Notes under the pieces: generated by a model | Seen by the model: only the letters and a program-made list of their open reading frames with translations | Told to the model about the DNA's origin: nothing | The model's database searches: none | Shown here: in pieces, positions 1 through 64,000 of the stretch | Position numbering within the stretch: position 1 is the first letter of the stretch | How the letters are laid out: each line of letters begins with the position of its first letter | Assembly: GCA_036924285.1 (NCBI GenBank) | Contig: JAYKYS010000005.1 | Span: forward strand, 2,170,001 to 2,234,000 | Source: Asterella californica | Lineage: Eukaryota > Streptophyta > Marchantiopsida > Marchantiales > Aytoniaceae | Direction: 5' to 3' | Length of the DNA: 64,000 nucleotides | Program-made: the position numbers and the translations under genes

Positions 1-2727
1 GGTGCTCTTGGGAAGTTTAGCTGTCCTCCTCTTCCTCGATCCTCGAAGCTCAGATTGTAACAACTTCCTGTAACCAGCGTTGTCATCCAACAACTGTTGA
101 AAGGTTACATCCGCCTTCTGATTCCACAAGTCTCGCAAGAAGTCGTAAGGAGATCTTTTCAGAAGAGTGACTGGTGTTTCCAACAGAGAAGAGGTAGTAG
201 CTGCTTCCTTGGGTGGAAGACCAGAAGAGTGTCTTCCCTCGACTGGAGGCTCTTCCCTTGAGATGGGAGCTGCCGTAGTCGGTGTAGGAAGTTGCTGTAC
301 TATCTTCCGTCGCTTCTCCAGCTCTTCTTGCATGATCGCTTCAACTTCTTGATCTCCTTCTGACGGGATTCTAACTTCCCTTTGCTTCTGGTACTTACCT
401 TGAACACCGCTTCGTCCAAGACTTCTTCGGGAGGCAAACTATCTGAATCTGGGCTAGGGCTCCAAACAGTGCCATCCGCCAAAGTGAAAGAAGAAGCTGC
501 CTCAAGTGACTTCATTTTCTGAGCTGCAGTCGTCTTCTGCAGCTGGGGTTCCTTTCCTTCGCGTTTCCCGAGGTCCGGTTCGTCTTCCTCGATATGGAGA
601 CAATCCGTACAATCCCCAGGGTCTTCTTCTTCTACCGTGATGTGCTGTACCACTGCTAACTCGAGTTTAGAAGATGATGCAGCTTCTGGAGGAGGCGTGG
701 TCTCTGCAAATCTAACCATTTGTCGTGGCCGTAAGGTCTGAGGACAATTCCCTGTGAAATGACCGGCTTCCTTACAGTTCCCACACAAGGGCACTTGCCC
801 AATCTATCTTCTCGGATGAGGACAGGTGGACCACCAGTGTCCTGTCTCTCCACAATTATTGCATGCTCCAGGAAGAGGGTTGAGAGGTCGTTGTGATGAA
901 GAAGGTTGTCAGGGTGTCCTGGTCTGTACATTGCTAGCTCTATCCCTAGGTACATAACGATTATATTCGGCGGGAGGAGTAGGAGTGAAGGGTTTATCAT
1001 CTCGATCCTATAGCAGATTTCTCACTAGGATCATGTAGAATCCCTCGTCGTCTTCTTCCCATCCTGCCCAGTTGACAGCTTGGTCCTGCGTACACTGATC
1101 TCTGGTGTGCCCGGAAGAGTTACAAAGGTTGCACCAAAAGTTTGGTCGGGAAGCTGTAGGTTGTTTCTGCTTGTCCTTCTGGTTCAGAAGATGAACTTTC
1201 AGGTTGGCAAACTGCTTCAGAACCTCATCGATGCGGGGATCAGGTGCAGACTGAATGATCTGAGTCTGAGGTATCTTCTGCACAACTTCCTCTCTTGCTT
1301 GCGTCTTCTCCTTCTTCTTCTTTCGCGTCTTCTTCTCTTGTTCAGATTCGGATTCTGAACTTTCGACAGTAGACTCTTCAGAAGTAGAGGATGCTTCCGA
1401 ATCACTGTTATCAGTTTCAGTGGACTTGGACTTCCTCTTGGACTTCCTAGAAGACTTCTTCGACTTCTTCGAGGTCTTCTCTTTGTCTTTCGTCATATTC
1501 TGAGTGATGCTCGAGGTTTCATACTGCTCGGCATACTTCTGTACTTCTACTAAATCATCACCTCCTCCTCTTCTGCAGTACAATTCCATATCTTGAGACA
1601 ATCCTCCCAAGTACCAGTCCACGGCTTGCTGAGCACAGTAACCGGGTCTTCCTTGGTTCTGAGGGATGTGATCCATGAAGTCTTCAAACCTCTCAGTGTA
1701 ATCCCGCAGTGTCTTTTTCTTCTTCTGTTCGAGTCTCCAAAGTTCTATGAGGGTCATCCGATCATAGCCCACTCCTCTAAACCTCTTCAGAAAAGCTGCC
1801 TTCAGAGTTGCCTAGGCGGCCATTACTACACCATCATCCAACATCTTACTCATCCACTTCCTCCCCTTCCTTACGATCAAACTAGGAAATACCCGGAGTC
1901 TATCGACATCAGCGTCTTCCTTGTTGGATCGAGAGATGGTCTCGAACATCGTGATGAAGTCGTCCGCGTCAGCATCATCGTCGTATGGATGGTACTTCTG
2001 CCGAGTGTGAGAAGCCATCTCAACTGCCGGCTGGTGCGACTGTCAACTTCTTTCTTCCTCAGGTCCAGGTGGTGGAGATGGTCTTCTCGAAGGTCCAGGC
2101 CTGTCTGAATCACGAAGGTCGTCTTCTGAGTCAGAACTACTATCACTGCTATCTTCCGAGACGTCTGGAACAATCTCCTCCAGTCTTCCTTCACCTTGGG
2201 AAGCTTCTTCCGCACTTGGGAAGACGTCTTTCGAGTAACCAGTACCAAAATCTACTTTATACACGTGATCGCCCGGTTGGTTTCTGTCTTCGCCAAAGAT
2301 TATGCTCGAGATGAAAGGCTCTTCCAACTATACCGATCGGATCTTCCTGAGCTCTTCTTCTTTCTTTTGGTGTCTCAGGGATATCCGCTGCTCTCTAAAA
2401 GCGGTTCGCTGGGGTGAATTTACCCACTCAGGATCTTTATCCGTGCGTCTTCTGCTTCTTCCTCTGGTCGGAGGCATCCACCAGAGTACTGAGAACAGAT
2501 GTCCCTCTTCTTCTACTACTAGATCCGGCAGACCGAATGACTGAACAACCGATCATAGGTTTGGAACGTCTTCTTCTCTTGCTTCTTGTTGTACTCACTG
2601 CAGTCTTCCAAGATCGAGTCTTCCAAGAAACTCTTGGAAGCAGGGAAGCGGCTTCTTCCAACTCTCCCTGATGTATCTTATCAGCTTCTGGTTGCGGTCC
2701 TTGTCTTCTAGCAAGATAGAGTCCCAC
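1..2727 (-). pseudogene. gag: gag (start of protease) of giant-LTR copy Ia, broken
   Basis: Structural gag polyprotein, which forms the retrotransposon particle and binds its RNA. Reading leftwards: an N-terminal frame from about 2727; an acidic Ser/Asp-rich stretch (2327-2043); a capsid-like block beginning MASHTRQKYHPYDDD (2018-1812); a helical capsid block (1772 onward); a Lys/Ser/Glu-rich linker; then CCHC zinc knuckles CNLCNSSGHTRDQC (in 1772-1008), CNNCGETGHWWSTC (about 860-819) and CGNCKEAGHFTGNC (about 790-748). Compared with copy Ib it has a Trp-to-TAG stop near 1813, a one-base loss near 1035 and a CAG-to-TAG stop between knuckles two and three. No ATG is evident for the first block, so the true start is uncertain. 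Confidence 0.75.
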
Positions 2728-2821
2728 AACACATTCAACTACAATCGAAGTTAGTTCGAAATGAAACTAACTACTGGCACACAGATCCAAGAAGCTTAGA
2801 ACAAAAGTTACTAAGATGAAA

Positions 2822-2839
2822 TCCCCGGCAGCGGCGCCA
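2822..2839 (-). other. Primer binding site of giant-LTR copy Ia
   Basis: On the minus strand the sequence reads TGGCGCCGCTGCCGGGGA, starting four T bases after the LTR end. From general knowledge, the 3' end of plant tRNA-Asp is complementary to TGGCGCCGTTGCCGGGGA, so this differs at one base. The same primer is used by Athila/Tat-type plant elements. The site fixes the LTR boundary at 2844. Confidence 0.8.
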
Positions 2840-4450
2840 AAAATGGTGCTCACTATATGTAGTGACACATGATTACTCCTTTTGCCCATATAGTATACAA
2901 GATATCATTCCCACAGAGGATTTGCACAAGTAACGCTGCTCTAAGTTCTAAGATCTGTTCAAACACACAAACACACGGGTTTTGCCTAGGAATCTCGTCT
3001 TCTCACAAAACCACGCGTCTTCTAGACACTCCAAAAGGTGCTCTGGAACTAACCAAACAACTACTAACTAAAATATCACACAACTATTGACAGAGAATCT
3101 CGGAAAGACGATCTTCCTGCTTCCAGGTTACTTCTTCCGGTCTTCTCGATACCGTCTTCCCGAAGCGATTCTCGTCTTCTGGGGATTCAGCTCGTCTTCT
3201 CACACCTCCAGAAGACTGTTCTGCTTCGCAGAAGTCGACTAGCACGGCTGTTTCACCTTACTCTCATACTCGCATTACAACGAGTTAGATCAATCACAGG
3301 GTGTATGCCCCCTGTAGCTTTCCCAGGCTTCTGCCTACGGCTATAGTCTTCCTGCAGCACTACAATGACATTCACCTTCACGGAAGCTCAATAGAAGTCT
3401 CGGAAGCTCACTAGAAGAAGGTAAGAAGATGAGGAAGATGAGAGAAGATGGGGAAGATGAGAAAATCAAACAAGAGAAAACAAGATGAAAAGAAGAAATT
3501 AAGATTCCGACAGGCTTCTAGTCCGTATCCTGACTAACAAGCCATCCATGCTTGTAATAGTTTGGGGAGGAAGACAACAAACGTGAGTACTGTTGCACCG
3601 TCTTCTACTCGAGGATGTCGTCTTCTGCTGTGGGAAGAAGGCTTCTTTCTTCTTCACTTCGCTGCTCTGACTACTCTGTCTTCTGGGATCCCTTACCCAT
3701 AAGACCGTTCGTACGCAGATCCCAAGTGCTCTACTGAACGAGTCAAGCTACACTTCCACAACTGTTGACATTCACCGTCACTCAAGAAGAACACTTCCCA
3801 TGCACAATTGGGAGCGAATTCAAGGAACCCACCATCCAGAAGACACGGATTAAGCTTCTGCACTCAAATCAACAATCTATTCCTCGAGATGAAGTCACAT
3901 TGGCATTGGAAAGCTCACTCCCTCTACTTCATGCGTCTACTCCTCGACACACCAGACTAGTCAACAGGACTGCACGAGAATGCCGTTCCCTGCTCCTAAA
4001 CTGTCCACTACCTCCATCTACATCTTCGAACCACTGCTGGTACGAGCATGCAGACCCCTCCTGTGTATTCCAAGACTATTCGTATGTTTCCAACGACGGG
4101 TGTAGTGTGCCAAGAACTATCTGTCATGTGTCTCTAATGTGTCTAGTCTGCCTGCACCATAGAATCGATATGGGTGTGCAGCAGCTAGCTCCATTCCTAC
4201 GCTGCAATCCTACTTATGTCTCTGCCGTGAGAATCAGAGGAGGCGACCACCAGGGAGAGAGAGGCGCTGACAGGAGGTTGTCACCCCACGTGCAAGCGAT
4301 TCCCTTTCCTAATTAGCCATCCACTTTGTTGCTCCTACGCTACCTATGCTGCCACATGGTGTCCTAACTAATTTTACACTGAGAAACTGCCACTCTTAAG
4401 ATAGCATGTTTGTTCCTACTAAACTGGGAGTGTGTCACTTCGGTTACTAT

Positions 4451-5870
4451 CTACTCTGATTGCTCCGTGGCAATCTCTACCTTATCTGCTCCTATCTGAG
4501 CTCCTAACGCGGCTTCTGATAAGCTAGAAAGCCCTGCAGTTACCTCGCGTGTCACTGAGGTGGCTTCCTCCTCATCGCTCTTCGTTGGCCCTGCTGTCGC
4601 TGCGGCTGCGTCTTCCTCGACTTCGGCTTCTGCTTCGGAAGACGGAAGCGTCTTCTGGGAAGCAGAGTCGAGTGGTGCGTCTTCGGTCTTCTGAGGCACG
4701 GGTGCGGTATTGGGGACCATGGCGACCTCGTAGGGGTCCAGGAAAGTCGCTTCCTCCACACGGAATACCTGGGAAGACGGCTCGTCTTCCTGTCTTCCGG
4801 GGCGTCTTCTGGAGTCTTCTCGGCTTTCAACGCTGTCACTACCAAGTGCACAGCGAGGTCGAACTCCTCCTTCTCCATTCCGGATCCAGTAGATGGTGCT
4901 GGAGCTTGAGAAGATGCAGTTGCAGGTATCGGAAGCGAGGGAAGACCATAAAGTGTCTTCACTCCCTCTATCTGCCGATCCAAGTACCTGAACATGCTCT
5001 CCCGGCATTCCATCAACATTGCCTTGGACTCCCTGTCCCATCCTCTAGCTAAGGTAAGTAACTTCCTACCCGCGGTGAAGTTAAACTTCTTCCGAAGCGC
5101 TTCCAGCGACTGTGCTAGCATCTCCTGTGCACGAGCCTCCGCTGCTTCCCGCTGCGTCTTCTCAACTGCAACTCGCGCTTCTGCGGCTTCTCGCTGCGTC
5201 TTCCAGGTGGTCTTCTCCTCTGCGAAGACGGTGATCTTCTCCCGCATTCGGAGGACCTCTTGATCGCGCTGCTGTACACGCGCCTGTATCTCCTGGTTGC
5301 TCTTCCGAAGTTGCACCAGCTCCTTGGCAGAAGCGGCTGCTTCCATCTTGTATCTGGCTGCGAGCTTCTCCATGGTGCGGAGACTAGCTTCCAGCGACTC
5401 CGTCTTCTTCTGGTCTTCTTCCTGTCGCAGCAAGGTGCGCAGATCGAATCCAGGTTGCAAGGGCCTCTCCTGTGCCTTCGCTCTCTTCTCCAGCAACTCC
5501 ATAGCTGGCTGGATCTCCTTGTGGAAGAAAGCGCTGAACTCTTCCAGTCTTCTTCCTGCGGAAGACAAGTTCATCTCCACTACTCGCTCTGAGGTGTCGA
5601 CCTCGTCTTCCAGAGACAAAGAAGCCTCTTCCACCACAATGACCTTCATCTTCTACGCACGAGAAGAAGCTACTCTTCTCATCTTCCGGAGTGGAAGATC
5701 CTTCGTGGCAGGAGCGGTTCTCTTCACTGCGCTTCCCCGCATCGCAATAGGAGTATCCCTTCTTCTCTTGTCTTCTGGAGTCTTCAGAAGACTCCCAGGT
5801 GTTGCAGAAGCGGTCTTTTGCTCCGATCGGGTACTCAGCAGTTCTTCTTCCGAGTCGGACTCCGATCATG
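4451..5870 (-). pseudogene. L2: coiled-coil protein encoded inside the giant LTR (copy Ia)
   Basis: Unrecognised protein, read leftwards from about 5870. It has an acidic Ser/Glu/Asp-rich N-terminus (SESDSEEELLSTR), a basic patch, then the conserved block with RRLEEFSAFFHKEIQPAMELLEKR, followed by about 150 residues of heptad-rich Glu/Lys/Arg/Ala helix typical of a long coiled coil (5480-5060). After that comes a short domain around KKFNFTAGRKLLTLARGW and an acidic tail. A CAG-to-TAG stop sits just before 5649. A frame change near 4790 separates the coiled coil from the acidic tail ending at 4451. The core recurs at 21263-22336 and 37236-38090, so it belongs to the element family. It might be a structural or scaffold protein, but no function can be assigned. 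Confidence 0.6.
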
Positions 5871-5959
5871 AATGAATGAGGGAGGTGGGCTTCCTAGATA
5901 CACTTCTGGACCCATCTTCCTCGGTGGCGTGGCGTCTTCTGGTGAGAGCCGGGCCTCAG

Positions 5960-6449
5960 CTATGGCATCAGAGTGGGAGGGGGAGTTGCGGTTGCTACTC
6001 GGTCATCATCTTCCGAGGTCTCCTCCTTCACCTCCTGTTGCCCTGTTGGTCCATACTCTGCCAGCTGATCTCCCCTAAGATCCCTCATGGCTACGTACAA
6101 GTAGCAGAGGAAAGGTGTCAAGTGTCCTCCCGCCGGGGTACCCAAGTACGCTAGCTCCGTCTGTACATAGTTGTGGACGTATGCGCCCCAGTAGATGGGT
6201 ACTCTAGTATCCCACACTGCTTCCAGGAACTCTACGTCCTGATCTCCCAGGTACCTCGTCTTCTGCGCTTTCCCCTTGGGGAAGAGATGCAGAAACAGCT
6301 TCGCTAGAAGTCGCTTCTTCGGCTCCCGGTAAGATTCGATCTTCCACCCATTCCTACCCTGCATGTCTTCCATGAAAAGACAAGTGGTGCTCCCAGGCAC
6401 ATGCCATGCGCTCACGACCTTGGGCAAAATCTTCTTCTCAAACCAGTAC
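5960..6449 (-). pseudogene. L1: globular protein in the giant LTR, C-terminal part
   Basis: This is the downstream half of a frame that begins at 15663 and is cut by the family II element. Residues run from the insertion point through PKVVSAWHVPGSTTCLFMED, a hydrophobic and aromatic-rich block (GDQDVEFLEAVWDTRVPIYW, then PFLCYLYVAMRD), and end with an acidic tail and a TAG at 5960. The same TAG is present in copy Ib, so it may be the genuine end. The pattern of small aromatic motifs reminds me of the plant mobile or putative plant transposon domains found in retroelements, but this is impression only. With the inserted element and one GTAC removed, the frame is continuous with 15404-15663. 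Confidence 0.55.
6446..6449. other. Target-site duplication GTAC, left copy (family II)
   Basis: GTAC lies directly before the TG of the 5' LTR and again at 15400-15403 directly after the CA of the 3' LTR. The bases beyond do not match (A versus C), so the duplication is four bases. Confidence 0.85.
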
Positions 6450-7363
6450 TGTAACGACCTATGTTACACATAAGAAGTTTGTCTATTAGTAAGGTGTTTA
6501 GTTCTAACTAAGTGTTGAGAATGTTTATTTGCTGCCAAAGTACTTTTAGGAGATATCAAGTTAGTCATGACTAGCTAAAAGTTAGTTATGGTTAAACTTA
6601 GCTGTACTTTTGGCAGAATTCAGATATTTGCTAAAGAGTGAGCACTACTATCTTGTCATCTTGTCTAAAAGGTAGAAAGGGGGTGGAAAGTATCCCTTAT
6701 CTCCTTTTTGACTTGATATTAGTGGTTGGATTAAAGTTGTGGACTTTGTGGGCATTAAAAACAAGAAGAGATTCCACATGTTTCCTTTTTAGTGGGTCCT
6801 AGTGTAGAGGGGGGGTGGAAATTCGAGATTCCTTGAGAATATTCCAGAATCCTTCTAGAAGTTGTTGACTTTGAAGGAATAAGCCCATGTGAAAAGGTAA
6901 AAAGCCCATGTGATCAATACTTTTACCTTAAGTATATCTTAGTAAAACCCGGTAAAAGTAGTTACGGCTGAGTTACCGGAGGGTACCAAAGTAAAAACCT
7001 AGAATGTATAAATAGAGGAGTAGAGAAGAGCTCCTCATCCTTGTTTTCACATTGTCGTAATGACAATTTGAGTAATATAGAGAGTGTGGGACATTTTTAG
7101 CATGTGAGAACTTGAGAGACGTCGTTAGAATGGAGGATTTTAGTGGATGGATTATGGAGATTTTAGTTGATAAGTTTGTGGGTGTATGAATGAGAGTGAA
7201 GATAGCATTTTTCCCTTCAAGATTCATGGTGTGCTTGCATCAAAGCCATCAGAGGTGACCCCTGAGTGAGAGACAGGCCCGACAGTTGCAGATTCGTGGA
7301 TGACGATCGTGGAGGTTAAGAGATCGGGGGGTAGTTGATCGTTAGGACCGCGGAGGGTTTACA
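6450..7363 (+). repeat. 5' LTR of family II
   Basis: Starts TGTAACGACC and ends GGGTTTACA, with TGTAA/TTACA terminal inverted repeats, and is 914 bp long. The first 19 bases also form an internal palindrome (TGTAAC...GTTACA). A TATA box at 7007-7014 divides a likely U3 from R/U5. It matches 14486-15399 base for base as far as I can see. Confidence 0.95.
7007..7014 (+). promoter_or_regulatory. TATA box in family II LTR
   Basis: A perfect TATAAATA preceded by AGAATG and followed by GAGGAG, about 557 bases into the LTR. It probably drives the element's genomic RNA with a start about 30 bases downstream. The 3' LTR carries the same box at 15043-15050. Confidence 0.7.
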
Positions 7364-7367
7364 TTTT

Positions 7368-7385
7368 TGGTTCCGTTGCCGGGAC
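7368..7385 (+). other. Primer binding site of family II
   Basis: TGGTTCCGTTGCCGGGAC begins four T bases after the LTR end, the same spacing as in the giant-LTR family. It ends in the expected complement of CCA. The matching tRNA is not identified. It shares CGTTGCCGGG with the tRNA-Asp-type site but differs at GTTC versus GCGC. Confidence 0.75.
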
Positions 7386-7669
7386 CTCACTTGAAGGGAT
7401 CGTTGAACGATGTTTAGAGTTCAGTTCTACATTCGTCAAAAGGAGATTATGAGAGAGCACATGGAGAGAACGTTGGGAGGAGAGAGAGCTAACGCGATGT
7501 TAGCAACGTTAGAACCTTTCGTGTATCCCGTAGTGATATATGACGCGTTCGAAGTCATTCTTTACATCTTGTTCACTTAGAAAGGGTTTGAAGAGAGTTG
7601 AAAGAGGGTGCAACAAGAGTTGTAGAGAAAGGAGGAGAGAAAAGTTATTAGAGGAGAGAAATTTGTGAG

Positions 7670-8400
7670 CTTAAGAATTCTGCTCTCTGGAAAATTTGTA
7701 CAGTCGCTGTCAACTTTTCTGTGAATTTTATTTTCCTGAGAAACTTTCCAGTGTTTTAGATTGGCTGATAACCTATCTAAGACAAAAGAAATCATAGGAA
7801 AAGGTGGTCTAGAGAGAGAGAAATGAATTTTCAAAGTTGAGGGGTTTATTCGCGAGAGTTGAAGAATTCTGTTCTCTGGAAAAAATTTACAGTCAGTGTC
7901 AGATTTTCTGTGAATTTTATTTTCCTGAGAAACTTTCCAATGTTTTAGAGTGGCTGATAAGCTATCTAGGACAACAGAAATCAGGAGAAAAGATGGTCTA
8001 GAGAGGGAGCAATGAATTTTCAAAGTTGAGGGGTTTATTCAAGAGAGTTGAGGAATTTTGTTCTCTGGAAAAAGTTTACAGTCAGTGTCAGATTTTCTGT
8101 GAATTTTATTTTCCTGAGAAACTTTCCAGTGTTTCAGCTTGCCTGATAAGCTATCAGAGGAAAAAGAAATCATGAGAAGATGAGGTCTGAAGAGGGAGAA
8201 AGGATTTTTCAAAGTGGAGGGGGTTGACAACCATGAGGGAAGTGAAAATATACAAATTTCAGTTCTCTGAAAATTTGTACAGTCATCACCATCTCTTCTG
8301 ATTAGGGAAGTTTCTGTTGAAACTTCATGATTTAGTAGCTTGGAGGTTGAGCTACTGGAGACCACAAAAATCTTGGAGAGATCTCTTACCAACTAAGAGA
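7670..8400 (+). repeat. 189-bp tandem repeats in the family II leader
   Basis: Three imperfect copies in direct order, plus a diverged partial fourth from about 8255. The motif TTTTCCTGAGAAACTTTCCA starts at 7731, 7920 and 8109, which gives a period of exactly 189. Because 189 is divisible by three, the antisense strand stays open for long stretches (for example 8023-7577), but that is a by-product. The repeats lie between the primer binding site and the first ORF, where packaging or translation-control signals would be expected. Confidence 0.85.
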
Positions 8401-8439
8401 TATACGTTTCGGCATACAAGGAGGTCTTGAAGATACTTC

Positions 8440-8757
8440 ATGGGGAATCCAGTTCGGGTGCCGAGGTGGAAGAAGAGACGTTTAGGAGTTCGAACGGAGT
8501 CGGAGAAGCCAAAGTTAAGTGTAGATGAGTTGCGAACACTTATCTATACTACTTGGGGTGCCCTCTTTACCCTATACCAAGAAGCTTCCGCGACCATGGG
8601 CGCAGATTTGAAGAAAGTCGAGATGAAAGCATCATTCACTGTGGAGGCCACGAATGCTCCTGGTGAAGTAGAGTTGGATCCTTATAAGAGTGAGTTCAAG
8701 ATGTCTGTTGTGATGAGTACAAACGAGGGTGATGAGGATCATATCTTCGATAGTTAA
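8440..8757 (+). CDS. Family II small ORF a, unknown
   Basis: A 105-codon frame starting at an ATG and ending in TAA, in the same reading frame as gag-pol but separated from it by several stops. The N-terminus is basic (PRWKKRRLGVR). The rest is acidic, with a hydrophobic block around LRTLIYTTWGALFTLYQEA. I do not recognise the family. It stands first after the leader of an otherwise intact element, so it could be an accessory protein or a detached gag N-terminus. It could also be a chance frame. Confidence 0.5.
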   Translation: MGNPVRVPRWKKRRLGVRTESEKPKLSVDELRTLIYTTWGALFTLYQEASATMGADLKKVEMKASFTVEATNAPGEVELDPYKSEFKMSVVMSTNEGDEDHIFDS

Positions 8758-8895
8758 TTTTAGAGTGGATTTTATTTCGTGTATAGCATGTATAATACAC
8801 GATTTCTAATATAAAGCTCGGAAGAGTTAAGAAAGTGATGTAGAATTATTTTCCTCTACGATATTTTGTCCAATTAATGGTTGAGAAGGTGCAAC

Positions 8896-9372
8896 ATGAG
8901 TAGAAGTTCGAAAGATTGGAAAGTTAGACTTAGAAACCTTCCTCAAGGTTTAGATGTCATAGTAAGCGTCGGAGAGAGCTCGAAAGAGGTTATCGTTGAG
9001 TTTGAGAACCCTAGTGCAAAACCTCAAGTAGAATCTCCGAGAAGAAGAGTAGAAACCGACTTGTGGTGTTATTTCTGTAGAGGGTTGGGACATAAAGTAG
9101 TGAATTGTCCAACTAGAATCAGAACCGAGAGAGCTAAAGGGAAGCGGGAGTTTACGGATTTAAGTCTTCGAGTGGGTCCATCGTCACCAGCGCCAATTCA
9201 TCTTCTAGGAGAAGATCCTTGTCCAAGTTGTGGAGTGGGTGATCTATCAAGAGGACACAAGTGCGTCGATGTGGCCGCCCTACTTACGTCAGTAGTCGAG
9301 AAGTTGGACGAGACTCAAAGAGCTGAGACGGAGAAGTTGTCGACTTCAAAAGAGGACTCGGCTGAGTTGTGA
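8896..9372 (+). CDS. Family II small ORF b, zinc-knuckle protein
   Basis: A 158-codon frame. The first in-frame ATG is at 8896; the upstream TTG at 8881 is unlikely as a start in a eukaryote. It carries a perfect CX2CX4HX4C knuckle, CYFCRGLGHKVVNC, near residue 57, and a second Cys/His cluster CPSCGVGDLSRGHKC near residue 110. The N-terminus is basic. CCHC knuckles of this kind bind nucleic acid in gag nucleocapsids, so an RNA-binding accessory role is likely. It lies between ORF a and gag-pol in the same frame, with stops on both sides. Confidence 0.65.
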   Translation: MSRSSKDWKVRLRNLPQGLDVIVSVGESSKEVIVEFENPSAKPQVESPRRRVETDLWCYFCRGLGHKVVNCPTRIRTERAKGKREFTDLSLRVGPSSPAPIHLLGEDPCPSCGVGDLSRGHKCVDVAALLTSVVEKLDETQRAETEKLSTSKEDSAEL

Positions 9373-9585
9373 TGGAGATCGTCATTCGGATGGTGGAGAA
9401 GGCGGCGATGCGACTCAGGCTCATGATTACCTTGGGAGAGGAGATGGCACAAGAGGTGTTGTTACAACCATTTCCTTTCATTTTACCTATGGTAGATTAT
9501 TCTCGAATGGAATTGGTGATGTTCGTACTCTTTTAGCGAGTAGTTATTGCACGAAAATTAGAAGAGTAGAAGGAGTAGTTACAAG

Positions 9586-12500
9586 ATGGGGAAGTTACCA
9601 GTGTTTCATGGGAAGGACAATGAAGATGTAGAACCATTTGTACGAGACTTCAAAAGAGGTTGCATCGGAAACAACGTGAGAAGGAAGGAAGAATGGGTGT
9701 TGTTACTGCCAGAGTTTTTAGAAGATTTTGCTCTCACATGGTATGAAGACCGAGTGAAGAACAAGACACCTGGTGCAATTGAGGATACATGGGAGACATT
9801 GAGTAACGCACTCATCGAAGAGTTTCTTCCAGAAGAGAGCTATGAGAAGCTCATGGTGGAGCTTACTCATTTGAAGCAACGGGATGACGAGAAAGTTCGG
9901 CAATATGCCGAAAGGGTGGATAAGTTGGAGCAACGGTTTCGGACGGTCCTACGGAAGAGTGGAGACAATGTGGAACTAACGATGGCGGGGATTGGAGCAG
10001 TGCTGACCAAGAACTTGGTGGGAGGGTTGAGACCTTCAATTCGAACCCAAGTGAGGTACGAGAAGCCAACAACCAAAGCGGAGGCCATCAAGATAGCGAC
10101 AAATATGGAAGAGAGTTTGGATGAAGGAGATATCATCCAACCTCATCATGCTGCTCTGGTGTCAACTCCGACTCCTGGTGTAGCCACAACGATCGCACCT
10201 GCACCATCACAATTGGTGATTGCTTCAACGTCAGCTCCTACTCCAACGGTGGTGCCAAGACCGTTTGTCCCAACAACGATGTCTACTGCCACCTCTGATT
10301 TTCATGCCGAGCTGAAGAGCATCACTGACACTCTTGCGGATCTCAAGATAAACGTGGTACAGTTACGAGAATGGAGGAACAAAGGTGGAGGAGGAGGTCA
10401 AAGAGGTTACGACAACAATCCCAACCGAGGAAATCAAGGTAACTTTGGAGGCAACCAAGGTAACTTTGGAGGAATCACTTGTTGGACGTGTGGAGGTTCT
10501 CATTTTCAGCGAAATTGTCCTAACAACGGAGCAAGAAGTGCCGAAGCTGTCAGAATGAATGTGGGTGGAGGAAATCCATCACAAGGACGAGACAAGGGGG
10601 TGGCTACTATCGATGTCGTGCGAGATCCCATCTACGAGAAAGGAGAGAGTTCAAACTCTTCTCATGCACCGGTGGAGCTTTTAGCTCAAGAAAGGAAAAG
10701 AACTCGATTTTCTGATGAACCGGTTTTCATGGAGGAATCAGCTAGTAGAAGCACTCGTTCGAGTAATGTTTCGAGTACACCAAGGGAGCCAAGAAGGAAG
10801 CTGGGGATGGCGGATTTCACCATTTCATCTTCCCAAGCGGGATATGATGTGGTTGAAGATGTGGGTGCTCAGAAAGCCAACATCACTGTTGGACAACTGA
10901 TCGCACTTAATCCCAGCTTACGAAGGGAACTCAGAGGAGGACTGAGTTCTAAGAGAAGCAAGAAGAAGAAACCCAAGAGCAAGACGTCAAAGTCTGTGGG
11001 AGTTGGTGTGGTGGATGTGCATGCTTCAGAGGTATGCACTAGGGCTTCAAAGATTGAAGTCCGGTTGAATGGTCACTACGTCTCTGACGTATTGGTGGAT
11101 GGAGGGTCGGCTGTAAACGCCATATCGGAGAGATTGATGAAGAAGTTGGGGATGGAACCAACTCGCCCGGCTAGCATTGTCGTGGGGATGGCTAACAAGC
11201 AACGAGTAAGACCTCTTGGCGTGTTAGAGAAGGTGGTCGTGTCTGTGATGGGAGTTCAAACATTGATGTCCTTTCAAGTGTTAAAGGACTCTAGTTATGA
11301 TTTGCTCCTAGGTAGGCCTTGGTTGAGAGCTGTGCGCACCACTGATAGGTGGCACAAGGGATATTTACGGATTGGGCCTAGAGATCATAGAGTGATAGTT
11401 CCTCTCTCGGGTGTTGGAGTTGTGACTTCTGACTCTGATAGACCCACTAGTGACTACTGGGAATCTGATACGGAGGACGATCAGAGTGTCTCAGAAGTAG
11501 ATACCGGCGATTCTTACGATCAAGAATCCTCGTCTGAGGACGAAGGATTTGGTCGAGATGAATCATTACATCAGCTTAGTGCTATTGACTTGTTGCCTCG
11601 ACCAGCAGTGGAGAAAGATCCTGACAAAGAAGAGTTAAGTGAGGTAGAGATTGTGAGAAGACTCTCTACCCTGAAGTTTGGTATCAATGTCACTCAAGAG
11701 GAGAAAAGTAGATTCCTAGATATATTTCGAAAATATATCCATGTGTTTGCTTTCAGCTACAAGGATTTGAAGGAGGTGACTCTCGAGACTCATCGAATCG
11801 AATTGGAGGAGAACGCAAGACCAGTTCGACAGAAGCAGAGAAGGGTCAATCCTACAACAGCAATGATGGTCAAGGAGGAGATAGACAAGTTGAGGGAGGC
11901 GAGTTTCATCTATGAGGTGGAGAACTCAGAATGGGTTTCACCCATTGTGATTGTCAAGAAGAAGAATGGTAAGCTGCGAGTGTGCATAGACTATAAGAAG
12001 CTGAATGCAGTTACCAAGAAGGATTATTATCCTCTACCATTTATAGATGAGATTTTGGAGGAAGTTGCTGGTCATGAGTGGTACAGCTTTGGTGATGGTT
12101 ATAGTGGGTATAACCAAATCAAGATAGCACAGGAGTACCAACAGTTGACTACTTTCACTACTCCTTGGGGAACATTTGCATTTCGAGTGATGCCATTCGG
12201 ACTGTGTAATGCTCCGGCCACGTTTCAGAGGTTCATGAACAAGGTGTTCGAACCATTCATAGGAAAGTTTGTTCGTGATTTCATTGATGATTTCTGTGTG
12301 TACGGAAGAAAGGAGGACCACTTTGATCATGTGATCAAAGTTCTGCAGCGGTTGGAGCAAGCTAACGCTTCTCTGAATCCAGAGAAGTGCATCTTTGGCT
12401 GCGAAGAAGGTCTGCTGTTAGGGCACATCATTTCCAAGAATGGGATTGCGGTAGATCCTGAGAAGGTGAAGAAGATTGTGGATCTTCCATTTCCGATCAA

Positions 12501-14472
12501 CTTGACAAAGTTGAGGCAGTTTCTTGGCATGGTTGGATATTATCGTAGGTTTGTCTTTTCCTTCTCAAACAAAGCAATAGCTTTGACTATGTACATGAAG
12601 AAGGGAGTTGATTTTGACTTGATAGTGCATGATCAGAAGGCAAAGGAAGCATTTGAGGAGCTGAAAAAGGCATTGGTGACAGCTCCTATACTTGCTAAAC
12701 CTGAGTGGAGTAAAGCATTTATTCTGTATACGGATGCCTCCAATGTAGCAATCGGATGTACATTAAGTCAGCTAGATGGAGATGGGCATGATCATCCTAT
12801 AGCTTATGCTAGTAGGCAGATGGTTCCAGCGGAGAAGAATTACTCCGTGACTGAACGAGAAGGATTAGCGGTGATCTTTGGATTGAAGAAATTCCGACAT
12901 TACTTGCTAGGAGGGAAATTTTCCATAGTCACAGATCACAAGGCTTTAAAGTATATCTTTAATAAGCCTAATGCCGAAGGTCGTATTGCTCGTTGGAAGA
13001 TCCTTCTAACAGAATACGATTATGTGATCGAAGATAGACCAGGGAAAAAGCATGCGAATGCTGATCTTTTGTCGAGGGCTTATGATGATGAGGGAGAAGA
13101 ACCATTTGACGATTCGTTTCCAGACGAGCATCTGATGACCATCACAAGCATTGAGGAGATACCGGACGAGTATAAGGAAATCTGGAGTTTCCTTGCAGAT
13201 GGCTCTTTTCCGGAAGGTATGCATACCCGAGAACGTAACGCGTTGATCAAGAGATGCAAACCTTACACCATAGTAGAGGGAATTTTGTTTCATCAAGGAG
13301 CAGATGGGTTACTAAGGAGAGCAGTTGGTCAGAAGGAGACATTCAAGCTAATGCACGAGTTTCACGACGGAACTGTTTGCGGAGGTCACTTTGCTGGTAA
13401 GATAACAGCCTTCAAGATTTTGGATGCGGGTTATCACTGGAGAGGGATTTTCAAAGAGTGTTTAGACTATTGCAAAACTTGCGACGTATGTCAAGCATTT
13501 GCTCTGAAGTCTACTAGAACACCTCCGTTAAGATCAATTCCCGTGTTAGGACCATTTGAGAAGTGGGGTATTGACTTTGTAGGTCCTCTTAATAAGACAC
13601 CTCGAGGCAATAGATACATTGTAGTCGCCACTGACTATTGTACCAAGTGGGTAGAGGCTAGACCTTTGAGAGAGACCAATGAAACAGAAGTCGGTAGATT
13701 CTTATGGGAGAGGATCATCACAAGATTTGGATGTCCGTTAGAGTTGGTCTCAGATAGAGGAGGAGAGTTTGTAGGGAGCATGACTACTGCTATGCTACAA
13801 CACTTTTCTATCAAGCCACGAGTAACGACCTCATACAAACCAAATGCTAATGGTCTTGCGGAGAAGACCAATCTTACACTTTGTATGATGCTCGCCAAAG
13901 ATGCTGGTGTTGAGACTGCGAAACATACTTGGGATAAGAGACTACATGCCATCTTATGGGAGTATCGAACGACAACAAAGACTTCTACTGGGTACTCCCC
14001 ATTTCGACTGGTTTATGGAGTGGAGTCCAAGTTGCCGATCCAATTCGAATTGGATACTTTTCAAACTATTCAACGGAAGTTGAAGAGGTCGAGAGGAGAA
14101 GACGTGGTCAGATCAAGAAGGGAGCAACTCATGGAGTTGGAAGAGACCCGAGCGGTAGCAATGATCCGGATGGAACGAGCTCAGGCGTATCAAAAGAAGA
14201 GTTACGACAAACGGTTGGGCAAGAGGGAGGTAAAACATTTTCAAGTCGGAGATTGGGTTATGTTGTATGATGCTATCAGATTCAAGAGGGCTAGGAAGAA
14301 GTTTCTTCCGAGATATTTTGGTCCTTTTGTTGTAGATAAGGTGTGGAGCAACTTCACATATGACCTTCAGGAGCTGGGAGGAAGGAGATTCGATCGGGTC
14401 AACCATGACAAGTTGAAGTTGTTTCATCGACGGAAGTTCTCTCTTCACTCCGAGGACGGAGCGAAAATTTAG
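9586..14472 (+). CDS. gag-pol: Family II gag-pol polyprotein
   Basis: One intact 1628-residue ORF with no stop or frameshift. Order: gag capsid-like helices (residues 1-200); a Thr/Pro/Ala linker; a Gly/Asn/Gln-rich stretch leading to a zinc knuckle CWTCGGSHFQRNC (299-311, one residue short of the usual CX2CX4HX4C); an Asp protease with LVDGGSAVNAI (active-site D505); reverse transcriptase with MPFGLCNAPATFQ and catalytic FIDD (899-902); RNase H (YTDAS, D1050, through ADLLSRAY); integrase with an HHCC region (near 1265-1305) and DDE residues D1330, D1390 and E1426 (exactly 35 residues between the last two); and a GPF module near 1579. There is no chromodomain. It copies element RNA to DNA and integrates it. 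The start is the first ATG of the frame and is followed at once by the conserved gag block. Confidence 0.95.
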   Translation: MGKLPVFHGKDNEDVEPFVRDFKRGCIGNNVRRKEEWVLLLPEFLEDFALTWYEDRVKNKTPGAIEDTWETLSNALIEEFLPEESYEKLMVELTHLKQRDDEKVRQYAERVDKLEQRFRTVLRKSGDNVELTMAGIGAVLTKNLVGGLRPSIRTQVRYEKPTTKAEAIKIATNMEESLDEGDIIQPHHAALVSTPTPGVATTIAPAPSQLVIASTSAPTPTVVPRPFVPTTMSTATSDFHAELKSITDTLADLKINVVQLREWRNKGGGGGQRGYDNNPNRGNQGNFGGNQGNFGGITCWTCGGSHFQRNCPNNGARSAEAVRMNVGGGNPSQGRDKGVATIDVVRDPIYEKGESSNSSHAPVELLAQERKRTRFSDEPVFMEESASRSTRSSNVSSTPREPRRKLGMADFTISSSQAGYDVVEDVGAQKANITVGQLIALNPSLRRELRGGLSSKRSKKKKPKSKTSKSVGVGVVDVHASEVCTRASKIEVRLNGHYVSDVLVDGGSAVNAISERLMKKLGMEPTRPASIVVGMANKQRVRPLGVLEKVVVSVMGVQTLMSFQVLKDSSYDLLLGRPWLRAVRTTDRWHKGYLRIGPRDHRVIVPLSGVGVVTSDSDRPTSDYWESDTEDDQSVSEVDTGDSYDQESSSEDEGFGRDESLHQLSAIDLLPRPAVEKDPDKEELSEVEIVRRLSTLKFGINVTQEEKSRFLDIFRKYIHVFAFSYKDLKEVTLETHRIELEENARPVRQKQRRVNPTTAMMVKEEIDKLREASFIYEVENSEWVSPIVIVKKKNGKLRVCIDYKKLNAVTKKDYYPLPFIDEILEEVAGHEWYSFGDGYSGYNQIKIAQEYQQLTTFTTPWGTFAFRVMPFGLCNAPATFQRFMNKVFEPFIGKFVRDFIDDFCVYGRKEDHFDHVIKVLQRLEQANASLNPEKCIFGCEEGLLLGHIISKNGIAVDPEKVKKIVDLPFPINLTKLRQFLGMVGYYRRFVFSFSNKAIALTMYMKKGVDFDLIVHDQKAKEAFEELKKALVTAPILAKPEWSKAFILYTDASNVAIGCTLSQLDGDGHDHPIAYASRQMVPAEKNYSVTEREGLAVIFGLKKFRHYLLGGKFSIVTDHKALKYIFNKPNAEGRIARWKILLTEYDYVIEDRPGKKHANADLLSRAYDDEGEEPFDDSFPDEHLMTITSIEEIPDEYKEIWSFLADGSFPEGMHTRERNALIKRCKPYTIVEGILFHQGADGLLRRAVGQKETFKLMHEFHDGTVCGGHFAGKITAFKILDAGYHWRGIFKECLDYCKTCDVCQAFALKSTRTPPLRSIPVLGPFEKWGIDFVGPLNKTPRGNRYIVVATDYCTKWVEARPLRETNETEVGRFLWERIITRFGCPLELVSDRGGEFVGSMTTAMLQHFSIKPRVTTSYKPNANGLAEKTNLTLCMMLAKDAGVETAKHTWDKRLHAILWEYRTTTKTSTGYSPFRLVYGVESKLPIQFELDTFQTIQRKLKRSRGEDVVRSRREQLMELEETRAVAMIRMERAQAYQKKSYDKRLGKREVKHFQVGDWVMLYDAIRFKRARKKFLPRYFGPFVVDKVWSNFTYDLQELGGRRFDRVNHDKLKLFHRRKFSLHSEDGAKI

Positions 14473-14475
14473 TCC

Positions 14476-14485
14476 GGGGGTAAAA
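14476..14485 (+). other. Polypurine tract of family II
   Basis: GGGGGTAAAA directly precedes the 3' LTR. It is the expected primer for plus-strand DNA synthesis. Confidence 0.7.
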
Positions 14486-15399
14486 TGTAACGACCTATGT
14501 TACACATAAGAAGTTTGTCTATTAGTAAGGTGTTTAGTTCTAACTAAGTGTTGAGAATGTTTATTTGCTGCCAAAGTACTTTTAGGAGATATCAAGTTAG
14601 TCATGACTAGCTAAAAGTTAGTTATGGTTAAACTTAGCTGTACTTTTGGCAGAATTCAGATATTTGCTAAAGAGTGAGCACTACTATCTTGTCATCTTGT
14701 CTAAAAGGTAGAAAGGGGGTGGAAAGTATCCCTTATCTCCTTTTTGACTTGATATTAGTGGTTGGATTAAAGTTGTGGACTTTGTGGGCATTAAAAACAA
14801 GAAGAGATTCCACATGTTTCCTTTTTAGTGGGTCCTAGTGTAGAGGGGGGGTGGAAATTCGAGATTCCTTGAGAATATTCCAGAATCCTTCTAGAAGTTG
14901 TTGACTTTGAAGGAATAAGCCCATGTGAAAAGGTAAAAAGCCCATGTGATCAATACTTTTACCTTAAGTATATCTTAGTAAAACCCGGTAAAAGTAGTTA
15001 CGGCTGAGTTACCGGAGGGTACCAAAGTAAAAACCTAGAATGTATAAATAGAGGAGTAGAGAAGAGCTCCTCATCCTTGTTTTCACATTGTCGTAATGAC
15101 AATTTGAGTAATATAGAGAGTGTGGGACATTTTTAGCATGTGAGAACTTGAGAGACGTCGTTAGAATGGAGGATTTTAGTGGATGGATTATGGAGATTTT
15201 AGTTGATAAGTTTGTGGGTGTATGAATGAGAGTGAAGATAGCATTTTTCCCTTCAAGATTCATGGTGTGCTTGCATCAAAGCCATCAGAGGTGACCCCTG
15301 AGTGAGAGACAGGCCCGACAGTTGCAGATTCGTGGATGACGATCGTGGAGGTTAAGAGATCGGGGGGTAGTTGATCGTTAGGACCGCGGAGGGTTTACA
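14486..15399 (+). repeat. 3' LTR of family II
   Basis: 914 bp, offset 8036 from the 5' LTR, with no difference seen. It begins 13 bases after the gag-pol stop and is followed by GTAC, the right-hand target duplication. Confidence 0.95.
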
Positions 15400-15403
15400 G
15401 TAC

Positions 15404-15663
15404 CCTCGGTCCTCGGAGTCTAGCCTGTGGAAAGCCCTGCGCCACCAATCTTCAGTCCAGGAAGATGGTCTTCCTCGAGCTACTCCTGCCTTCGCAGGTA
15501 CACGGTTGCGAGGTGGTAACGCTGCCCACACCTCCTCTAGAAGTCCTTGGTCTGCGAGGTTCCAATCCCATAGGAAGAAATCGAGATCCAACTCCTTGAG
15601 GAAGGGCGTGGTCTCGGCCAACTCCGCTGCTGGTAACACCAACCCTCGAGGATGCATCGTCAT
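15404..15663 (-). pseudogene. L1: N-terminal part, cut by the family II element
   Basis: The frame starts at an ATG (15663) eight codons after an in-frame TAG. Both the ATG and the TAG are conserved in copy Ib (ATG at 22637). The protein begins MTMHPRGLVLPAAELAETTP and continues with a Trp/Asp/Leu-rich block (LDLDFFLWDWNLADQ). It runs into the insertion point at the codon for Tyr in DRGY and resumes in the same frame at 6449. No function is recognised. Confidence 0.55.
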
Positions 15664-17438
15664 ACTGGAAGATCTGTTGCACTAAGCCACAAGCACCTAC
15701 TATGAGCTGAAGGCTCAGTCCTTCCCAAGTGCCCACAGTCTAGCTTCTACTTCTCAGAAGACGAAACTAGTCTTTCAGAAGACAGCTACTCCGTCTTCCA
15801 GGATTCTAACAGTACTTCCTAGATAGCTCTCGTCTTCCGAGCTATATCTAAACAACCCTATCTAAGCAAGGCCTCGCATGGATTACCAAGAAGACAACCC
15901 ACCTTGCATTACATTCTACTTCCTATCAGAAGATACAAGATTCGCGAAACATAAAGTGCATAAGAGGTTCAGAAGAGGGTTGCGGCTCCTGCGGTGACAG
16001 TGGCCTCTGGAAAGATACCCGGGACAATTTCTGATTCCATGTCTTTCTCGAAAGACCTCCCGAAGTCAGGCTTCCCTTCACTGGTCTCACCTATCTTCGT
16101 CTTCCTACGCGCAATCTATCCTCACAACAGACTCAAGACAATTGCACTCTGTTCTTCTGACTTCTCACCTCTCATACGCACTCAGAAGAAGCTTGCTGCT
16201 CGGTGGGAAGACCCTCGACCATTCTCTCCAGATTCTACCAGCAAGTCTTCTCACGATTTTCTCCTAAGTTTAGAAAGAAGAAGGAATGGCTGCTATGGGT
16301 CGGACAGAAGAGACCCGAAATGGACCCTCACGTCTTCTCGCTCATTTTGCCAGCCTTTCAGTCTTCTAGTCTCTCTAGGAAGATGTGGAGTTGAGAAGCT
16401 TGGAAGACCGGGAGGCACAGGCCTAGTTCCCGACTTCCAACTTCTCGAAATAACCAAAGAACTCACCACACCACTCAGGATTCGTACCAAGCCTCTCTTA
16501 ACACAAAAGCAACACAAATCCACTCTTGATACGAATTGGTTACAGTCGACTTCCGAAGACAGTCTTCCGAAGATGTTCCAATCTTCCGAAGCGTCTTCTG
16601 TTCTAGGTTTCGAGAGGAGAGGAGTAATCGGGTAGGGAAATCGATAGCTGGGATCGTCAATTTGAGGACGATGGGTAGGGAAGCTCGAATTGAACTCAGG
16701 AAGAAGTAGGAAGATGCATGACAAAAATTGAGCAGCGTTTCCGCACCCAATGTCACAATAGAAAAAATGGGGATGGGGGGTAATCGATCAGGTTGCCTGC
16801 AACCAACCGGGGAAGCGCGGGGGATACCAAACAAAGGCGAGAAGAAGTGGGAAGGGGAAAGAACGTGAGAAGAACCTCTACAGTCTTCTTCTGCTTCCCG
16901 AGTTGCCCTCGACCTTCCGTGCGCTTCTGGCTCTGGTCCCAGCTCCAATGCGACTTCACTGAGGTGCATCTGTCATCAGCTCATGTCTACGCCTCAATCG
17001 ATTGAGCCACCCACCTCCGGTTTCACTCAGCTGCTTCCAATGTCAGCTTCCGGGAGATTCTCAGGAAACACGTTTCACTCAATATGCTTCCTGCGTTTCA
17101 GCAATTCGACCTCGCCTTCTTGCTAGCTTCTAATCGCTATGTCCTCACTCAATTTCTCCTTGTTGATTTCCTCACTCGAAGCTCACCTCGCTGATTTCGA
17201 TCTTCTGAAGGGCGTGCTTGCTGCGGGAAGTTGGAATGCGCTAATGCGCTTCTTGCGCATCTTCCCCGCAGATTAGGGATTTTGACCCTAGGTGACTTAC
17301 CTAACCTATCTACCTGTTCGGTGCGACCCAGTAGGTACAACTACTCCTTTAATGAAAAAGCCATGGTTAGGTCATCGCGGTCGCTGTCTTCTGGAAGATG
17401 GATGTCTTCCGCCGTCTTCCCGTCTTCCGCCGTCTTCC

Positions 17439-17495
17439 GTCTTCCGAAGACGCAACTGAGAAGACGCTCTTCCGAAGATGGTCATCTTCCGAAGA
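17439..17495. repeat. Cluster of GTCTTCCGAAGAC palindromes
   Basis: Contains the perfect palindrome GTCTTCCGAAGAC (17439-17451) and two more TCTTCCGAAGA cores at 17469 and 17485, preceded by four GTCTTCC repeats from 17404. Similar clusters occur at 16549-16605, 23525-23620 and 24420-24515. All lie inside giant LTRs. Confidence 0.7.
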
Positions 17496-17644
17496 AGTCA
17501 ACTTATTATTACAAACAACTCGTAAGATCATCTTCCTGTTAAGGAAGACGTAACCTTAAGTAACAACGCTTCTTCAGTTATACAAACAAGTTATTATTCT
17601 TAAAAATTTTGAAAATTCGTGAATCTTGTAATTTGTGGGCACCA

Positions 17645-20601
17645 CATAGGGCATGCGCAGTTTCTTCAGTCATGATGTTAACTCCGGAGTCGGAATCAAT
17701 GTGTACCTTCTTCAGAAGACAGCCATGGATTTCCATATCAAGTTCTGGGGCTCCCAAGTCCTCATGCTCTATCCTTAGGATCGGGATGCTCTGAGGAAAT
17801 TTAGTTGTTCTCCTCTTCCTCGATCCTCGAAGCACATATCGCAACTGCTTCCCGTAACCAGCGTTGTCATCCAATAGCTGTTGGAAGGTTACATCCGCCT
17901 TCTGATTCCACAAGTCTCGCAAGAAGTCATAAGGGGATCGCTTCAGAAGAGTGACTGGTGTTTCCAACAGAGAAGATGTAGTAGCTGCTTCCTTGGGTGG
18001 AAGACCAGAATGGTGTCTTCCCTCGACTGGGGGCTGTTCTCGTGAGACAGGGGCTGCCGTAGTCGGTGGAGGAAGCTGTTGTACTATCTTCCGTCGCTTC
18101 TCCAGCTCTTCTTGCATGATCTCTTCAACTTCTTGTCTAATGTCAGGAGCAAAGTACTTCGGATCTTCTCGGTCGTAAGTAGGAGAAGAAGACTGCTCAA
18201 GGGAAGATGACATCTCCTTTCGCTGCTTCTTCTTCTTGATCTCCTTCTGCCGAGATTCTGACTTCCCTTTACTTCTGGTACTTACCTTGAATACCGCTTC
18301 ATCCAGGACTTCTTCTGGAGGCCAACTGTCTGAATCCGGGCAAGGGCTCCAAACAGTGTCATCCGTCAAAGTAAAAGACGAAGCTGCCTCAAGTGACTTC
18401 GTCTTCTGAGCTGCAGTCGTCTTCTGCAGCTGAGGTTCCTTTCCTTCGCGCTTCTCGGGGTCTGGTTCGTCTTCCTCGATATGCAGACAAGTACAATCCT
18501 CAGGATCTTCTTCTTCTACCGTGATGTGCTGTACCACTGCTAACTCGAGTTTAGAAGCTGATGCAGCTTCTGCAGGAGGCGTGGTCTCTGCAAATCTAAC
18601 CATTTGTCGTGGACGTAAGGTCTGAGGACAATTTCTCATGAAATGTCCTACTTCCTTACAGTTTCCACACAGAGCACTTGCCCAATTTGTCTTCTTGGAT
18701 GAGGACAGGTGGACCACCAGTGTCCTGTCTCTCCACAATTATTGCACGCTCCAGGAAGAGGGTTTAGAGGTCGTTGTGATGAAGAAGGTTGCCAGGGCGT
18801 CCTGGTCTGTACACTACTAGCCCTGTCCCTAAGTACATAATGATTATATTGGGCGGGAGGAGCAGGAGTGAATGGTTTTATTGTCTCGATCTTATAGCAG
18901 GTTTCCCCATTGGGATCGTGTGGATATCCCTCATCGTCTTCTTCCCAGCCTGCCCAATTGACAGCTTGGTCCTGTGTACACTGATCTCTGGTGTGCCCGG
19001 AAGAGTTACAAAGGTTGCACCAAAGGTTTGGCCGGGAAGCCGTAGGTTGCTTCCGCTTGTCCTTCTGGTTCAGAAGATGAACTTTCAGGTCGGCAAACTG
19101 CTTCAGAACTTCATCGATCCGGGGATCAAGTGCAGACTGAATGATTTGAGTCTGAGGCATCTTCTGCACAACTTCCTCTCTTGATCGTGTCTTCTCCTTC
19201 TTCTTCTTCCGTGTCTTCTTCTCTTGTTCAGATTCAGATTCTGAACTTTCGACAGTAGACTCTCCAGAATAGAGGATGCCTCCGAATCATTGTTATCAGT
19301 TTCAGTGGACTTGGACTTCCTAGAAGACTTCTTTGACTTCTTGGACTTCTTCGAGGTCTTCTCTCTGTCTTTTGTCATATTCCGAGTGATGCTCGAGGTT
19401 TCATACTGCTCGGTATGCTTCTGTACTTCTACTAAATCATCACCTCCTCCTCTTCTGCAATACAACTCCATATCAGTCCTCCCAAGTATCAGTCCACGGC
19501 TTGCTGGGCACAATAACCGGGTCTTCCTTGGTTCTGAGGGATGTGATCCAGGAGGTCTTCAAACCTCTCGGTGTAATCCCGTAGTGTCTCCTTCTTCTTC
19601 CGTTTGAGCCTCTGAAGTTCTATGAGGATCATCCGATCATAGCCCACTCCTCTGAACCTTTTCAGAAAAGCTGCCTTCAGAGTAGCCCAAGCGGCCATTA
19701 CTAACCCATCATCCAACATTTTACTCATCCATTTCCTTCTCTTTCCTACGATCAAACTGGGAAATACACAGAGTCTGTCGACATCCCAGTCTTCCTTGTT
19801 GGAGCGAGAGATGGTCTCGAACATCGTGATGAAGTCATCCGCGTCAACATCATCGTCGTACGGGTGATACTTCTGCCGAGTGTGAGAAGCCATGTCGACT
19901 ACCGGCTGGTGCGACTGCCAACTTCTTCCTCCCTCAGGTCCAGGTGGTAGAGATGGTCTTCTCGGAGGTCCAGGCCTGTCTGAATCAAGAAGGTCATCTT
20001 CTAAGTCAGAACTATTGTCGCTGTCGCCTTCTGAGACGTCTAGAACGATCTCCTCTAGTCTTTCTTCACCTTGAGAAGCATGTTCCGTACTTGGGAAGAC
20101 GTCTTCTGAGTAACAAATACCAAAATCTACTTTATACACGTGGTCACCCGGTTGGCTTTGTCTTCTCCAAAGATTATGCTCGAGATGGAAGGTTCTTCCA
20201 ACTCTACTGATCGGATCTTCCTGAGCTCTTCTTCTTTCTTTTGGTGTCTCAAGGATATCCGTTGCTCTCTAGAAGCGGTTCGCTGGGGTGAATGTACCCA
20301 CTCAGGATCTTTATCCGTGCGTCTTCTGCTTCTTCCTCTAGTCGGAGGCATCCATCAGAGTGTTGAGAAGAGATGTCCCTCTTCTTTTAATACTAGATCC
20401 GGCAGACTGAATGTCTGAACAACCGATCACAGGTTCAGAACGTCTTCTTCTCCTGCTTCTCGTTGTACTCACTGCAGTCTTCCAAGATCGAGTCTTCCAA
20501 GAAGCTCTTGGAAGCGGGGAAGCGACTTCTTCCAGTTCCCCCTGATGTATCTTATCAGCTTCTGGTTGTGGTTCTTGTCTTCTAGCAAGATAGAGTCCCA
20601 C
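17645..20601 (-). pseudogene. gag-pro: gag-protease of copy Ib, broken and truncated
   Basis: Same protein as copy Ia. N-terminal frame 20601-20338, acidic and capsid-like part 20139-19489, Lys/Ser linker 19513-19103, knuckles CNLCNSSGHTRDQC and CNNCGETGHWWSTC in 19169-18648, knuckle CGNCKEVGHFMRNC and the region up to the protease in 18738-17578. The protease active-site area reads HIDSDSGVNIMTEETAHAL, where DSG is the expected catalytic triplet, then stops being protease at the LTR. Lesions: a 7-base deletion near 19476, a one-base loss near 19269, another near 18683, and a frame change near 20150. Where one copy is broken the other is usually intact, so the ancestral frame can be inferred. 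Confidence 0.75.
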
Positions 20602-20694
20602 AACACATTCAACTACAATCGAAGTTAGTCAAAATGAAACTAACTACTGGCACACAGATCCAGGAAGCTTAGAACAGAAGTTACTAAGATGAAA

Positions 20695-20712
20695 TCCTCG
20701 GCAGCGGTGCCA
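20695..20712 (-). other. Primer binding site of copy Ib
   Basis: On the minus strand TGGCACCGCTGCCGAGGA, two transitions away from the copy Ia site and again four bases from the LTR. Both changes look like decay. Confidence 0.7.
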
Positions 20713-21262
20713 AAAATGATGCTCACTATATGTAGTGTCGCAGGATTACTCCTTTTGCTCATTTAGTATACAAGATATCGTTCCCACAGAGGATTTGCAC
20801 AAGTTTAACGCTGCTCTAAGTTCTAAGATCTGTTCAAACACACAAACACACGGGTTTTGTCTAGAAATCTCATTTTCTCACAAAACCACGCGTCTTCTAG
20901 ACTCGTCAAAAGGTGCTCTGGACCTAAACCAACAACTACTAACTAAAATATCACACAACTATTCACAGAGAAGCTCGAGGAGACGCTTCCTGCTTCCAAG
21001 TCACTTCTTCCGGTCTTCTCAGTACCGTTTTCTCGAAGCAATTCTCGGCTTCTGGAGGTTCAACTCGGCTTCTCACACCTCCAGAAGACTGCTCCTCCTT
21101 CACAGAAGTCGACTAGAATCGGCTGTTACACCTTACTCTCTCTCTCACATTCCAACGGATTAGATTAGTCACAGGGTGTATGCCCCCTGTAGCCTTCCCA
21201 GGCTTCTGCCTACGGAAACTTTCTTCCTGCAGGACTACAACAACATTCAACTTCACGGAAGC

Positions 21263-22336
21263 TCAATAGAATTCTCGGAAGCTCACTAGAAGAAGGTAAG
21301 AAGATGGGGAAGATGAGAGAAGATGGGGAAGAAGGGAAAATCCAAACGAGAGAAAAACAAGATAAGAATAAGAAATTAAGACTCCGACTCTTCTTATCTG
21401 CCGATCCAAATATCTGAACATGCTCTCTTTGCACTCTACCAACATCGTCTTGGACTCGTCGTCCCATTCTCTAGCTAAGGTAAGAAGCTTCCTACCCGCG
21501 GTGAAGTTGAACTTCTTCCGAAGTGCTTCCATCGACTGAGCTAACATCCCCTGCGCACGAGCTTCCGCTGCTTCTCACTGCGTCTTCTCGGCTGCAGTCT
21601 GCGCTTCTGCGGCTTCCCGCAATGTCTTCCATGTCGTCGTCTCCTCTGCAAGGGCTGTGATCTTATCCCGCACTCGCAGAACCTCCTGGTCACGCTGTTG
21701 TTAACAAATCTGCAACTCCTGGTTGCTCTTCTTCAGCTGCGCTGACTCCTTGGCAGAAGCGGCTGCTTCCGCCTTGTACTTTGCTGCGAGCTTCTCCGTG
21801 ATGCGGAGGTTGGCTTCCAGCGCTTCTACCTTCTTCTGGGCTTCTTCCTGCTGCATCAAGGTGCGCAGACCGAATCTAGGCTGTAGTGGCTTCTCCTGAG
21901 CCTTTGCTCTCTTCTCGATCAACTCCATAGCTGGCTGGATCTCTGAGTGGAAGAAGGCACTGAACTCTTCCAGTCTTCTTCTCGTGGAAGACAGACTCAT
22001 CTCCACAATCCGATCGGAGGTGTCGACCTTGTCTTCCCGAGGCAAGGATGCCTCTTCCACCACTATGAACTTCTGCTTCTGCGCGCGAGAAGAAGTTACT
22101 CTTCTCATCTTCCGAGGTGGAAGATCTCTCCTTAGGACAAAAGCGGTCCTCTTTACTACACTTCCTCGCATCGTAGTAGGAGTATCCATCCATCCTTCGT
22201 CTTTTGGAGTCTTCGGAAGACTCCCTGGTGTTGCAGAAGCGGTCTTCTGCGCAGCTCGGGTACTCAAGAACTCCTCCGGTGAGTCGGACTCCGACCTAGA
22301 GTGAATGATCGGGAAGGAGGTGGTCTTCTTAGGCAC
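21263..22336 (-). pseudogene. L2 coiled-coil protein, copy Ib
   Basis: The frame 22336-21701 opens with MPKKTTSFPI and includes RSESDSPEEFLSTR, the conserved block RRLEEFSAFFHSEIQPAMEL, and a long Ala/Glu/Lys coiled coil. It stops at a TAA near 21703, and the frame resumes at 21547 with MLAQSMEALRKKFNFTAGRK. The acidic C-terminal tail present in copy Ia is deleted here. The protein-level match to copy Ia is much clearer than expected for random LTR sequence. Confidence 0.6.
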
Positions 22337-22434
22337 GTTCCTAGGACCATCTTCCTTGGTGGTGTCGCATCTTCAGATCCACTAGAATCGTCTTCCCTCA
22401 CTAGAAGCGTCTTCTGATGGGTACCGGACCTCAT

Positions 22435-22637
22435 CTACGGCATCAGAGTGGGAGGGGGAGTCATTGCTGCTGCTCGGTCGTCTTCCTTCGAGGTCTCCTC
22501 CTTCGTCTCATGCTGCCTTGCTGGTCGGCGAGGTTCCAATCCCATAGGAAGAAGTCGAGACCCAACTCCTTGATAAAGGGTTTGGTCTCGGCCAACTCTG
22601 CTGCCGGTAACACCAACCCTCGAGGATGCATCGACAT
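22435..22637 (-). pseudogene. L1 remnant, copy Ib (central deletion)
   Basis: Keeps the ATG (22637), the N-terminal block through FLWDWNLADQ, and the acidic tail ending in the shared TAG near 22439. The middle of the protein is deleted and the two sides no longer share a frame. Confidence 0.55.
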
Positions 22638-24679
22638 ACTTGAAACTCTGTTGCACTAAGCCAAACGTACTTACTGTGAGCCGAAGGCTAAGTCCTTCCC
22701 AAGCTCTCACAGTCTAGCTTCCACTCTCAGAAGACGAATCTAGTCTTCCAGAAGACAACTACTCCGTCTTCCGAGATTCTAACAGTGCTTCCTAAATAGC
22801 TCTCGTCTTCCGAGCTATATCTAAACAATCCTAACTAAGCAAGGCCTCGCATGGATTCCTAAGAAGACAACCCACCTTGCATTACATCCTACTTCCTAAC
22901 AGAAGATACAAGATTTGTGAGAAGTAGAGTGCATAACAGGTTCAGAAGATGGTTGCGGGCTCCTGCGATGACAGTGGCCTCTGAGAAGGCTCCCGAGACA
23001 GCTTCCGATTCAATATCTTTCTCGGAAGACCTCCTGAAGCCAGACTTCTCTTCACTGGTCTCACTTGTCTTCTGCTTCCTACGCGCAATCTATCCTCACA
23101 ACAGACTCACGACATTCGCACTCTCTCTGACTTCTCACCTCTCATACACACTCAGAAGAAGCTTGCTGCATGATGGGAAGACATGACCCTCGACAATTCT
23201 CTCCAGATTCTGCCATCAAGACTTCTCACAACTCTCTTCTAAGTTCGGGAAGAAGAAGGAATAGGCTGCTATAGGTCAGACAGAAGAGATCCATAACGGA
23301 CCCTCACGTCTTCTCGCTCATTTTGCCAGCCTTTCCAGTCTTCTAGTCTCTCTAGGAAGATGTGGATTTGAGAAGCTTGGAAGACCGGGAGGCACATGCC
23401 TAGTTCCCGACTTCCAACTTCTCGAAATAACAAAACAACTCACCAAGCCACTCAGGATTCGTACCAAGCCTCTCTTAACACCAAAGCAAAGCAAATCCAC
23501 TCTTGATACAAATTGTATACAGTCGTCTTTCGAAGACAGTCAGGTTTTCAGAAGCGTCTTCCGAAGACAATCAAGTTTCAGAAGCGTCTTCTGAAGATGT
23601 TCAGATCTTCCGAAGCGTCTTCTGTTCAAGGTTTCGGGAGTAGAGGGATGGTAGGGTAGAGAAATTGATAGTTGGGATATCCAATTTGAGGACGATGGGT
23701 AGGCAAGCTCGAATTGCACTCGGGAAGAAGTAAGAAGATGGCTGTTGGAAATTGGACAGCGCTTCCGCGCCCAATGTCTCAGAAGGAAAAATGTGGGGAG
23801 GGAATTGATCGACCGAGTTGCTTGCAAACAACTGGGGAAGCGCGGGAGATACCAAACAAAGGCGAGAAGCAGTGGGGAAGGGAAGAGAACATGGGAAGAA
23901 CCTCTACAGTCTTTTGTCTTCTTCCCGGCCTTCCTCCAATCTTATGCGCACTTACGACTTTAACCCCAGCTCCAATGCGACCCCACTAAGTTGCTGCTGC
24001 TGCCAATGCCTTGCCACTCCTCAACCGAATAAGGTTCCTCCTCTGATTCCTCGCAGCTGCCCTTCAATGTCTGCTTCCGAGAGTCTCGAGAAGACCCCTT
24101 CAGCTCGATGCGATTCCTACTCTCAGCGATTTGCCCTCGCCTTCTTCCTAGCTGTGAATCGATCCTGGCTCCACTCAATTTCACTCTGCTGCCTTCACTC
24201 AACTCGATTTTCTTCCAATTCGATCTTCTAAGCCAAAGCAACCTCGATGCGGGAAGTGATAGTGTTCTACGCTAATGCGCTTCCTTCGCATCTTCTCGCG
24301 CAGGTTTAGAGGTTCTCAACCTAGATGACCTACCTGACCTACCTAACCTACTCGGTGTTACCTGGTGGGTACACCTACTTCTTAACTTGGAAATACGTGG
24401 TTAGGCTTCCGCAGTTGCCGTCTTCCGGAAGATATGTATCTTTCGTCTTCCGCCGTCTTCCGTCTTTGGAAGACAAAACTAAGAAGACGCTTCCCAGAAG
24501 ACGGTCGTCTTCCGAAGAAGTCGACTTCTTATTACAAAAAGATCGTAAGATCATCTTCCTTCATCATCTTCTAAGGAAGCCGTAATCTTAAGTAACAATG
24601 CTTCTTCAGTTATACAAACAAGTTATTAAACTTAAAAATTTCAAAAATTCGTGAATCTTGTAAATTGTGGGCACCACAT

Positions 24680-27232
24680 ACGCCCACCCTCACATGTTTG
24701 CATCCCCGCAAACATCGGCGCTTCAGCACTTCTGTTCACGTCCAGTACTTCTTGACACGCCACCCATTTACACGAGTGGTCATCAACGTACTATCTAATT
24801 CTTCCAACTGCAAGGAGCCATTGGTGAAGACCTCCAAGACGCGGTAAGGACCCATCCAGCGAAGATGAAGTTTTCCAGAGAACTTAAGATGTCGATTGTC
24901 GTAAAGAAGAACCAAGTCCCCATCTGTGACGGTCACCTTCTTCAGCTTCCCATCGTAGTTCACCTTACGTTGCGCTTGTACTTCGTACGTCTTCTCCAAA
25001 GCTGCATTCTTGTCTTCTTTGAACTCTACAAAGTTCAGAAGACGCTGCTCCTGGCTTTCCTCTTCTTCCATGCGTTCGGTTACGGCTAACCTGTAAGTAG
25101 GGACCTCTAACTCGACGGGCACAATAGGTGTCATGCCATAAGTTAGGTAGAAGGGTATCTTCTAGGTTGTGACTTTGGGTGAAATCCTGAAAGCTCATAA
25201 CACAGATGGCAATTTCGTGTCCCAATCATACGCATGGTTAACAGTTATCTTATTCAGGATATTACATAGAAGACCATTGGACTTTTCTGTCAGTCCGTTA
25301 GCTTCCGGGTTGTACGGCGTTGTCTTTTGATGCTTTATCCTGAAGTATTGGGTCAGGAGAAAAATAGTCTCATTTAAGAAATGAGTACCTCTATCTGATA
25401 CCAATTTCAGCGGACATCCGTATCGAGTGATAATGTTGTGCCAGAGGAACCTGGCTATCACTGCGGCGTCGGTCTTCCTTGTGGCTTCGTCTTCCACCAT
25501 CTTGGTAGCATAATGGGTATCTATCAAAATATATCGTGCTCGTGATCTCCTAGCCACCAGAGCGATAGACCCAACAAAGTCGATTTCCCACTTCTCAAAA
25601 GGAGCAAGCGGAAGAATAGGAGTAAGAGGCCACCTAGTAGTAGCTGTTGGTCTTCTCACCCTCTGGCACGCATCACATTTCCTGATCTTCTGAAAAGTGT
25701 CTCTGTACATGGGTCGACCACCAGTATCCGGCGTCCAACATCTTCTTCACTGTAATCTTCAGCCCGTAGTGACCCACAACATCTTCGTAGTGAAGACCCG
25801 TGATCACTGGCTTAATCTCTGAAGGCTCAAGGCATCTCCTTAGCTTCTCGTCATGTCCTTTCCTAAACAGGATACCCTGGAAGATGGCATAGGGACCTGT
25901 CTTGTGTAAGAAGACAATCTTCTGCTCCGCATCCAATCCCCCGGGATACTGTTGGTCTTCCAAGAACTTCTTCAAGTCCTTGAAGATCGATTCTTCTGTG
26001 AAAGTCGCAAAGACTGGATCAGAAGATCTAGTCTCGTCTTCTGGGAAGCAGGCTGTACGCACCTCCTCAGATGAAAGTGTCTCTGCGAAAACTGAAAACA
26101 GCTTTTCGTCAGAGAACTCGTCTTCCACTTCATCTTCTCGTCGTTCCGTCTCCAATCTGGATAGATAGTCAGCATTAACATGCTGTCTTCCAGGCCTGTA
26201 CTCAACGGTGTAAGTAAATTCCTGGAGTAGAAGAATCCACCTAGCTATCCTACCAGACAAATCTGCTTTTTTCACAAGATGTTTCAAAGAAAAATGATCC
26301 ACATAGAAGACAAACGGGTTGGCTAGAAGATAGTGCTTAAACTTCCTACATGAGTAAATCATGCCAAGACACTCCCTTTCAGTTGTAGAGTACTTCTTCT
26401 CTGCATCACTGAGTTGTCTTCCCGCATAGTAGATGGGATAATCCTTCTTCTTCTCATCTTTCTGACTCAATACCACCTCTATGACGAAAGCAGAAACATC
26501 CACATAAATATGGAAGACTCTCTCTCAATCAGATGGTCTTAGGACAAGGGATTCTGACAGAAGACTTTTCATGTCTTCGAATGCTTCATGCTGCTCAGAA
26601 GATCAAATGTAAGGTTCGTCCTTCTTCAGCAACTTGGTAAGTCTTCCTGCTACCTCTGCGTACATGTCAATAAACCTCATGTAGTATCCTACGTTGCCCA
26701 AGAAGCTTATCAACTGAGTCAGGTTAGCAGGTGGGTGAAGTTTCATGATGACCTCCACCTTAGCACAGTCGACTTCTATACCTCTTCCAGAAATCCTATG
26801 TCCTAGCAAAATTCTCTCTGACATACCAAAGAAGCACTTCTCAAGGTGAAGAGCCAAACGATGTTCTCTACACTTCAAAAAACACTTCCTTAGAAATATC
26901 AGGTGGTCTTCTTTCGATCCAAACACACAAAAATAATCCAAGAAGATCTCCATGAAAGAGCGAAGATACTTCTTGAAGATTGTAATCATCAATCTCTGGA
27001 ATGTAACGGGCGCGTTGCATAAACCAAATGGCATTTGGTTGTATGCATACGTGTCTCAATCAGTAGTGAAAGTGGTTTTCGACTTGTCTTCTTCTCTGAT
27101 TGAAACTTGGTTGTACCCAGAATACCCATCCAAGAATCTGTAGAACTCATGTCCTGCTACCTGGTCTAACACAGAATCGGTGAATGGTAAAGAATGATGA
27201 TCCTTTTTCGTGGTCAAGTTCAGCTTTCGGAA
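24680..27232 (-). pseudogene. pol: pol of the giant-LTR family (copy Ic): RT, RNase H, integrase
   Basis: Read leftwards from 27232: part of the reverse transcriptase (TKKD, then LDGYSGYNQV) with a Trp-to-TGA stop near 27060; MPFGLCNAPVTFQRLM (27034); a catalytic site reading FLDYF, so the second essential Asp of xxDD is Tyr; RNase H 26503-26100 (AGRQLSDAEKKYSTTE through HVNADYLSRLE); integrase with the HHCC region split by a frameshift near 25690, then IDF, VSDRG and GLTEKSN carrying the D, D and E residues (25590-25270); a frameshift near 25200; and a C-terminal module with MGPYRV ending at 24736. Gag, protease and the N-terminal RT are missing. At 27232 it is fused to an unrelated element fragment. 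Confidence 0.85.
24681..24693 (-). other. Polypurine tract before giant LTR Ib
   Basis: On the minus strand GTGAGGGTGGGCG lies just upstream of the LTR start (24676), after the integrase stop at 24736. It supports the assignment of 24676 as the LTR edge. Confidence 0.55.
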
Positions 27233-29113
27233 GTCTCTCTTTTTGTAAATCTTGACACATTTACCTGCCATTGATATCTTCAAGCTCATTATGTCCAACT
27301 CTTGCAAGGTATATGTTGCGTTCTCGTGAACCTCTTCATCACATATGGACCAAACCACCCTTTGGAGAAATCTTTTAGTGCACTATGCTGATTGTCTAGA
27401 CTGTTGTCATAGACTAACACCCAGTCACCTTCCTTGATTTCCCTAGACCTTAGACAATGTCGTTGATCAAAAGTGAGTCGTGCTTCTCATAGCCTATCCA
27501 AAGAAACTTAGATATCCTCAGTTTTGCTCTCTTACTGTCTAATCTGAAAGCAAGAAGTTCTTCTTTCCTCAGATTGTCTTCCCAAGGTAGCACACTCCAT
27601 GTCAAAACGTGCTCTTCAATCGACATGATAGGTTTCTAACCTATCATGAGTTCTATTGGCATTTAGCTCGTTATCGAGCTGTGCGTTGTTCAGCTTGTCC
27701 ATAATGCAAATGGTAAGAGTCGAGGTCACTTGTGCGCTCTTTTGTTGCAAGTATCTCATCTGGGACAACCCAACCGGCATATTTACCAAGTCTACGATCC
27801 ACTTGAAGTGGATTGCCAACGGATAAGTTGGATGGAATCCGTCTCGATGTTAGATGTTTGAATACATATGATATGTCAAACAAAACTCCACAAAAGATAC
27901 GACATCTTTGTACATGTTTTTCCACCAATACCACTATTTCGTCTTTGTAAAAGTGACCCAAATCTCCCGATGTCCATCCCAAAGACTCATGAAATGCTCA
28001 AAGTAACTTCTGTTGATCTTCTTTGTCGCTAATCACTCGTAGCGGTATCCCACCCTTCTGCTTTGGCCGCCTCCAAAGAAATCCATCCCACAACATGAAG
28101 TTGTAGATCTTCCTTTGACCTCTCTGAAACCTCTCATCCGTACAACCTGATTGCTTGACCAACGTACTAATGTCAAGCAATTCATCATCTTACAACCCTT
28201 CAACAAATAACTCATCTTCAGTTCATGTGTGTGCAATCAAACTTTGCACCCACGTCATCATTATCTTCAACCTTTTCATCCTCCTTGTCGTACCGAGCTC
28301 AAGATAACATATCTATCATCAGATTATCTTTTCGTACAATATGTCTAAACTTCAGATTCAACGACTTGATATATGAGATCCATCGTAACATCGCAATATC
28401 AGGAGTCGTACAATTCATGATCATTCTTAATAACTGCAGACAATCAGTTTCAACCACCATTGACGCTCCAATCAAATATTCTTTCTCGGTTTTCATGGCT
28501 AAAAATATACTCCATAGTTCTCTTTTCACTTCCGAGTATACACGTTGACGAGCACTTAACACCTTCGCTCCGAACTAACCGCAAATCTGTCTCCATCCTC
28601 ATCATCCTGTCATATTGCTCATCCAATTTCAACCGAGCTTGTATCTACAATAAGAACCATTGGCACTCTTGTAGTCAATCTTTCTCAAAATTGGAGGAGA
28701 TGACAATAAGGACTTCAGTTTCCGTACTGCATCAGTATGCTCTCCTTTCCATTTGAACTTGTGATCCTTGCGCAACAACCCATATAATGGATTTGTCACA
28801 TGCGCATAATGAGGAATATAAATGTGATAGAATACACATGCACCCAAGAATCTTCTTACTTATGTCAAGGAATTACAAACCTCCTTCATCCGCTCAATTG
28901 CATCCACTTTGCTTGGGTATGACTTTCAACCAAACAATCCACACAAATGATCAAGGATAAGAACTTCTCTAACTCCAAATGTATATTTCACACCTGACAA
29001 CGTGAGAAAAAATCGAGATAAAATCTTCTCACAATCTATGATGTGATCGATGACGTATCACAGACAACTCTTTTAATCTAATGCTTCATTCTTCTTATCC
29101 TCCATATATCTTT
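27233..29113 (-). pseudogene. pol: Old family III-related pol, downstream half (D)
   Basis: Heavily mutated, but matches the family III pol in order. From 29113 leftwards: the RT connection, LGACVFYHIYIPHYAHV (28847), RNase H (MLSARQRVYSEVKREL to DMLS, 28562-28299), the spacer with FLWRRPKQKGGIPLRV (28180-28000), the integrase start (LAIHFKWIVDLV), then the C-terminal module (WVLVYDNSLDNQH, WFGPYV, near 27450-27330) and NATYTLQELD. The integrase core is deleted near 27650-27700. It is the continuation of 57491-60480, split by the chromovirus. Confidence 0.8.
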
Positions 29114-30138
29114 TATCGCGACTCTTAGTCTCAAGATCAGACGTAGACGTGAACAATAGAACCTTAGCAGACTTGTGATAGGTTGTGAACATTGCGAGTA
29201 GAACTTAAGTACTTGACCGGAAAGTTGAAAACAGAAGAACCTTAAGTGGTTCTCTAGGCCAACGTTGAAAGATTGAGCTAGGAAGTAGGGGTCTATCTCA
29301 AGGAGACTCCAGACGGATGCTGAACTACGAGGGTAAGTCTAGAAACTGATCGAAATGCAAGATCAAAACATAGATATGAGACGTAAGTCTGAGACGTGGG
29401 ATCGAGACGTGGGTCAAGAGCAGACAGACGCTGGTCCAAACCACAAGGTTCTGGTGCTAGACCACAATTCCTCAGAAATATGTCACGTGTTGGAGCTCCA
29501 GCGATGTTTTGGGTCGTGGACGGCGCTCCACATAGGATCTCTAGGCGAGTAAGGTATCGTTGAAAAGGTCTCTATGAGAGCTTTCCAATGATATCAAGAA
29601 CTCTTCAACTGACATCGGAGCTGAGAATTATGATCGATCTCGTAATCAAGTTGTGGTATAACTTTTAAGGATCAAAGAGAAGGACGGGACTGTTGATCCT
29701 CAGAAGTATATATGAGGAGTGCTCGATGCTTGGGTGGGTCAAGACGAGTCACCCGACCCTAAAGTTTGATGGACAGACTCTGAGTAAGACTATAGAACGA
29801 GACGACGGATAAGATCACTGTTCAGGAGCTTAGACCCAGACAGACATCATAGGCGGTTGGACCGCTAGGTGTGTTGGAAGTACCGTTTAAGCCCCAAGTT
29901 AGATTGTGACTTGCTCATGTTTGAGATCGATCTAGTCGAATCTACGATCGGGACTTAAGGAATATTGAGCTTGAGAGTTAAAGAGACGGTCCGGCTCCAG
30001 TTCAGACCAAACAAGGTAAAGATAAATGGTGCATGAACGCTAATGTGTGATTGTGATGTGCAGATTAGCGTTGTGAGTTTCGTGACCTACTGAGCAAGAG
30101 CTTCGGTTGGTGCAACAAGGTAGTAGGTGTGCGAAAAG
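29114..30138 (+). repeat. 5' LTR of the decayed chromovirus
   Basis: Begins TATCGCGACTC (ancestral TG probably mutated to TA) and aligns with 56578 onward over most of its length, including the GTCTCAAGATC block. It ends just before the primer site. The exact 3' edge is not clear. Confidence 0.7.
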
Positions 30139-30151
30139 TGATATCAGAGCC
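30139..30151 (+). other. Primer binding site, tRNA-iMet type
   Basis: TGATATCAGAGCC differs by one G-to-A change from TGGTATCAGAGCC, the site widely used by plant Ty1 and chromovirus elements for initiator methionine tRNA. Confidence 0.75.
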
Positions 30152-30257
30152 GACGTTTCGATGAGCGAGAATTCAATGTAACGGCTGAAGGCTAGACGCT
30201 TGAGAAAATATGTGAAATATGAAGTGGATCAACATTTCTAAGTGAACGCTTGGAGCA

Positions 30258-31372
30258 ATGGCTGACGTGGGACAAAGTTCCAAGAGAAAGTCCAAGAAAC
30301 GAGTAGCGACTGGTACCAAAATCAGATCGACTCGAGGTAGCTCTGAGACGCAGTTAGAGGACGATAATCGACAACTTTTGCTTTAACGTCGAAGAAGTCC
30401 GATACCAATTGCAGCACCTATGCAACAAGATGGAGTATTGCTAGCAATGCCCAACGATTTAGGCGCGTGAAGTCAAGGAGCTTTGTATGCACAACTCATC
30501 AAGATGATGAAGATCATGCAAGAGGGCATGACCTCTAGGAATAAACGTATCATCGAGCTTGAGACATGATGATACGTCCTTAGCTTCGTCTACCAAGAAG
30601 CTTTGTAAGACAATTCTGTCGATCTCATTTTCAGGTATAGGATGGGCTTGCAAGGTTAAGGATTTCTTAACTGAGTTGGACCTATACTTTGAGGTACAAG
30701 AGGCTAAGAAGTCAGACAAAGTGGGAGCGACAGTTATGTTCCTAAAAGACATGCACTTCTCTGATGGACTGCATACAGAGACGAGCATACCTTGAGCATC
30801 TCGACGTTTGGTTGAAGGAGTTCAAGGAGTTGCTCACGAGACGATTCACTCTAGAGTATCAAAGGACTCGAGATGATGTCGAGTTAGTTAGGTTGAAGCA
30901 GACGGGGACCTTAAGTGCTTATGTATGTAAGTTCAGCGTTAAGTTGGATTTGTTTTCCAAGTGGACTGAAGAGACCAAGATATGTATATTTATTAGAGGA
31001 CTCAAGTTTAGCTCGGAGAAGGTTCTCTTTTGGATGCCAAAGTTATCTAAAGAGAGACATGTGCTAAACTTCTGAAACTAATGGAGTGGATTAAGGCGAC
31101 GAAGTCTAGCAACAGAAACTCTTTGAACCGTGCAACATGGACAATGTTCATAAGAAGAACAAGGACTTCAAGCAAAAGTGTGATGGAGTGAGAAGGATTG
31201 GAAGGACTCTTCTGTCTGGCAGCAAAGCGGCAAAAAATATGGTTGAAACCAAAGGGGCAAACACCTCAGAAAGGCCATGGTTATAAATTTACTTGCTACA
31301 ACTATGACAATGCGGGTCATATTGCTAAGGGGTGCACAAAGTCTAAGATTAGTAACTGTAGCATGAATGCGT
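30258..31372 (+). pseudogene. gag: Chromovirus gag, broken
   Basis: An ATG at 30258 opens MADVGQSSKRKSKKRV. Typical gag blocks follow in shifting frames: FLTELDLYFEVQEAKKSDKV (about 30664), WLKEFKELLTRRFTLEYQR (about 30810) and the chain ending near 31075. The zinc knuckle at about 31291 reads CYNYDNAGHIAKGC, with the second Cys changed to Tyr. Several in-frame stops follow the ATG, so the gene is dead. Confidence 0.75.
31369..31372. other. Target-site duplication GCGT, left copy
   Basis: GCGT precedes the solo LTR and is repeated at 33287-33290 directly after it. The bases on either side rejoin chromovirus gag to protease. Confidence 0.75.
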
Positions 31373-33286
31373 TATCGTGTCAGAATTTTGCGTGAAGGAT
31401 GTCTAGGAAAATGCGAGGTTCCTGGTTGTGGAGATGTAGTGTGCAGAATAGAGACAAGACAGAGAGAAACAACCACGAAAACGAACATCGCAATATATAT
31501 GAACTCCCAAAGTATACATACTGCCGGTTTTTCTCCCTAAGAACACAAAACTGAGAAACATACCAGAGCGGTCTGTAATTTTCTTCAAAACTCTCTAAAA
31601 CGAGTCCCTGAATCTCAACTCAAACCCGAAACTATCGAAGCGTAGCTCAAAGCAAGAGAAACATCTCTTTGCTAACAAAAAGAGCTGCACCAATATCACA
31701 CAATTCAAACGCAAGTCCAAACAACATCCATGTACAAGCCCTTAGCTAAAACTAGCTACCACAAGCTGTATACAACCAACTAGAACTCTAACGAATTCAA
31801 AAAGACAAAAACCGTAGCGAAGGAACCGAAAAAAACCTATCTGAGAAATTTCTCCTTTCGCCAAACGGTCTTCAGATGTCGATAAGGCCTTCCTTCCTGA
31901 CTATGTTGACCTCAAGAACTATTAGATATGACTCCAGACAGCAGAGATATCACCAATTTCTGGTCGCAGATGATCGAACTTTCAAAAACTCCTCCCTACG
32001 GCTTAAAACCGCGCACACCGTCCAAACGGATCGCTTGATCTGATATCCATCTTCTCTGGTAGATAAATCTAGCTACCCTGAACCCAACGGGACTCCAAAC
32101 AAGCCGTTTGGAGTTCCTCTCGCAAAACTACGCAAGAAATATGGTCACAGGATGTAAAAAATTGACGTAAATCGACTCCCTGCTGCTCAAACTCGCTCAC
32201 CACATCCAAACCAACAATCCAATCCACGTACCGTTTTCTCCTATGCGTAGGTGAAGACTCTCTGATCACGTATGCACCAAGACAAAAAACTGACGTAAGC
32301 GCTCTTGCGAGTCAATTTCACCAAGAACTCCTAAACCGCCCGTTGAAACTTCGTATCGTCTTCAATTTCCTGAAGAACTCGGCGTTCTAATCCCGATGGA
32401 TCCAAGGACAACAAGTTTGGACTCCCGGAACGGTCTCGGGATGACCGTTCCAACTCTCCTTCATAGGTCACTAAAGCTCCCTAAATTCCTTCTCTGCGTG
32501 TCAATTTCTCCCAGAACACATCCTCCTTGATCTGTCTCTTCACGAACCGTCTTAACCAATGTGTAGCATGCACAAATCTGAACCCAACGACGTCTTACAC
32601 GTTTGCATTGGACCTCCAAATCTCTGAACCATCTGCTGACAGGTGGTAGATGTAAGCTAGATAATGAGCAACCAGGCCTCTTACGTCCTTAGTATAGCGT
32701 TAGGAGTCGCAAATACCCAATCAGCAGTAGTAAGCTAAGGTCTAGCTTGATTTTCCTTTCTTTTGAGTCTTGTAATTTCTCCACTAGGCGTCCAAATGAA
32801 ATAGATGAAGTGCCCATGGAAAGTTGACAATGAACTCTACCCGTCGATGTAATGAAAGTGAGACCCGAAGTCGTGCAAAAAGCCCGTAAGCTGGGACTTA
32901 GCTTGCTTTTCTCATCTTTCGAGTCTCGTAACTTCTCCACTAGACGTCCAAATGAAGTAGACGAAGTGCCCATGAAGAGTTGACAAAGAGCTCTACCCGT
33001 CGATGTTATGAAAGTGAAGATCTGAAGTTGTGCAAAAAGCCTGTAAGTTGGAACCTAGCTTGCTTTTTTCATCTTACGAGTCTCGTAACTTCTCCACTAG
33101 GCGTCCAAACGAAGTAGACGAAGTGCCCATGGAAAGTTGACAAAGAGCTCTACCCATAGATGTAATGAAATTGAAGATTTGAAGTTGTGCAAAAAAGCTC
33201 ATTTTTTATCTTATGAGTGTCTTTGGAGCGATAACGATAAGTATCGAAAATAGATTTTCAGGTAAGAGCCGGTCCACGACACGACA
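31373..33286 (-). repeat. Solo LTR of the old family III-related type
   Basis: It begins TATCGTGTC and ends GACACGACA, which restores to a 9-base terminal inverted repeat if the first TA was TG. It matches 60611-62229, which is the 5' LTR of the minus-strand element there, so this one is also minus-oriented. No internal sequence accompanies it. It has a 4-bp duplication GCGT. At 1914 bp it is longer than its relative because of internal tandem repeats. Confidence 0.8.
32715..33190. repeat. 157-bp tandem repeats in the solo LTR
   Basis: Three copies. CGTCCAAA starts at 32789, 32945 and 33102, so the periods are 156 and 157. The related LTR at 60611-62229 holds only one copy (about 61985-62150), which accounts for most of the length difference between the two LTRs. 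Confidence 0.75.
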
Positions 33287-33290
33287 GCGT

Positions 33291-34363
33291 TTGTTGCAAA
33301 GGAATTGTTGGAGGACCAAGTGACTATGACTTTAAGAACCACAAAGAAGACTATAGGACTGATGTTTCTTCAAGCAAAAGTTGCTAACCGTGATGTTACC
33401 TTCCTTGTGGACACATGAACGACCCATTCGTTCATAAGTCCGTAGTTGGTGAAGAAGTTGGGCTTGTCCACCTCCAAGGCAGACAAGCATATTCATATAC
33501 GCTTTGTCAAGGGCAAGACTTACCAAACTTCTGAAGTAGTCTTGGAAGTACGATTGTCGGTGGGAAGTTAGAGTTCACAAAGAATTTCACTGTGTGGGAG
33601 ATGGATGACATCCATGCAGTTTTGAGAAACACTTGGATAAGTTCGAAGCGGAACTCAAGCGAAAAGCTTTGAGGTTGAGCGTCAAAGCTAAAAGGCGGAA
33701 GCTGGGAGTGAGGCTGATCTGAGAGGTGCAGAAAATAGAGTTTAAGGTGAATTTGATCAAAGACAAACAGATGAATTTCAACGACAGAGTCATGTGTTTG
33801 ATGTGGGTTGTAAATTTGATGACGGGTGATGGACAAGAAGAAATATCAAGAGACGTGACTAAACTTCCAAAGGTGCTTCGTGAAGTGATTAAGGAGTTTG
33901 AGGATGTCTGACCGATGAGTTATCTGTTGAATTATCTCCACGAGGGGTGGTGGACCACAAGATCGAGGTCTTACTAGGGTCAGAACCACCCTCTAAGGCT
34001 CCTTACTGAGTCAATCAGGAAGAACTCCTTGAGTTGAAAAGACAACTCGGCGAGCTATTGGTGCAACTATTGGCGAGATATATTCAAACCAACAAGTCAC
34101 CTTAAGGAGCCTCAATTCTTTTTGCAAAGAAGAAGGATGAGAAGTTACGACTCTACTTAGATTATCGTACCTCAATGAGATGACGGTGAAGAATAATTAT
34201 CTCTTGCCAAGGATAGATGATCTGTTTGATAGATTAGCATGCACGAAGTACTTCAACAAGATAGACTTGAAGTCATGATATTACAAGATCCAGATAGCTG
34301 ACCTAGATGTTGAGAAGAACGCTTGTCGAACCAGATACGGATCGTTTGACTTTGTAGTTGTAA
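33291..34363 (+). pseudogene. pro-pol: Chromovirus protease and start of RT, broken
   Basis: Protease near 33400: VTFLVDT, then a TGA in place of the active-site Gly codon, then TTHSFIS, matching the DTGATHSF pattern. RT follows with [20 protein letters not shown] (34110-34170), a decayed [17 protein letters not shown] stretch and ARSTSTR..RYGSFDFVV-type sequence. The frame is broken repeatedly. It ends at 34363, inside the region where MPFGL would follow, at the edge of the giant-LTR fragment. Confidence 0.75.
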
Positions 34364-34619
34364 TGTCTTAGGATTTCTCCTTTACACCATTATAGCATAA
34401 AAGATTTTGTTCTCCAAGAAGATTTACACTAGTTACACTATTCTGAGCTCTAAGGTCTGTCTAAACCCACAAACACACTAGTTTTGTCCAAAAGTTCTTT
34501 CTAACCCACACAATCACGTAACTTCCAGACTCTACAAAAGATGCTCTGGAATGTAACACACGACTACTACTTCAAATAGCACAAATATACACTAAAACAC
34601 TATCACTGCTAAGTAGCTG

Positions 34620-37232
34620 TCAATTACTACTCCACACAACAAACTCCTACAGAGAGGATGTTGCGCTTCTCACGAGTGACCTTGTACCCACTCGACTCAA
34701 GTTTAAAGTTTGCTACGATCCAAGGATATGTATAAGTTGCAGAGGCTTGTGTTACAAACAGATCTTTTCGTGCTCTAACTGAAATACTCAACTCTGTACT
34801 ATCTAACTGCAAGTAACTCTAAATCACTGGAAGCATGACTTGACAGCTTTCCTGTGACGCTAGCTACCCATCAGTTTGACCGCCACAACTCTATTTCATA
34901 CAGCCGAAAGATACTATAAGACCGCTAATACAACTTGTTGCACACCATGGTCTCCTAAGCATCCCAGCAAGGTAAGGCATGCATGCTTCAAGGCACTTAT
35001 TCAGATCACAACATAGCACCAATGATGGCGGTACATGACAGCTTCGAGAATCCAAACAACGGCTTATGACTCATAACGACTCCATTTTCCTTCACCGCCA
35101 GGAGCTGAATCAGTCCCACACCTTCATAATGTCGAGTTATATGCAGGCATGGTAGTTTCAGCAACAAACTCGTCCCCAATTGCTCGAAATGAACCAAGAG
35201 ATCACAATAGAAGTGATCAAATATCAGAACGTGCTAATAACAGAAGCTTTTCCGAACTTTGAGACCTCAGTCCTCCCAAACCAGTCGATCAATGATGATC
35301 AAACTTCACAAGAAGTTGTATTGGTCCCTTCACTATCACCCTGACAATTTTCAAGTCGAAACCTCAACTCAACTCTCAGATATGGATCAAACCGTAATCT
35401 GTGTTAACTTAAGAGCTTTACAGACCCAAGTACATTTGATCCAAGACCCTAAACAAACTACTCGATCATTTGAGATGAAATATAGATGAGATATCTTACT
35501 GAGAAGACATCCCTCGATCCTGAAAAGTTTCAATCAGAAACTCGACCTAGAACTACAGCAATAGCAATTTTTCCATGACTGTCACAGTCTGCATTATCTG
35601 TCTCATCACGCCTAATAACAAAAGCTTCTCTCTACTTTGAGACCTCAGTCCTCCCAAACCAGTTGATCAATGATGATCAAAATTCATAAGAAGTTGTATT
35701 GGACCGTTCACTATCACCCTGAACAATTCTCATGTCGAAACCTAAACCCAACTCTCAGATATGGATCAAATCGTAATCTGTGCTAACTTCAGAGCTTTAC
35801 AGATCCAAGTACATTTGATCCAAGACCCTGAACAAACTACTCGATCATTTGAGATGAAACTTCCCAGATATCTTGCTGATAAGACATCTCTCGATCCTAG
35901 AAAGTTTCACTCAGAAACTCGAGCAATAGCAATTTCTCCATGACTGTCACAGTTCGCATCATCCGTCTCATCACATCTGCACCTTTAACTTCAATCGGTC
36001 GATTGACAATCCAAAACGACCAAGAATACACAAAAACGGATATCAAAACGACCAGCTCGTCGTCAGCTCTCCAACCCAATCGATAGCTCCTCAAAGCTCT
36101 TCACGAATCTCTCAGAACAACCCCAAACGTAGCAGTGGGTATGAATTTCACCCCTCCATTCAATTGATCATAACGCCCTCATCCTTCCATGAAATCGATC
36201 GATTCTTCAGCCCAGATTGTAATCCCGGTCGAGAGCTTTCTAACCATACTCTTCTTTGCGCGAATGGCTCTCCTAACCTTCCCAGAACCACAGAAAACAT
36301 CGCAAGGATCAGCTTGAACATCATTGGTCCAAAAGTAGACCAATGAGAGCAAAAAGAGCTTTACTTTTGTCTTTTCTTCACTCAACTTTTTCCGCTAGAA
36401 CGAATTTTACACCCAAGGATACACAAGACATGAACGAATCTAGAAGAAATCAGAAAATCCCTAAGACATATCGAAGGATTCTCTGCTCAACCAGAATGGA
36501 ACAATTGAGTCGTCGACTAATATAGAATCAATAAAAAAGTAAGACAAAAGAAAACGGCAAAGCTTCACTCGATTGAAATATTCTTCCCCGAAGTTTCTCA
36601 CGATCCATGCCTCATGGTTGATCTTTGGTCTGCAATGACATCGGATATCGACCTAGAGGTTGAAAGAAACGTTCGCTTGATAGTTGAGATCCATTCTTCG
36701 TCACAACAAGATGTACACCATCAAATTCCAAGTCTCTCCGTATGTAACAATCGGAAGGATCATCGAAAGCTGTAAGTCCATCACCCTTCTCATGAACTCG
36801 TCACCACATACGCAACTAATCATTGTCGAAAATGATTGCGGTGGATGCAATGATGCTTGATGTGAAATGGATTCGAGAAAAGAAGATATGGAGCTTGCAA
36901 CAAACCTCCGTCCATAACCACCACTTCCCGTAGTTCTTCACTCCTCCATGTAGACACCGAGAACTCTCACGAATCACCTGCTAAGATAGAATGTCTTATG
37001 AACCCTCGACCCACCATTTTATACTCAAATGCGACAACAAGGACCACTGAAGTGAACGCGCACAGATTGATGACTTAGCACGTTTCTCTACTGTGCGATT
37101 ACTTACACAGATAATCGCGACCGTGGCATCCATCACACCGTTCACCAAGTTATGCGATAAGGTTCATGAAACGTAGAAAAGAAGCACAACCTAAGTTCAA
37201 CGAGTATTTCATACAAGAGCCGAACCAAAACA
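34620..37232 (-). repeat. LTR-like block, probably related to family III LTRs
   Basis: Non-coding. Around 36160-36350 it resembles the reverse complement of the family III LTR (shared CAATTGATCATAAC, AAATCGATCGA and ACCAATG blocks in the same order). The right edge, CCAAAACACGACAC, recalls the start of the solo LTR type. The left edge is not defined. No ORF here is credible. Confidence 0.4.
35230..35965. repeat. 378-bp direct tandem duplication
   Basis: Two imperfect copies. GAGACCTCAGTCCTCCCAAACC occurs at 35261 and 35639, and the match extends from about GCTAATAACAGAAGC to GTCACAG...CTCATCAC. The apparent small ORFs at 35259 and 35761 are the same sequence read twice. Confidence 0.8.
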
Positions 37233-37235
37233 CGA

Positions 37236-38090
37236 CACCGCTGTTTTTTTCTCTTTGGCAGCCTTGGCTTCTGCAGCTTCTCGCTGGGCACTCCAAGTCT
37301 TCTTCTCGACCACCATGTCAGTTAATTTGTCCCTGATCCTCAAGACTTCCTGCTCCTTTTGTTGAAGTCGCATCTGCAACTCCTAGTGGGTCTTTCAGAA
37401 TTGAGCAATCTCCTTAGCAGCAGAAGCAGAAGCTTCTGTTTTATATTTGTTTGCTAACCTCTCAGTAGTGCGGAGGTTGGTTTCCAGAGCTTCCACCCTC
37501 TATGTATGAGCTTCTTCATGTTGGATCAAGTTCCAAAGATCAAATCTTGGGTTCTTGGCTTTTCCACCATCTCCATGGCTGGCTGGATCTCGGTCCTGAA
37601 GAAGACACTGAACTCTTCCAATCTTCTCCAAGCGGAAGTCAGGTTCATGCCGACATATTGATCCTCGAGAGCTTCTCTGTCTTCCTGTGGTTCCTCTATC
37701 TCTTCCACCATGGTTGTTCTCCCTTTATATGCTTGAGAAGACGTCACTCGCAATATCCTCCTTGGTGAGAGGTCTTCTTTCACAACAGAGACAAGATGCA
37801 TGTCTTCTTGACGTTCTACCTTCCTTTCTACATAGTCATCTGTTGCAATTGAGACGTCCACCCAGTTTCTATCTTTTGGAATCTTCGGAAGACTCCATGG
37901 GAACTTAGGAATCGATTTTCTGATAGACCGAGTGTCGGAGGTGTCTTCCTGAGACTCTGACTCAGATCACTCAGATCCGAAATGGATGGCGAGATAAGAA
38001 GTGCTTGTCCTTAGAACACTCTTAGGTCCCATCCTCCTCGGTGACGACGAGTCTTTTGTGTCGCTGGAATCATCTGTCTGGTTTGTGATC
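37236..38090 (-). pseudogene. L2 coiled-coil fragment, third copy
   Basis: The frame 37861-37526 carries LRVTSSQAYKG and MNLTSAWRRLEEFSVFFRTE, clearly the L2 conserved block. Further coiled-coil sequence lies leftwards to 37240 in broken frames. It shows that L2 is present in at least three family copies, including an old one. Confidence 0.65.
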
Positions 38091-38285
38091 TGTAGTGTCT
38101 CAGGATTTCTCTTTTAGCCCATTGTAGCATAAAATATTTTGTTCTGCAAGAAGATTTACACTAGTTACGCTACTCTAAGTTCTAAGATCTGTCCAAACTC
38201 ACAAACGACTGGGTTTTGTCAGAAATCTCTTCTTCTCACAAAAAAACCACACGGCTTCAACTCAAAATATCATACAAATACCCAT

Positions 38286-38602
38286 CGAGAGATCCGCGAA
38301 GACGAAGTCATTGATGGATTGGACAAGAAAAGACGCACAGATAAGTTGGACCAAGGAGGTAGATGATGCGTTTTGAACGATCAAATCTATTTTGTCAAAG
38401 GGGTTAGTTTTGAAGCTGCTGGAGTTTGACAAATCATTCGAGGTGCACATGAATGCGAGATGACTATGCGACTGACAGAGTGTTGGTGCAGGATGAAAAA
38501 CATGTAGCATACGAAAGCAAGAAGTTATTTGGGACAGAAAATTGATGACCTACTCACGAGAAGGAACTGTTTGCAGTGGTTCATTGCTTGAGGAAATGAC
38601 GG
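38286..38602 (+). pseudogene. pol: Chromovirus RT end and RNase H start
   Basis: Decayed frames give LLEFDKSFEVHMNA, RVLVQDEKHVAYESKKL and HEKELFAVVHCLRK, the standard chromovirus RNase H opening. The sequence stops at 38602, where the family III tandem begins, and resumes at 54368 (or 54372 after the duplicated ACGG) with RYYLDFTK-like sequence, so the insertion point is exact. Confidence 0.75.
38599..38602. other. Target-site duplication ACGG, left copy
   Basis: ACGG precedes the first LTR and is repeated at 54368-54371 after the third LTR. It therefore flanks the whole two-element array, not each element. Confidence 0.85.
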
Positions 38603-39885
38603 TGTCGCGCTACTTGGTGGCTACATGTTATATTTCTACTCCGACGCTTGAGTTTAGTAGTTCTAGAAGTTAGCTTATATTACTTCTAGTCGTTTATATA
38701 TATGTTTGACACCTTTGCATACGGTGTTAACACTATTTTGAGTCTTAGTAGGTTGATTACCATGTTGATAGGACTTAAGCTCATGGGTTGTATTTGCGTG
38801 TCGCCCATGCACGCTTTCTAGCTGATTTAAGTTATTTTTCGGGGCTACGTGTCATTTTAAGTAATTTAAGTTTTACGCTGACACTCTAGGGGGCTTGACG
38901 TGGTAGCCTATGAGTAAAACTAAGTTGCCACGTGGTTTATGGTACTAAAGGACAACCAAGTGGAGCTATGAACTCCCATTGGTCTGTTTTTGTCTTTTGT
39001 TAAACTCTAAATTTAGAAACAGAGCTCTAGAGTGGAGTTCGAGCATTTGGTGAGGGATTTTCGAAATCTGAGAGCACAGGGAGAGAGGGCTCGTCATGCC
39101 AAGCACTTCCAGTGAAAATTTCGATCGATTTGAGTCAATAAAGACGGAGTTATGAGCAATTGAAGTTCGGATTGTGCTAGAATTGAATCACTTTTGTTGG
39201 ATTTAGGGTTTTCAGTGTCACTCGCAGCAGATTTGAGGAAATTGCTTCAAAACTTCGAGGTTGTGTTCTCCGCCAGCAGGGCTACGATTTCACAAAAAGT
39301 TTCATATCGATTGAGCAACTGAGTAATTCAGGGCGGCCGCTGAAGCTGAGGGGGTCTGAAAAGCTCTTAATCTAGAGCAGCGACTTCAGAGGAGGAGATC
39401 TGCAGTTCTGTGTTCATTCAGGAGTCCCAACTTCACAGGGATGTTCAGCACCCTGTAGACTGCAAATCCTGTAAGAAACTTCGAAATTGATCGAGCCAAA
39501 CTCCTGTTATAGGTTGAAATAGCCAGCTAGGTACCAGAAATTGCCGTAGTTTTTTTGCTCAAAACTTTTCTGTTCATATCTCCGTGTCAGAATTTGATCT
39601 CAGGCTGAAATTTCGTCTGTGAGTTCAGTAGTACCTCATTTGCATGTAGGGGAAGTTTAGAGGTCTAAACCTTCATAGTTTTCTTCTCCGTGAGTGTCAA
39701 AGTTCGTCGCCGGATCCTATTACTGCCAGCTAGACCTGAATTTCGCCTTCTGGGTATATTACTAGATCTTACACATCTGTGTGAGTGTTTATAGCCCCTG
39801 TTGTAACCTGAAAGCCAACCTCTTGAGTGAACAACCACAGCCAGAAGCCCGGCGCTTTCCTAGGTAGACGGATTACACTCCGACA
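38603..39885 (+). repeat. Family III LTR 1 (outer left)
   Basis: 1283 bp. An inverted repeat CTAGAAGT/ACTTCTAG (38663-38670 and 38682-38689) precedes TATATATA at 38695-38702. There is a G-box CCACGTGG at 38928-38935 and an AATAAA at 39138-39143. Variant bases: T at 38618, G at 38798, C at 39253, T at 39684, T at 39707. Confidence 0.9.
38928..38935. promoter_or_regulatory. G-box CCACGTGG in the family III LTR
   Basis: A palindromic CCACGTGG, the core bound by plant bZIP and bHLH factors, about 325 bases into the LTR. Also present in LTR 2 and LTR 3 at the same offset. The function here is inferred from the motif only. Confidence 0.4.
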
Positions 39886-39896
39886 TACTCTCTTTT

Positions 39897-39913
39897 TGGT
39901 GAACTCGACGTGA
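39897..39913 (+). other. Primer binding site of family III, copy 1
   Basis: TGGTGAACTCGACGTGA, eleven bases after the LTR end and followed by AAAC. The old relative has TGGTGGACTCAACGTGA in the same place (60607-60591, minus strand). The tRNA is not identified. Copy 2 has the same site at 47138-47154. Confidence 0.65.
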
Positions 39914-39961
39914 AACACCTAGGGTGGGAGTTTTCTTGAGAGTGTTACAGGATCAGATATC

Positions 39962-42334
39962 ATGGCCAACCAAGGATCATCAAGTGGAGCTGCTGCTGCT
40001 GCTCAACAACCTGTTCAGTTGGATGCTGCTACGATGAAGATGTTCCAAGCTTTTTCCATGTTTATGCAGCAACAGCAGAGCACAGAGAGGAAGGAGGTAT
40101 TAGCAACCAAGGCGTTGCAATCTGTGGTGCATCAGATGGACCAGTTCAAGGGTACAGATATTTCCAAGTATGTGCGATACTATGCTAGGGAGATGGAGGT
40201 GAACAAGGTACCTGAGAAGGAGATGGTGGAGAACTTTGAACTTGCTGTTGTCCCTGAGATTCGTGGGCGTGTGAAGGAGCTCAAGCAGCAGCAAGGACAG
40301 AGTTGGGAGAGCTTTATGCGAGCTTTGAAGGAGGAGTACTACACTGAAGACTCAGAGAGGGTGACCAAGAGAACATTCTTGGAGTGGGTGGTGAAGCCTA
40401 ACAAAGGTTTGTCTGTAAATGAGTTGTTAAGGGAGTTTGATCGTCAATATGCTCAGCTTTCTAGGACAGAGAAGCTTACACTAGAGGTTGAGAAGACCGA
40501 GCTTTTCCTACAAGCAGCGGACGTGACTATTCAGGAGAAGCTTGAGCTGTTGCTGGAAGACAAGAGTGAGGAGAGAGGATTGAAGACTGATTGGAAGGAG
40601 GTCGAAGAGGCTGTCTCTTTGCTGACCAAGAGACAGAGAAGAAGGGACAAGGTGGTGGTAAGTGAAGCAGCACCTCTGATAATTCCTGTCAAGCAGTTGC
40701 CTACTAAGCCTGCTTTGGTAATTGCTAGAGAGGAAGACTCACCGCTTGATGAGTTGATTAAGGGTATGAAGGAGCTTAAGCTTAAGCTCATTAGGTTAGA
40801 AGAGAAGGAGCAGAATGTACAACCTGCTATGCAGAGACCTCAGATGAGGGAAGGCTTTGTTCATCGTTGTATATGGTGTGATAGCCTAGACCATGTAAGA
40901 AGAGATTGTGGAGAGTTTTCAGATGCATTGAGGAAGGATCTCATCTTCTTCAAAGATGGTAAGATCCATCTGAGAGAGACTGAGATGATGTTGGGAACCA
41001 ACTTTGGCAAGGGTGGTATGAAGAGACTTGTGAATGAGATATCAGCATCACATGCTGTTTCTCTTGTGAATGCTGCTACCTGTGGAGTGAAAGTGGAGAT
41101 GGAGAGAGAGAAAGGAACTACTGGGTTGTGGTCAGATGTAGTGCGGTCCGTAGCTAGAACAGAGCTAGACAAGGATGTGCTACGAAAGGTTGGCAACTCA
41201 ATTAGAGAAACTACAGGATGGAATGACCCTGTGGATACTATGTCAGTGCATGCTTATGTTGCAAGAAGTCAGCATGAAGCTCTACTAGAAGAAAAACGCA
41301 GGAGAGAGGATGCAGGTGAGGCTTCTACAGCCAAACGACCTGCTACAAGGAGTGAAAGGGCTAGACCAGAGGCAAGGCAGGAGACAACACCTACTCGGGA
41401 AGAGACTATGGAGGATCTACCACCTACAACATCAAAAGAGAAGGAGAGAAGCAAGGAGAAGGGTAAGATGCCTGCTTACAAACTTCAGTCTGACATTGAG
41501 ATTGCTACAGACTTGAAGCAGGTGTTAGAGAATCGTATCTTGAATGGGAAGGTTGAGTTTACTTTGGGTGAGATTCTTGGGATTGCAAAGCGTGAGTTCC
41601 ATGAGGTTATCATAGATATCATCAAGAGAAAACGTCAGATTTTGGGTGAAGCAGCTACGCTTAACGCTCTAGGGACCAAACTGTCGGAAGATGAGGAAGA
41701 TGAGATTGCTGGTTATTGCTCTCAAGTATCAGAGGGAAGATCAGATCAACACGTGAGGTTTGAAGATGAGGTGGAAGCATCGCAGAAGAGCCATTATTCT
41801 CACAACCATTGGACGAGAGCAACCACAGAGACCTTAGTGAAGCTGGGAGATCTAGAGGAACCTGTGGTGGCATTGATTGATCACGGTTCAGAGATTAATC
41901 TGATGTCTAAGGAGCTGTACAAGCGTGGGAGGTGGTCTATAGACACCGACCATGGGTGGCTTATCCGTGCTGCCAACAACCAGCGGGGAGAACTCTATGG
42001 TGCTTGTCCCAACATCAAGGTAACTGTGGGTGACATCAGTGATGTTCAGAATTTCTTTGTGCAAGACATGTCAACCTATCCTATCATTCTAGGGCAACCT
42101 TACATTACTGCTGTTAGAATGGAGACACGAGTTATGGATGATGGTTCAGCCTATGCTAGGATACGTAGTAGAGACGACAAAAGAGCTGTTCAGTTTTTGA
42201 CCGTTGCTGCAGAACATGAGAGGAATCATGATAACTTGAGAGACCGTCCACTGCCTAAGATTACTCAGGAGTTTAGAGAGTCTAGGGGTTTTGGCAGAGT
42301 ACCATTGAAGAGCGAGACTTCAACAGTACAGTAG
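39962..42334 (+). CDS. gag-pro: Family III gag-protease, copy 1
   Basis: An intact 790-residue ORF from an ATG 76 bases after the LTR. Poly-Ala/Gln N-terminus; helical capsid-like region (residues 50-230); zinc knuckle CIWCDSLDHVRRDC (303-316); charged linker; a conserved block VEFTLGEILGIAKREFHEVI (about 530-550); then an Asp protease with ALIDHGSEINLM (D640; His replaces the usual Ser or Thr of D-S/T-G) and the second motif ILGQPYI. Its last 49 bases overlap the pol frame, which is read at -1. It assembles particles and processes the polyprotein. Pol would be made only by frameshifting at 42286-42292. Confidence 0.9.
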   Translation: MANQGSSSGAAAAAQQPVQLDAATMKMFQAFSMFMQQQQSTERKEVLATKALQSVVHQMDQFKGTDISKYVRYYAREMEVNKVPEKEMVENFELAVVPEIRGRVKELKQQQGQSWESFMRALKEEYYTEDSERVTKRTFLEWVVKPNKGLSVNELLREFDRQYAQLSRTEKLTLEVEKTELFLQAADVTIQEKLELLLEDKSEERGLKTDWKEVEEAVSLLTKRQRRRDKVVVSEAAPLIIPVKQLPTKPALVIAREEDSPLDELIKGMKELKLKLIRLEEKEQNVQPAMQRPQMREGFVHRCIWCDSLDHVRRDCGEFSDALRKDLIFFKDGKIHLRETEMMLGTNFGKGGMKRLVNEISASHAVSLVNAATCGVKVEMEREKGTTGLWSDVVRSVARTELDKDVLRKVGNSIRETTGWNDPVDTMSVHAYVARSQHEALLEEKRRREDAGEASTAKRPATRSERARPEARQETTPTREETMEDLPPTTSKEKERSKEKGKMPAYKLQSDIEIATDLKQVLENRILNGKVEFTLGEILGIAKREFHEVIIDIIKRKRQILGEAATLNALGTKLSEDEEDEIAGYCSQVSEGRSDQHVRFEDEVEASQKSHYSHNHWTRATTETLVKLGDLEEPVVALIDHGSEINLMSKELYKRGRWSIDTDHGWLIRAANNQRGELYGACPNIKVTVGDISDVQNFFVQDMSTYPIILGQPYITAVRMETRVMDDGSAYARIRSRDDKRAVQFLTVAAEHERNHDNLRDRPLPKITQEFRESRGFGRVPLKSETSTVQ

Positions 42335-42349
42335 AGCTAGGATTCTCGC
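42286..42349 (+). promoter_or_regulatory. Predicted -1 ribosomal frameshift site with H-type pseudoknot
   Basis: In the gag-pro frame the heptamer is G GGT TTT (42286-42292), an exact X XXY YYZ slippery site. The -1 frame has a TAG at 42283-42285 and opens precisely at the heptamer, continuing into pol. Twelve bases on, TTGAAG (42305-42310) pairs with CTTCAA (42318-42323). The loop between contains GCGAGA (42312-42317), which pairs with TCTCGC (42344-42349). This gives an H-type pseudoknot with loop 1 of one base, no inter-stem base and a 20-base loop 3. The spacer is longer than the usual five to nine. An identical site lies in copy 2. Confidence 0.75.
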
Positions 42350-45300
42350 CTGATCCAGTAGAGCAGGAAGCTTTATCCACTAGCTTCTTAGGATTGACGT
42401 CATATGGATCAGTGTGTTATAGGAAGGTTGAGAATCTGAAGAGGTTTGAGAGACAACATGTGAAGTATGTACAACAATCTTTGATAGATAGTGGAGAGTT
42501 AGCCGGAGATGAATACATATCTGGAGTGTTTGAAGAGCAGTATTTGGTAGATACTATAGGGGAGTTGAAATCTATAGTAGAAAGTTCTATAGATGATGTA
42601 GATAGAGTGGTGAGAGTGAGCTCCAAGGAGCTTTATGATGTAATTGATAAGTTTATAGATCGGCAAGAGGTGTATGTGGAGACCAAGTACAAGTCAGTGG
42701 CAAAGAAAGTCAAACCAATGGCTTTGCCTTTGCCACTCGATTACAATCAGAAGATGGAGCAAGCTGCACGAGAACCGACGCTCAGAGGACCGAGAAGAAT
42801 TGGGCACCAGTTCACAGAAACAACACTGAAGGACCTGAGGATTGGAGGTGATGGATTTCTTACTGAGCAAGAGAAGAAGAGCTTCAGGAAGATGCTATCT
42901 AGGCATGGTAAGGCGTTTGCGTTTGAGTCACATGAAGTAGGATGTGTAGATCCAAGTGTAGTTTCACCTATGGTAATCTTTACTATACCGCATGTGCCTT
43001 GGAATTGACGTCCTATCCCTGTACCTAGAGCTCATCTACCAAAGTTGATAGACTTGCTCAATGAGAGGATTAGGATGGGTATCTTGGAACCATCTATAGC
43101 TCCCTACTCTAGCAGATGGTTTACTATTCCGAAGAAGAGTGGAGCTTTGAGATTCATTCAAGATATGCAGCCAGTTAACAAGGTGACTATCAAGAATATG
43201 GGTATAGGACCTATTGTAGACGAGTTTGCATAGGCTTTTGCTGGTCGTGCTATCTATTCAATGGGAGACTTATATTCAGGTTACGATCAGTTTCAGTTAT
43301 CCTCTGAGAGTAGAGACTTGACTACAATGAGGACACCTTTGGGGTTACTAAGGATGTGCACCTTGCCACAAGGTGCTACCAATTCTGTAGCACATATGAT
43401 GAATGGCATGAATAAAGTTTTGAGGGATTTCATTCCTGAAAAAACTATGCCATTCCTTGATGATGTGCCGATCAAAGGGTGTGCTGAGGAGGAGAAGAAT
43501 GAGGTAATGGATCAGAGGGGGTGCCGTAAGTTTGTTGCAGATCACATAGCCGACTGTGATAAGATATTGAGTCGACTGGAGGAGGTTCATTTGACTTTAT
43601 CAGGAGCAAAGTCTGTATTTGGAGAACAGGAGGTGTTAATAGTGGGACATCTGTGTGGATCTTATGGTCGGAAACCTTGTCCAAACAAAGTTGATGCCAT
43701 CCGAAGGATGAAGGAGACATGTGGATCGGTTACTGAGGTGAGAAGGTTTCTAGGTGCATGTGTGTTTTATCATATATGGATTCCACACTTTGCACATGTA
43801 GCAGATCCGTTGTACAAGTTGCTGAGGAAGGGGCAGAGATTTCAGTGGCAAGAGGAGCAAAGCGAGTCTATGAAGAAGTTGAAGGATCTGTTGTCTTCAC
43901 CACCAACTCTACGGAAGATAACATATGAGTTGGGCAGACCTGTTATCCTTACTGTTGATACTAGTCCTATTGGCATTGGGTGGGCTATAGGACAAGATGA
44001 TAAGGATGGAAATAGATATGTGGTGCGTTTTGGTGCTAAGGTCTTAAGTTCACGGCAGAGAGACTACCCTCAGGTCAAGAGAGAGCTATGGGGAGTAGTT
44101 ACTACGATGAAGAGTGACAAGGAATACTTGATAGGAGCACCTGTGGTTGTGGAGACAGATTGCTTACCTCTCTTGGGAATGATCACTAGCTGTACAACTC
44201 CAGATATTGCTATGTTGAGGTGGATAGCATATATCAAGTCCTTGAACCCAGAGTTTAAACATATTGCAGGAAAAGACAATCCTGTGGCAGATATGTTATC
44301 AAGGGCTAGATATTACGATGAGAAAGAAATGATAGATGATCAGGAGGATGTGGAAATAGAGTTCTATTCTAGTGCTCTTGCTAGAAGGGATGGAAGCTGT
44401 TTTGCAGCCTCGTTGGAGTTTTTTGAGGAAACTGTGTATGATGGCGAGTGGTTGGATCTTGGGCGCTATTTGAGTTCACTGGAAAGGCAAGAAGGCTGGT
44501 CTGATGCAGATTTCAAGAGGATTCGTAGAATAGCTTATGGTTACTTTTTACATGGAGGACATCTATGGAAGCGCCCTAAGCTACAAGGAGGTATACCGCA
44601 ACGGGTGGTATGTGACTTGGGATTGCAGCAGCAGCTGATCAAGGAGTTTCATGAGAGTTTATGGGCCGGTCATAGAGGAGTTTGGGCTACATTTGCCAAG
44701 ATGAAGGAAAAGTATTGGTGGAAGGGTATGTATAAGGATGTAGTGCAGTTTGTTTCATCCTGTATACCTTGCCAGATGTATTCCAGCGTACGTCATCGTG
44801 ATGGATTGCATCCTACTTATCCTTTAGCCATTCATTACAAATGGGTAGTTGATCTGGTAACTATGCCATTTGGACTTGGACAAATGAGGTATCTAGTCTT
44901 GGCTAGAGAAGATCTATCTAACCAAGTCGAAGGCCGTGCCCTGAGGACAAAGAACACTGCTAGTGTCTGCCGCTTTCTACTTGAAGATGTTATTTGTAGG
45001 TATGGGTGTGTGGGAAAGATCACTGCAGATAGGGGTGAGCTGGATTCACAAGAAGCAGTTGAGTTCTTCAAGCGATTGGGAATCAAGTTGGCGTTAACCA
45101 CTGCTTACAATCCTGAAGGGAATGGCAAGAGCGAACGAGGTCATCCGCCAATCATCAAAGCTTTGGTAAAAGCTTGCAAGGATAAGATCCGTGAATGGCC
45201 TAGAGTGCTACCATTTGCTTTGTGGGCAGATCGTACAACTCGTAGTACCGTGACAGGTTACATGCAGCAGAGTTGATACTAGGGCAAAAACCTGTGATGC

Positions 45301-45797
45301 CGATTGAGGAGGTTGTGCCTACTTGGAATGTTTTGCCATGGGAAGATGGTAGAAGTACGGAGGATCTTCTTGCATTAAGGATCCAACAGTTAGAACGGAG
45401 ACCTGAGGATGTTGCCAAAGCTGTGGAAAGGTTGAAGACTGCTAGAGAGAGAAACAAAGGCAGATTTGATAGAACGCATAGATTACGACCCAAACCAGTT
45501 AAAGAAGGTGATTGGGTGTTAGTCTATGATAGTAGTCTTGATAATCAGCATAGCACTATCAGAAAGTTCTCCAAGAGATGGTTTGGACCTTATGTGGTGT
45601 TAGAAGTTTATGATAATGCCACATACTCCTTGAGAGAGTTAGATGGTGCAGTGCTCAAGATCCCAGTCGCAGGAAAGAGAATCAAGCTCTTTAGAAGGAG
45701 AGGGGAGGATCGGAACGTTGCAGAGTTTACAGAGGATGAAGCTGAAGACTCAATGCAGGTTGAAGATGAGTTTGAAGCCGAAGCTGAAGAGTCTTGA
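42286..45797 (+). pseudogene. pol: Family III pol, copy 1: RT, RNase H, integrase
   Basis: The frame is entered at 42286. Order: linker; RT starting near 42950 (FTIPHVPWN, ILEPSIAPYSSRWFTIPKK, DLYSGYDQFQL, catalytic FLDD at 43453-43464); RNase H (LTVDTSPIGIGW, then DMLSRARYYD); integrase with an HHCC region (WAGHRGVW through SCIPCQ) and D, D, E in VVDLV, TADRGE and NGKSERGH; a C-terminal module with WFGPYVV, ending at 45797. Lesions shared with copy 2: TGA at 43006-43008, TAG at 43231-43233 and a one-base loss near 45265 that shifts the last 174 codons. The old relative has Leu and Glu codons at the two stops, so they are mutations. Otherwise it is well preserved. Confidence 0.85.
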
Positions 45798-45831
45798 TCT
45801 GGATGGCACATACCGGAGGATGTGCAGGTTC

Positions 45832-45843
45832 AGAGGGGATGGA
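45832..45843 (+). other. Polypurine tract of family III, copy 1
   Basis: AGAGGGGATGGA directly precedes LTR 2. The same tract precedes LTR 3 at 53073-53084. Confidence 0.65.
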
Positions 45844-47126
45844 TGTCGCGCTACTTGGCGGCTACATGTTATATTTCTACTCCGACGCTTGAGTTTAGTA
45901 GTTCTAGAAGTTAGCTTATATTACTTCTAGTCGTTTATATATATGTTTGACACCTTTGCATACGGTGTTAACACTATTTTGAGTCTTAGTAGGTTGATTA
46001 CCATGTTGATAGGACTTAAGCTCATGGGTTGTATTTGCATGTCGCCCATGCACGCTTTCTAGCTGATTTAAGTTATTTTTCGGGGCTACGTGTCATTTTA
46101 AGTAATTTAAGTTTTACGCTGACACTCTAGGGGGCTTGACGTGGTAGCCTATGAGTAAAACTAAGTTGCCACGTGGTTTATGGTACTAAAGGACAACCAA
46201 GTGGAGCTATGAACTCCCATTGGTCTGTTTTTGTCTTTTGTTAAACTCTAAATTTAGAAACAGAGCTCTAGAGTGGAGTTCGAGCATTTGGTGAGGGATT
46301 TTCGAAATCTGAGAGCACAGGGAGAGAGGGCTCGTCATGCCAAGCACTTCCAGTGAAAATTTCGATCGATTTGAGTCAATAAAGACGGAGTTATGAGCAA
46401 TTGAAGTTCGGATTGTGCTAGAATTGAATCACTTTTGTTGGATTTAGGGTTTTCAGTGTCACTCGCAGCAGATTTGAGGAAATTGCTTCAAAAATTCGAG
46501 GTTGTGTTCTCCGCCAGCAGGGCTACGATTTCACAAAAAGTTTCATATCGATTGAGCAACTGAGTAATTCAGGGCGGCCGCTGAAGCTGAGGGGGTCTGA
46601 AAAGCTCTTAATCTAGAGCAGCGACTTCAGAGGAGGAGATCTGCAGTTCTGTGTTCATTCAGGAGTCCCAACTTCACAGGGATGTTCAGCACCCTGTAGA
46701 CTGCAAATCCTGTAAGAAACTTCGAAATTGATCGAGCCAAACTCCTGTTATAGGTTGAAATAGCCAGCTAGGTACCAGAAATTGCCGTAGTTTTTTTGCT
46801 CAAAACTTTTCTGTTCATATCTCCGTGTCAGAATTTGATCTCAGGCTGAAATTTCGTCTGTGAGTTCAGTAGTACCTCATTTGCATGTAGGGGAAGTTTA
46901 GAGGTCTAAACCTTCATAGTTTTCTTCTCCGTGAGTGTCAAAGTTCGTCGCCGGATCCTATTACTGCCAGCTAGACCTGAATTTCGCCTTCTGGGTATAT
47001 TACTAGATCTTACACATCTGTGTGAGTGTTTATAGCCCCTGTTGTAACCTGAAAGCCAACCTCTTGAGTGAACAACCACAGCCAGAAGCCCGGCGCTTTC
47101 CTAGGTAGACGGATTACACTCCGACA
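45844..47126 (+). repeat. Family III LTR 2 (middle, mosaic)
   Basis: 1283 bp. At LTR offsets 16 and 196 it carries C and A, like LTR 3. At offsets 1082 and 1105 it carries T and T, like LTR 1. At offset 651 it has a private A (46494). This is the expected pattern for a crossover between a 3' LTR and a 5' LTR somewhere between offsets 196 and 1082. Confidence 0.9.
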
Positions 47127-47202
47127 TACTCTCTTTTTGGTGAACTCGACGTGAAACACCTAGGGTGGGAGTTTTCTTGAGAGTGTTACAGGATCAGATA
47201 TC

Positions 47203-49575
47203 ATGGCCAACCAAGGATCATCAAGTGGAGCTGCTGCTGCTGCTCAGCAACCTGTTCAGTTGGATGCTGCTACGATGAAGATGTTCCAAGCTTTTTCCAT
47301 GTTTATGCAGCAACAGCAGAGCACAGAGAGGAAGGAGGTATTAGCAACCAAGGCGTTGCAATCTGTGGTGCATCAGATGGACCAGTTCAAGGGTACAGAT
47401 ATTTCCAAGTATGTGCGATACTATGCTAGGGAGATGGAGGTGAACAAGGTACCTGAGAAGGAGATGGTGGAGAACTTTGAACTTGCTGTTGTCCCTGAGA
47501 TTCGTGGGCGTGTGAAGGAGCTCAAGCAGCAGCAAGGACAGAGTTGGGAGAGCTTTATGCGAGCTTTGAAGGAGGAGTACTACACTGAAGACTCAGAGAG
47601 GGTGACCAAGAGAACATTCTTGGAGTGGGTGGTGAAGCCTAACAAAGGTTTGTCTGTAAATGAGTTGTTAAGGGAGTTTGATCGTCAATATGCTCAGCTT
47701 TCTAGGACAGAGAAGCTTACACTAGAGGTTGAGAAGACCGAGCTTTTCCTACAAGCAGCGGACGTGACTATTCAGGAGAAGCTTGAGCTGTTGCTGGAAG
47801 ACAAGAGTGAGGAGAGAGGATTGAAGACTGATTGGAAGGAGGTCGAAGAGGCTGTCTCTTTGCTGACCAAGAGACAGAGAAGAAGGGACAAGGTGGTGGT
47901 AAGTGAAGCAGCACCTCTGATAATTCCTGTCAAGCAGTTGCCTACTAAGCCTGCTTTGGTAATTGCTAGAGAGGAAGACTCACCGCTTGATGAGTTGATT
48001 AAGGGTATGAAGGAGCTTAAGCTTAAGCTCATTAGGTTAGAAGAGAAGGAGCAGAATGTACAACCTGCTATGCAGAGACCTCAGATGAGGGAAGGCTTTG
48101 TTCATCGTTGTATATGGTGTGATAGCCTAGACCATGTAAGAAGAGATTGTGGAGAGTTTTCAGATGCATTGAGGAAGGATCTCATCTTCTTCAAAGATGG
48201 TAAGATCCATCTGAGAGAGACTGAGATGATGTTGGGAACCAACTTTGGCAAGGGTGGTATGAAGAGACTTGTGAATGAGATATCAGCATCACATGCTGTT
48301 TCTCTTGTGAATGCTGCTACCTGTGGAGTGAAAGTGGAGATGGAGAGAGAGAAAGGAACTACTGGGTTGTGGTCAGATGTAGTGCGGTCCGTAGCTAGAA
48401 CAGAGCTAGACAAGGATGTGCTACGAAAGGTTGGCAACTCAATTAGAGAAACTACAGGATGGAATGACCCTGTGGATACTATGTCAGTGCATGCTTATGT
48501 TGCAAGAAGTCAGCATGAAGCTCTACTAGAAGAAAAACGCAGGAGAGAGGATGCAGGTGAGGCTTCTACAGCCAAACGACCTGCTACAAGGAGTGAAAGG
48601 GCTAGACCAGAGGCAAGGCAGGAGACAACACCTACTCGGGAAGAGACTATGGAGGATCTACCACCTACAACATCAAAAGAGAAGGAGAGAAGCAAGGAGA
48701 AGGGTAAGATGCCTGCTTACAAACTTCAGTCTGACATTGAGATTGCTACAGACTTGAAGCAGGTGTTAGAGAATCGTATCTTGAATGGGAAGGTTGAGTT
48801 TACTTTGGGTGAGATTCTTGGGATTGCAAAGCGTGAGTTCCATGAGGTTATCATAGATATCATCAAGAGAAAACGTCAGATTTTGGGTGAAGCAGCTACG
48901 CTTAACGCTCTAGGGACCAAACTGTCGGAAGATGAGGAAGATGAGATTGCTGGTTATTGCTCTCAAGTATCAGAGGGAAGATCAGATCAACACGTGAGGT
49001 TTGAAGATGAGGTGGAAGCATCGCAGAAGAGCCATTATTCTCACAACCATTGGACGAGAGCAACCACAGAGACCTTAGTGAAGCTGGGAGATCTAGAGGA
49101 ACCTGTGGTGGCATTGATTGATCACGGTTCAGAGATTAATCTGATGTCTAAGGAGCTGTACAAGCGTGGGAGGTGGTCTATAGACACCGACCATGGGTGG
49201 CTTATCCGTGCTGCCAACAACCAGCGGGGAGAACTCTATGGTGCTTGTCCCAACATCAAGGTAACTGTGGGTGACATCAGTGATGTTCAGAATTTCTTTG
49301 TGCAAGACATGTCAACCTATCCTATCATTCTAGGGCAACCTTACATTACTGCTGTTAGAATGGAGACACGAGTTATGGATGATGGTTCAGCCTATGCTAG
49401 GATACGTAGTAGAGACGACAAAAGAGCTGTTCAGTTTTTGACCGTTGCTGCAGAACATGAGAGGAATCATGATAACTTGAGAGACCGTCCACTGCCTAAG
49501 ATTACTCAGGAGTTTAGAGAGTCTAGGGGTTTTGGCAGAGTACCATTGAAGAGCGAGACTTCAACAGTACAGTAG
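47203..49575 (+). CDS. gag-pro: Family III gag-protease, copy 2
   Basis: Encodes the same 790-residue protein as copy 1; the only base change seen is a silent A-to-G in a Gln codon at 47247. All motifs (zinc knuckle, DHGSEIN protease, ILGQPYI) are present. It overlaps the pol frame by 49 bases. Confidence 0.9.
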   Translation: MANQGSSSGAAAAAQQPVQLDAATMKMFQAFSMFMQQQQSTERKEVLATKALQSVVHQMDQFKGTDISKYVRYYAREMEVNKVPEKEMVENFELAVVPEIRGRVKELKQQQGQSWESFMRALKEEYYTEDSERVTKRTFLEWVVKPNKGLSVNELLREFDRQYAQLSRTEKLTLEVEKTELFLQAADVTIQEKLELLLEDKSEERGLKTDWKEVEEAVSLLTKRQRRRDKVVVSEAAPLIIPVKQLPTKPALVIAREEDSPLDELIKGMKELKLKLIRLEEKEQNVQPAMQRPQMREGFVHRCIWCDSLDHVRRDCGEFSDALRKDLIFFKDGKIHLRETEMMLGTNFGKGGMKRLVNEISASHAVSLVNAATCGVKVEMEREKGTTGLWSDVVRSVARTELDKDVLRKVGNSIRETTGWNDPVDTMSVHAYVARSQHEALLEEKRRREDAGEASTAKRPATRSERARPEARQETTPTREETMEDLPPTTSKEKERSKEKGKMPAYKLQSDIEIATDLKQVLENRILNGKVEFTLGEILGIAKREFHEVIIDIIKRKRQILGEAATLNALGTKLSEDEEDEIAGYCSQVSEGRSDQHVRFEDEVEASQKSHYSHNHWTRATTETLVKLGDLEEPVVALIDHGSEINLMSKELYKRGRWSIDTDHGWLIRAANNQRGELYGACPNIKVTVGDISDVQNFFVQDMSTYPIILGQPYITAVRMETRVMDDGSAYARIRSRDDKRAVQFLTVAAEHERNHDNLRDRPLPKITQEFRESRGFGRVPLKSETSTVQ

Positions 49576-49590
49576 AGCTAGGATTCTCGC
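49527..49590 (+). promoter_or_regulatory. Predicted -1 frameshift site, copy 2
   Basis: The same heptamer (49527-49533), stems (49546-49551 with 49559-49564; 49553-49558 with 49585-49590) and loops as in copy 1. Being a recent duplicate it adds no independent evidence. The old relative at 58456-58500 does. Confidence 0.75.
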
Positions 49591-52500
49591 CTGATCCAGT
49601 AGAGCAGGAAGCTTTATCCACTAGCTTCTTAGGATTGACGTCATATGGATCAGTGTGTTATAGGAAGGTTGAGAATCTGAAGAGGTTTGAGAGACAACAT
49701 GTGAAGTATGTACAACAATCTTTGATAGATAGTGGAGAGTTAGCCGGAGATGAATACATATCTGGAGTGTTTGAAGAGCAGTATTTGGTAGATACTATAG
49801 GGGAGTTGAAATCTATAGTAGAAAGTTCTATAGATGATGTAGATAGAGTGGTGAGAGTGAGCTCCAAGGAGCTTTATGATGTAATTGATAAGTTTATAGA
49901 TCGGCAAGAGGTGTATGTGGAGACCAAGTACAAGTCAGTGGCAAAGAAAGTCAAACCAATGGCTTTGCCTTTGCCACTCGATTACAATCAGAAGATGGAG
50001 CAAGCTGCACGAGAACCGACGCTCAGAGGACCGAGAAGAATTGGGCACCAGTTCACAGAAACAACACTGAAGGACCTGAGGATTGGAGGTGATGGATTTC
50101 TTACTGAGCAAGAGAAGAAGAGCTTCAGGAAGATGCTATCTAGGCATGGTAAGGCGTTTGCGTTTGAGTCACATGAAGTAGGATGTGTAGATCCAAGTGT
50201 AGTTTCACCTATGGTAATCTTTACTATACCGCATGTGCCTTGGAATTGACGTCCTATCCCTGTACCTAGAGCTCATCTACCAAAGTTGATAGACTTGCTC
50301 AATGAGAGGATTAGGATGGGTATCTTGGAACCATCTATAGCTCCCTACTCTAGCAGATGGTTTACTATTCCGAAGAAGAGTGGAGCTTTGAGATTCATTC
50401 AAGATATGCAGCCAGTTAACAAGGTGACTATCAAGAATATGGGTATAGGACCTATTGTAGACGAGTTTGCATAGGCTTTTGCTGGTCGTGCTATCTATTC
50501 AATGGGAGACTTATATTCAGGTTACGATCAGTTTCAGTTATCCTCTGAGAGTAGAGACTTGACTACAATGAGGACACCTTTGGGGTTACTAAGGATGTGC
50601 ACCTTGCCACAAGGTGCTACCAATTCTGTAGCACATATGATGAATGGCATGAATAAAGTTTTGAGGGATTTCATTCCTGAAAAAACTATGCCATTCCTTG
50701 ATGATGTGCCGATCAAAGGGTGTGCTGAGGAGGAGAAGAATGAGGTAATGGATCAGAGGGGGTGCCGTAAGTTTGTTGCAGATCACATAGCCGACTGTGA
50801 TAAGATATTGAGTCGACTGGAGGAGGTTCATTTGACTTTATCAGGAGCAAAGTCTGTATTTGGAGAACAGGAGGTGTTAATAGTGGGACATCTGTGTGGA
50901 TCTTATGGTCGGAAACCTTGTCCAAACAAAGTTGATGCCATCCGAAGGATGAAGGAGACATGTGGATCGGTTACTGAGGTGAGAAGGTTTCTAGGTGCAT
51001 GTGTGTTTTATCATATATGGATTCCACACTTTGCACATGTAGCAGATCCGTTGTACAAGTTGCTGAGGAAGGGGCAGAGATTTCAGTGGCAAGAGGAGCA
51101 AAGCGAGTCTATGAAGAAGTTGAAGGATCTGTTGTCTTCACCACCAACTCTACGGAAGATAACATATGAGTTGGGCAGACCTGTTATCCTTACTGTTGAT
51201 ACTAGTCCTATTGGCATTGGGTGGGCTATAGGACAAGATGATAAGGATGGAAATAGATATGTGGTGCGTTTTGGTGCTAAGGTCTTAAGTTCACGGCAGA
51301 GAGACTACCCTCAGGTCAAGAGAGAGCTATGGGGAGTAGTTACTACGATGAAGAGTGACAAGGAATACTTGATAGGAGCACCTGTGGTTGTGGAGACAGA
51401 TTGCTTACCTCTCTTGGGAATGATCACTAGCTGTACAACTCCAGATATTGCTATGTTGAGGTGGATAGCATATATCAAGTCCTTGAACCCAGAGTTTAAA
51501 CATATTGCAGGAAAAGACAATCCTGTGGCAGATATGTTATCAAGGGCTAGATATTACGATGAGAAAGAAATGATAGATGATCAGGAGGATGTGGAAATAG
51601 AGTTCTATTCTAGTGCTCTTGCTAGAAGGGATGGAAGCTGTTTTGCAGCCTCGTTGGAGTTTTTTGAGGAAACTGTGTATGATGGCGAGTGGTTGGATCT
51701 TGGGCGCTATTTGAGTTCACTGGAAAGGCAAGAAGGCTGGTCTGATGCAGATTTCAAGAGGATTCGTAGAATAGCTTATGGTTACTTTTTACATGGAGGA
51801 CATCTATGGAAGCGCCCTAAGCTACAAGGAGGTATACCGCAACGGGTGGTATGTGACTTGGGATTGCAGCAGCAGCTGATCAAGGAGTTTCATGAGAGTT
51901 TATGGGCCGGTCATAGAGGAGTTTGGGCTACATTTGCCAAGATGAAGGAAAAGTATTGATGGAAGGGTATGTATAAGGATGTAGTGCAGTTTGTTTCATC
52001 CTGTATACCTTGCCAGATGTATTCCAACGTACGTCATCGTGATGGATTGCATCCTACTTATCCTTTAGCCATTCATTACAAATGGGTAGTTGATCTGGTA
52101 ACTATGCCATTTGGACTTGGACAAATGAGGTATCTAGTCTTGGCTAGAGAAGATCTATCTAACCAAGTCGAAGGCCGTGCCCCGAGGACAAAGAACACTG
52201 CTAGTGTCTGCCGCTTTCTACTTGAAGATGTTATTTGTAGGTATGGGTGTGTGGGAAAGATCACTGCAGATAGGGGTGAGCTGGATTCACAAGAAGCAGT
52301 TGAGTTCTTCAAGCGATTGGGAATCAAGTTGGCGTTAACCACTGCTTACAATCCTGAAGGGAATGGCAAGAGCGAACGAGGTCATCCGCCAATCATCAAA
52401 GCTTTGGTAAAAGCTTGCAAGGATAAGATCCGTGAATGGCCTAGAGTGCTACCATTTGCTTTGTGGGCAGATCGTACAACTCGTAGTACCGTGACAGGTT

Positions 52501-53038
52501 ACATGCAGCAGAGTTGATACTAGGGCAAAAACCTGTGATGCCGATTGAGGAGGTTGTGCCTACTTGGAATGTTTTGCCATGGGAAGATGGTAGAAGTACG
52601 GAGGATCTTCTTGCATTAAGGATCCAACAGTTAGAACGGAGACCTGAGGATGTTGCCAAAGCTGTGGAAAGGTTGAAGACTGCTAGAGAGAGAAACAAAG
52701 GCAGATTTGATAGAACGCATAGATTACGACCCAAACCAGTTAAAGAAGGTGATTGGGTGTTAGTCTATGATAGTAGTCTTGATAATCAGCATAGCACTAT
52801 CAGAAAGTTCTCCAAGAGATGGTTTGGACCTTATGTGGTGTTAGAAGTTTATGATAATGCCACATACTCCTTGAGAGAGTTAGATGGTGCAGTGCTCAAG
52901 ATCCCAGTCGCAGGAAAGAGAATCAAGCTCTTTAGAAGGAGAGGGGAGGATCGGAACGTTGCAGAGTTTACAGAGGATGAAGCTGAAGACTCAATGCAGG
53001 TTGAAGATGAGTTTGAAGCCGAAGCTGAAGAGTCTTGA
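49527..53038 (+). pseudogene. pol: Family III pol, copy 2
   Basis: Same layout as copy 1, with the three shared lesions (TGA at 50247-50249, TAG at 50472-50474, one-base loss near 52506). A further Trp-to-TGA change at 51957-51959 cuts the integrase zinc-binding region. Two missense changes follow in the integrase: Ser to Asn (52027) and Leu to Pro (52183). Confidence 0.85.
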
Positions 53039-53084
53039 TCTGGATGGCACATACCGGAGGATGTGCAGGTTCAGAGGGGATGGA

Positions 53085-54367
53085 TGTCGCGCTACTTGGC
53101 GGCTACATGTTATATTTCTACTCCGACGCTTGAGTTTAGTAGTTCTAGAAGTTAGCTTATATTACTTCTAGTCGTTTATATATATGTTTGACACCTTTGC
53201 ATACGGTGTTAACACTATTTTGAGTCTTAGTAGGTTGATTACCATGTTGATAGGACTTAAGCTCATGGGTTGTATTTGCATGTCGCCCATGCACGCTTTC
53301 TAGCTGATTTAAGTTATTTTTCGGGGCTACGTGTCATTTTAAGTAATTTAAGTTTTACGCTGACACTCTAGGGGGCTTGACGTGGTAGCCTATGAGTAAA
53401 ACTAAGTTGCCACGTGGTTTATGGTACTAAAGGACAACCAAGTGGAGCTATGAACTCCCATTGGTCTGTTTTTGTCTTTTGTTAAACTCTAAATTTAGAA
53501 ACAGAGCTCTAGAGTGGAGTTCGAGCATTTGGTGAGGGATTTTCGAAATCTGAGAGCACAGGGAGAGAGGGCTCGTCATGCCAAGCACTTCCAGTGAAAA
53601 TTTCGATCGATTTGAGTCAATAAAGACGGAGTTATGAGCAATTGAAGTTCGGATTGTGCTAGAATTGAATCACTTTTGTTGGATTTAGGGTTTTCAGTGT
53701 CACTCGCAGCAGATTTGAGGAAATTGCTTCAAAACTTCGAGGTTGTGTTCTCCGCCAGCAGGGCTACGATTTCACAAAAAGTTTCATATCGATTGAGCAA
53801 CTGAGTAATTCAGGGCGGCCGCTGAAGCTGAGGGGGTCTGAAAAGCTCTTAATCTAGAGCAGCGACTTCAGAGGAGGAGATCTGCAGTTCTGTGTTCATT
53901 CAGGAGTCCCAACTTCACAGGGATGTTCAGCACCCTGTAGACTGCAAATCCTGTAAGAAACTTCGAAATTGATCGAGCCAAACTCCTGTTATAGGTTGAA
54001 ATAGCCAGCTAGGTACCAGAAATTGCCGTAGTTTTTTTGCTCAAAACTTTTCTGTTCATATCTCCGTGTCAGAATTTGATCTCAGGCTGAAATTTCGTCT
54101 GTGAGTTCAGTAGTACCTCATTTGCATGTAGGGGAAGTTTAGAGGTCTAAACCTTCATAGTTTTCCTCTCCGTGAGTGTCAAAGTTCGCCGCCGGATCCT
54201 ATTACTGCCAGCTAGACCTGAATTTCGCCTTCTGGGTATATTACTAGATCTTACACATCTGTGTGAGTGTTTATAGCCCCTGTTGTAACCTGAAAGCCAA
54301 CCTCTTGAGTGAACAACCACAGCCAGAAGCCCGGCGCTTTCCTAGGTAGACGGATTACACTCCGACA
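53085..54367 (+). repeat. Family III LTR 3 (outer right)
   Basis: 1283 bp, ending CCGACA at 54367 and followed by ACGG. It differs from LTR 1 at four positions by eye: C at 53100, A at 53280, C at 54166, C at 54189. It is the boundary that shows where LTRs end and the body begins (the body continues TACTCTC). Confidence 0.9.
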
Positions 54368-55825
54368 ACGGTATTATTTGGACTTCACAAAATCCAAGCG
54401 TACACCGACAATATTTCACTCAAGTATTTTTAAACAAAAGATCGGATGACGCCAAAGCAGTTACGGTGGTATGATACTTTGACGCTCATGAATGTAGAAT
54501 TAATCCACAAAGTGAGAAAAACAATGTGGTTCTCGACGTCTTGAGTCATAAGGAGGAATATCTTTCATCGTCGACATAGATTTCTCGAGCTATGTATCCT
54601 AAGGAGTCACACTTGGAGAGGTGAATACATGAAGGTTACACGGACGAGAACCAAGCGAAGGAATACATGGAACAGCTCAAGTGAGGAGTGAAGTTGCAGA
54701 ACATGCAGCTTAGACATGGATTACTTATGTACAAGCAAAGTTGAGTTTATGTGGGACAAGGAACACTTAGGACTAAGTTGCTCAAAGAGTGTCAAGATGC
54801 GTCTTTTATCAAGCCATAAATGAGAAAATTCCACTTTAGCAGTGATAGCTAAAAGGTTTCATTGACCTCACATGAAAGACGATGTTGCCCACTTTGTGAA
54901 AACATGCGTAACTTGTCAACCGAACCGAGTTTCTTATGTGAAGAAACAAGGATTGCTTCTTTCTTTGCCGATTCCAACCAGACCTTGAGAAATCATCAAC
55001 ATGAACTTCATAACGTCAATGTCAGAGTTGTGATAGTTGACTATCACAAAGATTGCATTATATCTGTTTGAGTCTAAGTTGAGGACTAAGTAAAATTCAA
55101 TATCGCTTTTCATCTGATGAACAAACGGAACAAGCTAATTTGGTTCTGAATCAATACTTGAAGAATTATCTGAGCGCGGACCAAAATGACTGGGCCGAGT
55201 GGCTCAGTCTTGCAAAGTATTGCTACAATTTCATGAAGCATTTAACAACAGACGAATCACCTTTCTTGCTGACTTACGGACGTGTGTCAGAATGACCTCT
55301 TGACTTGACTCTTGCTGGGAGTTCTACATCAGCACGACCAAGACACGCCAAACATCAGTTGAAGAGTTGGTGGTAGAAATGTAGTGGTGCGAAAAACAAG
55401 TGAAAAAGAACCTCGATAAAGTACAACAACGTTACACAAAGTAGGTAAACAAGCATCGGTGACAAGTGAAGTTTCAAATGGACGAAGTAGTATGGTTAAG
55501 TACGAAGAATTTCATTGTGTGAAGATCTCTATACTTTAGACTTTCCGCTCGGTGGTAGTTGCATCCGACCTTCTATATTTTTTTATTAAAGAAATACTTC
55601 AAAGATTATTTGCAATCGAAGTGCAAACAAGTTTTCATGCCTCAACTTGATGTCGTGCAAGGTGAAGCAGAATACGAGGTGGAGATCATTTTGCGATCGT
55701 GATACTAATCCAACCGAAAGGAGTACTTGATCAAATGGTATGGATACCATTTGAAGGAAGCAACTTGGGTGCCAAAGGAAGACTTAGAACATGCAAGTGA
55801 AGTATTGGACTTCTTCAAATGGTGA
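54368..55825 (+). pseudogene. pol: Chromovirus RNase H end, integrase and chromodomain
   Basis: Decayed frames give AYTDNISLKYF and TPKQLRWYDTL (RNase H end, 54400-54480), SHKEE (54550), an integrase zinc region (FVKTCVTCQPNRVSYV, about 54890-54940), IPTRP..INMNFIT (about 54970-55010), and DEQTEQANLVLNQYLKNYL with WAEWLSLAKYCYN (about 55120-55230). The C-terminus at 55663-55825 reads EYEVEIILRS, then KEYLIKWYGYHLKEATWVPKEDL and LDFFKW before TGA. This is a chromodomain, which in chromoviruses guides integration to marked chromatin. It defines the element as a chromovirus. Confidence 0.8.
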
Positions 55826-56577
55826 TAAAGACAACAAGGGCATTAGCAAGATGAGGACATCTCCTTCCAACGAGAAATGAAGGAACGACAAACCATATGA
55901 GTAGCAACTTGAGGTGATTTGAGATGATGGACTCTGTAGCTTTGACTTGTACTTTGTAGAAATAAAGAATTGATCTCTTGGAAATTATCTAAGTGTATTG
56001 GTAGTGCATGGCTATGACTAGTTCTGTTCAGATGCTTAGGATGTTGTCAAGAGGAGGAATGAAGCGCACTCAAAGAAAATGAGCCGGTTTGGATAAGCAT
56101 CTAAATCAAGACTAAGTCTTGAAGTCAAGACTTAGGTTTATCTTAGCGTTGGTAAAGCAAGTGTGAATTCTCACACTTGCCTTGGAGCTTGGGTGATCTT
56201 GCGTTGCAGCTTTATAACTGCAAGGTAATCTTAATCACACGTCTAAGCCAAATCACGTTGCGACTAGAAAGTGAGCTTTGAGAGACCCAGTAAATAGATG
56301 TGAATATTTATAAGTTAGCAAGTTAGAGTCTTAAGTAGAATGTTTAGAAATCGCCAACTAGTTTTGTTTAGTGGTGGCCAAAGAGGTTAGGCTTCCCCAA
56401 GACTAGTTGGAATTTTCTAAGTGTTCTGACAACTTAAGACTAAAGTCAAGAAGAGAACTACGGGTTAGCTACCAGAATGCAATTCTGGCCACTAAGGGGT
56501 TGGCTATCTATTTTGAACTTGGCGTTAACTTAAAGATCATTGTTGATGAAGGCATCAACCTCCAAAGTGGAGATGAA
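55826..56577 (+). other. Chromovirus 3' untranslated region
   Basis: No coding signal except short chance frames (for example 56407-56610). It ends in a purine-rich AAAGTGGAGATGAA (56564-56577) immediately before the LTR, the likely polypurine tract. Confidence 0.5.
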
Positions 56578-57490
56578 TGTCGCGATCCTCAATCTCAAGA
56601 TCGGGCGTAGATGCGAACAACAAAACCTTAACAGATTTTTGCTAGATTTATGAACGTTGTGAGGACTTAACAGTTTGGTCGAGAAGTTGGGAACAAAAGA
56701 ATCCTAAGTGATTCTTCTGGACCAAGGTTGAAACATTGGACCAAGACGTATGGACCTATCTCAAGAGGACCTCAAACGAACGCTGACCTATGGGGTAAGT
56801 TTGAAAACGGATCGAAATGCAAGATCAAATATAAGTCTAAGACGTCGGTCTGAGATGCACTCTAGCACAGACGAATGCTAGTCAAACGTTGTCCAAACCA
56901 CAGAGTCCCAGTCTGACACTGGACCACGATTTCTCGAAAAATTACGAAGTGTTGGAGCTCCATTGACGTGTTAGTCATGGACAAGGCTCCACAAAGGATC
57001 TCGAGACGAACAAGATATCATTAGAAAGGTCTTGGATAAGGCTTTCCAATGATACCAAGAACTCCTCGATCTGACCTCGGAGCTGAGAATTATGACCGAT
57101 CTCTCAATCTGACCTCGGAGTTGAGAATTATGACCGATCTCTAGATCTGACCCCGGAGCTAAGCATTATGATCGACCTCATGATCTGATTATGACCGACG
57201 TCATGACCAAAGAGGAGGACGAGACCTCCAATCCTTAGAAATATATATGAGAAGGGCTCAATGTTTGAGTGGGTCAGGATGACTCACTCGACCCCAGAGT
57301 TTGACGAAGAGACTCTAGGGACATGAGATGATGACTGGGCTAGTATCAAGATGCGTTTGGTCCAGATTTGGACGTCTAGACTTGAGAACGATCCAAGGGC
57401 TGGCAAGACTATAGAATGAGACGGAGAGTTAGATCATCATTCGGGAGCTTGGACCCAGATGGACATCACGGACGATTGGATCATGTGTTG
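56578..57490 (+). repeat. 3' LTR of the decayed chromovirus, truncated
   Basis: Begins TGTCGCGATCC and aligns with 29114 onward. It holds a short local triplication around 57060-57180 (GACCTCGGAGCTGAGAATTATGACCGAT). It stops near 57490, about 260 bases short of the 5' LTR end. The first 70 or so bases of the adjoining old pol are also missing, so a deletion removed the junction and no target duplication is left. Confidence 0.7.
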
Positions 57491-60480
57491 GATCATGTTC
57501 ATCATGTGTAATACCGAGTTGGTAGCTCCATGTGATAAGGTAAACATCCTAACCAACCTCAAAGGTGTCCTTATTGTCATAAAGCTTCTGCTCTCCTCTG
57601 CTAGTTGAAACTAATCATATCTTGCATAAAGATCTCTTATTGAGTACATCGCTCTTTTTATAAATGTCTCATTAAATTCATCCACAATCGATCTCACCTC
57701 AGTATTTCTGATTGTTACTACGTTCATCGGCTATGTGTCTTGGATGAATCGCAGCGATCCATTTTTCTTTGGCACTGTAAATCATATGCTGAAATGACGG
57801 CTCCAAGATATTCATTCGTATCTTCTCCTTCAGCAACTCCACCAATTTAGTCAAGTGATCCCGCAATACTAGAATTGTTCTCAGGTTTCACTGCACATGC
57901 GGTACTATGAAGATACTTTCTCATGCAGTGAAAGCATCTCCTTGAAACATTTCCTCTTTTCTAGTAGAAGAGACCCATCAGATCCAATCTTAAGTTCTTC
58001 AAGAGTCTCATCCGTGAACTTATGCCCTATCATTGCAGGATCTCTCAAACTCTTCTCCTTTGAAGCTTGATCCATCTATTGGTTAATGTCATCCGACAAA
58101 GGACTAACAACTGACTTTACCTTCTTATTCATTATCTTGTACTTCGTCTCAATTCGAACCTTAAGTGCTCAAAATGATTCGATCATTGAATAGACATCTC
58201 TTGAATGAATATGCACAACTTTATCCATATCCTCTCATCCAATAGACGTGATCTTTCTTAAAGAATCCTCCAAACCATCCTCCTCATAAACACCAGAAAT
58301 CCATTCGTCCTTTTCTAGTTCATCCAACTCTCTCAACATCAACCTCACACAAATGTTTTTGTTCTTTTCTTCTCAGTGCTTCAACCTTCTTGTAAATAGC
58401 AATCCCACACTCTGTAAACTCGTTAAACCTATACAAAAAACACTTTCTCCTTCAAGCGAGAGTATCTTTTCTTGCACATCACTACAATCCCGTTCTATAG
58501 TGATACTTAACAAAAATCCTTGAACTCTTCACTCATTCTTAGAAGCGATATCTCTTAGATGATCTCGATTGCGCTCACGATTTGATTGTACAGTCAAGAA
58601 TTGTACCGCCCTCTTCCCATCCTGACTTCGGATCCTAGCATAAGCAAATCCATCGTCTAGCACTCTCGTCTCCATCTGAGTTGCTGTGATGAAAGATTGT
58701 CCAAGGATGAGCATGTACAACGTTGCTTCTTGAACAAAGAAGTTTTGCTCGATAGCAACATCATATATCCGCACTATAATATCTAGACATGCTCCATACA
58801 GATCTCTTCTTGCATTATTAACTGTCTTTATGACGCACTCATCCTCCTCTTCATCTTCAAAATGTATCCGATATCTTCAATCTCTTTCTTCTGAAGAATG
58901 TACATTGCACTTTGTAAGCTCTTTCTCCTCATTCACAAACACCCTAGTATCCAAAGCATACGATAAAACAGTCTCACCCGTAATCTGTCGCTTCTGTTTG
59001 ATAATGTCGATGATGACATCATGAAACTCATGTTTAGCAATGTCCAAAACCTCCCTTAAGATAAACTCCACTTCGTATTTAGAATACGATCTTCCAAGAC
59101 TCCCTTCAAGTCTGTTGCAGATTCGATATCTAACTACAGTTTGTATACAACCGGTTTATCTTTCTTCTTCTATGACTCATTTGCTCTCTTTCTTTCGATG
59201 AAGAAAGAACATCATTCATCAATAGATCTTGAGCTCTCGCATCTCGAAGCTCTTGACGAACTTTCTTTCCTCGAGTCTATCTTTTGGAAGAAGTTCCTTC
59301 TCTTGCATCCTTTGAAACTTGTCTTCTTTTTTCTTCCAACAACGCTTCGTGTTGGTTCTTGATGATGTAAGGATGTATCATTAGAGTTTCTATTAAAATC
59401 CTCCAATCTGGTATCCTTTCGGACTGTAGCAGTTGTCTTCAACAGTGTCTCACGTGCCATCTTTCTTTTCTATTTCATGGAGATGGCAGATGATCACAAT
59501 CCACTTGGCTCAACATGCTCGTTAAAACTTTTCTCATCTTGATTCTCAATCCTTGTACCGTAAGTTTCAGCACTATTGCAACTACTTGTGACGATAAGTG
59601 ATTCTCAACCAACTTCTTCATCCCTCCTCTACCAAAGTTGGTCTAAAGAAGTGCATCCGTATCTCTCAATGCTACCTTCTCATCTTTCCAAAAGATCACC
59701 CCTTGTTGTAAGATATCATTGAACTACTTACAATCTTCGCATGGATGATCCGTACAATCGCACAAGATACATCGTTAGATCCAACCTTGCTTCCCAACGA
59801 GTTTTGCTCCACTTATAGATCCATGTTCCTCCAATCTTATGAGCTTGATCTGCATGTCTCGCATTCCACACATGATCTCCTCAAGGTTTGAATCATCCTT
59901 CTTCAGAGATACTATAAGTGCTTGATCAATTAGAACAGCTGGAGCAACTGGTACCACCTGTCTAGCAACAAGAACCGCTGGTCAAACCATAAGAACATGT
60001 GCTATCATAGTCAGTGTTGGTGCTGATCTTCTAATAAGAACCTTCTCTCGTCTTCACCCTCTCTTGGTATGCTTAGCAGCTTGTAAACCCTTCCTCGGTT
60101 GCTCAACCCATTCCAAGAAATGACTTCCTGGTGATAGAGTCTTCCAAGAAGTACTCGTCCATCAAGGTACGAGCAAACATCTACCAATCTTTGCCAAAAT
60201 GTTTCGTTAGCATTTTAACATGATCTCTGATCTCTAGAGCTGTTGTCAACTCAAAGGTCTCAATCATCTCATTTTCTGATACCCAGTTCAGCTCCATCTC
60301 CTTCACATAATGCCTTAGATACCTTGAGACATCTCTCTCATCAAATTGGTCAATCTTGCTGACCATTGCTTGAAGCGCCTTTGTTGCCAAAGCTTCTTTC
60401 ATTCATCAAACTATTGTTGCCGTAAGAACAACATGAATGCTTGAAACATTGATGTAGTCATCGAATCCAACTGCATCTTT
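57491..60480 (-). pseudogene. gag-pro-pol: Old family III-related gag-pro and RT start (G)
   Basis: Read leftwards: gag (KEALATKALQAMVSKIDQF, 60402-60181), linker, the conserved EFILREVLDIAKHEFHDVI block (59071-58877), protease end (FFVQEATLYMLILGQSFITA, 58774-58529), the gag/pol junction (58530-58456), the pol linker, then RT pieces FTVPKKNGSLRFIQD, DEFNETFIKRAMYS and ATNSV near 57560. Many stops and small indels. The continuation is at 29113-27233. It serves as an outgroup for family III: for example it has Glu where family III copies have the TAG stop. Confidence 0.8.
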
Positions 60481-60590
60481 GGTAATCCACCGAACCACTA
60501 GCTCCATTTCCGTCACCCTTCCCATCTCCACTCCTGACTACCAATCTCCTCTTCAAAGTTCAAACATAGAAGAAATCTCCACCCGGACTT

Positions 60591-60607
60591 TCACGTTGAG
60601 TCCACCA
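60591..60607 (-). other. Primer binding site of the old family III-related element
   Basis: Minus strand TGGTGGACTCAACGTGA, two changes from the family III site, three bases inside the LTR edge at 60611. Confidence 0.65.
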
Positions 60608-60610
60608 TTG

Positions 60611-62229
60611 TATCGTATCGGATTTTGCGTGAAGGTTCTTGGTTGTGGAGATATCATATGCTGAAGAGAGACAAAAAAGAAAGAAACGCCCACGAGAACA
60701 AGCTTCACGAAATCTATCAACTTTCACTATACACTCCTATTTCTTTCTCTATAAGAACACAAGATTGAGAAACACAAGATTGATCCATAAGTGATATGTA
60801 ATCTGCACCCAACCTCCTAAAACAAGTCTCTAGATCTCAACCTAGATCCAAAATTATTGAAGCGTAGCTCAAAGCAAAGAAAACTTCTCTTTGCTAACAA
60901 AAAGCTTTGCACCAATATCACATGATTCAAACCGAGATCCAAACAACATCCATGTATAAGCCCTTAGCTAAAACTAACCACCACAAGCCGTACATAATCA
61001 ATTAGAACTCTAATGAATCCAAAAAGATGAAAATCATAACAAAAAAATCAAAGAAAGCTTATCTAAGAACTTTTTTTTCGTCAAACGGTCTTCATATATC
61101 GATAAGGTTTTCCTCCTTGACTCCGTTGGCTCCAAGACTGTCAGATCCGACTCTCAACAGCCGAGACATCTCCAATTCTTTTATCATAGATGACCGAAGC
61201 TCCAAAACTTCCACATTGCGGCTTAAAATCATATACAATGGACCGTCTAATCTAAGATCCGTCTTCTCTGATAGATAGATTAGATTATCCTGAACCCAAC
61301 GGTACTCTAAACAAGCCGTTTAGAGTTCCTCTCGCAAAACCACACAACAAATTTGGTCGCAAGAAGCAAAACACTGACATAAATTGTTCTCTTACGACTC
61401 AAACTTCACTCACCATGCACAACACAACAGTCCGATCTACATACGATCTTCTCTTATGTGTAGATAAGGATTCCTTGATTACATAAGCACCAAGAACGAA
61501 GAGCTTGACTCACCGATTGCGAAGAACAATCCAACTTCAGATCTTAAACGAACAAAAATATGACGTAAGCGTCTCCTTATGAGTCAATTTCTCTCACAAA
61601 TCGTTCGATGAAACTTCGTATCGTCTTCAATCTCTTAAAGAACTCGATGTTCTGATTCCAATGGATCCAATGACAACAAGTTTAGACTTCGGAACGGTCT
61701 GAACGGTCCAACTCTCCTTCGCATGTCATTGAAGCACTCCAAATCCCCTTCCATATGTCCCAATTTTTTATAGAACACACACCACGATCCACTTCTTCAC
61801 GAACCGTCTTAACCAGCACCTCTCAATCCTCTGAAACGTCCACCGACAAGTCGCAGATACAAGCTAATCTCTTAAGCTGCCCCCTTACGTCTGTTCACAA
61901 TATGTGAGATTTTTCTAGATAATCACCAAGCAGCCCCCTTGCTCCCTTAGTATAGCACCAGGAACCGCAAATATTAGTCAGCATCGGTAAGCTAAGACCT
62001 AGCTGATTTTTCCATCTTTTGAGCCTCATAGCTTTGTCATTAAGTGTCAATTTAAAGTAAATGAAGTGCTCATGAGAAGCTAACAACGAGCTCTACCACT
62101 TGGTGTAACTAAAGTGAAGATCCGAAAGTTGTGTAAAAAGTCTATTTTTAATCCTATGAGCGTCTTTGGAGCATTAATGCAAAGCATCAAATTTGGATTT
62201 TAAGACAGGAGTCGGTCCACGACACAACA
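60611..62229 (-). repeat. 5' LTR of the old family III-related element
   Basis: On the plus strand TATCGTATC to GACACAACA, 1619 bp, matching the solo LTR at 31373-33286. It is followed on the minus strand by the primer site and gag, which identifies it as the 5' LTR. Its sequence is largely different from the family III LTRs although the bodies are related. The 3' LTR is not present; it was lost at the 27232 junction. Confidence 0.75.
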
Positions 62230-64000
62230 ACACCTAAATATTGTCAACTGAAACTAAATCAGCAAAGAGTTCTAGGCCACATTTCCTTCTCTCAAGAAAC
62301 ATAAATGATCAATGAACTTTTGCTCCAAGTCAGGCTTAGAAGCCCACAAATTCTTCTCTTTTCTCCCAAGAACAACACACTCCCTCCACCTTCCAAAGCA
62401 GCGATTGCTTGCAAGCAATTGGGATGTGTAACCTCTCATATAAATCCCATTCCTACACAACCAGTCCGCACAATGCTCCCACTGAGGATTCCAAATCTGT
62501 CAAATCTACCTACAGTCTGGTACTTCAGCTTCAAGTATCAAATAGGTTCACGTGGTCTAAAGTTGGACTACCTCAAGGCTTTGTCTATGAGTGACTAGTC
62601 CTCTATTGTAAACCAATTTTGATATTTGCTACTTCTTAAAGGCTTCTTCTGAATTCGGTCTTGTTCACACTCAATATCAGAATCACTTAAGATAGTAATC
62701 TCACTATCTTCCAGCACTTACACCTCAGTTAAGTCAATCAATTGATGTGGGTGACCTTTCAGTTTCTGATGGGAAGGTTGGTGTCTAGACATGGCTAACA
62801 AAGTCTGAGAACATGCTTGCAAGTAATCGTCGTGGGAGATTTGCTGAAAACTGAACTTTGCTAATGAGTCCATTAGTACTCTAGAGTGATCGCTGGATAA
62901 CTCTGTAGAGGTAGTCAGCTCTTCTGAAGTTTCTTCTTCAAATGTGGTGATATTTTCCTCTAGAGTGTGAACGTCAAAAAGTCCCAGAATAACAAGATTT
63001 GTCCCAACTCTAGCAAGTTCACTGGCTGAGGATAATAGTCAACTATCCAATGACTGGATTGATCAGACGTAGACAAAAAGCACTTACATCTCTTTCTCTT
63101 CTCTCTAACAGAAAAATCTAATCCCAAAGAGCCTCTGGTTTTCAATCGACAACAACACCAGAAGCTTATCCACTTTTGATAGTTCTGATCCTCCACACAA
63201 AATGAACAAAAACAAAGTACTACTAACGAAGTAACTGTTTCTAGAAGCAAACAGAATTCCATAGCATTTCAGAAAAGCTAGACAGAAGTCATGAAATTGA
63301 TAACAAACAGATATGCACAACAAAAGAGTCAATATAGACATCGGTTGTGGTTTGAAGCTCACCGGTCATGCGAAGGGAGACCACGTCCCCTCCGGATCCA
63401 TCGCCTCTCCACTCCTAGAGATTGACTTCAATGCCATGCTCGAGTCAAAAAGTATATGAACCGTAAAACCATCACTAAATATTCCTTCGCACGGAAGCAT
63501 TTACTCATTCATCCTCTCAAATCCAAGTTGAAGCATCTAGTTGCTCTAAGTCTCTCTTGCGCATTCTAGAAAGCTCTACACAGAACTGAGTTATTCCTAT
63601 GATAGCCTCGAGATCAAGCCGGCGAATTCTTCAGAACTAGTTCGAGGAGGCCTTTCATATTTTCTAGTAATTTCATCCGTGACACGCGCTACTGCAAAAG
63701 TTTTTGATAAGTCATCTTAATACCATAGCACTAACAAAAATCCACAGCTACTCAGCCTCAAGATGATGCTTGTCGTTGCACAAACTCTCAGGCTAGTCTG
63801 ACAATAGTCGCGATAGCATTGAAGAATCGGTGCGTGAACTCTAAACTTGGCTTGACAATGAGCCGCAAATGCTTTCAAGAATTGGCAGAAATCGACTTTC
63901 AAGTCGTCATTGTTAGCTGCACAAAATTCCCATCTGTATCGATATGCACAACCCGATCACAACGGAAGAAGCATCGCGCACACTGCTAAGTAGAAACCCA
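62230..64000. other. No recognisable feature
   Basis: Moderately AT-rich sequence left of which lies the old LTR. The longest frames (62305-62598 plus, 63262-62960 minus) have no motif I recognise. A minus frame at 62460-62272 contains GRWRECVVLGRKEKNLWASK, which could be a worn LINE or transposase piece, but the support is too weak to call. Confidence 0.3.

Follow-up and report, generated by a model that had tools for sequence, protein, structure and literature searches.

The window, a 64,000-nucleotide stretch of DNA of Asterella californica (contig JAYKYS010000005.1), contains a Ty3-type retrotransposon in which pol appears to be made by -1 ribosomal frameshifting at the junction with gag-pro, and the same mode of expression seems to operate across a Phygy-like Ty3 lineage. 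The probability of such frameshifting in the element is put at about 0.93, the slippage itself and its rate being deduced from sequence. The frameshift had been proposed in an original prediction made from the window, and it is supported by further copies of the family, by a second family of the same genome, by most gag-pro/pol junctions of distant relatives and by the recurrence of predicted pseudoknots. One mRNA would give rise to two products. The majority of ribosomes would translate gag-pro as far as the TAG at 42332, and a fraction would pause at an H-type pseudoknot beginning 6 nt past the heptamer G GGU UUU. The paused ribosomes would slip one base back, their two tRNAs pairing anew with GGG and UUU, and from there would translate the -1 frame, yielding Gag-Pro-Pol. 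RT-RNase H-integrase would be produced at a minor level and the protease, because it is encoded upstream of the shift, at the level of Gag. In alpharetroviruses, too, protease is made at the Gag level and RT-RNase H-integrase is minor.

The element is present as a tandem array of the type LTR-internal-LTR-internal-LTR (38603-54367; Table 1). The LTRs show 3-4 differences among them, and the tandem units are 99.88% identical across 8524 bases. Tandem LTR-retrotransposons with a common middle LTR and a single target duplication are already described in the accessible part of PMC11899658. The window also holds a different Ty3-type element at 9562-14472, with gag-pol as one 1636-aa ORF, and, according to the ORF list, fragmented remains of an additional Ty3-like pol on the minus strand at 25195-27055.

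Table 1. Features of the tandem array and of the predicted frameshift cassette (window coordinates)
Feature	Position	Strand	Remarks
Left target-site duplication ACGG	38599..38602	.	4 bp; pairs with 54368-54371; flanks the array as a whole
5' LTR of the array	38603..39885	+	1283 bp
Other two LTRs of the array	45844-47126; 53085-54367		
gag-pro ORF	39962..42334	+	ATG 39962 to TAG 42332-42334; CCHC knuckle spotted by visual inspection; ALIDHGS motif like that of a protease
TAG closing the -1 frame directly upstream of the shift site	42283..42285	+	In 48/48 distinct same-family copies
Slippery heptamer G GGU UUU (putative)	42286..42292	+	
Spacer	42293..42298	+	6 nt; invariant in 50 distinct copies
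Predicted stem 1, 5' strand	42299..42310	+	42299-42302 and 42305-42310, with an internal loop between them in the window copy
Predicted stem 2, 5' strand GCGAGA	42312..42317	+	Inside the stem 1 loop
Predicted stem 1, 3' strand	42318..42329	+	
Predicted stem 2, 3' strand TCTCGC	42344..42349	+	Closes the pseudoknot
pol N-terminal part, -1 frame	42286..43008	+	Ended by TGA 43006-43008; 38-48% identical to L001-L006
Continuation of the pol frame between TGA 43006-43008 and TAG 43231-43233	43009..43233	+	RT; broken in both units
pol RT-RNase H-integrase part	43234..45276	+	Frame unchanged
pol C-terminal part	45246..45797	+	Beyond the frame disruption
gag-pro, second unit	47164-49575		Open frame
Identical cassette, second unit	49527..49590	+	75 bases compared from 49527

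The order protease-RT-RNase H-integrase, the LTRs and the target duplication are those of Ty3/gypsy elements (Metaviridae). Pfam domains of RT, RNase H and the integrase zinc-binding domain were found in pol, the integrase core scoring just under the Pfam cut-off, and the best match of RT-RNase H-integrase among solved structures is the yeast Ty3 polyprotein 7q5b (also 4ol8). The protease was assigned by its motif alone; an ALIDHGS-like motif (D-H-G) is present in the window and in five of the six relatives L001-L006, with D-Q-G in L004, the usual protease motif being D-[ST]-G. DUF4100 is matched weakly by the part of the gag-pro ORF between gag and protease (Pfam, 28.8 bits vs. a cut-off of 27.9).

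The pol of both units is broken by the two stops listed in Table 1 and by a frame change at about 45246-45276 (near 45262), and the second unit has one stop more than the first. Judging by the sequences, the frame disruption before the C-terminal part is a lesion: relatives L001, L003, L004 and L006 run across this point in a single frame. With pol broken in both units, no full Pol can come from this locus, and it is therefore the relatives that decide between the possible readings.

The letters and position of GGGTTTT, read as G GGT TTT by gag-pro, are as originally reported, and the -1 frame of the window is indeed shut by the upstream TAG and opens at the heptamer. No other in-frame heptamer of the form X XXY YYZ (second triplet AAA or TTT, last base any) occurs at any of the 801 codon positions in gag-pro, and codon shuffles gave an expectation of 0.038 heptamers in the 16-codon overlap. 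The -1 frame contains no Met before residue 145, and the zero frame is closed a second time one codon beyond its first stop.

The pairing of TTGAAG (42305-42310) with CTTCAA (42318-42323) was confirmed. This 6-bp stem had been described as starting 12 bases past the heptamer; the stem is present, but the spacer is 6 nt, since a lower stem GUAC/GUAC (42299-42302 with 42326-42329), which lengthens stem 1, had been overlooked. The pairing of the GCGAGA loop with the downstream TCTCGC was likewise recovered, but the whole loop is AGCGAGA, with one nucleotide ahead of stem 2. Plain folding of the window cassette without a knot was unremarkable (z -0.50; z +0.27 in a second run), and the window had no Rfam hit reaching the gathering thresholds. 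As plain minimum free energy folding was not significant, a pseudoknot score of our own was used, which sums stacking energies and internal-loop penalties, includes no hairpin or pseudoknot penalty and allows spacers of 3-12 nt, a range picked after the folds had been seen. The score of the window pseudoknot was matched by 4 of 2000 dinucleotide shuffles. In the sliding-window control, which was run for five lineages, 15 of the 1147 75-nt stretches elsewhere in the window element score as high. Given the ordinary plain fold and these equally scoring stretches, the structure judged on the window alone is suggestive without being proven; it is the relatives that make the modelled structure a strong one.

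Relatives were searched for in the genome to which the window belongs (773 contigs, 516.7 Mb), and copies were sampled non-randomly from ranked lists that comprised 40, 150, 150 and 150 scored copies out of 1767, 9539, 8815 and 9445 first-look candidates. The family is very large: the pol N-terminus search returned the 9539 candidates, of which 150 were scored, and a count by eye gave 47 of these 150 with a stop-free pol frame of exactly 1170 aa. Loss of the heptamer was looked for in 84 sampled junctions of the same family. GGGTTTT is kept in 81 of them, two more have GGATTTT and one has a one-base deletion; by batch, the numbers of GGGTTTT, GGATTTT and deletion are 46, 1 and 1 of 48, then GGGTTTT in 20 of 20, and 15 GGGTTTT with one GGATTTT of 16. 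The frames were read in 48 distinct copies (60 loci reduced, the window units counted once), and in 36 short stretches (L095-L114, L119-L134) the reading covered the cassette letters only. The -1 overlap of gag-pro and pol was found in 46 of the 48 copies, and the zero-frame stop lies 15 codons past the heptamer in 46 of the 48. Both frames are open to the edge of the compared DNA in 18 distinct copies; in the remaining 30, gag, pol or both are interrupted by a stop inside that DNA. Gag and pol in one frame were seen in none of these 48 copies, nor in the four second-family copies or the eight MAG-contig junctions described below.

Sequence diversity was assessed in 50 distinct copies, to which 80 loci were reduced (L119-L134 lie outside this set). 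Minor letters have a mean frequency of 0 in the spacer and 0.003 in the heptamer, and for stems 1 and 2 the means are 0.011 and 0.010; in loop 3 the value amounts to 0.047, in a gag-only stretch to 0.017 and in a pol-only stretch to 0.027. Variation is low in the stem pairs and highest in loop 3, and one stem 1 position that is unpaired in the window copy is paired in most of the 50. Two-frame coding may be behind part of the conservation of the cassette.

Pol also lies in the -1 frame in all four copies read (L115-L118) of a second family in that genome. The heptamer of this family is GGGTTTT in three copies and GGATTTT in one, and the spacer is 7 nt. The predicted knot is quite unlike that of the window, with CACTCTTG/CAAGAGTG as stem 1 and CGGGAT/ATCCCG as stem 2, and its score was reached by 4-6 of 2000 shuffles.

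Distant relatives were found by a scan of prokaryote genomes, which revealed six loci with RT-core relatives at 71-80% identity, all on contigs from two cyanobacterial MAGs; scans of viral contigs found no relatives. Five of the six loci are labelled Trichormus (L001-L004 and L006) and one Synechococcales (L005), and a seventh locus, L014, came from the Trichormus MAG in a separate search. The Ty3 contigs of both MAGs look eukaryotic and were taken for contaminants of the species-representative genome set. The Trichormus bin probably derives from a water-fern sample, because Azolla houses such a symbiont, as the accessible part of PMC5901025 describes. Compared with the window, the relatives in these contigs are 36-54% identical in gag-pro, and their pol N-termini are 38-48% identical. 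Pol is in one frame over 1172 aa in L001, 1163 aa in L003 and 1106 aa in L006.

Six of the eight MAG junctions are plainly -1. In L001, L002, L003 and L005, G GAT TTT is followed at once by a stop (GAT TTT TAA/TAG/TGA), an arrangement seen in neither family of the window's genome, and both junctions of L004 are -1 at G GAT TTC. These G GAT TTT/TTC sites fit the X XXY YYZ form loosely, and L006 is without such a heptamer. In L006, despite a strong pseudoknot, pol stands in a +1/-2 relation to gag-pro, a state interpreted as a lesion. The site of L014 is GGATTTC and its frames are locally -1; a frame change earlier in its gag means that gag and pol overall are not in a -1 relation.

Conservation of both stems, which had been suggested as a check, was looked for in these relatives, and the stems persist there as predicted structures with changed sequence. 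Stem 2 is GGGACA/TGTCCC in L001, GGGAC/GTCCC in L002 (a core identical to that of L001), TGCGGGG/CCCCGCA in L003, GGGGA/TCCCC in L005, CAAGG/CCTTG in L004b and TGAGGGT/ACCCTCG, with one G-U pair, in L006. The spacers of the predicted H-type pseudoknots are 5-6 nt in L003, L004, L005 and L006. By our own scorer, the spacers of L001 and L002 (3-4 nt) fall outside the much-studied range of 5-9 nt (PMC5009743, in its accessible part), that of L014 is at its upper limit of 9 nt, and the predicted window pseudoknot lies within it at 6 nt. Native scores were reached by 1 of 2000 shuffles in L001, 1 in L002, 2 in L004b and none in L003, L005 and L006; the knots of L004a (31) and L014 (86) are weak. 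In the position control, the number of other stretches scoring equally was 2 of 1079 for L001, 0 of 1081 for L003, 0 of 1053 for L006 and 0 of 699 for L005.

The strands of the stems were also exchanged among lineages in an arm-swap test, from which L004a and L014 were excluded because these copies are decayed and in which L115 stands for the second family. With eight lineages, the native pairing of stem 1 was the sole best of 40320 assignments, and for stem 2 four of 40320 assignments, the native one included, were as good; with seven lineages the numbers were 1 of 5040 for stem 1 and 2 of 5040 for stem 2. Overall, the loop of one lineage pairs less well with another lineage's downstream strand than with its own. 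Taken singly, foreign stem 2 pairs can be of equal or higher stability, as for the loops of L005 and L002 with certain other strands. The recurrence of the knot, together with the arm-swap result, amounts to covariation in the plain sense and is hard to explain without selection for the knot.

A random lesion could in principle have produced the same picture in the window if the family truly had a single gag-pol ORF and the window copy had lost a base in the run of G and T. Homopolymer runs are prone to indels, both window units carry further lesions in pol, and the other Ty3 element of the window is indeed a single ORF. The relatives, however, show the two-frame layout again and again, in the 46 of 48 distinct copies, in the second family (4/4) and in the six of eight MAG junctions, and pol is open over at least 1100 aa in L001, L003 and L006. 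On this evidence a lesion in a single ORF was rejected, and its probability is negligible. Only marginally more probable is another shift, +1 or -2, or readthrough of a stop codon. The +1/-2 relation in L006 would fit such a shift, and the stop directly after UUU in L001, L002, L003 and L005 could favour stop-linked slippage; against this, pol is in the -1 frame in both families of the window's genome as well as in most MAG junctions, and readthrough would stay in the zero frame, in the window a frame that is shut again one codon past the first stop.

Splicing of the mRNA or re-initiation might also supply Pol, the heptamer then being incidental. The plant elements EVADE and BARE1 splice gag vs. 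gag-pol (PMC12786077), and Ogre does likewise (PMC6317226), as stated in the accessible parts of these sources. The 144 Met-free residues of the window -1 frame count against re-initiation, and a heptamer with a sequence-changing pseudoknot is conserved where the frames meet, which speaks against both routes. Splicing or re-initiation is thus very unlikely, if the least improbable of these alternatives, and -1 frameshifting remains the preferred reading.

As for the classification, matching 4-bp NCGN target duplications were found in nine of ten other copies, and in the tenth the two flanks are both NCGN but differ from each other; the duplication of the window is ACGG. The Pfam scan of the end piece of pol found no chromodomain. 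Duplications of 4-bp NCGN are singled out for Phygy elements in the accessible part of PMC6317226. Phygy-like is therefore the best label for the element. The Physcomitrium RLG1 lineage was excluded, RLG1 having a chromodomain (PMC7466625, in its accessible part). Phygy itself, a non-chromovirus Ty3/gypsy element of Physcomitrella (Neumann et al. 2019, PMC6317226, as far as accessible), is alike in its NCGN duplications, in having no chromodomain and in coding that fills most of the internal part.

Phygy is known from a moss, and according to the accessible part of PMC6317226 some groups possess two ORFs; a -1 shift is not named there. In the sources as far as the literature search covered them, nothing was found on a -1 shift between gag and pol in Ty3 elements of mosses or ferns. 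In the 2003 survey, as summarised in the accessible part of PMC5009743, separate frames occur in two types of plant element, both with pol in +1. We lean slightly towards the view that the whole Phygy-like clade (non-chromovirus Ty3 elements of non-seed land plants, with those on the probably fern-derived contigs among them) keeps a retrovirus-style gag-pro/-1 pol shift with a pseudoknot that changes fast and is rebuilt. If this is true, the survey view that plant Ty3 elements avoid -1 would be overturned, and plant ribosomes would serve the shift from thousands of genomic copies. The conserved cassette, with its thousands of candidate copies, would offer a -1 signal native to plants, along with natural variation in its parts. 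The family would also exemplify a plant element with the control of the Gag-to-Pol ratio usually described for animal elements and retroviruses.

In alpharetroviruses the shift takes place after the protease part and before RT, as it would in the window element. Rous sarcoma virus, which represents this layout, is also alike in having pol in -1 behind gag and a stimulatory pseudoknot (PMC5009743, in the part accessible). It differs in host and in element lineage, and the sites used by the window element and its relatives are G GGU UUU and G GAU UUU. Many animal LTR retrotransposons with a -1 shift belong to Ty3/gypsy. The animal LTR retrotransposons of the 2003 survey, mostly from Drosophila, resemble the window element in having pol in -1 and a classical heptamer. 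On mammalian ribosomes, G_GGU_UUU ranks with the heptamers that shift most, according to the accessible part of PMC5009743, which also summarises that survey. The same source gives G_GAU_UUU as the -1 site of pea enation mosaic virus, where a nearby downstream stop codon matters. The combination of this heptamer with a close stop is strikingly like that of L001, L002, L003 and L005, although the virus uses a long-distance RNA contact (as described there) and the window element has a predicted compact H-type knot. The single-ORF organisation of plant Ty3 elements, with gag and pol in one frame, differs from that of the window family, the second family and the MAG junctions. Yeast Ty3 is the best structural match to the window pol, but it uses a +1 shift at another type of site (PMC5009743, in its accessible part). 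The frameshift design itself is already known, and its setting in a Ty3 lineage of a plant lies outside the 2003 survey as summarised in the accessible part of PMC5009743.
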